A stretch of 55,702 nucleotides of DNA, from the NCBI GenBank assembly GCA_016788905.1, contig JAEURZ010000019.1, forward strand, positions 1 to 55,702, written 5' to 3'. The translations under genes and the position numbers were made by a program. How positions within the stretch are numbered: the first letter of the stretch is position 1; each line of letters opens with the position of its first letter. This document shows positions 1 through 55,702 of this stretch, in pieces. The notes under the pieces are model-generated. The model did no database searches. It was not told the DNA's origin and saw nothing but the letters and a program-made list of their open reading frames with translations. Origin of the DNA: Elusimicrobiota bacterium (GTDB taxonomy: Bacteria; Elusimicrobiota; Elusimicrobia; FEN-1173).

Positions 1-16
1 ACGCTGCGATCCGGTA

Positions 17-56
17 AAACTGTTACCCATGTACCCGGTCTAAAGTGTTACCTATC
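17..56. repeat. Possible insertion-sequence end (two short direct repeats)
   Basis: Two near-identical 10-mers, TGTTACCCAT (21-30) and TGTTACCTAT (46-55), are separated by a GTACCCGGTC-type spacer. Multiple short terminal repeats of this kind are seen at the ends of IS481/IS21-like elements. No transposase is visible because the window ends here. The block lies exactly where homology between the truncated paralogue and the giant gene stops, and it supplies that paralogue's stop codon (52-54). The IS assignment is from memory of similar termini and is tentative. Confidence 0.3.
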
Positions 57-1479
57 CCCCGGGTTGCACAGAGAGGGTGGGGGTGAGGTTCGAGTTTGAA
101 TTTAAGCGGGCCGATAGATCTTGGGTTAAGAAACCCAACCGCGTTTCCTGTTCCATCACATATTTTTCAATTTCCACCCAATCCAGAGGCCCCTCTTGCT
201 TGAATGCGGCGTATTGGTCCGGCGTCATTTCCTGTTTCCACAGCAACCGCTCCAACGCCACACGACGGTCGGTGGTGACCAGGCGCCACACGTGATCGTT
301 TCGGGAAAACTTTTCCAGCAGACGGCTCCGCAGTTGTTCCGCCTCCGCCAGGAGCTGGTCGTGCTGAAGCGAATCCGCCAGGTTTAAATAGCCCACATAA
401 TTTCGAAGTTCTCGGGTGGGCAAGTCCTGGCCCTGACGTTTCAGTTTGTCCGCCACACCCAATAGCGCCTGATAGAAATCTCCCTGCTTCAATCGACCTT
501 CCCGAACGTCGATCGCTTTGGCGACCAGATCTTTTCCCGCTTCCAGAGAAAGGGTTCCCACCATTTTGCGCACCAGCAGATCCCGCTCCTCGGCCAGTCG
601 CCGCGGGTCCATCTCCGTCTCCCGTTTCGTGAGCAGGAGCAGCGCGTCTAAATTGGGGTAATCCCCCGCCCGAAAACTACCCGGGGCCAACGTGGCCAGA
701 TCTTGAACATACTCGACGAAAGAAAGGGTTTGGTTGGTGTAAGCCTGAAAGGGTTTGTCGAGGGACAAAAGGGCGGGAGGGTAAATCTTTGCCTTGATTC
801 GGGCCAATCGATTTTGGATTTTACCGATGTGAACAGCGGCGGCGGCTCGCGCCTGGGCGGTTTCGTGCCGAGCCGCCAGGTTCTTCTTGAAAAGGTCAAC
901 GGTTTCCACCCCATAAAGTCGGAAGGTCCCGGACGAGGCAACGATCGTGCGGTACTCCTCCCCCGTCAGGTCCCCCCGGCGAAGATGCGCGTGGGCCACG
1001 CGCTCTTTAATATCGTCGAAGGGAAAGGCGGACAGCCAATCGATGTTCGCGGGCCCCGCGCCACCTTCTTGGTATACGGGGACCGCCTCGGTGCCGGACC
1101 ACCCCGCTTGGAAAAGTCCTTCCAAAACTATGGAGGCGTTGTATTGGGCCCCGTAAACACCGTGGGCGTCTTGAAGATGGAGGAGAACCGGGGCCCCCGG
1201 CTGGGCCGTGTGGGTTTCCACAACCGTGCCCAACCTCGACGGAAGGCGATAGGCCCCCAGAACGGGGTTAAGGGATTCCTTGGGCCAAGAAATGGTGGAG
1301 AGAAGATGGCGGACATCGTCTGGCCCGGGGGTGGGAAGGGTTTTGACCCGGGCCGCGTGTCGCTCGGCCCAGAAATTGGCCTCCGCAAACGGCGAGCCCA
1401 CCGTGGAGAAAAAGAAGGCCGCCGTCATGGAACCCGCGACGAGTTTTTTCAGCGTTTGTATCGACAGCCGAATGTGCAT
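52..1479 (-). CDS. Truncated paralogue of the N-terminal region of the giant protein (ChaN/EreA-like domain, incomplete)
   Basis: This 475-residue protein is colinear with residues 1-475 of the giant protein encoded upstream (about 85% identical by eye). It has the same signal anchor (basic start, hydrophobic residues about 10-30 ending SPFAEA) and the same motif HLQDAHGVYGAQYNA near residue 100, followed by VYQEGG. These resemble the EreA/ChaN/Tiki superfamily, but that is inference. The ATG at 1479 is chosen over an in-frame codon 24 nt upstream because it matches the giant gene's start and follows GGGGA. Homology ends at NLTPTLS, inside the palindromic repeat that interrupts the giant gene. 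The last residues VQPGG and the stop come from unrelated sequence. The second half of the domain, including the GGFHTPG motif of the long copy, is therefore missing. It may be a degenerating fragment or a secreted short form; the frame is intact. Confidence 0.75.
   Translation of the reverse strand: MHIRLSIQTLKKLVAGSMTAAFFFSTVGSPFAEANFWAERHAARVKTLPTPGPDDVRHLLSTISWPKESLNPVLGAYRLPSRLGTVVETHTAQPGAPVLLHLQDAHGVYGAQYNASIVLEGLFQAGWSGTEAVPVYQEGGAGPANIDWLSAFPFDDIKERVAHAHLRRGDLTGEEYRTIVASSGTFRLYGVETVDLFKKNLAARHETAQARAAAAVHIGKIQNRLARIKAKIYPPALLSLDKPFQAYTNQTLSFVEYVQDLATLAPGSFRAGDYPNLDALLLLTKRETEMDPRRLAEERDLLVRKMVGTLSLEAGKDLVAKAIDVREGRLKQGDFYQALLGVADKLKRQGQDLPTRELRNYVGYLNLADSLQHDQLLAEAEQLRSRLLEKFSRNDHVWRLVTTDRRVALERLLWKQEMTPDQYAAFKQEGPLDWVEIEKYVMEQETRLGFLTQDLSARLNSNSNLTPTLSVQPGG
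71..87. repeat. Half-copy of the palindromic repeat at the truncation point
   Basis: GAGAGGGTGGGGGTGAG is identical to 17944-17960, the right arm of the palindrome inside the giant gene. The other arm and the inner stem are absent, and unrelated sequence (GGGTTGCACA, 61-70) begins immediately. This places the break between positions 70 and 71. Confidence 0.7.
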
Positions 1480-1505
1480 TGCTCCCCTTGACTTCGGATC
1501 CAACG

Positions 1506-1585
1506 TATCCTGCCGTTCAAGAGCCCACGCCTACCCTTAAATCTACTATAGAGACCCGGCTTTTTGCCTTAAGAACTTGTAAATC
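1506..1585 (-). promoter_or_regulatory. Conserved 80-nt leader/promoter, copy A
   Basis: This differs at only three of 80 positions from the block upstream of the giant gene (19378-19457), which makes it better conserved than the coding sequence that follows. On the minus strand it contains a -10-like TATAGT (1545-1550) about 65 nt before the start codon. There is no convincing -35 hexamer at 17 bp, where CTTAAG is found. A small GGC-AAAAA-GCC hairpin sits just upstream of the -10. It could be a duplicated promoter, a structured 5' leader, or both. Confidence 0.55.
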
Positions 1586-1952
1586 AATTGTAACCTGCAT
1601 TTTCGAGTCTAATGTTATAGTGCAATGCTCTGGTCAAAATGGGGAAAACAGGATGGGGAAAAAGGCTCGTCAGAAAAACAAGCAGGCCCGATAAGGCTCC
1701 GCAATTCCGGGGCCAAAGATTTTTATTCGTTCTATATTTGATTTTCATCGTGATCTTGCCGGGGTGGGTTGGCTAAAGAATGTGTTTGGTCCATGTCGGG
1801 AGCGGCACCGGACCAGAACTGCCTGTTTATGCCTTCGGGCACAATATTCCTGACAAATCCCGAGGGCGAGAACAGATAAAAACAGCTGTTTACCCCACAT
1901 GGGCTCCCCCTTCTAGACATCACCCGCCCTCCCGCGAGGAAAATCTGTCGAC
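1586..1952. other. Spacer between giant gene and truncated paralogue
   Basis: These 367 bases hold no gene I can support. Short open frames exist on both strands (a 63-codon one on the minus strand at 1732-1923), but they have no ribosome-binding site and atypical composition. A short palindrome, AAACAGCTGTTT, followed on the minus strand by TTAT (about 1874-1889) lies downstream of the giant gene. It is the only terminator-like structure here and is weak. Confidence 0.5.
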
Positions 1953-4900
1953 TTAGGCCTGTTGGTTGAAGACCTGAATTTTTTGTTTCTCTTCTTCGAT
2001 CATTTCCAGCGGAGTCGAAAGGGCCCTCAACCGAACCTGCCCCTTTTCCATTTTCAGCTGGCCATTCGACAGCTCCACCGCGGCCTGGGCGGCCGCACCG
2101 GTGTACACAATATCCACTTCAACACGGGTTAAGTCGGTTAATAGTTTTGCGGCAAAGACCACCAACGGCATTCCCAAACCCGCCCAAAATTCCACCGCGC
2201 TCGCCGGGGCCACCACGTTAATGTGAGAAGAAGAAAGTTCCTTCAACCGTGCCGTAAGAACCGCGGGGGCCGCTCCGACCACGCCCACCGTGATTTGATC
2301 GATGGCCACCTGATCAAGATTCGATTGGGCCGCCAGTTCCCGGAACGCCTTTGTGACGCGGGCCACATCCGCCGCGGATGGATTTCCGTTCACCACAAAT
2401 TCCACGTGGAGGTGCGCTTCCTCCCCGGCCCCAACCCCATGAGAGAGAGAGATCAATCGATCCAATAGAATTTTTCCTTCCGCCAATCCCAATTCTTTCC
2501 GCATATCCACCACCAACGCGTTCCCCGTGGCCTGCACCCCAGGCACAGCCAAGAAACCAGATCCCCTCTCGAAAGACGGCAGATAAGGGGGTATGTTATA
2601 TCGGAAAGGAGTGATTGCCACTCCAGCCCGAATGGGCACAGCGGCCAACGTCATGGCCAACAGCACCGGTACTCCCACAGAGGAGAGGGAACCGCTCGTC
2701 CCCACGCCCACGGACCCCACGACCCCGGCCCCTACCACTCCCGCTGCCCCCGCCACTCCCACCACACCAAGCACTATAGCCACCAGGAGCGCTGGTGTTT
2801 TCAAAATTTGCTCCGCCGCCCAAGACCCAAAATTGATCCCACTTTGAGTGAGCCTCATAAATCCGGTCTTCATTCCTTGGAGCTCTCTCCCCAGCACAAC
2901 CCCAGGACGAAAGGGCCCAACGGAGAAAACCCTTATTCCAAAAAACATTGCGGCAAAACTCAACCCATAGAGGACTAAACTTCCAAACGGGAGCCCCACT
3001 CCCGCCGCCAGATGCGCAAACAGAAACAACACCAGGGAAGTGCCCAAGATGGATTGGGCCTGGGGAGGAATGTTTCGGGTGGCTTCATAGAGTTTTAACT
3101 CATCAGATAATTTTTGTCGCGCCATCTCTAGTTGAGATTCCAAAATACGTTCTTCCGATGTCAACGGTCGATTAAGAGCGGTTTTCCATCCGATTCCCTC
3201 ATTCCACTGCTCCCCCGCTCTTCCTTTAATAAGGGGAAGGAGTTCCTCGTCCGTCATCGAATCCAGATCTTGGGGGCCCACATCCATGACCACAGGCCCA
3301 TAGGGCAAATTCAATTTCGTCTTCAGCCCAGCGACCACAGCCCCCACACGCAACCGCATGGGAGCACCCGTCACCACACCCACCCGGGGCGTGCCAATCC
3401 CTAACCCGAGGAGGGCAAGTTGACCTGACGTGTTATCAAAATTTTCTTCGAGATTCGACGAGGCCTTGGATTCTTGGCGAATGACGTCATCCGGAATCCC
3501 TTCTTTTTGAAGAACGAAACGCAGAAGATCGGCTTCGGTCAAGGATTCAGCGTCGATTGGGTTTGCCTTTCTAACCGAGTCCCTCAACGTTTGTGTGAGC
3601 TGAAGGGCAATCTGATTTTCATCAACAGAATAGTGCTTCGTAATGGCGGCCAAGAGTCCCGCCGTCCCCGCTCCCCGCCCCCCCGCGAGGACAATGGGAA
3701 TTCCTTGAAACTCTTCTTTCCAGCGGGCGGCGAAATCCCGAACAGCCTGGGGGAAGGGATTCCCCAAAACAAGAAATGCCGTTGGCGGCTGACCGGCCAT
3801 GTCACTCCCCCGATTCAATTGATCAAAAAATGCGGAGGCGGCCTCGTTCAATCGATTTCGATCCTCCACTGATTTCCCATGACCCGGCACCCCAGAACCC
3901 CGCCTCTTCGAGGAAAACCCAAACCACTTCAATAACCGTCGAATAAATCCAGGGTCTTTTTTCACAGGCGCCTTGGGCGTCGGAGCGATGGGGCGGTCGG
4001 TCTTTATTCCAAGAATTTTAGGACCATCCGGGCCAAACATTTTAATCGGAGTCGCCCCCAGGGTATATTCAAATCGACCAATCACCTGACCCGGCGTGTA
4101 GGTTTCCGGCTGAACATTAGCGGAGATCCAAACGTTGGCATTTTTAATTTTGGGGTTCCGAGAGCGCTGAACAAACCCCTGGGGAACAAAATCGTTAGGA
4201 TTCATATTATTAGACAGAAATATGAACGTGGTGGGATTGTAACGCTTTACTTCGGGTCGATCGATTTCAAGAGACAGAAGGCGCCCAGGCCCCAGAGGTC
4301 TGGGATTTTCAAACAACATTCGCTCCTGAACACCCAAGTCACCCTTGATTAAGGTGGATGGGGAGCCTGCATACAAAACCACATCGCCTTGGGAATCGCC
4401 TCGGATATTCATCGAAACGAATTGACCCGCTTTAAATGCTTCGTGATTCTTGATCCGAACCGGATCAAATTTGAAGGGTTTGCGAGCGATGGCCGTAAAC
4501 GCCACGTCCATCAAGGGGGCTCCTTCTCGCGCATAAAACTGAATCCTGAAATCATCCGCCGTCCAATTGCCAACGCCGTCCGTCAACACGCCCGTCAATG
4601 TCAACCCCCCTTGCCCGTTCAGCGAAATCTCTTTGATTTCTGAAATGGGGGTTCCATGGTGGTAACGTCCTTCGGACCAATAACCTGGGGTGACCCATTC
4701 TGTTCCGGGATCCATTCCGGGAGGGATCGATTGAAGAAAACCATTCCCCCTCACGTTGAACGTATATTCGGCGTTAAGAGAGATGAGCAACTCGGAAAAG
4801 GATCCCCAGGGGGTCTGCATGGGGGGAATTTCAGTATGGGAATCGGAAATTCCCCTCACACGCCACCCCTCTTCATTAAGGAGAACAGTTTCCCGAGGAG

Positions 4901-7900
4901 CCACCTCAGTCGTCTTTGCGGCAACAGAGACCGAATCGCTTCTGGAACTCAGCGCCAGAGCCCCGGGAACATTCCCGAAGGTCAAGAGACCTCCCAGGAC
5001 AAAACTCAAGAGGAGTCCGGGAAGAATCTTCCCTGGGGTATTGTTTTGCTTATTTTTCCGTTTGAAGATGTTCCACCGCCACGCCATCAACCCCGCCACC
5101 CCCAATCCCAAAAGCACCGATTGCCAGAAGAATGAGGTCTGGGGAGCGGACACCGGGGGGGAGACCACGTCCGCTGTTGGTTGTGTTTGAGTAATACCAG
5201 GAGGCAGAGGCCCATCGGGAGAAACGGAACTTACAGAATAATTGACGTGGACGCTCGAACCTTTTGGGAGGGCAAAATTTGTTTTGCCATCACTTTCCAG
5301 TAACGGCGCGACCGCCACATTGGGGCTTTGGGGGAACAGTAAGGGTTCCAATGTGTAAGTGGCTCCCATACGCGCGGGATAAACCGCTCCTTCGGCGGAA
5401 GAGACTTCCACCCCGTTCACCGTGATCGTCACCGCCGGGGAGTTGTGGCGGCGGGATCCACTCAATGTCACCTCCCCTAAGGGGCTTTCAAGGAGGTTGG
5501 TCGAGGTCCCAAGAACCCCGGGGGGTAAATCCGAAAGGGAAAGATCGCGAACCACATCCCCCCGGGCGGAGGTGATTTGAAGGGACTCAGAAACATAGGG
5601 CCGAATTTCGGCTTCGGCCACACTCCGTGTTGTAGAAATAGAACTGACTTGTCCCATGGGTTTCATGTAATCCAAATCAAGATTTTGGGAGGCAACCCAA
5701 GTTCCTCCCACATTTGCCACGGTGCGACCGTCCTCATATGCAAATGTCATCGTGTAATCTTTCATGGTGAGGAGACCCTTAGGATCCTGAACCGTTGCCT
5801 GAAGAAGCAATTTACCACTGGCATCGATAGAGTAACGAATGTCGCTCAAGCGCCCCCCATGCACGTATTCGGATGCTTTTCCGGGAACCTCATGAAAATA
5901 GCCCCCAAGTAAGATCGGAGGCCCTTCAGAAAGGGGGTATTGCACGCCCGCCCCACCAGGAACCGGTGGAGGGAACAACGTATATGATCCTTTCTCCAAA
6001 TCCATTTGGGAAATAACATATCCGTTGTAGAGGATCTGATGCACAGGTCTTTCATCCGATCCTTTGACGTAGACCTGATACCCCCCAGCGTCAAAAAGGA
6101 CATGGGGAGCCGTGAAGGGTTTAAAAGCGTAGGGAACCTCGGACACCACGGAACGCCAATCCGCCAACAACTTGGGGTTCGTCACATCGGCCACCAAGAC
6201 GTTGGGGTTCACAATATAAAATGCCACTAACCCCGACGCTAACGCCACCGACGCGGGGAACAAGACTTTTCCCTCGCCACGTCGGAAGGCACGCAGACCG
6301 AATCCCATACCGAGGAGTGCCGCGAGAAGTAAAATTTCCCGGTAACCATCATTCCTTTCATCGATCCCGGATACGTAAGATTTTTCCAAACTTTTCGCCA
6401 CAAGCAAGAGGTAATCCTTCTTTTCATTTAAGCTGGCAAGATTTTTTTTAAGCTGATCAATTTGGATCGTATAGCCTTCGACCTGGGTAATCCGCCCCTC
6501 CCTGTCGGCCGCCGTGCGCTCTTTTATTAAAAGTGCGATGGCTTCTTCCACCTGTCGAATTTCATCCTTATAGGGGTTGACCTCCCCTCGGATAGTGGGC
6601 GCAGCTAACAGATCCTCAACAATTTGGCTAAAAGACATGCTCCGCGCCTTTTTTTCCCACTGATCCAAAACATCTTTATCGGCGGGGACACGCTCATCCA
6701 GGTAGATCCCAAAAAGGGACCCATACACCGCTTTGACAATTGTTCGAGACATCCAAGGGGAATTAACACGTTTTTGTTTGACTTCGATGCGGTCACCCAA
6801 ATCCCCCAGGGGCCGCCCCACCAACCGGGTTTCGGCCATCTCCCGGGCCAAGGCTTCGTAAAGAACAACGGCCGAATCAATCCTAAACTTTAAGGCAGAC
6901 CCCCCTTCACGGGTCAAATAATCCGAGTAATCCCGCAGAATATTGGGAATGTGTTTTGAGAATCGCTCCATAAATTCCGGACTGATCTTGTCATTTAGCG
7001 TAAGCATCATGGCATAGCTGAATTCAACACCTTCGGCCGAATACTCGTTAGCGGTGCGCAGTTCGTCTAAGGCCTTGGACAACTCAGGGATATTGCGAAT
7101 GAACTGAAGATTTTTATAGAAACGATCGATAAACTGCTCAATGGAATGAACATCATGTTCGGCCAAGAAACGGGCAATCTCCGGATTCCCATCGCTGGAA
7201 AAAACGAAGTAGTCAATAATAGCGAACTTGAGGGCGTAGTTATTGATCAGCCCATTGAGCTGGCCAATCTCCATGGCGTCATTCAGGCTCTGCACACGGA
7301 TGAGAGCGTCCTTGTAATGCTTTGTTTTGAGGTGCGTTTGTGTTTTGGCATAAAGGGACAAGAGTCCCTGCGTGGTCAGTCCTTTGAAAACGGGTTCTCC
7401 CCCCTCATCAATCCGCTCAACCATCTGTTTCAGAATATGAGCCGTGATGAACCCCGTGTCTAATATATATTGGCTGGCATCAATTTCCGGTCGGACAAAG
7501 ATCAGTCGTGCTTCAGGACCTCCATCCCCCTCATCATTTTCCGGATTCACAACGGAATCGGTATTTTTGGGTTTTCGAACGACCAAACGAGACTCAATAA
7601 TCGACGCATCTTTCCGAAGATTTTCCCGCAGGGTCTTTAAATAATTCCCCAACTCTCCCGCATAGCGGGCCCCATGGGTCAGCTCCTCCGGAGAAAGGAA
7701 AGTTCCCTTGAGCTCGTCATACGAGGCTTCGAGCACATCGATATAACCCGAAAACAACTCGTAAAAACGCCCTTCCTCCATGATCCCCAGTTCGTGCATG
7801 CGCCCCACCCACTTCTCATTTTCCCCCAAGATTTCGAAAATGGGCCTTAATTTCGGATAAACGTCGACGCCCGCTTCAGTTTTCCGACGGATTTCGGAAT

Positions 7901-10900
7901 GGACATATACCAAAGCCTTCATGGCTTGTTCAATCTGGGGAAGATCCGCCTTCAGGTTCAATGTGGGCTGATTAGAATCCGCCTCCGGGAGCCCGGTCAG
8001 CATGGAGTAGGTCTGGGCGATGCCCGCTATTTTCTGAAAGATAAAGAAATTGAGAACTTCGACGGGCACTCCCACAGGGACTACCGATTCTTGTTTAATA
8101 ATGGTTTCAAGTTGCTCGCGAAGGGGCTTTCCTTGGAATTTCGTTTCGGGGGCTAACAGTTTTGTTCCCATCAAACCATTCACATCCTTTAAACGCATGA
8201 TGCGGATCTCATCCTTAAACTGCCCTCCCTGGGACCCAAAAACATAGCCCCCGGTCACTAAACTTTCAATAAAACCTTCTTTATCGAAAGGAAGGTTTTG
8301 GAATTTCTTTTCAACGTAAAAAAGATGGTGGTAAGCTAGATAACGTTCCGCGATGGTCTTATATTGGACGGGATAGCCGGGAAATTTCTTTAGGGCATCC
8401 AACATCATTTCCGAAATCCCCATGACGCCATTAAAGGTGTGAATGGGATGACCCGCCTGAAAAAAGATTCCGGATTTGGACCTGATGTCTTCATTGATGA
8501 TCTCAAGGAAACGGGGCCCTTCTCCCCCGGGAGACTTAATATAGGATTGAAAATCTTTTTGGTCCATGAGAAATTCCACTTGTCTCAGACGGGGATAGAA
8601 ATACTCTTTCCAAAATTCGGCATATCCCCACTTTTGCTTAAAGAGCGCCACCATATCCACAAATCCTTCCTCCCGATAGGGAACAAACCGATAGGTTTGG
8701 CCGCCATCGGCGCTGTATTTGGCGCCCTGGGCAAAATGGTCCCAGGTGTCCACAAACTGGGCCATCCACCCCTGGGGGGATAACGATCGATCGGCAAGAG
8801 GCCCGTCTTTCCGCATGTCGTTGAATTCAGCGTTAACGATAAGGTTGGCCAGGGACCGCAAAGCCAAGAAATCTTTTCCCCGTTCTGTCATGCGTTCCCG
8901 CGAACTTTCGCTAAGCAATTCAACTCGGATGGCACGATAATGGGAAAATTCGGGTGTTTTCGTGATACCGGCTTCCGATTGTAAAATCTGTTCGAGTTTT
9001 TTAAATACCACACGCGAATGACCCATGTAACTACCCACATCGAATTTGTTCGCCTCGGTCGATTTTTTTTCCAAGAGGAAGATCTGAATCGCTTCATTTT
9101 CAAGGATGCCAGACTCTTTCTCGATGTAGTCGCGTACGCCCGGAAGGTCCTCCGCCTGTTGATAAATCGCCGCGATGTGCCCCATTAAGATTTTCCCCGC
9201 CTCTCTAATTTGTCTCAGGTGGGAAGGACCGTAGGCCCCCAGGGGCTTGGGGGCCTGGACATTATAAAGAGCCGCATCGGCCAATTCGTAGTAGGCTCGA
9301 AGAGATTGAAATTTAAGATCTTCAGGTTTAATGGTCACCCGAGTAGCTCCCGCAGCCCTTTGGCTCGCCGCCATACGGATTCGAAGCGTGTTCACGAAGG
9401 CCGGGGGAAGCGTTTCATAGAGGCCCGCATTCCACAAGTCATTAATAGGCTGCAAAACGAACCCCTTCACTTCCCGGGCAAATCCGGATCCCGGATCAAA
9501 TGTCCCATTCATTCCATTGACTTCATATCCGGCCACCACAAAAAATTCCTTGAATCCCACCGCTGAGGAGGGCAGCTGTGGGAGCGTCGCAAAATAGGTG
9601 TCGTAGGCAATGGACCGCTGGGCCATGGCCAGGATCAGTTTGGCGGCGAAAGCAGGATCCTTGGAATATCTCTTTTGGAGATGGGGAAACGCTCGGAGCG
9701 TGGCATCCACCAACTGGGCCACACTTTTTATCGCATTGAACTGACGAACGTCGGCATCTCTAATGGTGATCCCCATGGCCTTTTCAATTTCGCCGTTCAC
9801 TTTATTACTAAACACCGCCCAGGAAGGATCGGCCTGAAGGGTTTTGAGAAGGGCAGGGGAAGCGCTCCATTTTGCCCAATCGGCAAGAATCGGCAGTTGG
9901 TTTTCATCCCAATATTGTTTCTCAGTAACTTCCGGATGGTCCGACTTCGTTTTAAGCCAGTGCAGGAGGTGGGACGCCAAGATGCCGGGTTTGTCAGGCA
10001 AGCGATAGTCCGCCACCCGTTTTTTTACAAGGAGAAGTTCCCTCATTATTTCTTGGGGTGTGTAGGGCTGGCCGTCAGGTGTCAGCACATGATTGATCCC
10101 TAAGTTAAGGGAAAGCATGGCCAAATCCCGCAGGGCATTGTATTCCTTGGCCGCATCGGTCATTCCACGGGTCGTTTCAGCGGGGAACAAGGACATGACA
10201 TAGTCTATATAGGCCGGTGAAAGCCGTCCCCCGTCCCGATCCAACCCACGCCGTATGGATTCAGCGGTGCGAAGCCCATCCAGAAAGATCCGGTTGTACT
10301 CTCTACTTTTGGCCGAATCATTTTCCAAAAGGTACCGGAGGATGCCTTCCACCTCCAGGATTCCCGGCTCGAACTTCATGTAGCGCGCGTATACGACCGG
10401 CGCCTCCATTTGAGCAATGGACTGAACGTCGGTCAAGTGGGCCGCCACCTTTAGAGCGGCTTGCCGGATGCGCGCCGGATCCGTGGCCTCCACCCCGTTT
10501 CGGTTAAAGAGGGCGATACGGCCTAAGTTGTATTCCGTTTGAAGGTAAGCCAAGCGGATGTCTTTGTCCGAGGGGGTTTTATGAAGTTTGGCCATATCCC
10601 GTACCATCCGTTCCCGCACCAACGTTTCCAGGGCTGGGTAGGGTTTCGATTCCAAATGAACCCGGATATAATCGGCCCCCACACGCTTTAAAAATTCCGC
10701 AACATAGTTCTCTCCCGAAGAAGCGCGGAGATCGGCCTCATTTTTCTTTAACAACTGCGTAAAGAACTCCCGCATCCCACCGGGCTCTTGGTAAAAAGCC
10801 CCAATCATCGGGATCATTTCCAACCGCAGATCAGATAACACTGGAATCTGAATGGGGAGGAAAAAGGTAATATTCCCCACCACCCGCATCAGTTTAGACA

Positions 10901-13900
10901 CGGGGCGAGGAAGGAATTCCATGGGAGTAATATTCGCGTTGGGAACCGCGGCGTTCCAGGCCGTTTCCAATTCATGGGATAGACGGATAAAGTGCCAAAC
11001 CCGGGCACCATCTATTTCATCCAGAGGAACGCCCATACCGTAATGGAGATTTAACACCGCCGCCGATATAAGCTCATATTTGTCCATCGAACCTGAAACT
11101 CGATCCGCCAAGGATCGATAGTCTTCCTCCGATAGAAGAACCGTTCCATTGCGCGGGTCTTTCAGGGTCCGTCCCGCTTCCACAAAGGGGGTGTAGTCCA
11201 CGTCCCACACATCCTTGACCTTGGTCCAGAGCAAGAGATCGGCGATTTCCTTCATGCTCTTTACCGCCCTCTCCTCCCCCGGTTTTTCCTCAGCGTTTAG
11301 GTCCATCAAAAGAGCTGTTTGGGCCCAGTATTTTGCCACCATGGGTTCTTTCATCCAAGGGTAATCCATGGTGGCCAATACGTTGGCGTAGGTGGCCCAA
11401 TCCGCGGCCTTGAAGATATTTCCCAAACCCGGAACCAGGGTCAAAAGCGCCGTGCTACCGCCGTAAATCCCAAGGTTTTGCTTTTTAACGGCACTGCTGT
11501 TCATCCGGTCCAATTGGGAAAGCAGATACGCCAATTTTTCCGTTTGAGATTCCGTGAGTTTTGGTTTTTCAAGCAACGCCAGGGAATTGACGGGGTCAGC
11601 CTGGAAGGAGGTGTAGCCCTGGGTTGTCACCATCGGAAGCCGAGGGCGAGGATCAGGTTGCGACGTTAAGGTGAAATGATCTGGCGAAGAAACAATTGTG
11701 ATAGGAATCCCCGCCCCAATATTTCGGGCCGGCTGATGAACCCGCGGCGCCACGGTCAAGATGGAATTCAGCTTTTCAATTTCCAAAGCTGGAACAACAT
11801 TTTTAAAAACAGGAATCCCGCTCAGCAAAGGGGGCGGCCGAGTCAAGGGGCTGGCCATCTGCGTGGTCACCAATTCAGCCGGCGGAGGGGGCCGCAAGCT
11901 TTCCGTGTCGAAGTAGGTTCGAACATAGTTCACGGGAGACAGGAAGATCAGACTGGCCACAAAGAAAGCCACGCCATAAACCTTGATGGTCTGAATAATC
12001 TTGGTCCGACGATTGGTCACGCGGAATGGAACCCCCGACAGATGCCCCAAATACCACCCCACCCCCTGGGAGGCCAGAAGAGGCATGGGGCCCATGGGCC
12101 AGAGAACCGCCATGAACGCATTTCCCGCGGCGACAATCGAACTGAAAACGAGAAACGCCATCCCCCCCAGGAAAGGAAGATTCATCTTTTGAGTTTCCTC
12201 CTTCCAGACTTCCTTCAACCGGAAACCCAACATTTCCCGGACGGCCCGGGACGTGGACGTTTTCCAAACGGAAGGGAGACTTTTTAATTCTTCGGCCCAG
12301 GACCGAGGGACAAAAGAGGACCGCTTGATGGCAATGTCCAAGGACATGAGCGTACTCAATAGAACTTTTGGGATAAACAAAGCGAAGTTCCATACAGTGC
12401 GCACAAGCGAATGGCCCCAACGTGCCACGCGACGAAACTTTGGAGTGCTGTGCTGCACCATGGTGACACGGAGAACGTCATAGATGGTGGGGTATAGGAA
12501 AAGCCCTTGCCCCGCCACACCGATCATGACAAACCCCAGCAGCCCCGCAGCCAGCATGGCATTAACTAAGAAAGCCTGGTCCATAAAGAACGCAAGACCC
12601 ACCAAAAACACCACAATGCCTAAAAATCGAGCGTCCCCGAAAAGACGGAAATCGATCCCCATACGGTGAAATTGGTGGGCCGGGGGCAGGGCATCGTGGT
12701 CGTAGGGCGTGGTCGTCAGAAACATTTGGATGTCCCCCCGCAACCAACGAAAATCCCGTTCCATGGCACCGGTCCGCGTGAGGAGGTCCCGTTCAGTGAT
12801 CTCAAAAGCCCCGGACAAATAACGGGACACCCGACGCATGGCGTCCTGGGGGCTTTCTTCGGCAGGGACGGAGAACGTGCGCCACTCATGGAAATTCCCA
12901 TCGGGGCCCAGGAGGGACACTTTGGCCTCCAAAACATCGGCCGACCATATTCCCAACCGACCGAACTCCATTTGAACAAAATCAGTTCGGGACCCCTGGC
13001 GCATGCGGTAGGTGTAGGTGATGGAACGATCCTCCCCGTCTTCTCGGGGGGTTTGATTCACCAGTTCAAACCGGAAAGTCAAGGCCCCATAGACGGATTC
13101 CACAAAAGAAAAAATACTTTCCTGCCAATCGTGGGAAAGGGCCCGGGAAACCACGATGAATTCATTCAAGAAAGCCCGTCCATATTCCGCACGTTTGGCC
13201 AGTTTGCCATACATGGGGGACATCCCACCAAAAAGATTGGCCATGAAGAGGGCCTGGGACTTGTTGTGGATTCGACGGGCTTCATCCAAGGAATTCAGAA
13301 AAACACTGGTGACCGAACCCCCGATCCGTCCCCCCCGGGTGGTCATGGGGGCATCCACGCTGATCATAGGGTTGAACCCAACGACTCCATAATTTTCCGG
13401 ATGTTCGGCTGTGGATATCACCGCTTCCACGGCACCTTCCACAATGCTGTTTTTGTCATCCAACACCAGGGACAAGTCATTGGGGTAAAGATCCTGCCCA
13501 TTGTTGTCGAAAAATCGATCCGTATAGGGGTCGGCCATGTGAACAGCCAACATCTTATTCGCATCGGCCAATGACAGTTGTTCCTTATGCCCCCCAACCT
13601 CTCGATCCACCACGCCCCAGGCAGAAGGGCGAATCGTGTAGGTGATTTCCCCCCCATCCACCTGGCGAACCCGGACAGCTCCACCGAAATAGCCCAGGAG
13701 ATCCCCGGCAAAAACGTTCGCTCGGGGGAAAATGGGGGCGTCGGGATTAGTGAAATTTTCGTGGGCCACTGGGTTCGTATAAGCGGGGGGACGAGTGAAT
13801 CCCATCTTTAACCACTCCAACCCCGCCACGTTACCAAGCTTCTTTCCCCACCCCGCTGTTTTCCAAGGGATGACGAGGTCCGTGGTTTCCCTAAGACGCC

Positions 13901-16900
13901 GAATCTGTTGAATGGCCTCCCCCCGGGAAAGGGTTTCCACCGAACGCGCTCCTCCCGCGGTAGTGTGCGTATGCACAATGCCTTCTGATGTCAAACGGAA
14001 ATGGTCGCGCTCTCCCCCCTGGGCAAACAACGTAAAGGTTTTTGAATCGAGACTGGCAATGGGATCCTGATCATTTAATTTCTTCTTCCACCCTTCCCTG
14101 TCTATGGCAGATTGGTCCATCCATTCAATCCCTTGACTGAGATAAAGGAATCGGACTCGCCCAGGACCAAACCGCTGGTCCGCCTCAGCCTGAAGGTTTT
14201 GAATCAATTCCATCTCATAGGGAATGAGAGGGAGATAATTCGTGTTGGACGGCATGACGAAAGAAACAGAAAAGGCATCTCCTGAATCTCGTAAGGTTTG
14301 GGCCAGGGCATCCATGTCTCTCCGGCGGTAGGCGGCCCACACGTCAGCCTCCAAATGGAAAGTGTCCAGGTACCGGGTGGTCATGTCCATGTTTTGCCGA
14401 ATTTCTCCGGCATAGTCCCTTTCCACCTGAAACCGTAAAGTCAGAGCGGGTACCGCTTCTCCCTCGTCTAAAATTTTCTCCCCCATCCGAATAATTTGGG
14501 AATCTTCAATGGCCAGGTTGTAATCGCTCTTTAAAATATCCCCCAGAGCCTCTCGAGCGGAAGAAAGATCTTTTGCACTCGCTCCGAAATCAAGAACATG
14601 AATGTCCACATGGGATCCGGCAACAATATCCAAATCGGATAAGGAGTGTATTCCAAGTCTCCGACCAGCCACTTTGTTCAAGCTTCGGCTCAAATTATCC
14701 ACAACGGGACCATCGTCGGGGAAAACTTTCATATACATCCCCAAAGACTTCCCTTCTCTATCTTTCTTTTCAAAGAATTCCACCCTCACATGAAGGCGAA
14801 ACCCACTCCAAAATTTCAATTGGACAAACCGTGTTAATGAATCTTTTTGCGAATCGGTAAACTGGGGCGGAAGGGAAACAGCCGACCAGGGATTACCAGA
14901 AAAATCATGTTCTGTTTTGAGCGTTTTGAGGTCATTTCCATGCAATGAAAAGAAAGGAACAATAACATCATCTTTTATGAAAGGGTCGAGGGGATTTCCC
15001 GACATTTTTGGCACTTCAATGGAAAAAGCGTAGGGACGACCATGGTCAGCATAAAACTGCCTGACAAAAGAGAGAAATTCCACCCGACGATGGCCCTGGG
15101 GCGCCAGGGAATCAAAAAAGACGGACAAGAACATGAGGAAGGTCACCAGCATCGGCAAGACCACGGTTTTCGTCACAGAATAAAGCAACGGAAAAAGGAC
15201 CACCCAGCTCACAACGACGAGAACCGGGGAGGGAAAGAAGAACACACTAAACAAAAAGAGGAAGGCAAATCCCACGCGAAGAATCTTCGCGGAGCTCAAA
15301 AAGAAGATGGCGGTGGTGGAAGCGATAACTCCCTGAGGGATAAGTTTGTCCTGGTAAAACTCATAGGTCCTTCGGGCCGCCCGCCACATCACTTCCCGTT
15401 GATCTCTTAATTCGTCCTGGCCGCCTAAAACCTCTGGCTCGAACCGATCGAACTCTTCCAAAAACGCATTGAGAATGTTCCGTTGAATCCCAATTCGAAG
15501 GTTCAATATGGACCGTTCAATGGCCTCCCTTTCTTCACGAAGATGAGCAAACGCGCTGCGTGAGGAATCTTCCAGAACGGTCTCGTCCCTGTTTCCTAAG
15601 GTCTTCAGTTGGGCCTTCACCTCTTTCAATCGGGCCGACAGTTCAGCAAGTTCTGGATTCGCCTTTTCAGCCTGGCGGGTACGCCTTTTTATCTCGAATA
15701 TTCCAATATACGATATCAACCGACCATGGGACCCGTAGTTGTTATAGCGCGGGAAAATGGAGGCTTTTTTCGCTTCAATTTCTTCCACCAATTCCCTTCG
15801 CTTTTTCATCGCGTCAGGATTATTTTGTTTGGCCAAATCACGCCATTCTTTGCGAAGCGCCCGAAAATCCTGCCGGGTCCAATAAAGATATTGTCTCAGG
15901 ACTGGGGTCCACCAGCGGACGGGGAACGTGCGGGGCCCTTTCTTTAATTCATCGGCAATTTTTTGAGCGAGGGATTGGGGTGTTTTCGAAGCATTTCGTC
16001 GACGAACAATGGAAATTAATCCTCCAATCCCTCCAAAAAGGCCCGCGAGCCAAGCCGCCAGAACCACCGGAGGATTGGTGGTGTTCCCGCCCGCTGAAAG
16101 GGTAGGAACTTCACTAGCAACAGGTTCTTCGTTCCCGCTCGAAAGGGGCGGAGAGGAAACCCCCTCGGGCTCAGATGTCTTCACCGCGGGAACCGCTGGA
16201 GGAAGAGCGGAAGGGGCCGAGTCTGGGCTAATGGTCGGGACAGGGGCAACGGGTTCAACGACGGACACCGACAAGGTAGCGGCCGGGGAAGGCACGGCGG
16301 ACGGAGCCTCCGCGGGACTGGATGGGGCAGCCACCTGGGGGGACTCGATGGGGGGCGTTTCCGGGGCAGGGGAGAGGACATAGGCTCCGTTTTCAACGGA
16401 AACCTTCACGGCCGCCGCACCACCTCCGGCATTGTCCGGACGTTGGAGATGTTGCCCAGGGAATATTTTGGCCAGATCGATTCCAGGATTTTCCGATACA
16501 TACTGTTCCACACGTTCCGCCACCATTCTGTTGGTGACCTTAGCGGCACCACCACTTTTGAGATCGTCACGCGCGATAGACCAAACCCTGTCTCCATTTT
16601 CAACCAACACATAGGCCCCATTGTCGATCAACTGGGCCGCTTCGGCCGTTTGCAAAACCGTTGCGGGTAAGACAATGGAAAAAGCTAATAAAACAGGAAG
16701 GATATACTGGCGCCACCCCTTGAGGTTTTGGCGTGCAACGGATCCCTGTCCGCGAACCACCTGGCGCATCTCATAGAAAGGGAGGCTGAGGAAGATGGGA
16801 ACCACAAATGATTTAAGGCCTTTGAACCAGAACTCCGCCCATTTTTGTTTTTGTATAGTTAACGAAGCTATAAAGGATGAAAGACCAATGGACCCGCTTA

Positions 16901-19352
16901 AAGCCAACCGTCGCCCCCAACCAAAAACGGCGCCCCGATTTGACACTGCCTCAGAAACCTTTTGGACAAAACGTTGGGTAGCAACGGGAACCACGGTCTC
17001 CCCCATTTGGTGGACCATCTCGGCGCCTTGTTGGGAAGCGGGAATAATGGAAGAATTCAGGCTGTCTGGAAGACCTTGAATGGCCTGAATCGCCTCCATT
17101 CTCAGCTGAGCAACGGTTTGGGATCCACTAGCTTCCGCAAGAGCTTGAAAAGATTTTAAGAAGGTCGCCCACGCCTGCCCCAACCCCTGAGCCGCCAGTA
17201 ACCCCGCCAACTTTTTGTTGAGACTAACCGCATCCTTTTGATTCAGGTTATCCTCCCGCATCCATTGGATGGTGGAATCTTTACCCAGGGAACCCGCCAC
17301 CACAAAAAGTTCTTCGCCGTACCGACCAAAAATGACCACCTGGAGTTCGCCGTTGGCGTCTTTTAATGATAGAACGCGATCGAACTTCAGGGGAACCCCC
17401 TGGGCTTCCAAAAGAGCCTTATTCGCTTGCAAAAGCGATAGATGTTTCTCTTGATCAACCTTTGACAATCCGGATAACTTGATGAAAGAGAGGAGGAAAT
17501 TTTCCGTCATCATCCGGGCCGTCAGTTCCTGTTTAAGAGGGAGAGAACCCGCCGGGTTGAAAACCGCCAGGTTGGCTTCACGGGCAGAGTTTGAAAAAGC
17601 GTTAGGCGCCTGAGAAATGGTCAGTTCGTCGGAAGATCGGTGGGACTCTGTGTCAAAGCTGGGCTGGACCACCGCGTAAGAAGTCCCGGATTGACGCAGA
17701 AGCCGCGTGAGACCCGGCGTATGAAACCCACCCGCAATCAGAACGCCTCGTTTTGCGCCTGTCCGTTCCATATCCGCCAGTGCGTTGTTGACCAAAGTCA
17801 TATCCCGGTCCAAGGCCAGTTCATAAAAAGCACGCACTTTCGGGAGATGCCGCGTCCAAGCAAGAGATTCAGGAATCGTCCCATCCACCCCCACCCTCTC
17901 CCGTCCTTCGGACACCCTCTCCCGCGAGCGGGAGAGGGATGGGGAGAGGGTGGGGGTGAGGTTCGAGCTTGAATTCAAGCGGGCCGATGAACCTTGGGTT
18001 AAGAAACCCAACCGGGATTCCTGTTCCGTCACATATTTTTCAATTTCCACCCAATCCAGGGGCCCCTCTTGTCGAAACGCGGCGTATTGGTCCGGGGTCA
18101 TCTCCTGTTTCCAGAGCAGTCGTTCCAGCGAAACCCGACGGTCGGTGTTCACCAGGCGCCACACGTGATCGTCTCCGGAAAACTTTTCCAAGAGCCGGCC
18201 GCGCCATTGTTCAGCCTCCACTAAAAGCTTGTCGTGTTGAAGGGAATCCGCAAGTTTGAGGTACCCCACATAGTTTTGAAGTTCCCGAGTGGGGAGGTCC
18301 TGGCCCTGACGTTTAAGCTGGTCGGCTACGTCCAAAAACGCCTGGTAGAAATCCTTCTGTTTCATCCGACCGTCCCGAACCTCCACGGCCTTAGCCACCA
18401 AATTTTTTCCCGCGTCCAGAGAAAGAGAGCCCACCATTTTCTGCACCAGGATGTCCCGCTCCACCGCGAGGCGCCGCGGATCCATTTCGCGCTCTCTTTT
18501 CGTTAAGAGGAGAAGCGCGTCCACATTGGGGTATTCCCCGGCACGAAAACTTCCCGGGGCCAGTGCGGCCAACGCTTGGACATAGTCGACGAACGAAAGG
18601 GTTTGGTTGGTGTACGCCTGAAACGGTTTGTCCAAAGCCAGGAGAGCTGGGGGGTAAATTTTGGCCTTAAGGAGGCCCAACCGAGACTGAATCCGCCCGA
18701 TATGCACCGCCGCGGTGGCCCGAGCCTGAGCGGTTTCGTGTCGGGCCGCCAGGTTCTTATTAAACAGGTCCACGTTCTCCACCCCGTGTAGCCGAAAACT
18801 TCCGGAGGAAGAAACAATCGCGCGGAACTCCTCGCCGGTCAGATCCCCCTGGCGAAGATGGGCGTGGGCCACACGTTCTTTGATGTCCTCAAAGGGAAAT
18901 GCCGACAACCAATCGATATTCGCAGGGCCCGTGCCCCCTTCTTGATAAACAGGCACCGCCTCCGTCCCGGACCATCCGGCACGGAAAAGCCCCTCCAAAA
19001 CTTTGGACGCGTTGTACTGGGCCCCGTAAACCCCGTGGGCGTCCTGGAGGTGAAGAAGAACCGGGGCCGTTGGGTTGGCCGTGTGGGTTTCCACCACCAT
19101 GCCCAACTTCGACGGAAGACGATAGGCCCCCAGGATGGGGTTAAGGGATTCTTTTGGCCATGAAATAGTGGAGAGAAGTTGGCGGACATCCCCTTGCCCG
19201 GGGAGTGGAATTGTTTGTTCGCGCGCCGCGTGGCGTTCCGCCCAAAAATTAGCTTCCGCAAAGGGCGAGCCCACCGTCGAGAAAAAGAAAGCCGCTGTCA
19301 CCGAGCCCGCGACAAATTTTTTGAGAAAATCTGACGACAGCCGAATGTGCAT
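1953..19352 (-). CDS. Giant 5,799-residue multidomain envelope protein with GT84-like glycosyltransferase core
   Basis: One uninterrupted frame; ATG preceded by AAGGGG. Order by approximate residue: signal anchor (10-30); ChaN/EreA-like domain (95-560) with HLQDAHGVYG at 101 and GGFHTPG near 538, interrupted at 465-489 by an in-frame palindromic repeat; membrane segments (about 810-890); LysM-like domain (905-965, ENGDRVWSIA then PGQHL); Pro/Ser-rich linker (990-1085); membrane segment (1091-1118); helical stretch; membrane pair (1337-1414); glycosyltransferase region (1650-2220) with VLDDKN near 1965, SHDWQES at 2072 and RWLRGDIQ at 2201; membrane segments (2235-2480); long helical region (2585-4310); membrane segments (4336-4384); two beta-rich domains (4385-4735 and 4800-5110) around membrane segments (4737-4800); DUF218 domain (5187-5325); membrane/Gly-Val-rich segments (5434-5580); C-terminal domain. 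SHD-E and RWxRGDxQ match cyclic beta-1,2-glucan synthase (NdvB, GT84) signatures as I know them. The inferred role is synthesis or export of a cell-surface glycan at the inner membrane. No GH94 phosphorylase domain was recognised. Confidence 0.8.
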   Translation of the reverse strand: MHIRLSSDFLKKFVAGSVTAAFFFSTVGSPFAEANFWAERHAAREQTIPLPGQGDVRQLLSTISWPKESLNPILGAYRLPSKLGMVVETHTANPTAPVLLHLQDAHGVYGAQYNASKVLEGLFRAGWSGTEAVPVYQEGGTGPANIDWLSAFPFEDIKERVAHAHLRQGDLTGEEFRAIVSSSGSFRLHGVENVDLFNKNLAARHETAQARATAAVHIGRIQSRLGLLKAKIYPPALLALDKPFQAYTNQTLSFVDYVQALAALAPGSFRAGEYPNVDALLLLTKREREMDPRRLAVERDILVQKMVGSLSLDAGKNLVAKAVEVRDGRMKQKDFYQAFLDVADQLKRQGQDLPTRELQNYVGYLKLADSLQHDKLLVEAEQWRGRLLEKFSGDDHVWRLVNTDRRVSLERLLWKQEMTPDQYAAFRQEGPLDWVEIEKYVTEQESRLGFLTQGSSARLNSSSNLTPTLSPSLSRSRERVSEGRERVGVDGTIPESLAWTRHLPKVRAFYELALDRDMTLVNNALADMERTGAKRGVLIAGGFHTPGLTRLLRQSGTSYAVVQPSFDTESHRSSDELTISQAPNAFSNSAREANLAVFNPAGSLPLKQELTARMMTENFLLSFIKLSGLSKVDQEKHLSLLQANKALLEAQGVPLKFDRVLSLKDANGELQVVIFGRYGEELFVVAGSLGKDSTIQWMREDNLNQKDAVSLNKKLAGLLAAQGLGQAWATFLKSFQALAEASGSQTVAQLRMEAIQAIQGLPDSLNSSIIPASQQGAEMVHQMGETVVPVATQRFVQKVSEAVSNRGAVFGWGRRLALSGSIGLSSFIASLTIQKQKWAEFWFKGLKSFVVPIFLSLPFYEMRQVVRGQGSVARQNLKGWRQYILPVLLAFSIVLPATVLQTAEAAQLIDNGAYVLVENGDRVWSIARDDLKSGGAAKVTNRMVAERVEQYVSENPGIDLAKIFPGQHLQRPDNAGGGAAAVKVSVENGAYVLSPAPETPPIESPQVAAPSSPAEAPSAVPSPAATLSVSVVEPVAPVPTISPDSAPSALPPAVPAVKTSEPEGVSSPPLSSGNEEPVASEVPTLSAGGNTTNPPVVLAAWLAGLFGGIGGLISIVRRRNASKTPQSLAQKIADELKKGPRTFPVRWWTPVLRQYLYWTRQDFRALRKEWRDLAKQNNPDAMKKRRELVEEIEAKKASIFPRYNNYGSHGRLISYIGIFEIKRRTRQAEKANPELAELSARLKEVKAQLKTLGNRDETVLEDSSRSAFAHLREEREAIERSILNLRIGIQRNILNAFLEEFDRFEPEVLGGQDELRDQREVMWRAARRTYEFYQDKLIPQGVIASTTAIFFLSSAKILRVGFAFLFLFSVFFFPSPVLVVVSWVVLFPLLYSVTKTVVLPMLVTFLMFLSVFFDSLAPQGHRRVEFLSFVRQFYADHGRPYAFSIEVPKMSGNPLDPFIKDDVIVPFFSLHGNDLKTLKTEHDFSGNPWSAVSLPPQFTDSQKDSLTRFVQLKFWSGFRLHVRVEFFEKKDREGKSLGMYMKVFPDDGPVVDNLSRSLNKVAGRRLGIHSLSDLDIVAGSHVDIHVLDFGASAKDLSSAREALGDILKSDYNLAIEDSQIIRMGEKILDEGEAVPALTLRFQVERDYAGEIRQNMDMTTRYLDTFHLEADVWAAYRRRDMDALAQTLRDSGDAFSVSFVMPSNTNYLPLIPYEMELIQNLQAEADQRFGPGRVRFLYLSQGIEWMDQSAIDREGWKKKLNDQDPIASLDSKTFTLFAQGGERDHFRLTSEGIVHTHTTAGGARSVETLSRGEAIQQIRRLRETTDLVIPWKTAGWGKKLGNVAGLEWLKMGFTRPPAYTNPVAHENFTNPDAPIFPRANVFAGDLLGYFGGAVRVRQVDGGEITYTIRPSAWGVVDREVGGHKEQLSLADANKMLAVHMADPYTDRFFDNNGQDLYPNDLSLVLDDKNSIVEGAVEAVISTAEHPENYGVVGFNPMISVDAPMTTRGGRIGGSVTSVFLNSLDEARRIHNKSQALFMANLFGGMSPMYGKLAKRAEYGRAFLNEFIVVSRALSHDWQESIFSFVESVYGALTFRFELVNQTPREDGEDRSITYTYRMRQGSRTDFVQMEFGRLGIWSADVLEAKVSLLGPDGNFHEWRTFSVPAEESPQDAMRRVSRYLSGAFEITERDLLTRTGAMERDFRWLRGDIQMFLTTTPYDHDALPPAHQFHRMGIDFRLFGDARFLGIVVFLVGLAFFMDQAFLVNAMLAAGLLGFVMIGVAGQGLFLYPTIYDVLRVTMVQHSTPKFRRVARWGHSLVRTVWNFALFIPKVLLSTLMSLDIAIKRSSFVPRSWAEELKSLPSVWKTSTSRAVREMLGFRLKEVWKEETQKMNLPFLGGMAFLVFSSIVAAGNAFMAVLWPMGPMPLLASQGVGWYLGHLSGVPFRVTNRRTKIIQTIKVYGVAFFVASLIFLSPVNYVRTYFDTESLRPPPPAELVTTQMASPLTRPPPLLSGIPVFKNVVPALEIEKLNSILTVAPRVHQPARNIGAGIPITIVSSPDHFTLTSQPDPRPRLPMVTTQGYTSFQADPVNSLALLEKPKLTESQTEKLAYLLSQLDRMNSSAVKKQNLGIYGGSTALLTLVPGLGNIFKAADWATYANVLATMDYPWMKEPMVAKYWAQTALLMDLNAEEKPGEERAVKSMKEIADLLLWTKVKDVWDVDYTPFVEAGRTLKDPRNGTVLLSEEDYRSLADRVSGSMDKYELISAAVLNLHYGMGVPLDEIDGARVWHFIRLSHELETAWNAAVPNANITPMEFLPRPVSKLMRVVGNITFFLPIQIPVLSDLRLEMIPMIGAFYQEPGGMREFFTQLLKKNEADLRASSGENYVAEFLKRVGADYIRVHLESKPYPALETLVRERMVRDMAKLHKTPSDKDIRLAYLQTEYNLGRIALFNRNGVEATDPARIRQAALKVAAHLTDVQSIAQMEAPVVYARYMKFEPGILEVEGILRYLLENDSAKSREYNRIFLDGLRTAESIRRGLDRDGGRLSPAYIDYVMSLFPAETTRGMTDAAKEYNALRDLAMLSLNLGINHVLTPDGQPYTPQEIMRELLLVKKRVADYRLPDKPGILASHLLHWLKTKSDHPEVTEKQYWDENQLPILADWAKWSASPALLKTLQADPSWAVFSNKVNGEIEKAMGITIRDADVRQFNAIKSVAQLVDATLRAFPHLQKRYSKDPAFAAKLILAMAQRSIAYDTYFATLPQLPSSAVGFKEFFVVAGYEVNGMNGTFDPGSGFAREVKGFVLQPINDLWNAGLYETLPPAFVNTLRIRMAASQRAAGATRVTIKPEDLKFQSLRAYYELADAALYNVQAPKPLGAYGPSHLRQIREAGKILMGHIAAIYQQAEDLPGVRDYIEKESGILENEAIQIFLLEKKSTEANKFDVGSYMGHSRVVFKKLEQILQSEAGITKTPEFSHYRAIRVELLSESSRERMTERGKDFLALRSLANLIVNAEFNDMRKDGPLADRSLSPQGWMAQFVDTWDHFAQGAKYSADGGQTYRFVPYREEGFVDMVALFKQKWGYAEFWKEYFYPRLRQVEFLMDQKDFQSYIKSPGGEGPRFLEIINEDIRSKSGIFFQAGHPIHTFNGVMGISEMMLDALKKFPGYPVQYKTIAERYLAYHHLFYVEKKFQNLPFDKEGFIESLVTGGYVFGSQGGQFKDEIRIMRLKDVNGLMGTKLLAPETKFQGKPLREQLETIIKQESVVPVGVPVEVLNFFIFQKIAGIAQTYSMLTGLPEADSNQPTLNLKADLPQIEQAMKALVYVHSEIRRKTEAGVDVYPKLRPIFEILGENEKWVGRMHELGIMEEGRFYELFSGYIDVLEASYDELKGTFLSPEELTHGARYAGELGNYLKTLRENLRKDASIIESRLVVRKPKNTDSVVNPENDEGDGGPEARLIFVRPEIDASQYILDTGFITAHILKQMVERIDEGGEPVFKGLTTQGLLSLYAKTQTHLKTKHYKDALIRVQSLNDAMEIGQLNGLINNYALKFAIIDYFVFSSDGNPEIARFLAEHDVHSIEQFIDRFYKNLQFIRNIPELSKALDELRTANEYSAEGVEFSYAMMLTLNDKISPEFMERFSKHIPNILRDYSDYLTREGGSALKFRIDSAVVLYEALAREMAETRLVGRPLGDLGDRIEVKQKRVNSPWMSRTIVKAVYGSLFGIYLDERVPADKDVLDQWEKKARSMSFSQIVEDLLAAPTIRGEVNPYKDEIRQVEEAIALLIKERTAADREGRITQVEGYTIQIDQLKKNLASLNEKKDYLLLVAKSLEKSYVSGIDERNDGYREILLLAALLGMGFGLRAFRRGEGKVLFPASVALASGLVAFYIVNPNVLVADVTNPKLLADWRSVVSEVPYAFKPFTAPHVLFDAGGYQVYVKGSDERPVHQILYNGYVISQMDLEKGSYTLFPPPVPGGAGVQYPLSEGPPILLGGYFHEVPGKASEYVHGGRLSDIRYSIDASGKLLLQATVQDPKGLLTMKDYTMTFAYEDGRTVANVGGTWVASQNLDLDYMKPMGQVSSISTTRSVAEAEIRPYVSESLQITSARGDVVRDLSLSDLPPGVLGTSTNLLESPLGEVTLSGSRRHNSPAVTITVNGVEVSSAEGAVYPARMGATYTLEPLLFPQSPNVAVAPLLESDGKTNFALPKGSSVHVNYSVSSVSPDGPLPPGITQTQPTADVVSPPVSAPQTSFFWQSVLLGLGVAGLMAWRWNIFKRKNKQNNTPGKILPGLLLSFVLGGLLTFGNVPGALALSSRSDSVSVAAKTTEVAPRETVLLNEEGWRVRGISDSHTEIPPMQTPWGSFSELLISLNAEYTFNVRGNGFLQSIPPGMDPGTEWVTPGYWSEGRYHHGTPISEIKEISLNGQGGLTLTGVLTDGVGNWTADDFRIQFYAREGAPLMDVAFTAIARKPFKFDPVRIKNHEAFKAGQFVSMNIRGDSQGDVVLYAGSPSTLIKGDLGVQERMLFENPRPLGPGRLLSLEIDRPEVKRYNPTTFIFLSNNMNPNDFVPQGFVQRSRNPKIKNANVWISANVQPETYTPGQVIGRFEYTLGATPIKMFGPDGPKILGIKTDRPIAPTPKAPVKKDPGFIRRLLKWFGFSSKRRGSGVPGHGKSVEDRNRLNEAASAFFDQLNRGSDMAGQPPTAFLVLGNPFPQAVRDFAARWKEEFQGIPIVLAGGRGAGTAGLLAAITKHYSVDENQIALQLTQTLRDSVRKANPIDAESLTEADLLRFVLQKEGIPDDVIRQESKASSNLEENFDNTSGQLALLGLGIGTPRVGVVTGAPMRLRVGAVVAGLKTKLNLPYGPVVMDVGPQDLDSMTDEELLPLIKGRAGEQWNEGIGWKTALNRPLTSEERILESQLEMARQKLSDELKLYEATRNIPPQAQSILGTSLVLFLFAHLAAGVGLPFGSLVLYGLSFAAMFFGIRVFSVGPFRPGVVLGRELQGMKTGFMRLTQSGINFGSWAAEQILKTPALLVAIVLGVVGVAGAAGVVGAGVVGSVGVGTSGSLSSVGVPVLLAMTLAAVPIRAGVAITPFRYNIPPYLPSFERGSGFLAVPGVQATGNALVVDMRKELGLAEGKILLDRLISLSHGVGAGEEAHLHVEFVVNGNPSAADVARVTKAFRELAAQSNLDQVAIDQITVGVVGAAPAVLTARLKELSSSHINVVAPASAVEFWAGLGMPLVVFAAKLLTDLTRVEVDIVYTGAAAQAAVELSNGQLKMEKGQVRLRALSTPLEMIEEEKQKIQVFNQQA
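17888..17956. repeat. Nested palindromic repeat inserted in frame in the giant gene
   Basis: The outer arms, 17888-17902 (CCCCCACCCTCTCCC) and 17942-17956, are perfectly complementary. An inner 11-bp stem, 17915-17925 with 17928-17938, has a 2-nt loop. The element is translated as a Ser/Arg/Glu-rich segment beginning LTPTLSPSLS. Related copies are at 47043-47078 (inner stem plus right arm) and 71-87 (half of the right arm). It behaves as a dispersed repeat that has entered coding sequence without breaking the frame. Confidence 0.75.
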
Positions 19353-19377
19353 GTGTCCCCTTGACTACGGATCAAGC

Positions 19378-19457
19378 TATCCTGCCGTTCAAGAGCCCGC
19401 GCCTACGCTCAAATCTACTATAGAGACCCGGCTTTTTGCCTTAAGAACTTGTAAATC
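19378..19457 (-). promoter_or_regulatory. Conserved 80-nt leader/promoter of the giant gene, copy B
   Basis: This matches 1506-1585 at 77 of 80 positions. It has a -10-like TATAGT at 19417-19422 and the same GGC-AAAAA-GCC hairpin. The identity falls away on both sides, in the spacer to the ATG and beyond the GATTTACAAG edge. A duplicated functional leader is the simplest reading. I considered and did not adopt a c-di-GMP (GEMM) riboswitch call. Confidence 0.55.
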
Positions 19458-19603
19458 TTTTGTAAACTTATTTTTCCCCTACATCCCCCTAAAAACCAAT
19501 GGCTTTCTACCCGGAACAAGGGACTTTGGCCAAAGGGGTCGCTATTGTACAATTATGCAACGTTTCCGCCATTTGGCTTAAAATGAAATTATTTTTTGGT
19601 CGG

Positions 19604-21493
19604 CTATTGGGATATCCACTCCCAGGCGCTTCGGTGTTCGCCATGGGTTTGGACGTAATCGAGGAAAGCTTCGTAAAACCGATGTCGGCCAATGGTTGCG
19701 GAATCCCCCACCACCACGAGCAAGCGGCGCGCCCGGGTCATGGCCACGTTCATTCGGCGGGTATCGGACAGGAACCCCACCTCCCCTTGATCGTTCGATC
19801 GGACGAGGGACAGGAGGATCACCTCTTTTTCCCTGCCCTGAAACCCGTCCACGGTGCCCACTTCCAACCCGGGGGGAACCTGGTGGCGCAGGTGGCGGAC
19901 CTGGGCCGCGTAGGGGCTGATGAGGGCCGCCCAATGGGGTTTGACTCCGGCCTCCGCCAATTCGTTCCACAACTTCAACACCAACCGGGCCTCGCCCTCA
20001 TTCTCACGACTGTCCATGAGCTCGTTCCATGTTTCATTGAAATTGGTCCCCGCGGTGTCCACAAACACCAAGCGAGCGCCCGTGAGCCCGGTGGGAGAAA
20101 CGTGGGGGATGTCCAGGAGAGAATGGTCTTGAACCGATTCGTGGGCCACAAGTTTATTCTCGTAAAACTGGGCCGAGGAAAATCCCATGATCTCTTTGTT
20201 CATACGATACTGAACACGCAAAAGTGTTTGAAGATTTTCCGGCAAATCCGGTTGGAGTCGTTCCATGAGCGTGGTTTTCAGTCCCCGGTCCGCGGCCTCT
20301 TTCGAATGGATGGTGGGCGGCAATTGCAAGGGGTCCCCCGCCATAACCACCTTTTCCGCCAACAGAATCGGAATCCACGAAAGAGGTTCCGTGGCCTGGC
20401 TCGCTTCGTCTAAACAAACCACATCGAACCGTTCTGAATTCAACAGAGCCCCAATCCCTCCGTGAGTCGCTAAAACCACGTCGGCTTTTTGAATGATCCG
20501 TTTCGAAATGGATTTTTCAATCGCCCGGGCTTCTTTCCACAGCGCTTTAATTTCACGCTTCAACGCTTTATCTTCTTCGATGGGAAGTCGGCCTTGCCCG
20601 CGATACCGCTGGACCACCAACCGTTCCCGATCCCGATCCATCAAGCGGATCACCTTCTGGTCCGGATGTTCATCGAGCTGGGCCATCAGCGTGGCGTGAC
20701 GAAGGTTTTCCAAAATTCGCGCCGGATGACCCAAGCGAACCACGTTCAGTCCCGCGTCCAAAAGTTTTTCCAGCATGTTGTCCACGGCAATGTTGGAGGG
20801 GGCGGTGGCCAAAACGGATTTCCCCTTAGCCACGGCCTGACGAATAATCTCCGCCAGCACCGTGGTCTTCCCCGTGCCCGGGGGCCCATGGATGAGGGCA
20901 ATGTCTTGGGCCGCCAGGGCAGAGCGAACGGCGTCCCGCTGAAAATCGTTCAGTCGGTCATTTAAAAAATGGATTTCGGGGAGAGCACCCATAGAAGCCG
21001 ATTCATTCCCCAGAAGGATTTCGCGGAGTTCACCCAGACGGCCGCCTTGGCGAAGGACAATGTCCAGCGCGCGGCGCATGCGTTTGTAGGTGGCGTCGGA
21101 CCCCAAAAGATCGATGCGGCATTTCCCGGAGGGCTCTTCCAACAGTTCTTCATTGAGCGCCACCGTCACCCGGTAATCTTCCACGTGATAGAGGGTTCCC
21201 TCTTTAGAAAATTCACCGTTCAGGAACGTGACGCGAACCAAGTCGCCCTGGTCCATGGCGTGAAAAGGCGAAAGGGTTTCCCCTTGAGCCATGCGGGAAA
21301 GAACCAACAAAGGAAGCCCCCCCACCCCCACGTCTCGCCGTTCGATCGACAACCGGGCCACGGTTTTCCCCAACTGCTCCCGCATCTCCACAGGCCACCG
21401 ATCCAGTTCCCGCTTGTTGTCTTCTTTCTCCGCGTCCCGCTCCATTTCAAGCAGGTCCATGAGAGTATTGAAATGGTTGTCGGGATCAATCAT
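19604..21493 (-). CDS. Superfamily 1 (Upf1/IGHMBP2-like) DNA/RNA helicase
   Basis: The product of about 629 residues has an N-terminal OB/1B-like part and a complete SF1 helicase core: Walker A HGPPGTGKTT near residue 200, motif II CLDEASQATEP, motif III AGDPLQLPPT, motif IV region QYRMNKEI, motif V VDGFQGREKE and motif VI NVAMTRARR. This order is typical of the Upf1-like branch that includes SMUBP2/IGHMBP2 and bacterial relatives, ATP-driven 5'-3' translocases on RNA or DNA. The start at 21493 (MIDPDN) follows the mazF stop by 31 bp. An in-frame codon farther upstream would overlap the toxin gene, and neither start has a strong ribosome-binding site. It is the last gene after the toxin-antitoxin pair and may be co-transcribed with it. 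Its cellular role is unknown. Confidence 0.85.
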   Translation of the reverse strand: MIDPDNHFNTLMDLLEMERDAEKEDNKRELDRWPVEMREQLGKTVARLSIERRDVGVGGLPLLVLSRMAQGETLSPFHAMDQGDLVRVTFLNGEFSKEGTLYHVEDYRVTVALNEELLEEPSGKCRIDLLGSDATYKRMRRALDIVLRQGGRLGELREILLGNESASMGALPEIHFLNDRLNDFQRDAVRSALAAQDIALIHGPPGTGKTTVLAEIIRQAVAKGKSVLATAPSNIAVDNMLEKLLDAGLNVVRLGHPARILENLRHATLMAQLDEHPDQKVIRLMDRDRERLVVQRYRGQGRLPIEEDKALKREIKALWKEARAIEKSISKRIIQKADVVLATHGGIGALLNSERFDVVCLDEASQATEPLSWIPILLAEKVVMAGDPLQLPPTIHSKEAADRGLKTTLMERLQPDLPENLQTLLRVQYRMNKEIMGFSSAQFYENKLVAHESVQDHSLLDIPHVSPTGLTGARLVFVDTAGTNFNETWNELMDSRENEGEARLVLKLWNELAEAGVKPHWAALISPYAAQVRHLRHQVPPGLEVGTVDGFQGREKEVILLSLVRSNDQGEVGFLSDTRRMNVAMTRARRLLVVVGDSATIGRHRFYEAFLDYVQTHGEHRSAWEWISQ

Positions 21494-21524
21494 CGGGGCG
21501 GGAAAGAGGAAAAATATTTCTCGG

Positions 21525-21866
21525 TTAGATAAAATCCATAGCTTTCCGCAGGTTTCGTTCAACCCGGCGAAAATCTGTTGGGGACAACTTTCCAAAAGAT
21601 TGGAGAATCATGGAGGATTTAATGGTTCGGACAATTCCCGTCACGATGGATGGGAAGAGGAGTCCCGCGTCTTCCCAATCCTCAACAAAAGTGTCGCCAA
21701 CGAAAACCCTTTCGGTGTTGCTGGTGATGGCGGCCAAAAGGACTTCCTGCCTACTTTTGTGATACGCCTCCGCGCTAATAACAAGGGCAGGTCTCTTTTT
21801 TGATCCTCCCCCTTGAGCAAAGGAAAATTCAACCAAGACGACCTCTCCCCTATGACATTTTGTCAT
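21525..21866 (-). CDS. mazF: MazF/PemK-family endoribonuclease toxin
   Basis: This 113-residue protein has the PemK/MazF fold: an N-terminal RGEVVLVEF strand, then KKRPALVIS with the family's conserved Arg (R25), then AAITSN with the conserved Thr (T48). Family members cleave mRNA at short sequences. The ATG at 21866 overlaps the antitoxin's last 17 nt (the antitoxin stop is TAG at 21850-21852), a coupling typical of toxin-antitoxin operons. An earlier in-frame ATG at 21884 would lengthen the overlap and is less likely. Target sequence specificity cannot be read from the sequence. Confidence 0.88.
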   Translation of the reverse strand: MTKCHRGEVVLVEFSFAQGGGSKKRPALVISAEAYHKSRQEVLLAAITSNTERVFVGDTFVEDWEDAGLLFPSIVTGIVRTIKSSMILQSFGKLSPTDFRRVERNLRKAMDFI

Positions 21867-22104
21867 AAGCGGCGTCTTTGTCATTGTCCCAAAGGTCCTT
21901 TAGAACGGGGTCATTCGATAGGAAGGAGGAAAGGGAAGAAACGGATTTTTGTTCTGTTTCCCGACTCAGTCGTTCCCGCACACTTTCAAGAACGTATTTC
22001 CGAATCGTCATCCCATGAAGGGCGGCGCACACTTTAATGCGCCGATGTTCTTTGGGATCCACATCCACACTGACTCGTTCTCGTCGCGGTTGAGAAATGG
22101 GCAT
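21850..22104 (-). CDS. Ribbon-helix-helix antitoxin partner of MazF
   Basis: This 84-residue protein has an N-terminal ribbon-helix-helix DNA-binding part (RERVSVDVDPKEHRRIKV, then two helices). Its C-terminal tail, DPVLKDLWDNDKDAAYDKM, resembles the toxin-binding tail common in RHH antitoxins paired with MazF. The start at 22104 (MPISQ) has GGAGG eight nt upstream. The gene has its own strong promoter with an embedded inverted repeat, consistent with autorepression by the toxin-antitoxin complex (inference from the family). Confidence 0.85.
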   Translation of the reverse strand: MPISQPRRERVSVDVDPKEHRRIKVCAALHGMTIRKYVLESVRERLSRETEQKSVSSLSSFLSNDPVLKDLWDNDKDAAYDKMS

Positions 22105-22124
22105 AAGCTGTACCTCCACGGAAG

Positions 22125-22153
22125 ACAATATTACCATTACACAAATGTGTCAA
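22125..22153 (-). promoter_or_regulatory. Toxin-antitoxin promoter with embedded operator
   Basis: On the minus strand TTGACA (22148-22153) is separated by exactly 17 bp from TATTGT (22125-22130). The inverted repeat ACACA-TT-TGTGT (22139-22150) lies across the -35/spacer boundary, where an RHH antitoxin dimer would block polymerase. The predicted start site, about 22118, gives a very short leader ahead of the GGAGG. Confidence 0.7.
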
Positions 22154-22163
22154 GGCACAAAAG

Positions 22164-22508
22164 TCACGGCCGGTGAATTTGGACTCCAGCCCAGGAGAGG
22201 CCTGGGAGAGCCCTTTTTTTTACAAGCACGGTCACCGAAGTGAGTTTGAATTTCCACAACAGAAGATCCGCCGTCTGTTCCGCCACGGCTTCGGCTAATT
22301 TAAAAGTTCGGGGCCCCAAGGTGTTCCTGATCAAATCGCAGGCTTCTGCGTAATCGATCGAAGCGGATAAATTGTCCCCCTTCCCCGCGTCCGCCAAGGG
22401 CAATTCGAGAGTCACGTCCATCTCGATCCGTTGGGGGAACGCCCGTTCCTCTTCTGTGCAACCCACTTTGAGCCACACCTCCAAACCCGATAAAATCAGT
22501 TGGTCCAC
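22164..22508 (-). CDS. folB: Dihydroneopterin aldolase (folate biosynthesis)
   Basis: This 114-residue protein matches FolB along its length: the opening LILSGLEVWLKVGCTEEER, then PQRIEMDVTLEL, the central SIDYAEACDLI (Tyr and Glu of the active site region), the FKLAEAVAEQTADLLL helix and a final strand. The enzyme converts dihydroneopterin to 6-hydroxymethyl-dihydropterin. The GTG at 22508 is preferred because AAGGAG lies six nt upstream and the protein then begins at the family's usual position. A GTG at 22526, overlapping the upstream stop as GTGA, is the alternative. It is the last gene of the operon before the toxin-antitoxin promoter. Confidence 0.9.
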   Translation of the reverse strand: MDQLILSGLEVWLKVGCTEEERAFPQRIEMDVTLELPLADAGKGDNLSASIDYAEACDLIRNTLGPRTFKLAEAVAEQTADLLLWKFKLTSVTVLVKKRALPGLSWAGVQIHRP

Positions 22509-22522
22509 AAAATTCTCCTTCG

Positions 22523-23401
22523 TCACGGTTTTAGCCCCACATACTCCAGTTCCAACGGTTCGGTCCCCGTGTTTTCAAAATAGTAGGCCGTGTCCGGGGG
22601 AATCGCCAGATAGCCATAATGAAGGGCCGCTTCCGTCTGCCCCGTGTAGGCGATCCCCTTCCCCCGTTTCGGGCGGAAGACGAGACGCGCCCCGTCTTCC
22701 CGCAACGTCACCGTTCGAGATCCCGGAGGAATTGAAAATGAACCGGATCGCAACGGTGGAGAACTCGGAACCAGGTCCAAGGAACGGTAAAACACCTGGA
22801 CGTCCGGTTTCCCAGTGCCCGCGTGTTCCTGAGGCGCGACCACGGACAAATCTCGTCCTCGGGTTTTCTTCGGCGTGGTTTCACACGCTTTTAAGAGAAC
22901 AACTTCGTCCCGGAGAAAGGCTTCCTTCAGCCCGCGCTCCCCGGGGGGAGTGTTGAACAGGAGTCGGGTTTCTGTTTGGCCACAAAGGTCTTTGAACGTG
23001 CGCAGGGTTTCCCAATAGAGTTGACTTTCCACAACCCCTTCGCGTTTCTTATCGTTCACGCCACGAACCAAGGCCTTTATTTGTTCACGGTAGAGGGTCC
23101 ATTGGCGCGCCACCCGCTCCCGCGCGTCATCGTCCGGATCGGGAGCGCGCCCCAGGGCCACAAGCCGCTGCATTTTCTGGCACGCCCCGCGGAGTGAGCC
23201 CAAATCATTTTCCAAATTCGTCGGAGGTGTGGCCCCTTTAACCGCATAGTTTTCATGCAAAGAGCGTAACCGTCCTTCCGCCGCCACAATCACCCGCTCG
23301 TAATCCGACGCCACAGACCGGATCCGTTCCACCGCCAACTGATGAATCTCTTCTTTACTGGACAAAAACGCCGCCCGATCCGCCCCCCCCGCGTGAACCA
23401 T
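22523..23401 (-). CDS. Exported protein of unknown function, helical with a cupin-like C-terminal part
   Basis: No family recognised. After a hydrophobic stretch ending FFGGMVHAGG, the product is helical and charged (about residues 10-180), then has a C-terminal beta-rich part with short strands such as SIPPGSRTVTL and HYGYLAIPPDTAYYFEN that resembles a small cupin fold (tentative). The start is unresolved: the ATG at 23401 lies within the apparent signal peptide, so the true start is probably upstream. An in-frame GTG at 23539 would give a long basic N-region before the hydrophobic core. The frame stays open further into a dispersed palindromic repeat, which is not convincing coding sequence. 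Its stop overlaps a possible folB start. Confidence 0.55.
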   Translation of the reverse strand: MVHAGGADRAAFLSSKEEIHQLAVERIRSVASDYERVIVAAEGRLRSLHENYAVKGATPPTNLENDLGSLRGACQKMQRLVALGRAPDPDDDARERVARQWTLYREQIKALVRGVNDKKREGVVESQLYWETLRTFKDLCGQTETRLLFNTPPGERGLKEAFLRDEVVLLKACETTPKKTRGRDLSVVAPQEHAGTGKPDVQVFYRSLDLVPSSPPLRSGSFSIPPGSRTVTLREDGARLVFRPKRGKGIAYTGQTEAALHYGYLAIPPDTAYYFENTGTEPLELEYVGLKP

Positions 23402-23756
23402 CCCCCCAAAAAACAAGAGTAATCCAAGGAGTAAAAACTTCCCTCGAGAAAAATAAAATGAGGTTTCCCAGTTCTTTTTTGAGAGAAATGTGATTCTCGA
23501 ATTTTTCTTTTCTATTCCCCATTGAGGCGTTTCGAGCACGATTTTGTGACACAAGCGGGGCCGGACCTGCCCGATCCGGCCCGAAGGCTTTTGAGGGCCG
23601 GGAGTTGGTCCGGCCTCTGGCACAAAATCGCGCGCAAGCCGACGGGGCCCGTTTCTTTTGGTTACTTTTCTTTGCGGGTCCAAAGAAAAGTAACCCGGGG
23701 TGGGAGGGGGTGGAGCCCCCTTGCTTTGAAATCTAGGGGCCGCCGCAAAATTTCGG
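23402..23756. other. Intergenic region with a dispersed palindromic repeat
   Basis: This stretch separates the CoA-binding protein gene from the exported-protein gene. Its near end probably encodes the rest of that protein's signal peptide. The remainder is GC-rich repeat sequence with a short inverted GGCCGGAC/GTCCGGCC-type arm (about 23551-23616) and the strong palindrome listed separately. I see no additional gene. Confidence 0.5.
23660..23695. repeat. 15-bp perfect palindrome with 6-nt loop
   Basis: GGTTACTTTTCTTTG (23660-23674) is perfectly complementary to 23681-23695 around the loop CGGGTC. The same hairpin sequence occurs widely in bacterial genomes as a dispersed intergenic repeat (from general knowledge). 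It lies in the leader of the exported-protein gene and could also attenuate or stabilise the polycistronic message. Confidence 0.7.
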
Positions 23757-24125
23757 TTAAATATCCGCGGCATGATACCCGAGGTCCACGATGCTGCACG
23801 CTCGAAGCGGATCCAACCCCAACGCTTTGGCCCGCTCGATCAGTTCCGGACTTTCTGTTCCCGGATTCAAGAAAAGTTCTTTAGGATTTTTCTTGGCGAT
23901 GTCTTCAATAATTTGGAGACCCGCTCCCGGTGGGATGTACAGCGTGACGCGGTCCAAAGGTTCCGGCACGTCGCGGATGGATTTATAGACCGGGAGCCCC
24001 TCAATCTCTGTTTCCCGGGGATGGACAGGAAACACCCGATATCCCGCCTTCAGGTGAGCACGAACAGACTTGTTCCCAAACTTGGTTCGATCCAATGAAG
24101 CGCCAATCACCGCCACTGTTTTCAT
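23757..24125 (-). CDS. CoA-binding domain protein (YccU-like)
   Basis: This 122-residue protein is a single CoA-binding (Rossmann-like) domain. It opens VAVIGASLDRTKFGNKSV, continues with YRVFPVHPRETEIEGLPVY and DRVTLYIPPGAG, and ends with LFLNPGTESPELIERA and a conserved Cys in RACSIVDL. It matches the CoA_binding_2 family at full length. Members bind CoA or act as small regulatory or redox-linked proteins, and no reaction can be assigned. It starts 3 bp after the tesA-like stop, so it is co-transcribed. Confidence 0.85.
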   Translation of the reverse strand: MKTVAVIGASLDRTKFGNKSVRAHLKAGYRVFPVHPRETEIEGLPVYKSIRDVPEPLDRVTLYIPPGAGLQIIEDIAKKNPKELFLNPGTESPELIERAKALGLDPLRACSIVDLGYHAADI

Positions 24126-24128
24126 GGG

Positions 24129-24788
24129 TTAGTCCTTCTTAAGAACTTGTTCTACATACGGCAAAATGTTTCGCGCCACCTGCTCATGCCCCCGCGGATT
24201 GGGGTGAATCATATCCGAAAGATTCAGGGCGGGATCCCCCGCCACACCCTCCAACATGAACGGGACCAAAATCGCCCGGTTTTTTTTCGCCACCCGTTTA
24301 AATAGTTTAGCGTAGTCGGAGGCGTAAGAGAAACCTAAATTGGGAAACGTTTTCATTCCGCAGAGAACCACCGTCGCCCCCGCCAACTGACATTGGGCCA
24401 CGATCTCATTCAAATTCTTTTCCATATCCGCCAATCGTTTCCCCTGAAACGTATCGTTCGATCCCAACCCCACGATCACCACCCGGGGTTTTTCCGCCAG
24501 ACTAAAATTCAATCGCGCTAACGCGTCAAAGGTCGTATCCCCCGAATGGCCAGCGTTCGTTACGTTCACAGTGTAGCCCTTGGCCCGCAGTTCCCGTTCC
24601 AAAACCGCGGGATAGGCCTCCCGGTCTGGGTCTTCTAAATCTTTCCCGGCCGTTAGGCTATCCCCAAAAGCCACGATTCGAATCCCGTGAGACACCGGTG
24701 TCGTCGGAAGGGAACTCATGGGTTGTTCAGAAGAGCCGCACGCCATGAGAAAGAAAAGACATCCCCACACCCCCAAAAATTTATTCAT
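24129..24788 (-). CDS. tesA: SGNH/GDSL-family lysophospholipase/arylesterase lipoprotein
   Basis: This 219-residue protein has a lipoprotein signal with lipobox LMAC (Cys17). It carries the SGNH blocks: GDSL (Ser44), block II NAGHSGDT, block III GLGSND (Asn111) and block V SDMIHPNP (Asp192, His195). The family hydrolyses lysophospholipids, thioesters and aryl esters. The lipobox predicts membrane attachment, whereas E. coli TesA is periplasmic. It overlaps the end of the permease gene by 8 bp and has GGAGG nine nt upstream. The neighbourhood repeats the conserved ybbA-ybbP-tesA association, although the functional link is not understood. Confidence 0.88.
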   Translation of the reverse strand: MNKFLGVWGCLFFLMACGSSEQPMSSLPTTPVSHGIRIVAFGDSLTAGKDLEDPDREAYPAVLERELRAKGYTVNVTNAGHSGDTTFDALARLNFSLAEKPRVVIVGLGSNDTFQGKRLADMEKNLNEIVAQCQLAGATVVLCGMKTFPNLGFSYASDYAKLFKRVAKKNRAILVPFMLEGVAGDPALNLSDMIHPNPRGHEQVARNILPYVEQVLKKD

Positions 24789-27282
24789 GCCGCAACACCT
24801 CCATGGGCGAGGTAAGGAACGCGCCCCGGGTCACCACCCAGGAGAGTAACACAATCCCCCCCACCGCCGCTCCCAGAAGAAGTCCTGTGACCCCAGGAAA
24901 TAATTCCAACCGCAACTCGAAGACCCGTTGAAGCAGAAGAGCGCTGGCCGTCACGCCCAAAACCCAGGCCGCCAAGGCTCCGGCCCCCGCAATAACAGTG
25001 TATTCGATCAAAGCCACGGTCACCACCTGTTGCCGAGTGGCCCCCAACGCTCGAAACAAAGCCGTCTCCCGCGTTCGAGAAACCAACGACGCCAGTAAAC
25101 TCGATAAAAGCAAGAGAACCCCCGCGGATAAACTGAAAATCCCCAACGCCCGAACCACTCGACCCAGACGCTGAAACAACCGACCCGTAAGCGCGGCCAC
25201 GTCCGAAAGATCAACCACTGTCACGTTCGGAAGCGCCTGGGCCAGCCGATTTTGGAGATTAGGCAAATTTTCTTTCGGCAGGGAAAGACCGGACATGAGC
25301 GTGTGGGGAACCTCTTCCAACAGACCCGGACGAAAATAAAAGTAAAAAAACGGTTGGCGAACAGATTGGTTGATGGAGCGGAAAGAAGAAATTGTGGCGG
25401 TAAAGCGCCGCCCCAAAAGAGAAATCGTCATTCGGTCGCCCCGTTTCAATCCAAACCGTTTTTTATACGTATCAAAAACAGACACCTGGGGCCCTGGAAC
25501 ACGAGGATCCCACAAACCAGGGCCATCCACAACGGTGTCGGTGGGAAGGAGGTCTTCGCCATAGGTAAAACCATACTCCCGCGTCAGTCGGTCGCCGCGC
25601 CCCCCCCGGTCGCCCCGTTGGTTCATGGCTTGAACCGGAGTTTCGTTCACCGCCACCACCCGGCCCCGAATTAAAGGAAAAAGACGGGCCCCGGGCCGCT
25701 GGACAATTTTTCGAAAGGAGGAGGCCTGGGTCGGTTGAATGTTAATGAAAAACGCGTTCGGCGCGTCAGGAGGAAAGCTCTCAATCATTTGGGAAAAGAG
25801 GTTTCGTTCCAAAAGGAAGAGCGTCAATAGAACGGTTAAGGAAATGGCCACAGAAAGAACCACCGCGTCGTTTAAATTTCCCGGCCGAGCCAATCCCCGT
25901 GCCGCGAGACGCATTGTCGTGGAATGAAATCGGGAAAGACTCCAACGCAACCCTCCCATGGCCAACGCCACGATCCCCACACCTCCACCCACCAAGAGAG
26001 CGAGGGCGCCCACGTATTGGGCGGCCAGGAGAGGCCGACCGATTTGGACCCACGCCAAAACAAAAAAACCCACCAGCCCCAGGACGAGAACCCCCGCCGC
26101 ACGAAAACGACGGGGAGGAAACGAAGGGACGTCATCGGATAAAATGGTATTGGGGGCCAAGTCCCCAAGTTTAAGGAGAGGCCAAAGGGTGAACAGGAGA
26201 CCCGCTCCCAACCCCACCGCCCCGGACTGAAGAAGAGCCTGAACCGGGAAAGAGGGCAACAATCCACTGGGAAGGAGATCCCCAAAAAGGGAGAGAAGAA
26301 GCGTGGCCAAAGCCCGACTTAAAAGGAGCGCCAGGCCCAGCCCGACCACCGCCAACCCCCCGACCCACGCGAGCCAAGCGCGGTAAACAAACCCCCGGGG
26401 TGCCCCCAAGGCAAACACCATCCCTAAACTTTTTGTTCCCGCGTTCAACGCCGCCGAAAGGGCCGTGGCCGCGCCGATTCCCCCCAACGTTAAAGTCAAC
26501 ATCGCCAAGAAATCCAAATAGAGGAGAGTGGTTTGGATGAATTTCAGAATACCTGGGTTGTCCGTTGTCCAGCTGGCCACCTCGGTGGTTTCCGCGGAAG
26601 CACGCTCTTTAACCTCCGCTAAGGTTTTGGGCAGGTCCAATCCTGGGGGAAGGTTGATGTAAAGCGTGTTGGACGCCCGGCTGCCCGGCGCCATCAATCG
26701 GGAAGAGGTGAGATCTTCGAGCGTCATAAAGACAGTGGGAGAAAGTTCAAAAAAAGATGTGGGCACATCGGTCCGCTCCACCACCGTATCAACGATAGGA
26801 AGGCTGATCGCTCCCAATTTCAGTGTATCCCCCACAGCCAATTTCCAGGTCTTTAAAAGCCGATCGCTGGCCACAAGGGCCCCGGGTCGTAACACCTCAT
26901 GAAAGGGACGACCGGACCCGGTTGTGATTTTCCCGTAAAGGGGATACCCGCGGCTCACGGCCGATAGGGTAACCTGTCCCGTTTTTTGAGCGGCGGGGTG
27001 TTGGGCCATGGAGAGAGTATCGATGGATCGCGCCAGGGTCAGCCCCCCCCAACGGTTGGTGGCCCAATTCGCCACATCGTTCAAAACGACCTCACTGCCC
27101 TTGACGGTGATGTCCGCAGCCCATAGATCCTTAGCTTGGGCCGTGACCGTTTTTTTCACCACCCCCGACACCCCGGCTAAGGCCATAAGACTCGCCGTCC
27201 CCACCGCAATGGAAAGGGCAAAAAGCGCCGCGTAAACCGGACGATAGCGAATTTCTCGAAGGGCAAACGGAAGGGAGGTCAA
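24781..27282 (-). CDS. ybbP: FtsX-like ABC transporter permease (YbbP family)
   Basis: The product of about 833 residues has an N-terminal membrane anchor (residues 13-35), a large extracytoplasmic domain, a central block of membrane helices (about 255-470), a second extracytoplasmic domain and a C-terminal FtsX block with SRTRETALFRALGATRQQV, a motif typical of MacB/FtsX permeases. Length and topology match YbbP, the permease partner of YbbA. It probably acts in lipid or lipoprotein handling rather than small-solute transport (family inference). The start is TTG at 27282, with GAGGA upstream. The partner ATPase gene ends 86 bp upstream. Confidence 0.85.
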   Translation of the reverse strand: MTSLPFALREIRYRPVYAALFALSIAVGTASLMALAGVSGVVKKTVTAQAKDLWAADITVKGSEVVLNDVANWATNRWGGLTLARSIDTLSMAQHPAAQKTGQVTLSAVSRGYPLYGKITTGSGRPFHEVLRPGALVASDRLLKTWKLAVGDTLKLGAISLPIVDTVVERTDVPTSFFELSPTVFMTLEDLTSSRLMAPGSRASNTLYINLPPGLDLPKTLAEVKERASAETTEVASWTTDNPGILKFIQTTLLYLDFLAMLTLTLGGIGAATALSAALNAGTKSLGMVFALGAPRGFVYRAWLAWVGGLAVVGLGLALLLSRALATLLLSLFGDLLPSGLLPSFPVQALLQSGAVGLGAGLLFTLWPLLKLGDLAPNTILSDDVPSFPPRRFRAAGVLVLGLVGFFVLAWVQIGRPLLAAQYVGALALLVGGGVGIVALAMGGLRWSLSRFHSTTMRLAARGLARPGNLNDAVVLSVAISLTVLLTLFLLERNLFSQMIESFPPDAPNAFFINIQPTQASSFRKIVQRPGARLFPLIRGRVVAVNETPVQAMNQRGDRGGRGDRLTREYGFTYGEDLLPTDTVVDGPGLWDPRVPGPQVSVFDTYKKRFGLKRGDRMTISLLGRRFTATISSFRSINQSVRQPFFYFYFRPGLLEEVPHTLMSGLSLPKENLPNLQNRLAQALPNVTVVDLSDVAALTGRLFQRLGRVVRALGIFSLSAGVLLLLSSLLASLVSRTRETALFRALGATRQQVVTVALIEYTVIAGAGALAAWVLGVTASALLLQRVFELRLELFPGVTGLLLGAAVGGIVLLSWVVTRGAFLTSPMEVLRHE

Positions 27283-27368
27283 AGGATAGGTCCTCTCGGA
27301 AGACGTTTCATCTTTCTGGGAAATGGGGAAGGATCGAGAACCAAATTAACCATAATTTAAAATAAGAT

Positions 27369-28067
27369 TTAATTTCCCGTTTCCAACCGCCCATCTTTCA
27401 TATGGAGGCAACGATGGCCCCGTGCGGCGATGGCGGGGTCGTGGGTCACGAGAAGAAGTGTCCTTCCCTCCTTGACCGTGTGTTCCTCCAAAAGGGCCAA
27501 CACCCGCTCCCCATTTTTGGAGTCGAGGTTCCCCGTGGGCTCATCAGCAAAAACGACAGCGGGGTCATTGATCAGCGCTCGGGCAATGGCAGCCCGCTGT
27601 TTTTCCCCACCGGATAATTTCCCAGGAAGGAAATCAGCACGGGCCCAGAGATCGACCCGCTCCAAGAGTTCCCGGGCCTTAGCGGCATGGGAAAAACCAT
27701 CTCGATGGAACGCCAGGGGTAGCTGAACGTTTTCCAAAACCGTGAGGCTGGGGACCAGGTGGAAGGATTGAAAAACAAATCCGACTTTCTCCCGACGAAT
27801 ACGCGCCAGATCTTTTTCTTCCCGTTGGTCCAAACGTTCCCCATCCAAGAGGATTTCTCCGGAAGTGGGTCGATCCAATCCCGCCAAAAGGGAAAGAAGC
27901 GTCGATTTCCCTGATCCCGAAGCCCCCTGGAGGACCAAAAAATCTCCGCGGGGAACGTCCAACGAAATGTCGTTTAAAACAGGGAGAAGCCCCTGATCGG
28001 TAGGGAAAGATTTATGGACGCGGCGCGCCGAAAGGATTTGAGATCCGGGGCGCTGGGGTTCGTTCAA
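27369..28067 (-). CDS. ybbA: ABC transporter ATP-binding protein (YbbA/LolD-like)
   Basis: This 232-residue ATPase has Walker A GASGSGKST (48-56), a Q-loop VFQSFHLVPSLTVLEN, the signature LSGGEKQR (about 152), Walker B VVFADEPTGNLDS and the switch His in VTHD. The family pairs with FtsX-type permeases, here the next gene. It begins with TTG at 28067 overlapping the ettA stop as TTGA, so translation is likely coupled. It could equally be called LolD-like, but the adjacent ybbP and tesA favour YbbA. Confidence 0.88.
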   Translation of the reverse strand: MNEPQRPGSQILSARRVHKSFPTDQGLLPVLNDISLDVPRGDFLVLQGASGSGKSTLLSLLAGLDRPTSGEILLDGERLDQREEKDLARIRREKVGFVFQSFHLVPSLTVLENVQLPLAFHRDGFSHAAKARELLERVDLWARADFLPGKLSGGEKQRAAIARALINDPAVVFADEPTGNLDSKNGERVLALLEEHTVKEGRTLLLVTHDPAIAARGHRCLHMKDGRLETGN

Positions 28068-29737
28068 CGGAGTGATAATTTTTTGTACTTGGACCGCCGG
28101 TTTTCTTCGCGGCCCCCATTTTCTTCCAAATGTTTCGCGTGGTATTCCTCAAAGTTCCCATCAAACCAGCGAAGCTTTCCGTCCCCTTCAAACACCAGCA
28201 AATGCGTACAAACACGATCCAGGAAAAACCGATCGTGACTGATGACGAGAACGCAACCGGAATAGTCCAACAAAGCGTCTTCCAAGGCGCGGATCGTGTC
28301 CACGTCCAAATCGTTGGTGGGTTCGTCCAAGAGAAGAACGTTCCCCCCAGTCAGCATCTGTTTGGCCAGGTGAAGACGGTTCCGTTCACCTCCGGAGAGC
28401 GATCCCACCTTCTTTTGCTGGTCGGGACCCCGGAAATTGAACCGGGTCAAATACACCCGGGCCGGAACTTCTTTCCCCCCGATGTTGAGGATGTCCACGC
28501 CACCCGATATCTCCTGGAACACATTGTTCGTGGGGGTCAGAGTTTCCCGTTTCTGGTCCACATAAGAGAAAACCACGGACTCCCCGATTTCCAGTTGGCC
28601 GGAATCCGGTTTTTCCTGCCCCGTGATCATGCGCAGCAACGTGGTCTTTCCCACCCCGTTTGGACCCACAAGGCCCACGATGGCCCCCCGGGGAACGTCA
28701 AAGGTGACGTCTTTCAGCAACAGATTGTCACCGTACGATTTGGAAAGGTCCGTGGCGCGGATCACTTTATTCCCTAACGGCGGGCCAGGGACCACTTCGA
28801 TATCCAAACTGTCCGCGTGAATTTCGTGTTTCTCCGCCGCTAGGCTCTCATACGCCGTGACGCGGGCCTTGTTTTTCGCTCGCCGACCGGAAGGGCTTTG
28901 GCGAAGCCACGCCAGTTCTTTTTCTAAATGTTTTCTCATCCCGGAAGAACGTTTGTCCTCATCCGCGGCCCGTTTCGCCTTCGCTTCCAACCATTTGTTG
29001 TAGTTGCCTTCAAAGGGAATCCCTTTCCCATGATCCAATTCCAAAATCCACTGGGTGATGTTGTCCAAAAAGTAACGGTCGTGGGTCACGATAATGACGT
29101 TCCCGGGATAATCTTTCAACGTCTGTTCCAACCAGGAAACCGTTTCGGCGTCCAGGTGATTGGTGGGTTCGTCCAATAAAAGCATGTCCGGCTTTTTCAA
29201 AAGCAACTTACACAGAGCCACCCGGCGCGCTTCTCCCCCTGACAACACCGCGCAGGAAGTTTCGTCCGGAGGCAACACCAGGGCGTCCATGGCAACGTCC
29301 ACCTGGCGTTTCAGGTTCCACCCGTCCACGGCTTCGATTTGTTCTTGAAGGCGCCCCATCTTCTCAAGAGCTTTTTCCATGTCTTCCGGGGACAGTTCCC
29401 CGGACATGCTGTCGGAAATCTTATCGTAGTCCGCCAACATTTTCTTGATGTCGGCGAAAGCTTCTTCGACTTCTTCCCGCACCGTCTTGGAGGAGTCCAG
29501 CCGGGGTTCCTGGGGCAGATACCCCAAGGTCGCTCCTTTCTTGAGCTCGGCTTTCCCCATGAAATCTTTTTCTTCACCCGCCATGACGCGGAGAAGAGTG
29601 GATTTCCCGGACCCGTTTTCACCCACGATGCCGATCTTGGCCTTGTGGTAAAAGGAGAGATAAATCCCTTCAAATAATTTTTTAGGTCCATACGATTTGG
29701 AAAGGTCTTCAATGGTAAAAATATATTCGCCAGCCAT
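28064..29737 (-). CDS. ettA: ABC-F protein, energy-dependent translational throttle EttA
   Basis: This 557-residue protein has two ATP-binding cassettes: Walker A GENGSGKST (39-47) and GPNGVGKTT (about 355), with signatures LSGGEARRVAL (about 168) and LSGGERNRLHL (about 446). Between them is the P-site tRNA-interaction linker rich in Lys/Arg. The motif THDRYFLDNITQWILELD and the following GNYNKWLE are characteristic of EttA among ABC-F proteins. EttA binds the ribosomal E site and gates the first elongation steps according to ATP/ADP. No membrane partner is expected. It ends overlapping the YbbA start. Confidence 0.92.
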   Translation of the reverse strand: MAGEYIFTIEDLSKSYGPKKLFEGIYLSFYHKAKIGIVGENGSGKSTLLRVMAGEEKDFMGKAELKKGATLGYLPQEPRLDSSKTVREEVEEAFADIKKMLADYDKISDSMSGELSPEDMEKALEKMGRLQEQIEAVDGWNLKRQVDVAMDALVLPPDETSCAVLSGGEARRVALCKLLLKKPDMLLLDEPTNHLDAETVSWLEQTLKDYPGNVIIVTHDRYFLDNITQWILELDHGKGIPFEGNYNKWLEAKAKRAADEDKRSSGMRKHLEKELAWLRQSPSGRRAKNKARVTAYESLAAEKHEIHADSLDIEVVPGPPLGNKVIRATDLSKSYGDNLLLKDVTFDVPRGAIVGLVGPNGVGKTTLLRMITGQEKPDSGQLEIGESVVFSYVDQKRETLTPTNNVFQEISGGVDILNIGGKEVPARVYLTRFNFRGPDQQKKVGSLSGGERNRLHLAKQMLTGGNVLLLDEPTNDLDVDTIRALEDALLDYSGCVLVISHDRFFLDRVCTHLLVFEGDGKLRWFDGNFEEYHAKHLEENGGREENRRSKYKKLSLR

Positions 29738-29764
29738 GGGAACGCCTCGCTTATGTGATGTAAC

Positions 29765-30352
29765 CTATCGTTTTTTTGTTGAAAGGGGATGGAACGCGGC
29801 GCGGGCCTGTTCGTTCCCGATAAACCGCCAGTGCCAGGGTTCGTGATTCACCCCTTGCGTATTGTTCGGCGGGAAGGAAAGTTCATACCCGAACCGCCCG
29901 GCATGAAGCAAAAGCCAGCGGGACGCGGGGGTGGATTGAAATTTCTGATCCACATCCGCGCTTCGAGTGTTTAAATCCCCGATGTCCAACGTCCATCCTG
30001 TGGCGTGTTCGGAATGCCCGTGAGGAGCCACCCAACGAGCGGCTTTTCGTTCCGAACCGTACCGTTTCACCGCCCGGTCAAACAATTTTTTTTGGTAGTT
30101 CACAGGGCGAAACCCCGAAATAGGGACGATCCCCACCCCATCGGCCCGAGCCGCCTCCACCATCTTTAAAAAAGCTGTGGCCGCCGATGAACGCAACTGG
30201 ACCATCCGCCCCGTGTCCCGATAACGCCCCACATCGATGAGATCTGCCGCGGGAGCCTCTGGATAAGCCCGGTGACCAAACTTTTCTGCCGCCTGCCCGC
30301 GCCCCACCGTTAAGAGGAGCAGAAGCAGACCAAAGAATCGTGCACTAATCAC
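29765..30352 (-). CDS. Exported D-alanyl-D-alanine carboxypeptidase, VanY/M15B type
   Basis: This 195-residue protein has a signal peptide (MISARFFGLLLLLLTVGRGQA) and an M15 zinc peptidase core: SGFRPVNYQ near residue 80, then HSEHATGWTLDIG with Zn ligands His116 and Asp123, then EPWHWR with Glu171 and His174. Family members trim the terminal D-Ala from peptidoglycan stem peptides in the periplasm. The start is GTG, nine bp after the stop of the ABC ATPase. It probably contributes to wall maturation; vancomycin resistance is not implied because no vanHAX genes are nearby. Confidence 0.88.
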   Translation of the reverse strand: MISARFFGLLLLLLTVGRGQAAEKFGHRAYPEAPAADLIDVGRYRDTGRMVQLRSSAATAFLKMVEAARADGVGIVPISGFRPVNYQKKLFDRAVKRYGSERKAARWVAPHGHSEHATGWTLDIGDLNTRSADVDQKFQSTPASRWLLLHAGRFGYELSFPPNNTQGVNHEPWHWRFIGNEQARAAFHPLSTKKR

Positions 30353-30361
30353 GGCGAAAAA

Positions 30362-31510
30362 TCAGGCAGGAACGCTTTGGACTGGCGGAACCGACCGAGG
30401 CGCCGGCTTCAGAAACGCTTGGCCCGTTTGGCTGTCAAACAAATGCATCCGCTCGAGATTGATGACCAGCTCCATTTGTTTACCAGCTTCAGCTTTAACA
30501 TAGGAGGGAACGCGCACCACCAGATCCACAGTTCCGGACTTTAAGTACAAATAGACTTCCGACCCCATGGGCTCAACCACGTCCACGACCGCGTTCACGC
30601 TCGAGTTATGGGGAACCGGGTAATTGTAGAAAAGACGATCATAGAGATCTTCCGGCCGAATTCCGAAAACAACTTCTTTCCCCACGTGGGGTCGAACCGC
30701 TTCAATCAGGGATTTCGGTACGACCAATGTGAAGGACGCATGCCGGAGGCGGATGCCCCCTTTGGACGCTTCCACCATCACGGGGAAAAAATTCATGGGT
30801 GGGTTCCCGATGAATCCGGCAACAAATTTATTCGCGGGGCGTTCATACAATTCCAAGGGGGGAGCCACCTGCTGAACTTCCCCGTCTTTCATCACACAAA
30901 TCCGGTCCCCCATGGTCATGGCTTCCACCTGATCATGGGTGACGTAAATAATCGTGGTTTTCAACCGCTCGTGAAGTTTGGAGAGTTCCAATCGCATCTG
31001 GACCCGCAGTTTGGCGTCCAAGTTGGATAGCGGCTCGTCAAATAAAAAGACCCGGGGCTTCCGCACGATCGCCCGGCCCACCGCGACCCGTTGCCGCTGG
31101 CCCCCGGAAAGGGCCCGGGGTTTCCGTTCCAAGTAAGAACCCAGATTCAGAATCTCAGCGGCCTCGTTCACGCGTTGGCGAATTTCGGATCGCGAATAAC
31201 CTCGCAGTTTTAAACCGAAGGCCATATTTTCGTAAACCGTCATGTGGGGATAAAGGGCGTAGTTCTGGAACACCATGGCGATATCACGATCTTTGGGTCG
31301 CACGTGGTTAATCACACGGCCATCGACGATGATTTCACCACCGGTGACCTCTTCCAGCCCCGCGATCATACGAAGCGTGGTCGATTTCCCGCATCCAGAA
31401 GGGCCCACAAGAATAAAAAATTCCTTGTCCGGAATATCGAGGTTAATGTTTTTTACGATCTGGTGATCGCCAATGTTTTTGACAATATTTTTTAGAACAA
31501 CACGTGCCAT
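30362..31510 (-). CDS. ugpC: Sugar ABC transporter ATP-binding protein (MsmX/UgpC type)
   Basis: This 382-residue ATPase has Walker A GPSGCGKST (36-44), a Q-loop MVFQNYALYPHMTVYEN, the signature LSGGQRQRVAVGRA (about 135), Walker B VFLFDEPLSNLD and the switch His in YVTHDQVEAM. C-terminal OB/TOBE regulatory domains follow after residue 235 (ANKFVAGFIGNPP). It belongs to the MalK/MsmX/UgpC group, often shared by several carbohydrate importers. No permease or binding protein is encoded here, which fits a multitask MsmX-like ATPase. The ATG at 31510 is preferred over an in-frame GTG at 31546. Confidence 0.88.
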   Translation of the reverse strand: MARVVLKNIVKNIGDHQIVKNINLDIPDKEFFILVGPSGCGKSTTLRMIAGLEEVTGGEIIVDGRVINHVRPKDRDIAMVFQNYALYPHMTVYENMAFGLKLRGYSRSEIRQRVNEAAEILNLGSYLERKPRALSGGQRQRVAVGRAIVRKPRVFLFDEPLSNLDAKLRVQMRLELSKLHERLKTTIIYVTHDQVEAMTMGDRICVMKDGEVQQVAPPLELYERPANKFVAGFIGNPPMNFFPVMVEASKGGIRLRHASFTLVVPKSLIEAVRPHVGKEVVFGIRPEDLYDRLFYNYPVPHNSSVNAVVDVVEPMGSEVYLYLKSGTVDLVVRVPSYVKAEAGKQMELVINLERMHLFDSQTGQAFLKPAPRSVPPVQSVPA

Positions 31511-31588
31511 GGATGTGCCGCCCTTTTCCGTTGGTTGAATCTTCACACGGTCGAGTCCGCTCGAACCGTCATCAGAGCATCAGCAAAG

Positions 31589-31662
31589 TGGCCCGTACGG
31601 GATTCGAACCCGTGATTTCCGCCTTGAGAGGGCAGCGTCCTGGGCCACTAGACGAACGGGCC
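31589..31662 (-). tRNA. tRNA-Glu (anticodon CTC)
   Basis: The 74-nt cloverleaf has a GGCCCGT/ACGGGCC acceptor stem, discriminator A, anticodon stem CTGCC/GGCGG with loop CTCTCAA (anticodon CTC, positions 34-36) and a T arm with GGTTCGAATCC. The sequence follows the usual Glu tRNA pattern. No CCA is encoded. It lies between the two long operons and has its own promoter. Confidence 0.95.
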
Positions 31663-31713
31663 GCTTTGCCGACGATCCGCTACGCGGCCGACGGGAGATA
31701 GAATAGAGCGTTC

Positions 31714-31743
31714 ATTATACCCCCCCGCCCGGAAGAAAGTAAA
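31714..31743 (-). promoter_or_regulatory. Promoter of tRNA-Glu
   Basis: A perfect -10 TATAAT (31714-31719) with TTTACT (31738-31743; four of six consensus matches) at 18-bp spacing lies 51 bp upstream of the mature tRNA 5' end, downstream of the division/aromatic operon. It may also drive the ugpC-ettA-tesA operon, because no other clear promoter lies between the tRNA and ugpC. Confidence 0.6.
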
Positions 31744-31773
31744 GCGATTTTGCCTGAAACCGGGCCCGTTCTA

Positions 31774-31965
31774 TTAAAGGCGTCGAGAAAGTTGGCGGAG
31801 ACGAATGGCCACCCCGACACCGCCGGCCACCAGAACACCAAACGCGATTTTCCCTGATGTTTGGTCTAATACTCGAAGCAAGTAGGGCAGGACGATTACG
31901 AAGAGGAGAAGATAGAGAACCGCAAAGATGAGGGATTGAAGAACAGATCTAACCTGTGCGTCCAC
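31774..31965 (-). CDS. 63-residue membrane protein of unknown function
   Basis: A GTG start at 31965 has a near-perfect AGGAGG six nt upstream, the best ribosome-binding site in this operon. It overlaps the plsC-like gene by 17 bp in another frame. The product has two hydrophobic segments, VLQSLIFAVLYLLLFVIVLP (about residues 8-27) and IAFGVLVAGGVGVAI (about 40-54), with a short polar turn between and a basic end (RLRQLSRRL). A two-helix inner-membrane hairpin is likely. No family recognised; its place after cmk and plsC suggests an envelope role. Confidence 0.7.
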   Translation of the reverse strand: MDAQVRSVLQSLIFAVLYLLLFVIVLPYLLRVLDQTSGKIAFGVLVAGGVGVAIRLRQLSRRL

Positions 31966-32602
31966 GAAAATCCTCCTGAAGACCTCGAATGGAGTCCATG
32001 ATTCGGACCGAAAACGTTTCCGGTGTTTCACCAGGAAGACCGGTGAGGGGCGCTCCAAAAATGACGGAAACCTGGGGAAAACGCCACAGGCGGTGAGTCC
32101 CATGAACGTACACCGGAACCACCGGGACCCCACTTTTCACGGCGAGAAGCCCCAACCCCGCTTTCGGTTTTCCCAGCACACCACCCTTTTGACGTCTCCC
32201 TTCGGGAAACATGATCATGGCTCCCCCCGCGGCGAGAATTCGCTGAGCGGTCCGAAAAGCCCCCACATCCCCCTCTTTCCGCCGAATGGGAAAGGCGTTC
32301 ACCCGACGGATCAACCAACCGAAAATGGGAGCTTTAAATAATTCTTCTTTCGCCATGAAATACAACGGGCGGGAAAGACTGGACCCCACCAGGGGTGGGT
32401 CGGCAAACGACGCGTGGTTGGACGCGAACAATAACGCCCCATGCAGTGGAACATGTTCTTGGCCCCGGACCCGTCGCCGCCACAACACTTTGAAAACGAT
32501 ACGAAAGATCGTGTGCCCCCCCCAGTAAAGACACCGGGACAGGAAACCGTAAAAACCGCCAACATCCAAGACGAACCGATCGTCTTTCGGCTCAGCGGTC
32601 AC
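31949..32602 (-). CDS. plsC: 1-acyl-sn-glycerol-3-phosphate acyltransferase (PlsC family)
   Basis: The protein of about 217 residues has the acyltransferase signature: block I NHASFADP (HX4D), block II-like AKEELF with GWLIRRVNAFPIRR, block III MFPEGRRQ and block IV VPVVPVYVHGT. It transfers an acyl chain to lysophosphatidate in phospholipid synthesis at the inner membrane. The GTG at 32602 overlaps the cmk stop by 11 nt and sets a normal family length. The open frame continues upstream through cmk but that part is unrelated to the family. The cmk-plsC arrangement is common in bacteria. Confidence 0.85.
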   Translation of the reverse strand: MTAEPKDDRFVLDVGGFYGFLSRCLYWGGHTIFRIVFKVLWRRRVRGQEHVPLHGALLFASNHASFADPPLVGSSLSRPLYFMAKEELFKAPIFGWLIRRVNAFPIRRKEGDVGAFRTAQRILAAGGAMIMFPEGRRQKGGVLGKPKAGLGLLAVKSGVPVVPVYVHGTHRLWRFPQVSVIFGAPLTGLPGETPETFSVRIMDSIRGLQEDFRGRTG

Positions 32603-33275
32603 GAAATGTTTTGCGGTGTACCCACGCGAGGAGAAGTTTCTTGACGCGAGTTCGGGAATCCCGCGTGGTGTCGAGGACCACCGCGTCCGACGCGGCCCGC
32701 AAAGGAGACACCGCCCTGGTCCGGTCCCGGTGGTCCCGTTCCCGAATGGCGGTTTCGATGGCGGCAAGACTCTGTTTTGTTTTACCCGATTTAAGCTCCT
32801 TCCAGCGACGACGGGCCCGTTCTTCAACAGAGGCGTCCAGAAAAAATTTGAGGTCCGCTTTTGGCAAAACAACCGTTCCGATATCACGCCCTTCCATCAC
32901 CACCCCGCCCCCCCGGGCCATCCGCCGTTGCGCGCGCACCAAAAATGTCCGCACCTCCGGAACCGTGGCCAACCGACTGGCGGCTTGGCTCACTTCCGGG
33001 GTTCGGATCGCAAGCGAGGCGTCCTCCCCGTTCACCAACAACCGAGGAAGCTTTTCTTCGCTGAAAGAAAGTTTAATTCGAGGAAGCAGTTTTCGAACCT
33101 TCGCCCGGTGATCCGGCGGAAGACCCGCCCGGAGCGCCGCCCAGGCAACGCCCCGGTACATGGCCCCGGTGTCGATGTAGCGCAGAGCCAGTGCCTGGGC
33201 CAAGTCCCGTGCGGAAGTGGACTTCCCCGCCCCGGCCGGCCCGTCAATGGCGATGGTCAGTGGCCGTGCTTTCAT
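32592..33275 (-). CDS. cmk: Cytidylate kinase
   Basis: This 227-residue protein has the P-loop GPAGAGKST (12-20), the CMP-binding YIDTGAMYRG, the conserved MEGRDIGTVV and the lid/NMP motif RARRRWKEL, at the usual length. It phosphorylates CMP and dCMP with ATP. The ATG overlaps the aroA stop as ATGA. In many bacteria cmk lies between aroA and rpsA or plsC, and here plsC follows. Confidence 0.92.
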   Translation of the reverse strand: MKARPLTIAIDGPAGAGKSTSARDLAQALALRYIDTGAMYRGVAWAALRAGLPPDHRAKVRKLLPRIKLSFSEEKLPRLLVNGEDASLAIRTPEVSQAASRLATVPEVRTFLVRAQRRMARGGGVVMEGRDIGTVVLPKADLKFFLDASVEERARRRWKELKSGKTKQSLAAIETAIRERDHRDRTRAVSPLRAASDAVVLDTTRDSRTRVKKLLLAWVHRKTFRDR

Positions 33276-34585
33276 GAGGATTGAACCCGGAGGCGTTCAA
33301 GATCTTGCCAAAACGTGGGGTAAGAAATATCCACACAGTCGGCATTGGCGATTTGGGTTTCCCCTCGAGCGATTAGTCCCGCGACAGCAAAAGTCATGGC
33401 CAATCGATGGTCACCGGCCGAATCCAAAAGAGCCCCTTTCAACGGTGTCGGTCCCGTGAGGCGCAGCCCGTCCGGAAGTTCCTCCACCTGCGCCCCCATG
33501 GCCGAAAGACCCTTGGCGATATGGGCCAATCGATCGGATTCTTTGACTCGAAGTTCCCCCGCTCCTCGGATTTCCGTGACGCCTTCCGCCTGAGTCGCGG
33601 CCAAAGCCAAAATGGGAACCTCGTCCACCAACCGGGGCATGATGTCCGCCCCAAAAGTTGTCCCCCGCAATCCCCCATGACGGATCAGGAGATCTGTAAT
33701 GGGTTCACCGCCCGCCACCAAGGACCGCTCCCGATGAATGGAGGCCCCCATTTTTTCCAACACTTCCAAAACGCCATCCCGGGTCGGGTTGGTGTTCACG
33801 TTCCGAAGCATCAGTTCAGATCCAGGCGCGATCAAGGCCGCCACCATAAAAAAAGCCGCGCTCGAAATATCCGATGGCACCACCCAGTCCTGGGGTTTCA
33901 AAGTTTGCCCACCGGCCACCGATACACGCCGCTCATCAATGGTCAACCGAATCCCCGCAGCCGAGAGCATGCGCTCCGTGTGGTCACGGGACCGAAAGGG
34001 TTCTTCCACTGTGGATGTCCCCTCCGCGTAAAGGCCCGCCAGCAAAACACACGATTTCACCTGCGCACTGGCCACCGGGCTTTTCCATTCAATCGCGCGA
34101 AGCGGCCGGCGGCCATGAACGTGCAGAGGGGCTAAACATCCTTTGCGCGCTGTAATTTCAGCGCCCATTTTCACGAGAGGGTCAACCACGCGAGCCATGG
34201 GACGATTGGAGAGGCTCTTGTCTCCCATAAGTTTCGTGGCGAAAGGTTGCCCCGCCAACACACCGGCGATCAAACGCAAGGTGGTCCCTGAATTCCCGCA
34301 ATAGAGATGATCCCCGGCGGGTTCCCTCAACCCGTAAAGACCGCGGCCCACCACAATCCATTCGCCTTTGGGGTTGGATTCGATACTCACGCCCAAGGTT
34401 CGGAACGCCTCGGCGGACCGCTCGCAGTCATCGGCCACCAAAGGGTGAACAATCCGCGATGTCCCCTGGGCCAACGCGGCAAGGAAAACGGCACGATGGG
34501 TGATGGATTTATCGGGTGGTGGTCGCAGTTCCCCGCGCAACGCCCCACCGGGAACCACCACACGACTGGATGTGGAAAGAGTCAT
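33272..34585 (-). CDS. aroA: 3-phosphoshikimate 1-carboxyvinyltransferase (EPSP synthase)
   Basis: This 437-residue protein has PPPDKSITHRA near residue 25 (Lys26, Ser27, Arg31), GNSGTTLRL, QVKSCVLLAGL, the catalytic-domain DEVPILA and the late RVKESDRL. These are the standard EPSP synthase signatures. It condenses shikimate-3-phosphate with phosphoenolpyruvate on the way to chorismate. The ATG at 34585 overlaps the tyrA stop as ATGA. The Gly-rich PEP-binding segment is GNSGTTL rather than GNAGT, as seen in class II-like and Gram-positive enzymes (family knowledge); glyphosate tolerance is not claimed. Confidence 0.93.
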   Translation of the reverse strand: MTLSTSSRVVVPGGALRGELRPPPDKSITHRAVFLAALAQGTSRIVHPLVADDCERSAEAFRTLGVSIESNPKGEWIVVGRGLYGLREPAGDHLYCGNSGTTLRLIAGVLAGQPFATKLMGDKSLSNRPMARVVDPLVKMGAEITARKGCLAPLHVHGRRPLRAIEWKSPVASAQVKSCVLLAGLYAEGTSTVEEPFRSRDHTERMLSAAGIRLTIDERRVSVAGGQTLKPQDWVVPSDISSAAFFMVAALIAPGSELMLRNVNTNPTRDGVLEVLEKMGASIHRERSLVAGGEPITDLLIRHGGLRGTTFGADIMPRLVDEVPILALAATQAEGVTEIRGAGELRVKESDRLAHIAKGLSAMGAQVEELPDGLRLTGPTPLKGALLDSAGDHRLAMTFAVAGLIARGETQIANADCVDISYPTFWQDLERLRVQSS

Positions 34586-35454
34586 GCCTTCTCCTGAGAT
34601 CGAAAAGCGACGTTCAACGTTTGAGCCCGACGCAAATCCGCCAAGGGCCACCGCCCGCGGGCCAAGCGATTAATTTCCTTTGAAAAAAGTCGAAGAGCCG
34701 CCCGAACCGCCCGATCGTTCATGCGAAATATTTCGTGCCAGAGAGCCGGATCCGCACCCGACACCCGCGTCGCGTCACGGAAACTTCCCGCCGCCAATTC
34801 TTTCAACAGCGCAACACCCCCCGCCCCCCCGTTCTCTCGCCCTGCCGAAAGAATCAACGCGTCCGCAATCAAATGGGGGAGATGGCTCACCAACGCCACC
34901 GCCCGGTCGTGGGTCTCGGCGTCCACCAGGACAGGGCGAGCCCCCACCGACTTCCAAAATTTCACCGCTTGAATCACACGAGGTCCAGGGGTTTGGGCGG
35001 TGGGGGTAATGGCGCACACGGCGTTTTTGTAGAGGTCTGCCCGGGCGTTTTGAACCCCGGTTTTTTCCGATCCAGCCATGGGGTGAGCGCCCACAAAAAC
35101 GGGCCCGTTCTCCCCAAGGAAAAGAGGATCCAACGCGCGGACCAGGGGCCCCTTCACGCTTCCCACATCCATCAAGAGCGCCTTCCCGGAGGAAAGAAAC
35201 CGCCGCGACGCCCGAACCAACGGAACAATTTTATCAACGGGCGCGCAAAATACTACGACCGAAGCCCCATCCAACGCGCGTGCCGGGTCCGTAAACCCCT
35301 CGTGCAGCACACCCCGCCGACGCGCCTCACGGAGCGTTTCTTCCCGACGGGCCAATCCCACCACACGCGCCCCGCCGCGTTTTCGCAACGCCAATCCCAG
35401 GGATCCCCCCATTAAACCCACGCCCACCAGAACGATTCGGTTTGGGGGAGGCAA
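34582..35454 (-). CDS. tyrA: Prephenate (or arogenate) dehydrogenase
   Basis: This 290-residue protein has an N-terminal Rossmann fold with GVGLMGGSLGLAL (about 11-23), the conserved FVGAHPMAGSEKTG and a C-terminal helical dimerisation domain with FRDATRVSGADPALWHEI. It oxidises prephenate (or arogenate) to the tyrosine precursor; cofactor and substrate preference cannot be read safely. The start appears to be TTG at 35454, with AGGAG eight nt upstream, 13 bp after the aroF stop. There is no ACT or chorismate mutase domain, so feedback control probably sits on other enzymes of the operon. Confidence 0.9.
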   Translation of the reverse strand: MPPPNRIVLVGVGLMGGSLGLALRKRGGARVVGLARREETLREARRRGVLHEGFTDPARALDGASVVVFCAPVDKIVPLVRASRRFLSSGKALLMDVGSVKGPLVRALDPLFLGENGPVFVGAHPMAGSEKTGVQNARADLYKNAVCAITPTAQTPGPRVIQAVKFWKSVGARPVLVDAETHDRAVALVSHLPHLIADALILSAGRENGGAGGVALLKELAAGSFRDATRVSGADPALWHEIFRMNDRAVRAALRLFSKEINRLARGRWPLADLRRAQTLNVAFRSQEKA

Positions 35455-35467
35455 GACGCGGTCTCCT

Positions 35468-36487
35468 CTACAGGGATCGTCCGACCGCTTCCGCCACGCG
35501 CCGCAACCCTTTCATGACCTCATGAAGTTCCGTTGGGAGGAGAGCCTGATGCCCATCCGAAAGGGCCGTGGCAGGGTTCGGGTGACACTCAATAATGATG
35601 CCGTCTGCGCCGGCCGCGATGGCGGCATTGGCCATGGGCACAATGTATTCCCGCACACCCACGCCGTGGGACGGGTCGACCAACACGGGCAAGTGGGAAA
35701 GCTTCTTTAAAACCGGCACCGCGTTAAGATCCAGCGTAAAACGGGTCGCGGTTTCAAAAGTCCGAATCCCCCGTTCACACAACATCACATTTTCGTTTCC
35801 CCGGGCCACAATGTACTCCGCCGCCATGAGCCATTCCTCAATGGTCATGGCCATACCCCGCTTGAGCATGGCGGGCTTCCGGGTTCGGCCCACTTCCCGG
35901 AGAAGGTCATAGTTTTGCGCGTTGCGGGCACCAATCTGAAGAATATCCGCGTAGCGTTCCACCAAATCCACCTGACGGGGATCCATGACCTCTGTAATAA
36001 CCGGCATCCCCGTAAGTCGGCGGGCTTCCGCCATATATTTCAGGGCTTCCTCGCCTAACCCTTGGAAGGAATAGGGGGAAGTCCGCGGCTTAAACGCGCC
36101 GCCACGAAGAACCTGCACCCCCGCTTTTTTAATTTCTTTGGCCGTGATCATTAAGTTCTCTTTCGTGTCCACCGAACAGGGCCCCGCCATGACCACAATG
36201 TCCTCTCCCCCGATCTTCACCCCATTGACGTCGATGACCGTGTTGGTTTTCTTAAACACGCGACTGACGACCTTGTAGGGTTTCGAAATCGGCGTGACCA
36301 TCTCCACCTGGGGCATGGATTGAAAAACGTCTTTGTAGGCGATGGCCTTATTGCCCTCGCCAATCACACCGATCACCACCCGCTCCGCCCCCTGGGACAA
36401 TTGAGGAACAAACCCAAGTTTTTTGATCCGGGCAACCACAGCTTGAACATCAGACTTTTTGGCGCCGCTTTTTAGCGTAACGATCAT
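35468..36487 (-). CDS. aroF: 3-deoxy-7-phosphoheptulonate (DAHP) synthase, AroF-I/KDO8PS-like type
   Basis: This 339-residue enzyme has an N-terminal ferredoxin-like regulatory domain (1-75, [20 protein letters not shown]). The barrel follows with [51 protein letters not shown] and VDPSHGVG near the C-terminus. It is the Thermotoga/Bacillus-type enzyme that condenses erythrose-4-phosphate and phosphoenolpyruvate. The N-terminal domain mediates tyrosine or phenylalanine inhibition in characterised relatives (family knowledge). The ATG has GGAGCC upstream and overlaps the hisC stop as ATGA. Confidence 0.93.
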
Positions 36488-37608
36488 AGGAGGCTCCTTG
36501 TTTCACGGAAAGCCGCGAGAAACAATCGATTCTCGTCGGGCCGACCGATGGTGACACGAATGTGTTCAGGAAAACCGTATTCGTCCATAACGCGAACGAT
36601 CACGCCTTTACGGAGCAAGGCTTCAAAAACCTCGTCGCCCCGGTGCGGCGAAACCTGAATGAGCAGGAAATTCCCCGCCGATCGGACCACCGGGATTTCC
36701 ATTTTTTTAAATTCCCGCTCCATTTTCTCTTTCTCTTTCGCCACAAGGGCCACGCTTCGTTTCAGATGAGCCTTATCGGTCAACGCGGCCACCCCGGCGG
36801 CCTGGGCCGGAAGAGAAACGTTAAAAGGAGGGCGCACCCTCTCCAACGTGTCAATCACCGATTCCGGTCCCACAGCGTACCCCAACCGAAGACCAGCCAA
36901 CCCATAGGCTTTCGAGAAGGTGCGAAGCACCACTAGGTTCCGACCGGTTTTAAAGAAATCGAGGGCGTTCGGGTAATCGCGCCGGGCACGGGCAAACTCA
37001 AAATAAGCTTCATCCACCACCGCCACCACCCGGGCCGGAAGGGTGATCAAAAACTCTTCCAGTTCGGTTTTGGTGTTGTAGGTCCCCGTGGGGTTGTTGG
37101 GATTGGCAATGAAAACAAATTTCGTGCGGGGCGTCACCGCGGCGGCCATGGCCTCCAAATCGTGGGTCATCACATTCATGGGAACCGTGACCACGGTGGC
37201 GCCCATCAAATCTCCCGCCATTTTGTAACGGAGAAACGCGTGCTCACTCACCACAATTTCATCGGAAGGACCCAAATACGCTTTGGCGATAATTTCAATC
37301 AGCTCGTCCGAACCCGCTCCCACACACACCTGACTCACTTTCACACCCAGATGAATCGCCAACGCGTGACGGAGAGACGCGCTGAACCCGTCCGGGTACC
37401 GATTCAATTTGGGGGGAACCGGGCGAAGAGCGGCCAACGCTTTCGGGGAAGGACCAATGGCGTTTTCATTCGACGCCAGTTTGATCACCCGCTTTAGTTT
37501 GTACATCCGCTTAACGTTTTCCATGTCCCGCCCAGGGACGTAGGGCTCAAAGTCGGCCACTTCCCGGCGGGGTTGCACCAACGGATCCAAATCGCCCGCG
37601 GCGGCCAT
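36484..37608 (-). CDS. hisC: Histidinol-phosphate/aromatic aminotransferase
   Basis: This 374-residue fold-type I aminotransferase has [35 protein letters not shown] and the PLP-lysine motif [15 protein letters not shown] (Lys about 233), then a C-terminal GNFLLIQV. HisC-type enzymes transaminate imidazole-acetol phosphate and often also phenylpyruvate, hydroxyphenylpyruvate or prephenate. Its position between pheA and aroF, with no other his gene nearby, suggests that here it makes phenylalanine and tyrosine. The ATG at 37608 shares its A with the pheA stop (TAATG). Confidence 0.9.
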
Positions 37609-38687
37609 TAGTCCGCCCTCGGGTAACAACCGAGCATCTTCACCATAAGGGCCGTACGTTTCAATTCAAGGAACACCTTTTGCACGTGAGGTTCCATAAT
37701 GTGTCCCAAAAAATCAATAAAAAAAACATACTGCCACGCGCGCCGTTTCGTGGGGCGGGATTCGATCTTGGTCAGGTTCAAACGGGCCTCTTTGAAAAGA
37801 CCAAGCAGCTCGTGCAGAGCACCCACCTTGTCCCGGAGGGAAACCATGAGAGACGTTTTGTCCCGCCCAGACCCGGACGGAGCCGAAATTTTATTTCCAA
37901 TTACCAGAAACCGAGTTCGATTCTCTTTGACGTCCTGAATAGAGGGAGCCAAAACTTTCAGGTGGTAAAGTTTCGCCGCCAGGGGGCTGGCAATAGCGGC
38001 CACCCCCGGGGATAATGCCGCTTGAGTGGCCGCGTCCGCAGTCGAGGCGGCCACCGTCACCGGGATACCCGCCTTATGGCTTTCCAGCCATTTCCGACAT
38101 TGCGCCAGCGCCTGGGGGTGCGAGGCGATGCTTTTAATCTTGACGTTCCCGGCCGCCGCCATCAAACTATGGGCAATGGGATCTTCCCGCTCCGCGCAAA
38201 TCACGAGATCCGATTCCATAAACATGTCGAGGGTGTGATTCACCACCCCTTCCGTAGAGTTTTCGATGGGAACGACGCCGTAATCCGCCCGTCCGTTCTC
38301 CACCGCCGCAAAGACATCCCCGATCGACTTCTCAGGGACGAACTCCGCCCGACGGAAATGCTGAACCGCTGCCTGATGGGTGTAGGTGGCCTCCGGCCCG
38401 AAATACGCCACCGTGAGTTTTTTTTGAAGAAGGCGAAAATTCGCGATGACCGTGTTGAAAATATCCTCCACGGCCTCCCGAGGAAGCGGTCCCGTGTTGG
38501 CCGCGGCCAATCGTTCCAAAATTTGTCGTTCCCGGCCAGCGGCCACCACGTCAGCGCCGCGTTCCGCCTTCACCCGTCCAATTTTGCGAACGATTTCGGC
38601 CCGTTCGTTCAGAACGTCAAGAATTTGGTCATCAAGCCGATCAACGTTCTCCCGCAATCGATCCAATTGTTTGTCTGGTTTCGTCAT
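37608..38687 (-). CDS. pheA: Bifunctional chorismate mutase/prephenate dehydratase
   Basis: This 359-residue protein has an N-terminal AroQ chorismate mutase helix bundle (1-90, LRENVDRLDDQILDVLNERA). The prephenate dehydratase domain (92-270) has YFGPEATYTHQAA, VPIENSTEGVVNHTLD and NRTRFLVIG. A C-terminal ACT domain (about 280-355) carries GALHELLGLF and IESRPTKRRAWQYVFF. The ESRP motif is the phenylalanine-sensing signature, so feedback inhibition by phenylalanine is expected. The ATG overlaps the previous gene's stop as ATGA, and the stop overlaps the hisC start as TAATG. Confidence 0.94.
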   Translation of the reverse strand: MTKPDKQLDRLRENVDRLDDQILDVLNERAEIVRKIGRVKAERGADVVAAGRERQILERLAAANTGPLPREAVEDIFNTVIANFRLLQKKLTVAYFGPEATYTHQAAVQHFRRAEFVPEKSIGDVFAAVENGRADYGVVPIENSTEGVVNHTLDMFMESDLVICAEREDPIAHSLMAAAGNVKIKSIASHPQALAQCRKWLESHKAGIPVTVAASTADAATQAALSPGVAAIASPLAAKLYHLKVLAPSIQDVKENRTRFLVIGNKISAPSGSGRDKTSLMVSLRDKVGALHELLGLFKEARLNLTKIESRPTKRRAWQYVFFIDFLGHIMEPHVQKVFLELKRTALMVKMLGCYPRAD

Positions 38688-39421
38688 TCCGTCAGTTCAT
38701 CCTTCGCGCGTAAAAGCGCCACTTGTCTCCGGTCTGTTTGTTCCCGCCGGTAAGAAAAAAAATGAGGGTCGCAAACGGTGCACCAGGGCGCCGTCGTGAC
38801 TCGGGAGGTAAGCCCTCCCGCCCGAACCACCTGAGCCCGAATCATCCCCGCCAAATTCAACATGGGCCGACCGCGAAAGGTCCCCTTGCCCGGAACCACC
38901 GCCCCCGGGATTCCCTTAAACAACCCTGCCACGTCAGACCCCACAGCGCAACAACAGGATTGAATATGGGGCCCCATCGTCACATAAAGATCTTTTGGGC
39001 GCGCCCGACAGCGACGCGCAATCCCCGCCATGGCCACACCCACAATTCCGTTCTGAACGCCCCGCCACCCCGCGTGCACCAACCCGAAAACTTTTCGTAT
39101 GGGGTCCACCAAAAAAACCGGCACACAATCGGCCGTAAACACCCGAAGCGCAAACCCCGTTCTTCCCGTCAGAAGGCCATCCGTTGCGGCCCAGTCCACC
39201 GCCCGAGGTCCCGTCACAAATCTCACCCGCCGGCCATGCACCTGCTGCCCTCCCACCCATCCGGGAGACTCAAAACCCAGCGTTCGCACCCGCCGTTCAA
39301 AATTGAGGGGGTCTTTCATGTCCCCCAAAGAACGGGTCGAAACCGCCGCAAACACGCCCAACGTTTTTTCCCACCCCCGAGGGACAACCCATCCCTCCCG
39401 CCGCAACCAGGCGGATCTCAC
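38684..39421 (-). CDS. pgeF: Laccase-domain (YfiH/PgeF) protein
   Basis: This 245-residue single-domain protein has GQQVHG, FTADCVPVFLVDP, HAGWRGVQNG and GPHIQSCCCAVG, the metal-binding His/Cys motifs of the YfiH family. Characterised members are described as peptidoglycan editing factors or as purine nucleoside phosphorylase/adenosine deaminase enzymes. In many bacteria the gene sits beside the division cluster, as here. The start is GTG overlapping the pilT stop (GTGA). Confidence 0.88.
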   Translation of the reverse strand: MRSAWLRREGWVVPRGWEKTLGVFAAVSTRSLGDMKDPLNFERRVRTLGFESPGWVGGQQVHGRRVRFVTGPRAVDWAATDGLLTGRTGFALRVFTADCVPVFLVDPIRKVFGLVHAGWRGVQNGIVGVAMAGIARRCRARPKDLYVTMGPHIQSCCCAVGSDVAGLFKGIPGAVVPGKGTFRGRPMLNLAGMIRAQVVRAGGLTSRVTTAPWCTVCDPHFFSYRREQTDRRQVALLRAKDELTE

Positions 39422-40527
39422 CCCTGGGTAAAATCGTGCCCCGTGGCGCCCGCCTCAATCCCACGGATAGCCAACATCAATTCTTCTGGATTGGAAGCCG
39501 TGGCCATGGCGTCTTCCAGTTTCACTTTCCCGTCATTGTAGAGCCCCATCAACGCTTGGTTAAACGTTTGCATCCCATAAAATTGGCCGTTACGTAACGC
39601 GTGGTAAATATCCGAAAAACTATTTTCTTCAATGGCCTTAACGATCAACGGGGTGACGACCATCATCTCCAAAGCGGCCACACGGCCGCTCCCATGAGCC
39701 ACGGGAAGAAGACGCTGACTGATCGCGCCTTTCAACGTTTCCGCTAACTGCAGTCGCACCTGAACCTGTTGGTACGGCGGGTAAAGGTCAATGATCCGAC
39801 TGAGAATTTGGATGGTGTTGGTGGTGTGAATGGTGGAGAGAACCAAATGGCCCGTTTGGGCCGCGGTGATGGCGGCCGAAACCGTTTCCAAATCCCGCAT
39901 TTCTCCCACCAAAATAACGTCGGGGTCCTCACGCATGGCCGAGCGGAGGGCTTCCGCGTAACTCAGCGTATCCAAACCCAACTCCCGCTGATTCACGATG
40001 GACTTTTTATTTTTGTGGACAAACTCAATGGGATCTTCAATGGTCAAGATATGGGCCTTCCGCGTGGAATTGATGTGGTCCACCATCGCGGCCAGGGTGG
40101 TGGATTTTCCAGACCCGGTGGTCCCACTAATCAAAATAAGTCCCCGCTGGTTTTCAGCCATGGCCTGAACCACGGTCGGCAATCCCAAGCTCTTAAAGGT
40201 GGGAATGACCGACGGAATGACACGTAACGCCAGATTCACCAACCCCCGCTGCGTGTAAATGTTCGCTCGAAACCGCGCCCCGTTCGCCACCGAGAACGCC
40301 AGGTCCGCCTCGTTTTTTTGTTCAAAACGCACCCGAAGTTTTTCCCCCATGATCAGATAGGCCAACGCCCGCGTGTCTTCCGGGGACAGCACCTGGTCAA
40401 AATGGGCGGGCTCCAACTCCCCGTGCAGGCGAAGCATCGGGGAAAATCCGGGCCCAATGTGAATGTCCGAGGCCACCCGATCCGTCACCTCTTTCAAAAG
40501 GGACTGTAAAATTTGGCGCGCTTCCAT
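39418..40527 (-). CDS. pilT: Type IV pilus retraction/twitching ATPase (PilT family)
   Basis: This 369-residue secretion ATPase has an N-terminal PAS-like domain (1-100), Walker A SGTTGSGKST near residue 132, the Asp box TIEDPIEFVH, atypical Walker B DPDVILVGEMRDLET and the His box TGHLVLSTIHTTN. Its C-terminal retraction motif is the variant IYHALRNGQFYGMQTF instead of PilT's AIRNLIRE, so PilT versus PilU cannot be settled. The ATG at 40527 has GGGAGA upstream, and ftsZ ends 10 bp before it. No pilin genes are in the window. Confidence 0.88.
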   Translation of the reverse strand: MEARQILQSLLKEVTDRVASDIHIGPGFSPMLRLHGELEPAHFDQVLSPEDTRALAYLIMGEKLRVRFEQKNEADLAFSVANGARFRANIYTQRGLVNLALRVIPSVIPTFKSLGLPTVVQAMAENQRGLILISGTTGSGKSTTLAAMVDHINSTRKAHILTIEDPIEFVHKNKKSIVNQRELGLDTLSYAEALRSAMREDPDVILVGEMRDLETVSAAITAAQTGHLVLSTIHTTNTIQILSRIIDLYPPYQQVQVRLQLAETLKGAISQRLLPVAHGSGRVAALEMMVVTPLIVKAIEENSFSDIYHALRNGQFYGMQTFNQALMGLYNDGKVKLEDAMATASNPEELMLAIRGIEAGATGHDFTQG

Positions 40528-40537
40528 AGAGTCTCCC

Positions 40538-41680
40538 TTACCCGAGCTTCCGCGCCTTGCGGCGGAGGTAAGCGGGTCGTCGAAGGTCGTCCTCTCCCAA
40601 AGGAAGTTCCACCGGCGGCCGGTGCGAGGGCGAGCGAACAGCGGGCGCCGCATCCCCTTCCCGCAACAACCGGCGGGGCGTGCCACCCAAACGAACCGAT
40701 TCCCGACGTGCGGGGGGGAACCCCGTGGCGATCACGGTCACCATAAACCGTTCTTCCAACCCGTCGTCGAACACCTGCCCGTAAAACACGTGGGCGTCCG
40801 AACTGGCGGCGTTCTTGATAAAATCCATAGCGGTCTTCACTTCAAACAAGGTAATGGATTTGTTCCCGCTGATGTTCACCAAAAGCCCCTTGGCCCCGTC
40901 GATGGTGACGTTTTCCAGCAGGGGAGATTGAATCGCGGTTTTGGCCGCTTCCAAAGCCCGCCCAGACCCCCGAGCTTCCCCCATCCCCATCAACGCTTCC
41001 CCCGCTCCGGCCATGATGCTTCGGACGTCGGCGAAGTCAACATTGATCAAACCGTGGCGAGTGATCACATCGGTAATGGCCTGAACGGCCTGGCGCAACA
41101 CATTGTCGGCCACACGGAACGCCTCAATGGAAGTGGTGTTTTGATCAATGATCTCAAAAAGACGGTCGTTGGGAATGGCCAAAAGAGTGTCCACATGGGC
41201 CCGCAGTTCCTCGATACCTTGATCCGCCTGATTTTTCCGAACCATCCCTTCAAAATCAAAAGGCCGCGTCACCACCCCAACCACGAGGGGCGCGGGGGTC
41301 AAACTTTTGGCGATCTGAGCCACCACAGGGGCCGAACCCGTCCCAGTTCCACCGCCCATCCCCGCGGTCACGAACACCATGTCCGCCCCGGTCATAATTT
41401 CCGCCAATCGGTCGCGACTCTCCTCCGTGGCCTGACGGCCCAAAACGGGATTTCCACCCACGCCCAACCCTTTCGTGATGCGTTCGCCCAACTGAAGGCG
41501 AACCGGGGCCTTGTTGCGCCGAAGCGCCTGGGAATCCGTGTTGGCGGCGATGAACTCCACATGAGAGAGCCCCGCCTCGATCATGCGATTTATGGCGTTC
41601 CCGCCCGCCCCCCCTAAACCAATAATTTTTATGGACGCGGGTTGTTCGTTAAAATCTTCGCTAAACTTAATTTGGACCAT
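40538..41680 (-). CDS. ftsZ: Cell division GTPase FtsZ
   Basis: This 380-residue protein has the tubulin signature GGGTGTGSAP near residue 106, an N-terminal IIGLGGAGGNAINRM, NTDSQAL and a T7-like loop NVDFADVRSIM. It ends with a short disordered linker and a basic C-terminal peptide (RRPAYLRRK) that resembles the FtsA/ZipA-binding tail. It polymerises at midcell to form the division ring. The ATG at 41680 shares its A with the ftsA stop (TAATG), and GGAGG lies 10 nt upstream. Confidence 0.96.
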   Translation of the reverse strand: MVQIKFSEDFNEQPASIKIIGLGGAGGNAINRMIEAGLSHVEFIAANTDSQALRRNKAPVRLQLGERITKGLGVGGNPVLGRQATEESRDRLAEIMTGADMVFVTAGMGGGTGTGSAPVVAQIAKSLTPAPLVVGVVTRPFDFEGMVRKNQADQGIEELRAHVDTLLAIPNDRLFEIIDQNTTSIEAFRVADNVLRQAVQAITDVITRHGLINVDFADVRSIMAGAGEALMGMGEARGSGRALEAAKTAIQSPLLENVTIDGAKGLLVNISGNKSITLFEVKTAMDFIKNAASSDAHVFYGQVFDDGLEERFMVTVIATGFPPARRESVRLGGTPRRLLREGDAAPAVRSPSHRPPVELPLGEDDLRRPAYLRRKARKLG

Positions 41681-42921
41681 TAAAAGAAATCCTCCACCAA
41701 CGATTTCAGACGGTGCCCCAACCCCACCCGACGGGACGCGCGACGACTGCGCGCCCAATCCCCCAAGTGCCGATACGTGATCAACCCCAACGCCGTGGCG
41801 TAACCGGGGTTCGACACCACGTCCGGCGCGCCACCCATGTTCTGCGGAAGCCCCATCCGGACCGGCAGATCCAAAATTTGTTCCGCGGCCTGGGCAATCC
41901 CTTTCAGCTGCGCGCCCCCGCCGGTCAGAATCACCCCACCCCCCGCCACATGATCGGCGTAGTTGGACCGTTGCAACTCCTCAGAAATCAACGTAAAGAT
42001 TTCTTCCACCCGCGGAGCGATGTAATCAAAAATCGCCGCGCGCTTAATCCGCCGGGGCGTCCGACCGTCAACGCTGGTGTATTCGATCTCCTCTTCCAAA
42101 TTTCCTTCCGCCAACGGCCGGCTGGCCGCGCCGTGAAGCTCTTTCACTTTCTGAGCCTGCAGATACGACGTGCGAAGCGCGTGAGACAAATCGTGACTGA
42201 TGGCGTCAGACCCCACCGCCAATTCTTTGGTGAACCGCACGCTTCCGTCAGCGTACACGGCAAGGCCCGTCGTCTGGCCACCCAAATCCACCAGAAGACA
42301 ACCCAACCCTTTCTCCTCCTGTGTCACCACCGTGTCGCCCACAGCCAGCAACCCGTAAATGGGCTCCTCCACTTCAAACCCAGCCCGGGCGATGGCTTTC
42401 CAAACATTGTTCAAATGGCTTTGGCTGGCCGTCACAATGTGGACGTCAACCTCCAACAACATGGCCTCCATGCCAACGGGGTTCGGCACGCCGCTTTGAC
42501 GGTCCAAAATAAAATCCTGAGGGATCACGTGCACGATTTCTCGGTCCGGCGAAATGGGGACCGCTTTCGTGCTTTCCACCACCTGATCCCGATCCGCCGC
42601 GGTGATTTCCTTGTCCGTTCGGGCGATGTTCATGGCCCCGTGATGGATGAACGTCTGCAAATGACTGCCCCGCACCCCGATCAAAACGTTTTTAGAATGG
42701 CCCACCTGGCCCGCCATTTCTTCCGCGGCTTCGACGGCACGAGTGATGGCGCGCGCCGTTTCGTCGATATTGATCACCACACCGCCCTTCAACCCGGCGC
42801 AAGGGTAACGAGCGGCGCCGATCACTTCTGCCGTCTCCGCGTCCGGATCCCGTCGAGCGATCACCGCCACCACCTGGGCACTTCCGATATCCAATCCTGT
42901 CAAGAATTCTGGTTTAGCCAT
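41680..42921 (-). CDS. ftsA: Cell division protein FtsA
   Basis: This 413-residue actin-like ATPase has TGLDIGSAQVVAVIA at the N-terminus, a SHDLSHALRT-containing phosphate region, LVDLGGQTTGLAVY, the 1C domain between the first two blocks and GGGVILTGGGAQLKGI. A C-terminal amphipathic region (RRASRRVGLGHRLKSLVEDFF) is the expected membrane-targeting sequence. FtsA tethers FtsZ to the inner membrane. The ATG at 42921 overlaps the ftsQ end by 8 bp and has AAGGAG close upstream. Confidence 0.94.
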   Translation of the reverse strand: MAKPEFLTGLDIGSAQVVAVIARRDPDAETAEVIGAARYPCAGLKGGVVINIDETARAITRAVEAAEEMAGQVGHSKNVLIGVRGSHLQTFIHHGAMNIARTDKEITAADRDQVVESTKAVPISPDREIVHVIPQDFILDRQSGVPNPVGMEAMLLEVDVHIVTASQSHLNNVWKAIARAGFEVEEPIYGLLAVGDTVVTQEEKGLGCLLVDLGGQTTGLAVYADGSVRFTKELAVGSDAISHDLSHALRTSYLQAQKVKELHGAASRPLAEGNLEEEIEYTSVDGRTPRRIKRAAIFDYIAPRVEEIFTLISEELQRSNYADHVAGGGVILTGGGAQLKGIAQAAEQILDLPVRMGLPQNMGGAPDVVSNPGYATALGLITYRHLGDWARSRRASRRVGLGHRLKSLVEDFF

Positions 42922-43726
42922 GACGCTCCTTCTTCTGAACAACGGTCCCGCGCGGCTGAATCACCACACGGTGGTCGTCCACAAAACGCGCGTTATCAAT
43001 TCCACCGATTGCTTCGGGTTCCAACAGCACCCGCCCAAACCGTCGGGCCTTCTGGGCGACGAGGTGAGGGTCGGTCCGAATTTTTCCCCAATGAAGTGGA
43101 ACATCCCCCGCCAAATAGAGCACCCCATCCCCGTCGGACGATATTTTAAGTTTGTAGAGGCCATCCGTCCAGGACTCTTTCGCCGCCCGAAGCGCCGCCA
43201 GAAAGGGCAAAGCGGTGGCGGTGGTCCCTTCCTCCTTGGGCAAACTCAAGATAGGCAGGTGAGCCCCCGCCCCTTCCAGAGGAAAAAGAACCCCACCCGA
43301 ATCCACACCGTTCCAGCGGTCCGGGCCCACCGATATTTTGGCAACAGGTGTCCGAAGCTCAAGCTGAATCCGCACGCTCCGGTCCCAAGCGCGCCTCACG
43401 CGAACGCTCCTAAGTTGGGGATACCGTTCCCGAATCCGCTGCTCGATCTGGTCCACTGAAAAAGAAAACAACGGCTGACCCTTCTTGACTGGCGGCGCTT
43501 CCGCCCAACCCGACAAAAGAGGCCCTTGCACCTCGACCCCGGTCACCGTGAGGAGCACTGCTTTTTCCCAAACCCCATAGGCGCCCCACGCCAACCCCAT
43601 CGCCGACCCCACAAACACCAACCGTTTGAACCACAAAGCCATTGTTTCCCCAAAAAATCGCCAACGGTATGCGACCCGTGTCCGACGCATCACCACCTTG
43701 TGTTTCTTTTTTCGGCGCGGCGGCAT
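42914..43726 (-). CDS. ftsQ: Cell division protein FtsQ (POTRA domain)
   Basis: This 270-residue protein has a basic cytoplasmic tail (MPPRRKKKHK), a single membrane helix (about 35-52) and a POTRA-like domain: the VTGVEVQG strand, FSVDQIEQRIRERYPQLRSVRV and then the beta-rich FtsQ domain. Sequence conservation is low, as usual for FtsQ, and the call relies on topology and its place between ddl and ftsA. It links cytoplasmic and periplasmic division proteins. The ATG shares its A with the ddl stop (TAATG). Confidence 0.85.
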   Translation of the reverse strand: MPPRRKKKHKVVMRRTRVAYRWRFFGETMALWFKRLVFVGSAMGLAWGAYGVWEKAVLLTVTGVEVQGPLLSGWAEAPPVKKGQPLFSFSVDQIEQRIRERYPQLRSVRVRRAWDRSVRIQLELRTPVAKISVGPDRWNGVDSGGVLFPLEGAGAHLPILSLPKEEGTTATALPFLAALRAAKESWTDGLYKLKISSDGDGVLYLAGDVPLHWGKIRTDPHLVAQKARRFGRVLLEPEAIGGIDNARFVDDHRVVIQPRGTVVQKKERHG

Positions 43727-44658
43727 TACGAATCGCGAAGGGCAAGGGTGAGGAGCGTGCCCACCAGCGAATCAAAAGAAACCCCCGCGGCTCGGGCCGC
43801 GTCGGGCAAGAGGGAGGTGTCCGTCATCCCCGGCAACGTGTTGACCTCCAAAAGGGTGGGACGCCCGTTTTTTCCCACCAACAAATCAACCCGACCCATA
43901 TGGCGGCACCCCAATAGGTGAAAAGCCGCCACCGCCATTTCCTGGGCGTTCCGCCGGGTCGCTTCCGATACACGGGCGGGAATCAAATGCCGAGACCCGC
44001 CCGGCGCGTACTTCGAATGAAAATCGTAAAAGGAATGGCTGGGCACAATCTCGACCACCGGCAAAACGCGGTCCCCCAACAATCCCACAGTAATCTCTGG
44101 TCCAGAAACATACTCTTCCACCAACGCTTCGTCTTCCAACCGCCACGAGGCCGCAAGCCCAGCCCGAACCCCCGCCCGAGTCCGCGCGACAGTGACCCCC
44201 ACCGCCGACCCTTGGCCCGCGGGCTTGATCACGAGGGGAAGCGAAAGACCCGCCGCGGCCAGGGAAGCTTCCTCCCCCTTACGAAACACTGTCCAACGGG
44301 GTGTGGCCAACCCGGCACTTTCAAAAAGTCGTTTCGCCGTGGGTTTGTGCATGGCAAGGGCGCTGGCGCGAACGCCACTCCCAGTGTAAGGAATTCCCAT
44401 AACATCCAGAAGACCCTGAAGCCGCCCGTCCTCTCCGGTGGTCCCGTGTGTGGTAAGAAAAACCAAATTTATTTTTTGGCGACGAAGAGTCTCGGCCACC
44501 CGGGGGCTCAAATCAATGGCCCCATGGGGAAGACCCAATCGCCGGAGAGCGCCCCGCACGGCGGCCGAGCTTCGGATGGAAATTTCTCGCTCCGAAGAAG
44601 CCCCGCCAAAGAGAACGGCGATCCGCCGACGCTTTAATAGAGACAGATCAAGTTTCAT
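43726..44658 (-). CDS. ddl: D-alanine--D-alanine ligase
   Basis: This 310-residue ATP-grasp enzyme opens with VLFGGASSEREISIRS and contains LTTHGTTGEDGRLQG, YTGSGVRASALAMHK, LVIKPAGQGSAVGV, EEYVSGPEITVGL and LEVNTLPGMT. These cover substrate, ATP and Mg sites in the usual order. It makes the D-Ala-D-Ala terminus of peptidoglycan precursors. The ATG at 44658 overlaps the murB end by 11 bp, and GGGAGA lies upstream. The dipeptide-binding YAPGGSRHLIP loop is compatible with D-Ala rather than D-lactate specificity, but this is not certain. Confidence 0.93.
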   Translation of the reverse strand: MKLDLSLLKRRRIAVLFGGASSEREISIRSSAAVRGALRRLGLPHGAIDLSPRVAETLRRQKINLVFLTTHGTTGEDGRLQGLLDVMGIPYTGSGVRASALAMHKPTAKRLFESAGLATPRWTVFRKGEEASLAAAGLSLPLVIKPAGQGSAVGVTVARTRAGVRAGLAASWRLEDEALVEEYVSGPEITVGLLGDRVLPVVEIVPSHSFYDFHSKYAPGGSRHLIPARVSEATRRNAQEMAVAAFHLLGCRHMGRVDLLVGKNGRPTLLEVNTLPGMTDTSLLPDAARAAGVSFDSLVGTLLTLALRDS

Positions 44659-45556
44659 GTGGGTCTCCCACCGTCCAGACTTCAAGTTGCAGTTCAATCC
44701 CAAACCGTTGCCGCACCGCGCCGCGAAGCGCGTCAATAATGGCGTAAACATCCGCGGCCGTTGCCCGGTCCACGTTCTCAATAAAATTGGCGTGTTTGAG
44801 AGACACCTGGGCCCCCCCGACGCGAAACCCTTTCAGCCCAACCTCTTCGATCAGCCGGGCGGCGTGGTCCCCAGGCGGGTTTTTGAAAACCGAACCGCAG
44901 TTTTTGGTCCCTAAAGGTTGCCGTTCGGCGCGGCGTTTCAACTGCCGATCCATCGCGGTCAGAATATCATTTTTGGTCCCCGCTCTCAATTGAAGCTCGA
45001 CGGAAAGAAGGATCAATCCGGAGAGGCTGGACTCCCGATATGAAAAGCGAATTTCGTCCCGGGTTAAACGGCGTGGGCGCCCCTCCGCGTCCAAAAATTC
45101 CGCTTCCCGAACCAATTGCCCGATATCCCCTTCCGGTGTCCCCGCGTTGGTTCGCAAAGCCCCCCCCACGGTTCCGGGAATGCCGCAAAAAGGCTCGGCA
45201 CCCGTCAGTTCCCTCTCCGCCGCGGCGCGAGCCAATTGGGGCAAAAGGACTCCGGCCCCCGCCACCACACGGTCCCCCGCGAAACGCAACGTTTCAAATT
45301 CACCCCGCAGTCGTAAAGTCACCCCGCGCAGACCCCTATCGCTCACCAACAGGTTCGATCCCTGCCCCAAAATCGTGAGGGGGAGCCCCCTGGCCTTCGT
45401 CCAAGCGAAAAGGGTTTCCACTTCGTTGCGTGATTTAGCTTCCACGTAAAAATCCGCAGGTCCTCCGATTCCCCAGGAGGTATGGCGTGAAAGCGGTTCA
45501 TCCGTTTTGAGGGAAGGGAAAAGAAATCGGAGTTCTTCAGCCAGGGGAACGGTCAT
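44648..45556 (-). CDS. murB: UDP-N-acetylenolpyruvoylglucosamine reductase
   Basis: This 302-residue FAD enzyme has HTSWGIGGPADFYVE, ILGQGSNLLVSDRG, FCGIPGTVGGALRTNAG, FSYRESSL and the catalytic-Ser motif NCGSVFKNPPG, and ends with the Glu region SLKHANFIENV. It reduces the enolpyruvyl ether to UDP-MurNAc. The ATG at 45556 overlaps the murC stop as ATGA. Confidence 0.94.
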   Translation of the reverse strand: MTVPLAEELRFLFPSLKTDEPLSRHTSWGIGGPADFYVEAKSRNEVETLFAWTKARGLPLTILGQGSNLLVSDRGLRGVTLRLRGEFETLRFAGDRVVAGAGVLLPQLARAAAERELTGAEPFCGIPGTVGGALRTNAGTPEGDIGQLVREAEFLDAEGRPRRLTRDEIRFSYRESSLSGLILLSVELQLRAGTKNDILTAMDRQLKRRAERQPLGTKNCGSVFKNPPGDHAARLIEEVGLKGFRVGGAQVSLKHANFIENVDRATAADVYAIIDALRGAVRQRFGIELQLEVWTVGDPHET

Positions 45557-46932
45557 GGGGCAGACGCAGGAGCGAGGGCGGCCAGTAACTGTTCGCCCCA
45601 CCGCCACACGTCACCGGCCCCCAAGGTGAGAACAACGTCACCTTTTTTGACCAACCCGCGAAGTGTTGCGGGCCCTGTTTCGGCGGTTAAGCGAGTCACG
45701 GAAACGCCTTGGGCCCGAACCCGTTCCGCCAACCAGTCGCTCGTCACCCCGGGAAGAGGGGCCTCGCTGGCCGCGTAAATGTCCAGGAGCCCCACCACGT
45801 CCGCTTGGGAAAAACTTGCCGCGAATTCGTCCGCTAAGTTTCGGGTGCGTGAATACCGATGGGGTTGAAACACGACAACCGCTCGCCGTTGGGGAAACCG
45901 CTCTTTCAACGCCTGAAGAGTGGCCTTAATTTCTGTGGGATGGTGACCGTAATCGTCCATGACGGCGACGCCGCCCCGCTCTCCCTTCCATTCCAACCGA
46001 CGGCCCACCCCTTGAAACGACGCCAAGGCTTCCGCAATTTTGAGGAAGGGAACATCCAACTCCAACCCGGCCGCCACCGCGGCCAAAGAATTGATCACGT
46101 TGTGCCGTCCGGGAACATTCCAGTGAATGTCCCCCAGAAGTGTCCCGAACCGGTACACCGAAAACGTCGTTCCCTCCGGCCCAGGACAGATGTCCCGCGC
46201 CTGGATGTCCGCGTCTGGGGAAATCCCGTAGGTGAGGAGAGGGCGTCGAATCTTGTCCCCAATTTTCCGAGATCCCAGATCATCCACGCCCAAGATCACC
46301 CGCCCGTAGAAAGGGACCTTGTTGGCAAATCGTTCAAATCCCGACACTAAATTTGAGAGGGTTCCCCAATAGTCCAAGTGGTCATCATCGATGTTGGTCA
46401 CAACCGCCAGGGTGGGCGCAAGTTTTAAAAACGATCCATCGGATTCGTCCGCTTCGGCCACCAGATACTCTCCCCGGCCCACCCGGGCTCCCGTCCCCAA
46501 ATTGTGCATCCGCCCCCCAACGATCACCGTGGGGTCCAAACCGCCCGCCTGAAGAACGAGTGAAATTAACGACGTCGTCGTGGTCTTGCCGTGGGTGCCA
46601 CCGACAGCAATGGTGTATTTCAGCCGGGCCAATTCGGCCAACATTTCAATCCGAGGGATAACAGGAATTTTTTGCCCATGGGCTTCGATCACTTCAGGGT
46701 TGTCCGGCTGAACCGCCGTGGAGGTCACCACCACGTGAGCGCCGCCCACGTGGTCCGCGCGATGCCCCAGAAAGATCTTCGCCCCCATTCCCGCCAACCG
46801 GCGCGTCACGTCGGATTCTTTCGCGTCCGACCCCGACACCGAATAGCCCAAGGTGAGAAGAACTTCAGCGATCCCGCTCATGCCGGACCCACCTATTCCC
46901 ACAAAATGAATATTTTTTATTTTCTTAAACAT
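45553..46932 (-). CDS. murC: UDP-N-acetylmuramate--L-alanine ligase
   Basis: This 459-residue Mur ligase has an N-terminal UDP-binding VGIGGSGMSGIAEVL, the ATP loop GGTHGKTTTTS (111-121), EADESDGSFLKL, TNIDDDHLDYWG, VPGRHNVINSLAA and DDYGHHPTEIKATL, with QPHRYSRT at the C-terminal domain. It adds L-Ala to UDP-MurNAc. It is the first gene of the long operon; mraY, murD, ftsW and murG are not upstream as in the usual division cluster. The ATG at 46932 fits the family start, but the upstream ribosome-binding site is weak and the frame continues 14 codons. Confidence 0.94.
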   Translation of the reverse strand: MFKKIKNIHFVGIGGSGMSGIAEVLLTLGYSVSGSDAKESDVTRRLAGMGAKIFLGHRADHVGGAHVVVTSTAVQPDNPEVIEAHGQKIPVIPRIEMLAELARLKYTIAVGGTHGKTTTTSLISLVLQAGGLDPTVIVGGRMHNLGTGARVGRGEYLVAEADESDGSFLKLAPTLAVVTNIDDDHLDYWGTLSNLVSGFERFANKVPFYGRVILGVDDLGSRKIGDKIRRPLLTYGISPDADIQARDICPGPEGTTFSVYRFGTLLGDIHWNVPGRHNVINSLAAVAAGLELDVPFLKIAEALASFQGVGRRLEWKGERGGVAVMDDYGHHPTEIKATLQALKERFPQRRAVVVFQPHRYSRTRNLADEFAASFSQADVVGLLDIYAASEAPLPGVTSDWLAERVRAQGVSVTRLTAETGPATLRGLVKKGDVVLTLGAGDVWRWGEQLLAALAPASAP

Positions 46933-47042
46933 AGGTTTTATTTTGCCAGATTTTGACCGGCCCCAGAAGACCATTCACATCGCTGAAAACGAACATTTGA
47001 CGACCGGAAGAATCGATTCTCTTTATCCCTCTGAAAGAGCCT

Positions 47043-47078
47043 CCCTCTCCCGCGAGCGGGAGAGGGTTGGGGAGAGGG
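47043..47078. repeat. Palindromic repeat copy upstream of murC
   Basis: CCCTCTCCCGC (47043-47053) pairs with 47056-47066 around a 2-nt loop and is followed by TTGGGGAGAGGG. The stem is identical to that inside the giant gene (17915-17938), so both belong to one dispersed family. It sits between the rlmI-type gene and murC, where an operon junction has formed. Confidence 0.7.
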
Positions 47079-47197
47079 AATGATTCGCTCCTCATTCGAC
47101 ACTCCCCCTTCCTTGTCGATAACAAAGTCTGTTCAACAGAGATTTTAGGGCAGAACACATGTTAGTGATTGCTGTCGTAGGAATGGATCAAATACAA

Positions 47198-48451
47198 TCA
47201 AACAACGTGCAGAATCGCGAACTTGAGGTAATCGGTTTCGGGCATGGAAGGACGAACCGGATGATCCGGTCCGGGCCCCCCCTGGTAAACCATTTTCACT
47301 TTCCGGTTGGACTCGTGAGCCGCGCGGGCGATAATCTGACGAAAATCGTCTCGACTCACATGTTGAGAACAACTGGCGGTGGCCATAAATCCACCCCCGG
47401 TCACACGCTTCAACCCCAAGGTATTCAAACGCACATAAGCCTTGATGGCTTCAGGCAAATTCTTTTTGGTCGACGCGAACCGCGGGGGATCCAACACAAC
47501 GATATCGTAGGTCTCTTTGGATTGCGTCAAGTGGTCAAAGGCGTCCGCCTTTTCCCAGGAACAGAGCGACGCCCACCCGTTCTTCTCGGCACTGCGCTGG
47601 GCCAACTCCAACGAGGGAGCAGACGCGTCGATCCCCAGCACGTGCTTGGCGCCGGCCTTGGCGCACCAAAGGCCAAACCCGCCGGTGTGGCAAAACACAT
47701 CCAGAACGGTACGTCCGGCGGCCAACGCCGCCAGGGCGGATCGATTGGAACGTTGGTCAAAGAAAAACCCGGTCTTCTGCCCTTGCAACGGATTCGCCGC
47801 CAGGGTCATCCCCTCGGTCTCAAACCAGTGAGGCGTTTCCAGAGATCCTTCGATCACGCGAACCTCTTCCGGCACATGTTCCAACCGTCGGGCCGCCGCG
47901 TCGTTGCGAAGAACGATCGCCTTCCAAGGTCCAAAGGTTTTCACGGCTTCCACAATCAAGGGAAGAAGTCGATCCATCCCTGCGGCAAAAGATTCAATCA
48001 CGCAAACGTCGCCGTAACGATCGATGACCAGCCCCGGCAAATCATCCGATTCCCCATGCACCCAGCGGTATGCGTTGTCGTTAAAATAGCGTTTCCGTAA
48101 ATTCAGCGCGTGCTGAAGACGGCCGGTAAAAAACGGAGCGTCGATGGACGTTTCCCGCCGATCGAGAAGCCGCCCCGCAATCAACGACTGTTTGTTGTAA
48201 AAGCCAATCCCCAACCGCTCGTCCCGAGACGTGAGAAATTCCACCGCGGCCCCCGGCTCCACGCCTTCCGCCGCCCGCTCAATTTCGTTAGAGAAAACCC
48301 ACAAATGTCCGCGGCGAACACGACGGTCTTCTTGGGGTTTCAGCCGCACAAACGGAAGCCCGATCCCTTCGGAAGCCGAGGGCAAGGGACGATCCACAGT
48401 TTTTTCGTGTGGGGCCGAGGCCACGCGTCGGTGGTTCAAGGTAAGCCCCAA
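47198..48451 (-). CDS. rlmI: Class I rRNA methyltransferase, RlmI family
   Basis: The product of about 400 residues has an N-terminal PUA domain (LKPQEDRRVRRGHLWVFSNE), a central domain ending NPLQGQKTGFFFDQR and a Rossmann methyltransferase with VLDVFCHTGGFGLW, LGIDAS, VVLDPPRFA and the catalytic-Cys motif ATASCSQHV. It belongs to the family of 23S rRNA m5C methyltransferases. The start is uncertain: a TTG at 48451 or at 48439 overlaps the queE stop, and the family-conserved part begins about 30 residues later, where a GTG also exists. It is the last gene of the murI operon. Confidence 0.85.
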   Translation of the reverse strand: MGLTLNHRRVASAPHEKTVDRPLPSASEGIGLPFVRLKPQEDRRVRRGHLWVFSNEIERAAEGVEPGAAVEFLTSRDERLGIGFYNKQSLIAGRLLDRRETSIDAPFFTGRLQHALNLRKRYFNDNAYRWVHGESDDLPGLVIDRYGDVCVIESFAAGMDRLLPLIVEAVKTFGPWKAIVLRNDAAARRLEHVPEEVRVIEGSLETPHWFETEGMTLAANPLQGQKTGFFFDQRSNRSALAALAAGRTVLDVFCHTGGFGLWCAKAGAKHVLGIDASAPSLELAQRSAEKNGWASLCSWEKADAFDHLTQSKETYDIVVLDPPRFASTKKNLPEAIKAYVRLNTLGLKRVTGGGFMATASCSQHVSRDDFRQIIARAAHESNRKVKMVYQGGPGPDHPVRPSMPETDYLKFAILHVV

Positions 48452-49212
48452 ATGGGATGCATCTGCGGAACCAGTTTAACCACGGGAATCCGTTGCCGAG
48501 CCCAATCCCAAAACCCCACCAACCGGGCCGGTGGCGGAGGAAGAATCTGAACAGGCGCCACAGATTCGGCGTCCAGCAGGCGACCTTCCAGGTCCCCGAT
48601 GAGCGTGACGGGTTGAAGAACCAAAGGAGGCACCGGCGTTAACCGCGACAATAGATTTACAGCCATTTCCAGTTCATCCTCCGTGGTTTGGGCGGTCAAA
48701 ACAATTTTAACGAACACCCGATCGCCCGCCAAGCGGAGAAATTCTTCGTGTTCCGCCCACAAAGCACGACCGATCGCCGAAGGAAGTTTAATGTCCGCGG
48801 CCACCACATCACAGAGCGGAGCCAGGGACCGGAACAGGTGGGGGTGCGTGGCGCTCGTTTCTAAATAAGTTCGCAATCCCATCGATCGGATCGCGGGTAA
48901 AAGGGCGGAGAGAAATTCCGATTGCATCAGGGGTTCTCCCCCCGTGACACTCACCGCGGAATGATCTCGGACAGCTTGCAAAGCTTTCACTTTTTCCAAA
49001 ACGTCCGGAAGCGACAGGGTGGGGTGCCCTTCCGACCCCAAACTGTTCGGCGTATCGCAGTAGCGACAGCGCCAAGGGCACCCAGCAAGACGGACGAAGA
49101 CCTGCCGCTGACCCACGTGCAACCCTTCGCCTTGGAGGGTGGAAAAAATTTCAGCCACACGCCCCAGGGGGGGTGCGGGGAATTCGGTCAGGGGAGGGGA
49201 TTCGTCTGTCAT
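48436..49212 (-). CDS. queE: 7-carboxy-7-deazaguanine synthase (radical SAM)
   Basis: The protein of about 258 residues has a CxxxCxxC radical-SAM cluster motif (Cys45, Cys49, Cys52 in RLAGCPWRCRYCDT), preceded by IFSTLQGEG, and a SAM-contact VSVTGGEPL. QueE converts 6-carboxy-tetrahydropterin to 7-carboxy-7-deazaguanine in queuosine synthesis. It follows queC by 23 bp, so both act in the same pathway. QueD and queuosine-specific downstream genes are elsewhere. Confidence 0.92.
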   Translation of the reverse strand: MTDESPPLTEFPAPPLGRVAEIFSTLQGEGLHVGQRQVFVRLAGCPWRCRYCDTPNSLGSEGHPTLSLPDVLEKVKALQAVRDHSAVSVTGGEPLMQSEFLSALLPAIRSMGLRTYLETSATHPHLFRSLAPLCDVVAADIKLPSAIGRALWAEHEEFLRLAGDRVFVKIVLTAQTTEDELEMAVNLLSRLTPVPPLVLQPVTLIGDLEGRLLDAESVAPVQILPPPPARLVGFWDWARQRIPVVKLVPQMHPIWGLP

Positions 49213-49235
49213 AGGAAAGGGTGCGTTTGGCTTCG

Positions 49236-49931
49236 CTAGGATAGCACATTCCGTCGGGACGCGGGGTCCGGAATACCCGCCAGACGGAACCCCTCCGCCC
49301 GCAACCGGCAAGAGTCACAGAGACCACACGGCCGAACCCTTCCCTGATAGCAGGACCAGGTGAGGTGAGTGGCGACGTGAAGCTTCACACCCTTCCGAAT
49401 AATGTCGGCTTTGGAGAGCTGTAAAAGCGGGGCCCACAGGCGGAGCGGCCGTTTCTTTTCCGCACCCAGACGGGTCCCCTGTCGGCCCGCGGTCTGCATG
49501 GCCCGAAGATAGAGGGGCCGGCAGTCCGGGTATCCCGAGTAATCCAACGCGTTGGCGCCAATCACAATGTTCTCGGCATCAATCGTATCGGCCCAAGAGA
49601 GGGCGAAAGAAATAAAAATAGTGTTCCGCGCGGGCACATAGGTATTGGGCAATCGGCCATGACCAATGGACGCCAGGGAGTGGGAGGGCACCGACACTTT
49701 TTTATCAATAAGGCTGGACCCACCCCAAGGCAATCGAAAGCGAACCTCCCGCACGGGGCACCCCGCCTGATTGGCGATGGCCCGGGCCGCCCGGAGTTCC
49801 CGTTGATGCCGTTGACCGTAATTGAATAGGAGACAGCGGCAGTCCCACTTTTTAACTTTTTGAGCCCAGCCCAAGGCGGTCGCGGAATCCAGCCCTCCGG
49901 AAAGGAGGACAATGGCCTTCGCCCGCGTCAT
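49236..49931 (-). CDS. queC: 7-cyano-7-deazaguanine (preQ0) synthase
   Basis: This 231-residue PP-loop ATPase has the P-loop LLSGGLDSATAL, LLFNYGQRHQREL, YVPARNTIFISFAL and GANALDYSGYPDCRP. A C-terminal zinc site has four cysteines in CYQGRVRPCGLCDSC. It converts the carboxylate made by QueE to preQ0 with ATP and ammonia. The ATG overlaps the murI stop as ATGA. Confidence 0.94.
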   Translation of the reverse strand: MTRAKAIVLLSGGLDSATALGWAQKVKKWDCRCLLFNYGQRHQRELRAARAIANQAGCPVREVRFRLPWGGSSLIDKKVSVPSHSLASIGHGRLPNTYVPARNTIFISFALSWADTIDAENIVIGANALDYSGYPDCRPLYLRAMQTAGRQGTRLGAEKKRPLRLWAPLLQLSKADIIRKGVKLHVATHLTWSCYQGRVRPCGLCDSCRLRAEGFRLAGIPDPASRRNVLS

Positions 49932-50743
49932 CGGTCAATGCCGCCCAGTTGAATGCGACGAACCGTCGGAAGGGCTTCCCCCATAAACCGCGACCCCAGC
50001 CGTTCAAATTTGAGCGGGTCGTCGGAAGAGAAATAGGAAAGAACACCCTTCTTTCGCCCGTGCAAAAGAAGCCCGTCCTGCTCCAACCGCGAGCGAACGG
50101 CCTTCGCCGTTTCTTCGGCCGAATCAATGAGTTCCACACGCCCCACCACGCGGCGCAGAACGGATTTCAAGAGCGGGTAGTGCGTGCACCCCAAAACCAG
50201 GGCATCGATCTTATGTTTCAAAAAGGGTTTCAGGTAAAGTGAAGCCACACGCTGGGTGACCTCATGGTTCAACCACCCTTCTTCGACGAGGGGAACAAAG
50301 AGAGGGCACGAACGACCAAACACCCGGACCGTTTTGTCCAAACGTTTAATCGCCTCATCGTAAGCCTGACTCCGGATGGTTGCCTCTGTCCCAATAACCC
50401 CGACCCGCCCGGTCCGGGTCGAAGCCAAAGCCGCCCGTGCCCCAGGCTCGATCACCCCCAGAACCGGCACCGACATAAACGCCCGCAATTCCGACAACGC
50501 CAACGCGCTCGCCGTGTTGCAAGCCGTAACCATCATCTTCACACCTTTGCGACGAAAGAAAAGCGCAATCTCCAGCGAAAACCGCCGCACCGCCTCAGGC
50601 GACTTGCTCCCATAAGGCACCCGAGCCGTATCCCCCACATAAATAAAACTCTCCGAAGGAAGAAGCCGAGCCAACGCCCGCAACACCGTCAACCCCCCCA
50701 CCCCCGAATCAAACACCCCAATCGGATGACCACTTTTTTTCAT
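49928..50743 (-). CDS. murI: Glutamate racemase
   Basis: This 271-residue protein has IGVFDSGVGGLTVL, YVGDTARVPYG, the two catalytic cysteines Cys75 (TACNTAS) and Cys186 (GCTHYPLL), and ESFIYVGD. It supplies D-glutamate for peptidoglycan. The ATG has GAGGGG close upstream. It is the first gene of the murI-queC-queE-rlmI operon. The intergenic region just upstream contains a RAYT-end remnant. Confidence 0.94.
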   Translation of the reverse strand: MKKSGHPIGVFDSGVGGLTVLRALARLLPSESFIYVGDTARVPYGSKSPEAVRRFSLEIALFFRRKGVKMMVTACNTASALALSELRAFMSVPVLGVIEPGARAALASTRTGRVGVIGTEATIRSQAYDEAIKRLDKTVRVFGRSCPLFVPLVEEGWLNHEVTQRVASLYLKPFLKHKIDALVLGCTHYPLLKSVLRRVVGRVELIDSAEETAKAVRSRLEQDGLLLHGRKKGVLSYFSSDDPLKFERLGSRFMGEALPTVRRIQLGGIDR

Positions 50744-50757
50744 TTTCCCCTCACGAA

Positions 50758-50836
50758 GGGGGACGCATTTAGTTAATTAGGTATTGGCCGAGACCGAATT
50801 CCTTTTCTCCTAAACAGAACAGCTTTTCACGTCCCC
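50758..50836. mobile_element. RAYT-element remnant 1 (MITE-like)
   Basis: GGGGGACGCATTTAGTTAA and the following bases to about 50815 match the transposase-element left end (52243-52300). The minus strand still reads in the transposase frame, ending RPIPN before TAA against WLIPN in the intact gene. A short ACGTCCCC at 50829-50836 mirrors the outer GGGGACG, suggesting a 79-bp internally deleted copy with terminal inverted repeats. Confidence 0.6.
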
Positions 50837-50850
50837 TATTGGTCTATAGT

Positions 50851-51861
50851 TTAGAACGATTGAACGACGATCTTTCCTTTTGCCCGTCCCGTTTCAACAA
50901 GCGCGTGGGCCGCTCGAATGTTTTCGGCGTTGATCGGGGTTAAAACTTTACTAAGTGTGGTGCGTATTCGCCCAGCGTCGATTTCTTCGGCCACATAGTT
51001 CAGCAATTTATGCTGTTCGATCATATCCGGTGTTTTAAACATGGCTCGTGCAAACATAAATTCCCAATGGAGACTGGCGGCTTTTATTTTCATTCCTTCC
51101 ATGGGCATCGGAAGGCTGGTGTCATCAATTGTGACAATTCCCCCCTGGGGCCGGATCAGTTCAACCGCTGCCTCCCAATGGAGCATGTCCTTGAAAATCG
51201 CAATGTGATCCACGTGTTTAAACCCAAGGGCACGAACTTGGGGAACCATGGGTTCCCGGTGATTGACCACGTGATCCGCCCCAAGCTCCTTGACCCAATT
51301 TGTCGTCTCTGGGCGCGAAGCCGTGGCAATAACCACAAGCCCGGCCGCCTTGGCGAGCTGAATTCCGATCGATCCCACGCCCCCTCCCGCGCCAATAATG
51401 AGAATGGACTGTCCTTTGTCGCCCCCGTCACGATCAATGCCCAAACGATCAAAAAACGATTCGTAAGCAGTGATCGTGGTGAGTGGCAGGGCCGCGGCCT
51501 CTGCAAAACCAAGACTCTTCGGTTTGAACCCTACAATACGTTCGTCCACCAACTGAAATTCCGCGTTGGATCCGGGTCGTGTGATATCCCCCGCGTAATA
51601 CACTTCATCCCCCGGTTTAAAAAGCGTGACCTCCGGGCCAATGGCCTCCACCACCCCACTGGCGTCCCAACCCAGAATACGGGGCGGGTCTTCAACCTGT
51701 GCTTTTGGCTTGCGAACTTTAGTGTCAACCGGATTAACAGACACCGCCTTAACGGAAACCAAAAGATCGCGCCCCCCTACCGTGGGCATGGGCCGTTCCA
51801 CGTCAATAAACGCCTTCGGATCATCAACGGGAAGATAATGTGTAAGCGCAACAGCTTTCAT
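50851..51861 (-). CDS. Quinone oxidoreductase-like medium-chain dehydrogenase
   Basis: This 336-residue protein has an N-terminal GroES-like domain (SVNPVDTKVRKP, WDASGVVEAIGPEV, FKPGDEVYYAGD) and a Rossmann domain with IIGAGGGVGSIGIQLAKAAG. Zinc ligands are absent, so it fits the NAD(P)H:quinone/enal reductase branch usually annotated as zinc-binding alcohol dehydrogenase family. The substrate is unknown. The ATG at 51861 has GGAGG eight nt upstream. The partner monooxygenase gene is 29 bp upstream, and the pair sits between RAYT end sequences. Confidence 0.85.
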   Translation of the reverse strand: MKAVALTHYLPVDDPKAFIDVERPMPTVGGRDLLVSVKAVSVNPVDTKVRKPKAQVEDPPRILGWDASGVVEAIGPEVTLFKPGDEVYYAGDITRPGSNAEFQLVDERIVGFKPKSLGFAEAAALPLTTITAYESFFDRLGIDRDGGDKGQSILIIGAGGGVGSIGIQLAKAAGLVVIATASRPETTNWVKELGADHVVNHREPMVPQVRALGFKHVDHIAIFKDMLHWEAAVELIRPQGGIVTIDDTSLPMPMEGMKIKAASLHWEFMFARAMFKTPDMIEQHKLLNYVAEEIDAGRIRTTLSKVLTPINAENIRAAHALVETGRAKGKIVVQSF

Positions 51862-51890
51862 AGGGGAAACCTCCAGGTCTCTGGGGTTGG

Positions 51891-52181
51891 TCAAAGGTTC
51901 CGGGTCATCTCATCGAGTCTGAATTCCTCTACAACACTCTCGGTGGCCTGCCGGTATGCGACCAGATGCGGAGCCTTCATATGCGCCTGCCACAATTCGC
52001 GCGATTCCCATATTTCATAAAACATAAAATGGGCTGGATCATTGTTGTTCCGGTGTAAATCATACTGAATGCACCCTTTTTCAGCACGTGTAATCGGAAC
52101 CAGCTTCTCAAGCTCAGCCTTGACCAGCTGAATCCGGTCGGGTTTCGCCCGAATGTTAGCTCCAATAATCAGTTTGGTCAT
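51891..52181 (-). CDS. Antibiotic-biosynthesis-monooxygenase-domain protein (quinol monooxygenase-like)
   Basis: This 96-residue dimeric alpha/beta-barrel (ABM) protein has LIIGANIRAKPDRIQLVKAE, the RAEKGCIQYDLHRN block and FMFYEIWESRELWQAHMKA with its conserved Trp and His. YgiN-type members oxidise quinols without cofactors. Pairing with a quinone-oxidoreductase-like gene suggests a small quinone/electrophile detoxification operon, an inference from the families. The ATG at 52181 follows AGGAGA. Confidence 0.85.
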   Translation of the reverse strand: MTKLIIGANIRAKPDRIQLVKAELEKLVPITRAEKGCIQYDLHRNNNDPAHFMFYEIWESRELWQAHMKAPHLVAYRQATESVVEEFRLDEMTRNL

Positions 52182-52242
52182 GACATCTTCTCCTTGACAA
52201 AAAATTGATCTAAATTCGATTCCGTTCACCGCAAAGACAAGA

Positions 52243-53330
52243 GGGACGCATTTTGTTAATTAGGTATTAGCCAAGGGCGAATGTCTTTTCCCCTAAATAG
52301 GTCCGCCCCCTTTCGCCTGGCGTCACTTGCAGACGGGTCCGACATCCTTGTTAATAGGGCCATTTCACGATTGGTCCGACCAAGATATTCTACCCCAATA
52401 TGGATCAATCGCGCCTTTGCCCGAGATATGGCCCTCGTCCGCCCTCGACCATACAGATCCGTTTCTTCCACCCCTTCCTCGGTTGCTATCTTCTTTGCAA
52501 CATCAGTAATCCCCACCCCTTTCCTTTTAAGTTCATACTCCAACTCAGTTTTCTTTTCCGACAGCCTTAAAACGTCGTTGACAAAATCTCCCGACCCCAA
52601 AATCCGGGAATCGTAGGCTTCCCGGGCACCGCTCTGCCTATTTGACAGAACCGCTCGAATTCCCCCTTGACTCCGAATCAGACCACCCCCCATCAAATCG
52701 GGGCGGGCCCCTTGGTTTTCCCCTTCCATCATGAATCGGATGTAACCTTTGATCCCCGACGAGGAATCCTTAGAGAATAGCGACAAGACCTCTTCCCTAT
52801 TTTGCCAAGAGCATGGCTTCTTGCCCAACAACACAGAATGACCCGTGTAAGGGAACACTGATAGTTCCTGCATGTTTTTGACTATTTTCGCCCGATAGGG
52901 GTTTAAATGAATGTACCGAACAAGCTCAAGGAGATACGAATTTTCCTCACAGACTACCGATTTATATCGATTTTGAAAAAAATGTCCGGCCCGCTTATGT
53001 CTGTGATTAAACGAGACGGCGTAACCCGTCATCAGCCGCTTCATAAATGGGAAGATCCCCTGCGCCCCCGAGCGAATCAAGAGATGAAAGTGGTTTGGCA
53101 TGAGAGCCCATGCGAAGATCTGACAGGGGTATAGCGAATGGTTGATTTCGATGCGGGACAAAAAATCCACGTAATCGGTCAATGAGTAAAAAATCGACCG
53201 CCGTTCGATACCCCGAGCGATCACGTGGTGAAGGAGTCCGGGGGAATCAAGGCGTGCTTGGCGCGGCATGAAATGAAAGATACCAAGCAACCCCTGCGAA
53301 GTCAATAACCTAATTAACTAAGTACGTCCC
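52243..53330 (-). mobile_element. RAYT (REP-associated tyrosine transposase) element with terminal inverted repeats
   Basis: The left end, GGGACGCATTTTGTTAATTA (continuing to 52268), and the right end, 53304-53330 (inverse GGGACGTACTTAGTTAATTA), are inverted repeats that differ at few positions. The element carries one gene. The left end codes for the last residues of the transposase. Flanks outside the repeats also share GACAA(A/G)-type bases. Confidence 0.75.
52256..53269 (-). CDS. REP-associated tyrosine transposase (Y1_Tnp/IS200-like)
   Basis: This 337-residue protein has the HUH motif MPNHFHLLI (His60, His62) and candidate catalytic Tyr83 in RLMTGYAVSFNHRH, followed by FFQNRYKS and YIHLNPYRA, all typical of RAYT proteins. 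A C-terminal part of about 150 residues after residue 185 has an HTH-like segment (SRAKARLIHIGVEYLGRTNR), as in the longer RAYT group. Such proteins cut and rejoin single-stranded DNA at REP-type hairpins. The start MPRQARL at 53269 is the family start. Confidence 0.88.
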   Translation of the reverse strand: MPRQARLDSPGLLHHVIARGIERRSIFYSLTDYVDFLSRIEINHSLYPCQIFAWALMPNHFHLLIRSGAQGIFPFMKRLMTGYAVSFNHRHKRAGHFFQNRYKSVVCEENSYLLELVRYIHLNPYRAKIVKNMQELSVFPYTGHSVLLGKKPCSWQNREEVLSLFSKDSSSGIKGYIRFMMEGENQGARPDLMGGGLIRSQGGIRAVLSNRQSGAREAYDSRILGSGDFVNDVLRLSEKKTELEYELKRKGVGITDVAKKIATEEGVEETDLYGRGRTRAISRAKARLIHIGVEYLGRTNREMALLTRMSDPSASDARRKGADLFRGKDIRPWLIPN

Positions 53331-53430
53331 CTTTGTCCTTTGTCACTTAGACAAGAGACAAGGGAATGTTCCCAGCGGAAATCCCTAGTTAATCCTATTG
53401 ATCACAAAAGAGCTCCTAATCCCGTACCCC

Positions 53431-54036
53431 TCAGCTCGCGTATTTAATGAACCCCGTGTAGGTTCTGGTATCACCAAAAACCTTACCGTTCGTTATCTGC
53501 CCCCAGTTGTAATGGACAACATAGGCAATGCCGGTGCTCCAATAAGTGTAGGTTGATTCTTGGTAGGATACATAGCCATCCCCATTGGAACCGATGGAGG
53601 TCAACTCTGTTTCGTATTTTAATTTTCCGGTGTCATAATTGGAAAACGTCAGACAGGTCCCATTGTAATGGTTACTAAAGCGAAGCCGCCCACCCGTCGA
53701 TCGGCTCTGGAAAGAGGTTGTATATTGTACTCCGTTAAACGTATAGGTGCGCGTGCTACCGTAAACGCTGGGCGGGACATCCACCCATTGAAAGGTCGCG
53801 GTGCGCGTCCCCGTACTGCAATCAACCATTGCCGTCGCCTTGGCGGCTAAATCCTGACTAATAAGAGCGCCCACTGATTCCGCCACGCCTTTGGTAACAG
53901 CTTCCTCTACACTCGTCGGGGCCACAGCCGCCTCGGATCCCGCCCTGCCTTCCGTCAACCGGCTTCCCATATTCCGGTTGCACCCCATCAACCCCACCCC
54001 CAGGAACACAACACTCGCATACACCCATAATTTCAT
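53431..54036 (-). CDS. Predicted lipoprotein of unknown function
   Basis: This 201-residue protein has a lipoprotein signal and lipobox LMGC (Cys19). It begins with a short Ala/Glu-rich helical part (25-70), then a beta-rich domain with repeated aromatic/Thr strands (YTFNGVQYTTSFQS, TYTYWSTGIAYVVHYNWGQ). No family recognised. AGGAGG sits seven nt before the ATG. It lies between the RAYT element and a third end remnant, so it may be part of the same island. Confidence 0.75.
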   Translation of the reverse strand: MKLWVYASVVFLGVGLMGCNRNMGSRLTEGRAGSEAAVAPTSVEEAVTKGVAESVGALISQDLAAKATAMVDCSTGTRTATFQWVDVPPSVYGSTRTYTFNGVQYTTSFQSRSTGGRLRFSNHYNGTCLTFSNYDTGKLKYETELTSIGSNGDGYVSYQESTYTYWSTGIAYVVHYNWGQITNGKVFGDTRTYTGFIKYAS

Positions 54037-54072
54037 TTTGAACCCTCCTAGTTATCCCCAAACCAACGGGGA

Positions 54073-54078
54073 ATTATA
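54073..54078 (-). promoter_or_regulatory. -10 element for the lipoprotein gene
   Basis: A perfect TATAAT on the minus strand, 37 bp upstream of the ATG, lies in an AT-rich stretch. No good -35 hexamer is present at 16-18 bp. Confidence 0.45.
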
Positions 54079-54204
54079 ACGATTATTTTACTCAGGACCA
54101 TTTAATTAAAAAATTTCCCATGCCCGAAGGGGGTCCAAGGGACAAGAAATCAAGTAGCCCAAGGGAAATTTCACCCCCCAGAATCTCAAAGATCCAGCGT
54201 TAGA

Positions 54205-54262
54205 GGGACGCATTTAGTTAATTAGGTATTAGCCAAGGGCGAATTCCCTTTTCTTTAAAAAG
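54205..54262. mobile_element. RAYT-element remnant 2
   Basis: GGGACGCATTTAGTTAATTA and the following bases reproduce the element end. The minus strand continues in frame as a fragment ending IRPWLIPN, as in the intact transposase. It has the same orientation as the intact copy. No other end is evident within 100 bp. Confidence 0.65.
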
Positions 54263-54914
54263 CTCCCCGGGCAATTAGGAAACGTTGAATATTATATATA
54301 TTCATGAGTGTTCTCCAGAACAACACAACTTAAACAACATCTCGTCTCAAAATCACTCGAAAATATCTGAAAAATATTCGGCATATCAGAAGCCGCCCAA
54401 ACTTATCGTGACCATCACCTACCCAAACATCGCACATAAATTTTGGGACAACTATTTGTTGACAGGGCAATATTATCTGCGGCCATCCAAGTTTTCGATT
54501 TGAACCGTCGGTGTGATTGCGACCGCGATTGCGGGCCCGCTGGCCTTGGGGCGGCCATGCCGCGTGGCCACACCAAGGCTCGGTGGTGGAGCGGCGAAGG
54601 AAGCCGCGACCTTCCCAACGGGTAGGACCCGGATTAAGGGGCCTTGTCTGCCGATTCAGCCGCCACATCCGTCGGCCGCCAGGCCCACCGCATGGGTTCG
54701 CGTTTTTTTCATCTTCCGCCTCTTCTTTGAATTTGTGACCGCTATACCCGGGCCGCCCATCGTGACGTATCGCCACCCCACCATCAGCAATGACATCACG
54801 AACGCATAACGTCCGCGTCCCGGGATCGATTCGCCTGGTGATCCGAAAAACCAAAACCCGGTGAACATCAAAACCAACAGCACCGGAAAAACCCACTGCG
54901 CTTGGTTCGGTTCC

Positions 54915-55048
54915 GGAAAAAGAAAACCCGGCGGGTCGCTCCGGCGGAAACGCCGGAAGGTCGCTCGCCGCGCGTCGGCACGAAACCCCCGCGCCGCCGC
55001 CCGGCTCGCTTGGCGTGTTGGAAAAAGAACCCCAGCGGATCGCTCCGG
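54915..55048. repeat. Direct repeat pair
   Basis: GGAAAAAGAA, then a CCC-rich spacer, then TCGCTCCGG occurs at 54915-54944 and 55020-55048 with few differences. Related GGTTCGGT segments flank both. This suggests a decayed tandem duplication of about 105 bp. Confidence 0.5.
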
Positions 55049-55338
55049 TTGGTTCGGTGGTTTCCGGGCTAGCGCCCTCCAACCATTTCCTCGGCTCCCC
55101 CGCCTCGGTCAAAAACCCCCGCCCTGGAGACGTCCGCCGGTCCGCCACGACACCCACGCGGCGGCCCAGCTCCACAGTCGGGGAAAACCTGGTTGCCGCT
55201 GACGCCCTGTCGCCCCGCCACCGCCAGGCCGTTCGGCCTGTCGGTTGTCCCACCCCCCGGCCCCTCTCTCCCTTTTGGGATCCAGCCCTCGCGCGCAAAG
55301 CAAAGGCAAGAGGTGGTAAAAGCGGGGCCGGGCGGTGG

Positions 55339-55471
55339 GCCAGGGCTTCGCCCTGGCGGGGCTTTAATTAAGTGCCCCCAGGGACACTAATAGTCGGCCG
55401 AGCTTGCGAGGCAAGCACATATACCCAGGGGGGGTATATGTCGGGCTTCCGCCCGTCGGCCTCCCACCGAC
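55339..55471. repeat. Array of six adjacent perfect hairpins
   Basis: In order: GCCAGGGC/GCCCTGGC (55339-55346 with 55350-55357); GGGGC/GCCCC (55358-55362 with 55374-55378, loop containing TTAATTAA); GCTTGC/GCAAGC (55402-55407 with 55411-55416); ACATATACCC/GGGTATATGT (55417-55426 with 55432-55441); CGGGC/GCCCG (55442-55446 with 55451-55455); GTCGG/CCGAC (55455-55459 with 55467-55471). The last four abut with no spacer or a one-base overlap. The nature of the element is unknown: a structured RNA, the end of a mobile element or a recombination site are all possible. Confidence 0.65.
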
Positions 55472-55702
55472 AAAAGCCGCGGTGGCAACCCCGGGCCAGT
55501 TTCGGCCCAACAACGCCACCGCCCCGCCTGTTGAACGGTCGTCCCATCCGTCGTCATGGGTTCAAAGATGCCGTGCAAGGCGGTGGCCTCCGCAAGCGCC
55601 GCCCCATTGCGCCGCCGGGCACGCCACACTTCGGCCCGCCCGGCACCGCTGGCGGCGCTCCAGGCAAACCGCCCCCCCTCCCCCCACGGCCAGCCACAAA
55701 CC

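Follow-up and report, generated by a model that had tools for sequence, protein, structure and literature searches.

A reading frame of 5,799 codons in an Elusimicrobiota genome raises the question of whether so long a bacterial gene is real and, if it is, whether it is a one-off mosaic of domains or one member of a larger set. Giant ORFs in Omnitrophota, Elusimicrobiota and other PVC-related phyla were reportedly the subject of a 2023 preprint by West-Roberts. In the parts of three published papers at hand, the giant ORFs of these phyla are known and are called poorly conserved (PMC10066038, PMC11573180, PMC12057145). The frame analysed here lies in a stretch of 55,702 nucleotides (the window), which is contig C19 of a 2.51-Mb genome that is 99.9% complete (G000, hereafter the own genome); its features are collected in Table 1.

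The giant frame and its relatives

The original prediction, made from the letters alone, had placed a single coding frame at 1953-19352. These coordinates are exact; no strand had been given, and the frame sits on the minus strand, the plus-strand reading being ruled out by many stops in its translation. No internal stop interrupts the 5,799 codons, a length that is stop-free by chance with log10 P of about -95. The GC contents of the first, second and third codon positions (0.59, 0.42 and 0.58) differ in all 400-codon blocks, as they do in the neighbouring genes. The claim of one long coding frame is thus borne out. Searched in pieces, the ORF matched zero Pfam families at E<=0.01 (a single chance match stood at 0.042), and NCBIfam gave nothing significant, with only a weak LysM-type match. 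An RNA leader of the ORF was considered and rejected, as the sole Rfam match in the window is a tRNA gene at 31589-31662 (-). By eye, the window also holds a REP-type (Y1) transposase-like gene at 52256-53305 (-), which could connect with interspersed repeats.

Table 1. Features of the giant ORF and of its tandem neighbour, in window coordinates
Feature	Position	Strand	Remarks
Giant ORF	1953..19352	-	5,799 aa, ATG start, stop; codon r begins at 19352-3(r-1)
Operator of giant ORF, 40 bp, 11-bp-phased, GTTTACAAAAGATTTACAAGTTCTTAAGGC...	19428..19467	-	PWM 45.9 bits, training member
Predicted signal peptide, residues 1-33, signal-peptidase-like ...SPFAEA site	19254..19352	-	charge/hydrophobicity pattern kept in 33 heads
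Post-signal motif FWAERHAA (family FWxxRRxA), residues 36-43	19224..19247	-	W in 88%, R in 90% of 52 heads
TIKI/ChaN/EreA-like head, residues 60-580	17613..19175	-	D104, H106, E138, R516, H544 invariant; AF2 pLDDT 89.6
Low-complexity, repeat-like in-frame stretch LTPTLSPSLSRSRERVSEGRERVG, head residues 463-490	17883..17966	-	modelled as a disordered loop, pLDDT ~50
Body, residues 806-5120	3993..16937	-	searched part (801-2300) without relative
Internal signal/TM segment and LysM-like stretch, residues 884-970	16443..16703	-	NCBIfam YneA, E 0.0047
Putative GT84-like core, residues 1940-2230	12663..13535	-	LVLDDKN 1962, AEHPEN 1982, LSHDWQE 2072, RWLRGDIQ 2202
DUF218-like domain, residues 5121-5352	3297..3992	-	common to giants of C27, G005, G017, G008
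C-terminal module, residues 5597-5799	1956..2564	-	84% identity to neighbouring giant
C-terminal tag helix, end ...IQVFNQQA-COOH	1956..2030	-	conserved Ala-ended terminus
Operator of neighbouring giant	1556..1595	-	43.4 bits
Head of neighbouring tandem giant	52..1503	-	85% identity to window head; cut by contig end

Searching the own genome with residues 1-3,000 of the ORF produced 41 matches, of which all but those to the ORF and to its tandem neighbour lie within query residues 1-600. This N-terminal part, the head, stands on about 26 open frames of the own genome that range from 514 to 7,288 aa, and the giants that could be extracted whole total 65,600 aa, or 7.8% of the genome (~8% of its DNA). 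Among 60 genomes of relatives, 20 have heads, typically with 8-26 matches per genome; the f9 genomes in this search are without them. With a head profile, 54 of 199 Elusimicrobiota genomes proved to have heads; their frames reach 13,472 aa, and the distribution is patchy by family (f1, f2, f5, f6, f15, f19, f21, f22 and f25-f27; none in f11 or f14 genomes among the matches listed). In named genomes, 172 head loci come from Elusimicrobia, Omnitrophota and Auribacter fodinae MAGs. The giant ORF is no one-off mosaic and belongs to a multigene family of Elusimicrobiota, whose members have in common a 40-bp operator, a Sec-type signal peptide followed by FWxxRR, a TIKI-type, hydrolase-like head of ~500 aa with intact active-site residues, a divergent body and a C-terminal helix ending in Ala. 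The head, the operator and the C-terminal end are common to about 26 giants of the own genome. For the part of the body that was searched (residues 801-2300), 22 other genomes contained no sequence relative.

One family member is under purifying selection along its entire length. Congeneric giants of 2,311 and 2,312 aa, from two species of one genus, show dN/dS of 0.26 over 2,250 codons, and every block lies within 0.18-0.32; thus, at least these two giants are functional and constrained end to end. Because headed frames (500-13,472 aa) recur in dozens of independent assemblies, and because the congeneric pair is so constrained, misassembly is in practice excluded, and the frame is the real gene that had been proposed rather than an artificial fusion.

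The N-terminal head and the C-terminal end

In thirty-three heads, a positively charged n-region (net +2.2) is followed by a hydrophobic core, a signal-peptidase-like site and then E-x-x-FWxxRRxA; given this charge, core and cleavage-like site, the head is predicted to be exported. An N-out topology based on the charges of FWxxRR was rejected, as the net +2.2 of the n-region versus +1.1 after it favours an ordinary signal peptide.

The ChaN/EreA-like domain of the original prediction was upheld by other members of the family: PF04187 (ChaN/TIKI) matches nine of 49 heads at E<=0.01 (best 1.6e-5), the window copy itself being unmatched, and motif and spacing fit a TIKI active site. Across 49 aligned heads, which have 20-46% identity to the window copy, D104, H106, Q112, E138, G190, R516, G541, G542, H544 and P564 are invariant. 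The residues essential in RRSP, a protein of the TIKI superfamily, are E3900-x-H3902, E3930, R4001 and H4030, and D104-x-H106, E138, R516 and H544 of the head align in order and spacing with this E-x-H, E, R, H set (PMC6254334). An AF2 model of the head, made from a 50-sequence alignment, has a pLDDT of 89.6 and places most of the invariant residues after strands 26-30, 61-65, 114-119 and 463-467; judged by the alignments and the model, the two His, two Glu (or Asp) and one Arg that characterize TIKI proteins are, for most residues, found on the ends of parallel strands. Foldseek with this model returned nothing below 0.001 from the PDB (EreC, 6xcs, appears at E 0.73), probably because of a long helical insertion, and at the sequence level the head alignment matched nothing in the PDB. 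Membership of the TIKI superfamily is likely, and the head is a putative enzyme. With this superfamily (TIKI, ChaN, the erythromycin esterases EreA/EreC, and RRSP; PF04187) the head shares an alpha/beta core and the order and spacing of E/D-x-H...E...R...H; it differs in having Asp for the first Glu, in the helical insertion of ~300 residues, in its fusion to giant bodies and in the limited Pfam recognition given above. The LTPTLSPSLSRSRERVSEGRERVG stretch is missing in the other heads of alignment A2; the neighbour copy has the same insertion at the identical site, where that copy breaks.

The head of the tandem neighbour, at the edge of the window, gives dN/dS of 0.11 against the window head, and the end of contig C27 holds the 7,288-aa body of this giant (L040, L041). 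Head (C19) and body (C27) are parted by IS-like ends, GGTAACAG.../...GTTACC, so that the break in the neighbouring giant may be due to an insertion element or to nothing more than the assembly. The last 203 residues of the C19 and C27 giants are 84% identical, with a sharp border to 21-34%, and have dS of 0.48 versus about 3. The end module has therefore undergone recombination or conversion.

Ala is the final residue of 68 of 88 distinct headed C-termini (Gln in 13), compared with 15 of 229 control ORFs (Fisher P 5e-36), and this contrast is conservative because at least two tagged controls are own-genome giants missed by the head filter. The end motif is -IQA in the class of the window and -ILxAA in distant families, with a helix-like stretch before the final Ala; the Ala-ended terminus is kept even among distant families that otherwise share no C-terminal sequence. 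One homologous C-terminal domain for all giants was rejected, as iterated HMMs remain in small clusters; because they do not join the C-terminal domains, the common feature is limited to the terminal motif. The AF2 model of the C-terminal module, from a two-sequence alignment, has a pLDDT of 36 and is unusable.

The operator upstream of the giants

Nearly all members in the own genome are preceded by 40 bp in which TTTACAA and CTTAAGG repeats are phased by 11 bp. The pattern TTTACA-N5-TTTACA-N5-TTAA, allowing at most two mismatches, has 24 matches in the own genome versus one for the reversed pattern, and 20 of the 24 immediately precede a head encoded on the same strand. A matrix of the 40-bp operator ([TG]TTACAA-N4-[TG]TTACAA-N3-CTTAAGG-N4-CTT) gave 23 matches over 278 kb, every one ahead of giants, and recovered two held-out members (C3c at 40.3 bits and C23 at 33.6 bits). 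It found no site ahead of C1c or C28 in the own genome; C3a_3385 directly follows another giant. The operator is kept across genera: in other genomes, a site of at least 10 bits occurs within 1 kb upstream of 26 of 41 heads versus one of 359 control windows. Raw counts are mostly enriched in giant-bearing genomes of the class (31 vs 6 in G018, 20 vs 1 in G030), with no clear enrichment in the AT-rich f15 and f26 genomes, G008 and G017, and none in genomes without giants. By genome, the operator is present in G001, G004, G009, G018 and G030 and absent from G007, G012, G020 and G031. It was not found ahead of Omnitrophota heads.

Phasing by 11 bp is typical of sites bound by OmpR/PhoB-type regulators, and a dedicated regulator of this type would switch the set of giants on. 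A PHO regulon was considered and rejected: the operator resembles a PHO box, yet seven pstS loci in five genomes all score under 8 bits. Two further operator sites were noted. One (G000:C11:81154; L260, L271) lies in front of a frame that has a signal peptide but no head; this frame is 3,636 aa or longer and runs off its contig. The other, a perfect copy, precedes a small gene that by eye is response-regulator-receiver-like (G000:C2:18968-18993; L242, L273) and is possibly the regulator or a member of the regulon.

The shared parts might instead reflect duplication only, with promoter and head copied in front of different genes and neither head nor tail having a common function. The tandem copies, the C19/C27 conversion of the C-terminal 203 aa and the small C-terminal sequence clusters are all in keeping with such copying. 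Against it, the active-site residues are unchanged in 49-50 heads at only 20-46% identity to the window copy, the Ala end persists in distant families, and the operator is conserved between genera, so that we regard duplication by itself as improbable. The reading we favour, which we hold at about even confidence, is that the giant ORF belongs to a family of Elusimicrobiota whose giant proteins are co-regulated and exported, carry several enzymes and in most cases span the membrane.

The bodies and the proposed giant-protein system

The GT84-like core that had been read in the body divides the evidence. The DxD, SHDxxE and RWx[RK]GDxQ motifs of GT84 are present in order (LDD at 1962), and among 310 proteins (331 kaa) SHDxxE and RWxRGDxQ occur only in the giant ORF, in an 11,491-aa headed giant of G017 and in true cyclic-glucan synthases. 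In contrast, the GT84 profile scores 8.2 bits on the window copy after removal of an insert (E 0.05; maximum of 500 shuffles, 1.8) and 3.9 bits with it, neither being significant; on the G017 giant it reaches E 2.7e-4. As profile, phmmer and hhalign comparisons with GT84 were all non-significant, only the motif evidence was kept, which makes a GT84-like core suggestive. A PDB sequence search with the region gave no match. Like cyclic beta-1,2-glucan synthase (GT84 plus glycoamylase plus GH94), the ORF has LDxD, SHDxxE and RWxRGDxQ in this order with membrane flanks; unlike it, the ORF has ~93 residues more separating SHDWQE (2073) from RWLRGDIQ (2202), falls short of profile significance and showed no glycoamylase or GH94 domain when PF10091, PF06165 and PF17167 were looked for.

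The remaining domains proposed for the body fared unevenly. The LysM-like domain has a weak match, to the YneA model only, which at E 0.0047 falls short of the cut-off of that model. The DUF218 domain is supported through a relative, PF02698 matching one of five aligned relatives at E 8.5e-11 with the window copy below threshold. Relatives of this domain have the LG-x-P, GGRG, SxNSxENF and VVT motifs of the YdcF-SanA-ElyC family, from which the window type differs in being set inside giants and in its sub-threshold Pfam score. The many membrane segments were found as expected, with about 15 strong ones by hydropathy only, ambiguous near the C-terminus. In the window member, a GT84-like, glucan-type transferase would work inside and the DUF218 and LysM domains outside, and the most likely net job, held at slightly less than even confidence, would be to synthesise or modify an envelope glycan. 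The envelope-glycan role originally proposed is plausible for this member; most bodies of the family are unrelated to glycans, and a self-contained machine is unproven.

Taken together, the headed proteins are not a glycan system. Other bodies in the own genome contain HD, GNAT, CofD, GT4, metallophosphatase, AAA_5, and SH3 with M23 domains, as well as a Lon whose Walker motifs and Ser/Lys are intact and a PEP-utilising enzyme with its His and Cys. In two giants, no clear membrane segment separates the Lon/AAA and HD modules from the signal peptide, so that ATP-dependent domains may end up outside, a point against the reading favoured above. One of the headed giants (L052, G000:C12:48906+) combines a second AAA module with an apparently intact Lon (GPHGTGKT, KDGPSAG, Lys). 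From its signal peptide to Lon no membrane segment is clear, and this Lon is predicted to be an ATP-dependent protease outside the cytoplasm.

A constant exported head before variable bodies, one of whose middles is without relatives in 22 genomes, also recalls weapons of predation or host interaction, in which secreted giants with an effector-like TIKI head would deliver their variable bodies to other cells or act on them, an idea put forward for the giants of Omnitrophota. Giants of Omnitrophota have been tied to cell contact in the part of one paper at hand (PMC10066038). This is an unlikely account of the family, as the bodies have many membrane segments and ordinary metabolic enzymes, the Omnitrophota neighbour genes are sugar-metabolic, and Pfam scans of the giants recognise no toxin domain or fold and no immunity-like partner. 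Polymorphic toxin systems likewise join a constant exported N-terminus to a variable remainder; the headed giants differ from them in their multi-domain, membrane-spanning metabolic bodies, in a C-terminus that is constant rather than a variable toxin tip, and in having no immunity genes recognised in these scans.

Several Omnitrophota encode the head as an exported protein of its own (~600 aa), with an exported giant ORF (SIS, DUF4954) directly downstream. One such locus (L094; Pfam-checked, as was L083 in part) reads ROK regulator, GH94 phosphorylase, head, giant, and five others are similar by ORF layout (the set being L083, L090, L091, L092, L094 and L114). In other Omnitrophota and in Auribacter, head and body are fused. 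Genes that are fused in some genomes and adjacent but separate in others are a usual sign of a functional link, and head and body are linked on this ground. The split form beside GH94 lends some support to the suggestion that the giant arose by fusion of an ancestral gene cluster, and runs partly against a single machine, as homologous heads are separate genes there yet fused elsewhere.

Separate head genes would also suit a polyprotein, in which signal peptidase, the TIKI head itself or a peptidase that processes C-termini cuts the whole giant into enzymes and leaves -QA or -AA as the remnant of cleavage. Internal segments that resemble signal peptides and carry A-x-A sites, at residues 884 and 4776, point the same way. 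Inside giants, however, the end motif occurs at chance frequency (IQA observed 21, expected 19.5), by which the version with internal copies is rejected, and the congeneric pair is near-equal in length and evenly constrained. We therefore consider processing of this kind unlikely.

Under the co-regulated, membrane-spanning family that we favour, a Sec signal would put the hydrolase head in the periplasm, and the body would cross the membrane repeatedly so that each catalytic module, on the topology suggested by hydropathy, comes to lie on its proper side. The C-terminus would serve as the signal by which assembly, processing or quality control recognises the protein. The head is probably the common processing or hydrolytic subunit of the family, a role held at roughly even confidence. 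More tentatively, and with clearly less than even confidence, there may be a dedicated giant-protein system, in which two dozen giants answer to one regulator, the exported TIKI-type head and the Ala end serve a shared maturation or assembly route, and any enzyme can sit between them.

The size, signal peptides, many membrane helices and few recognised domains of these proteins are those of the known giant ORFs, and the head, tag and operator, which unify giants of the phylum here, set them apart; the parts of that literature at hand describe no common head, end motif or operator (PMC10066038, PMC11573180, PMC12057145). This suggests a previously unrecognised giant-protein system of Elusimicrobiota. 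Proteins described as having little conservation, few domains and no known function become one testable family and regulon through head, end and operator, which are a sequence handle for finding all members and for asking which regulator, protease or partner handles them. Spending ~8% of a 2.5-Mb genome on regulated, exported giant enzymes is a large and unexplained investment. If true, a dedicated giant-protein system would be a new bacterial way to build membrane-anchored multi-enzyme assemblies.
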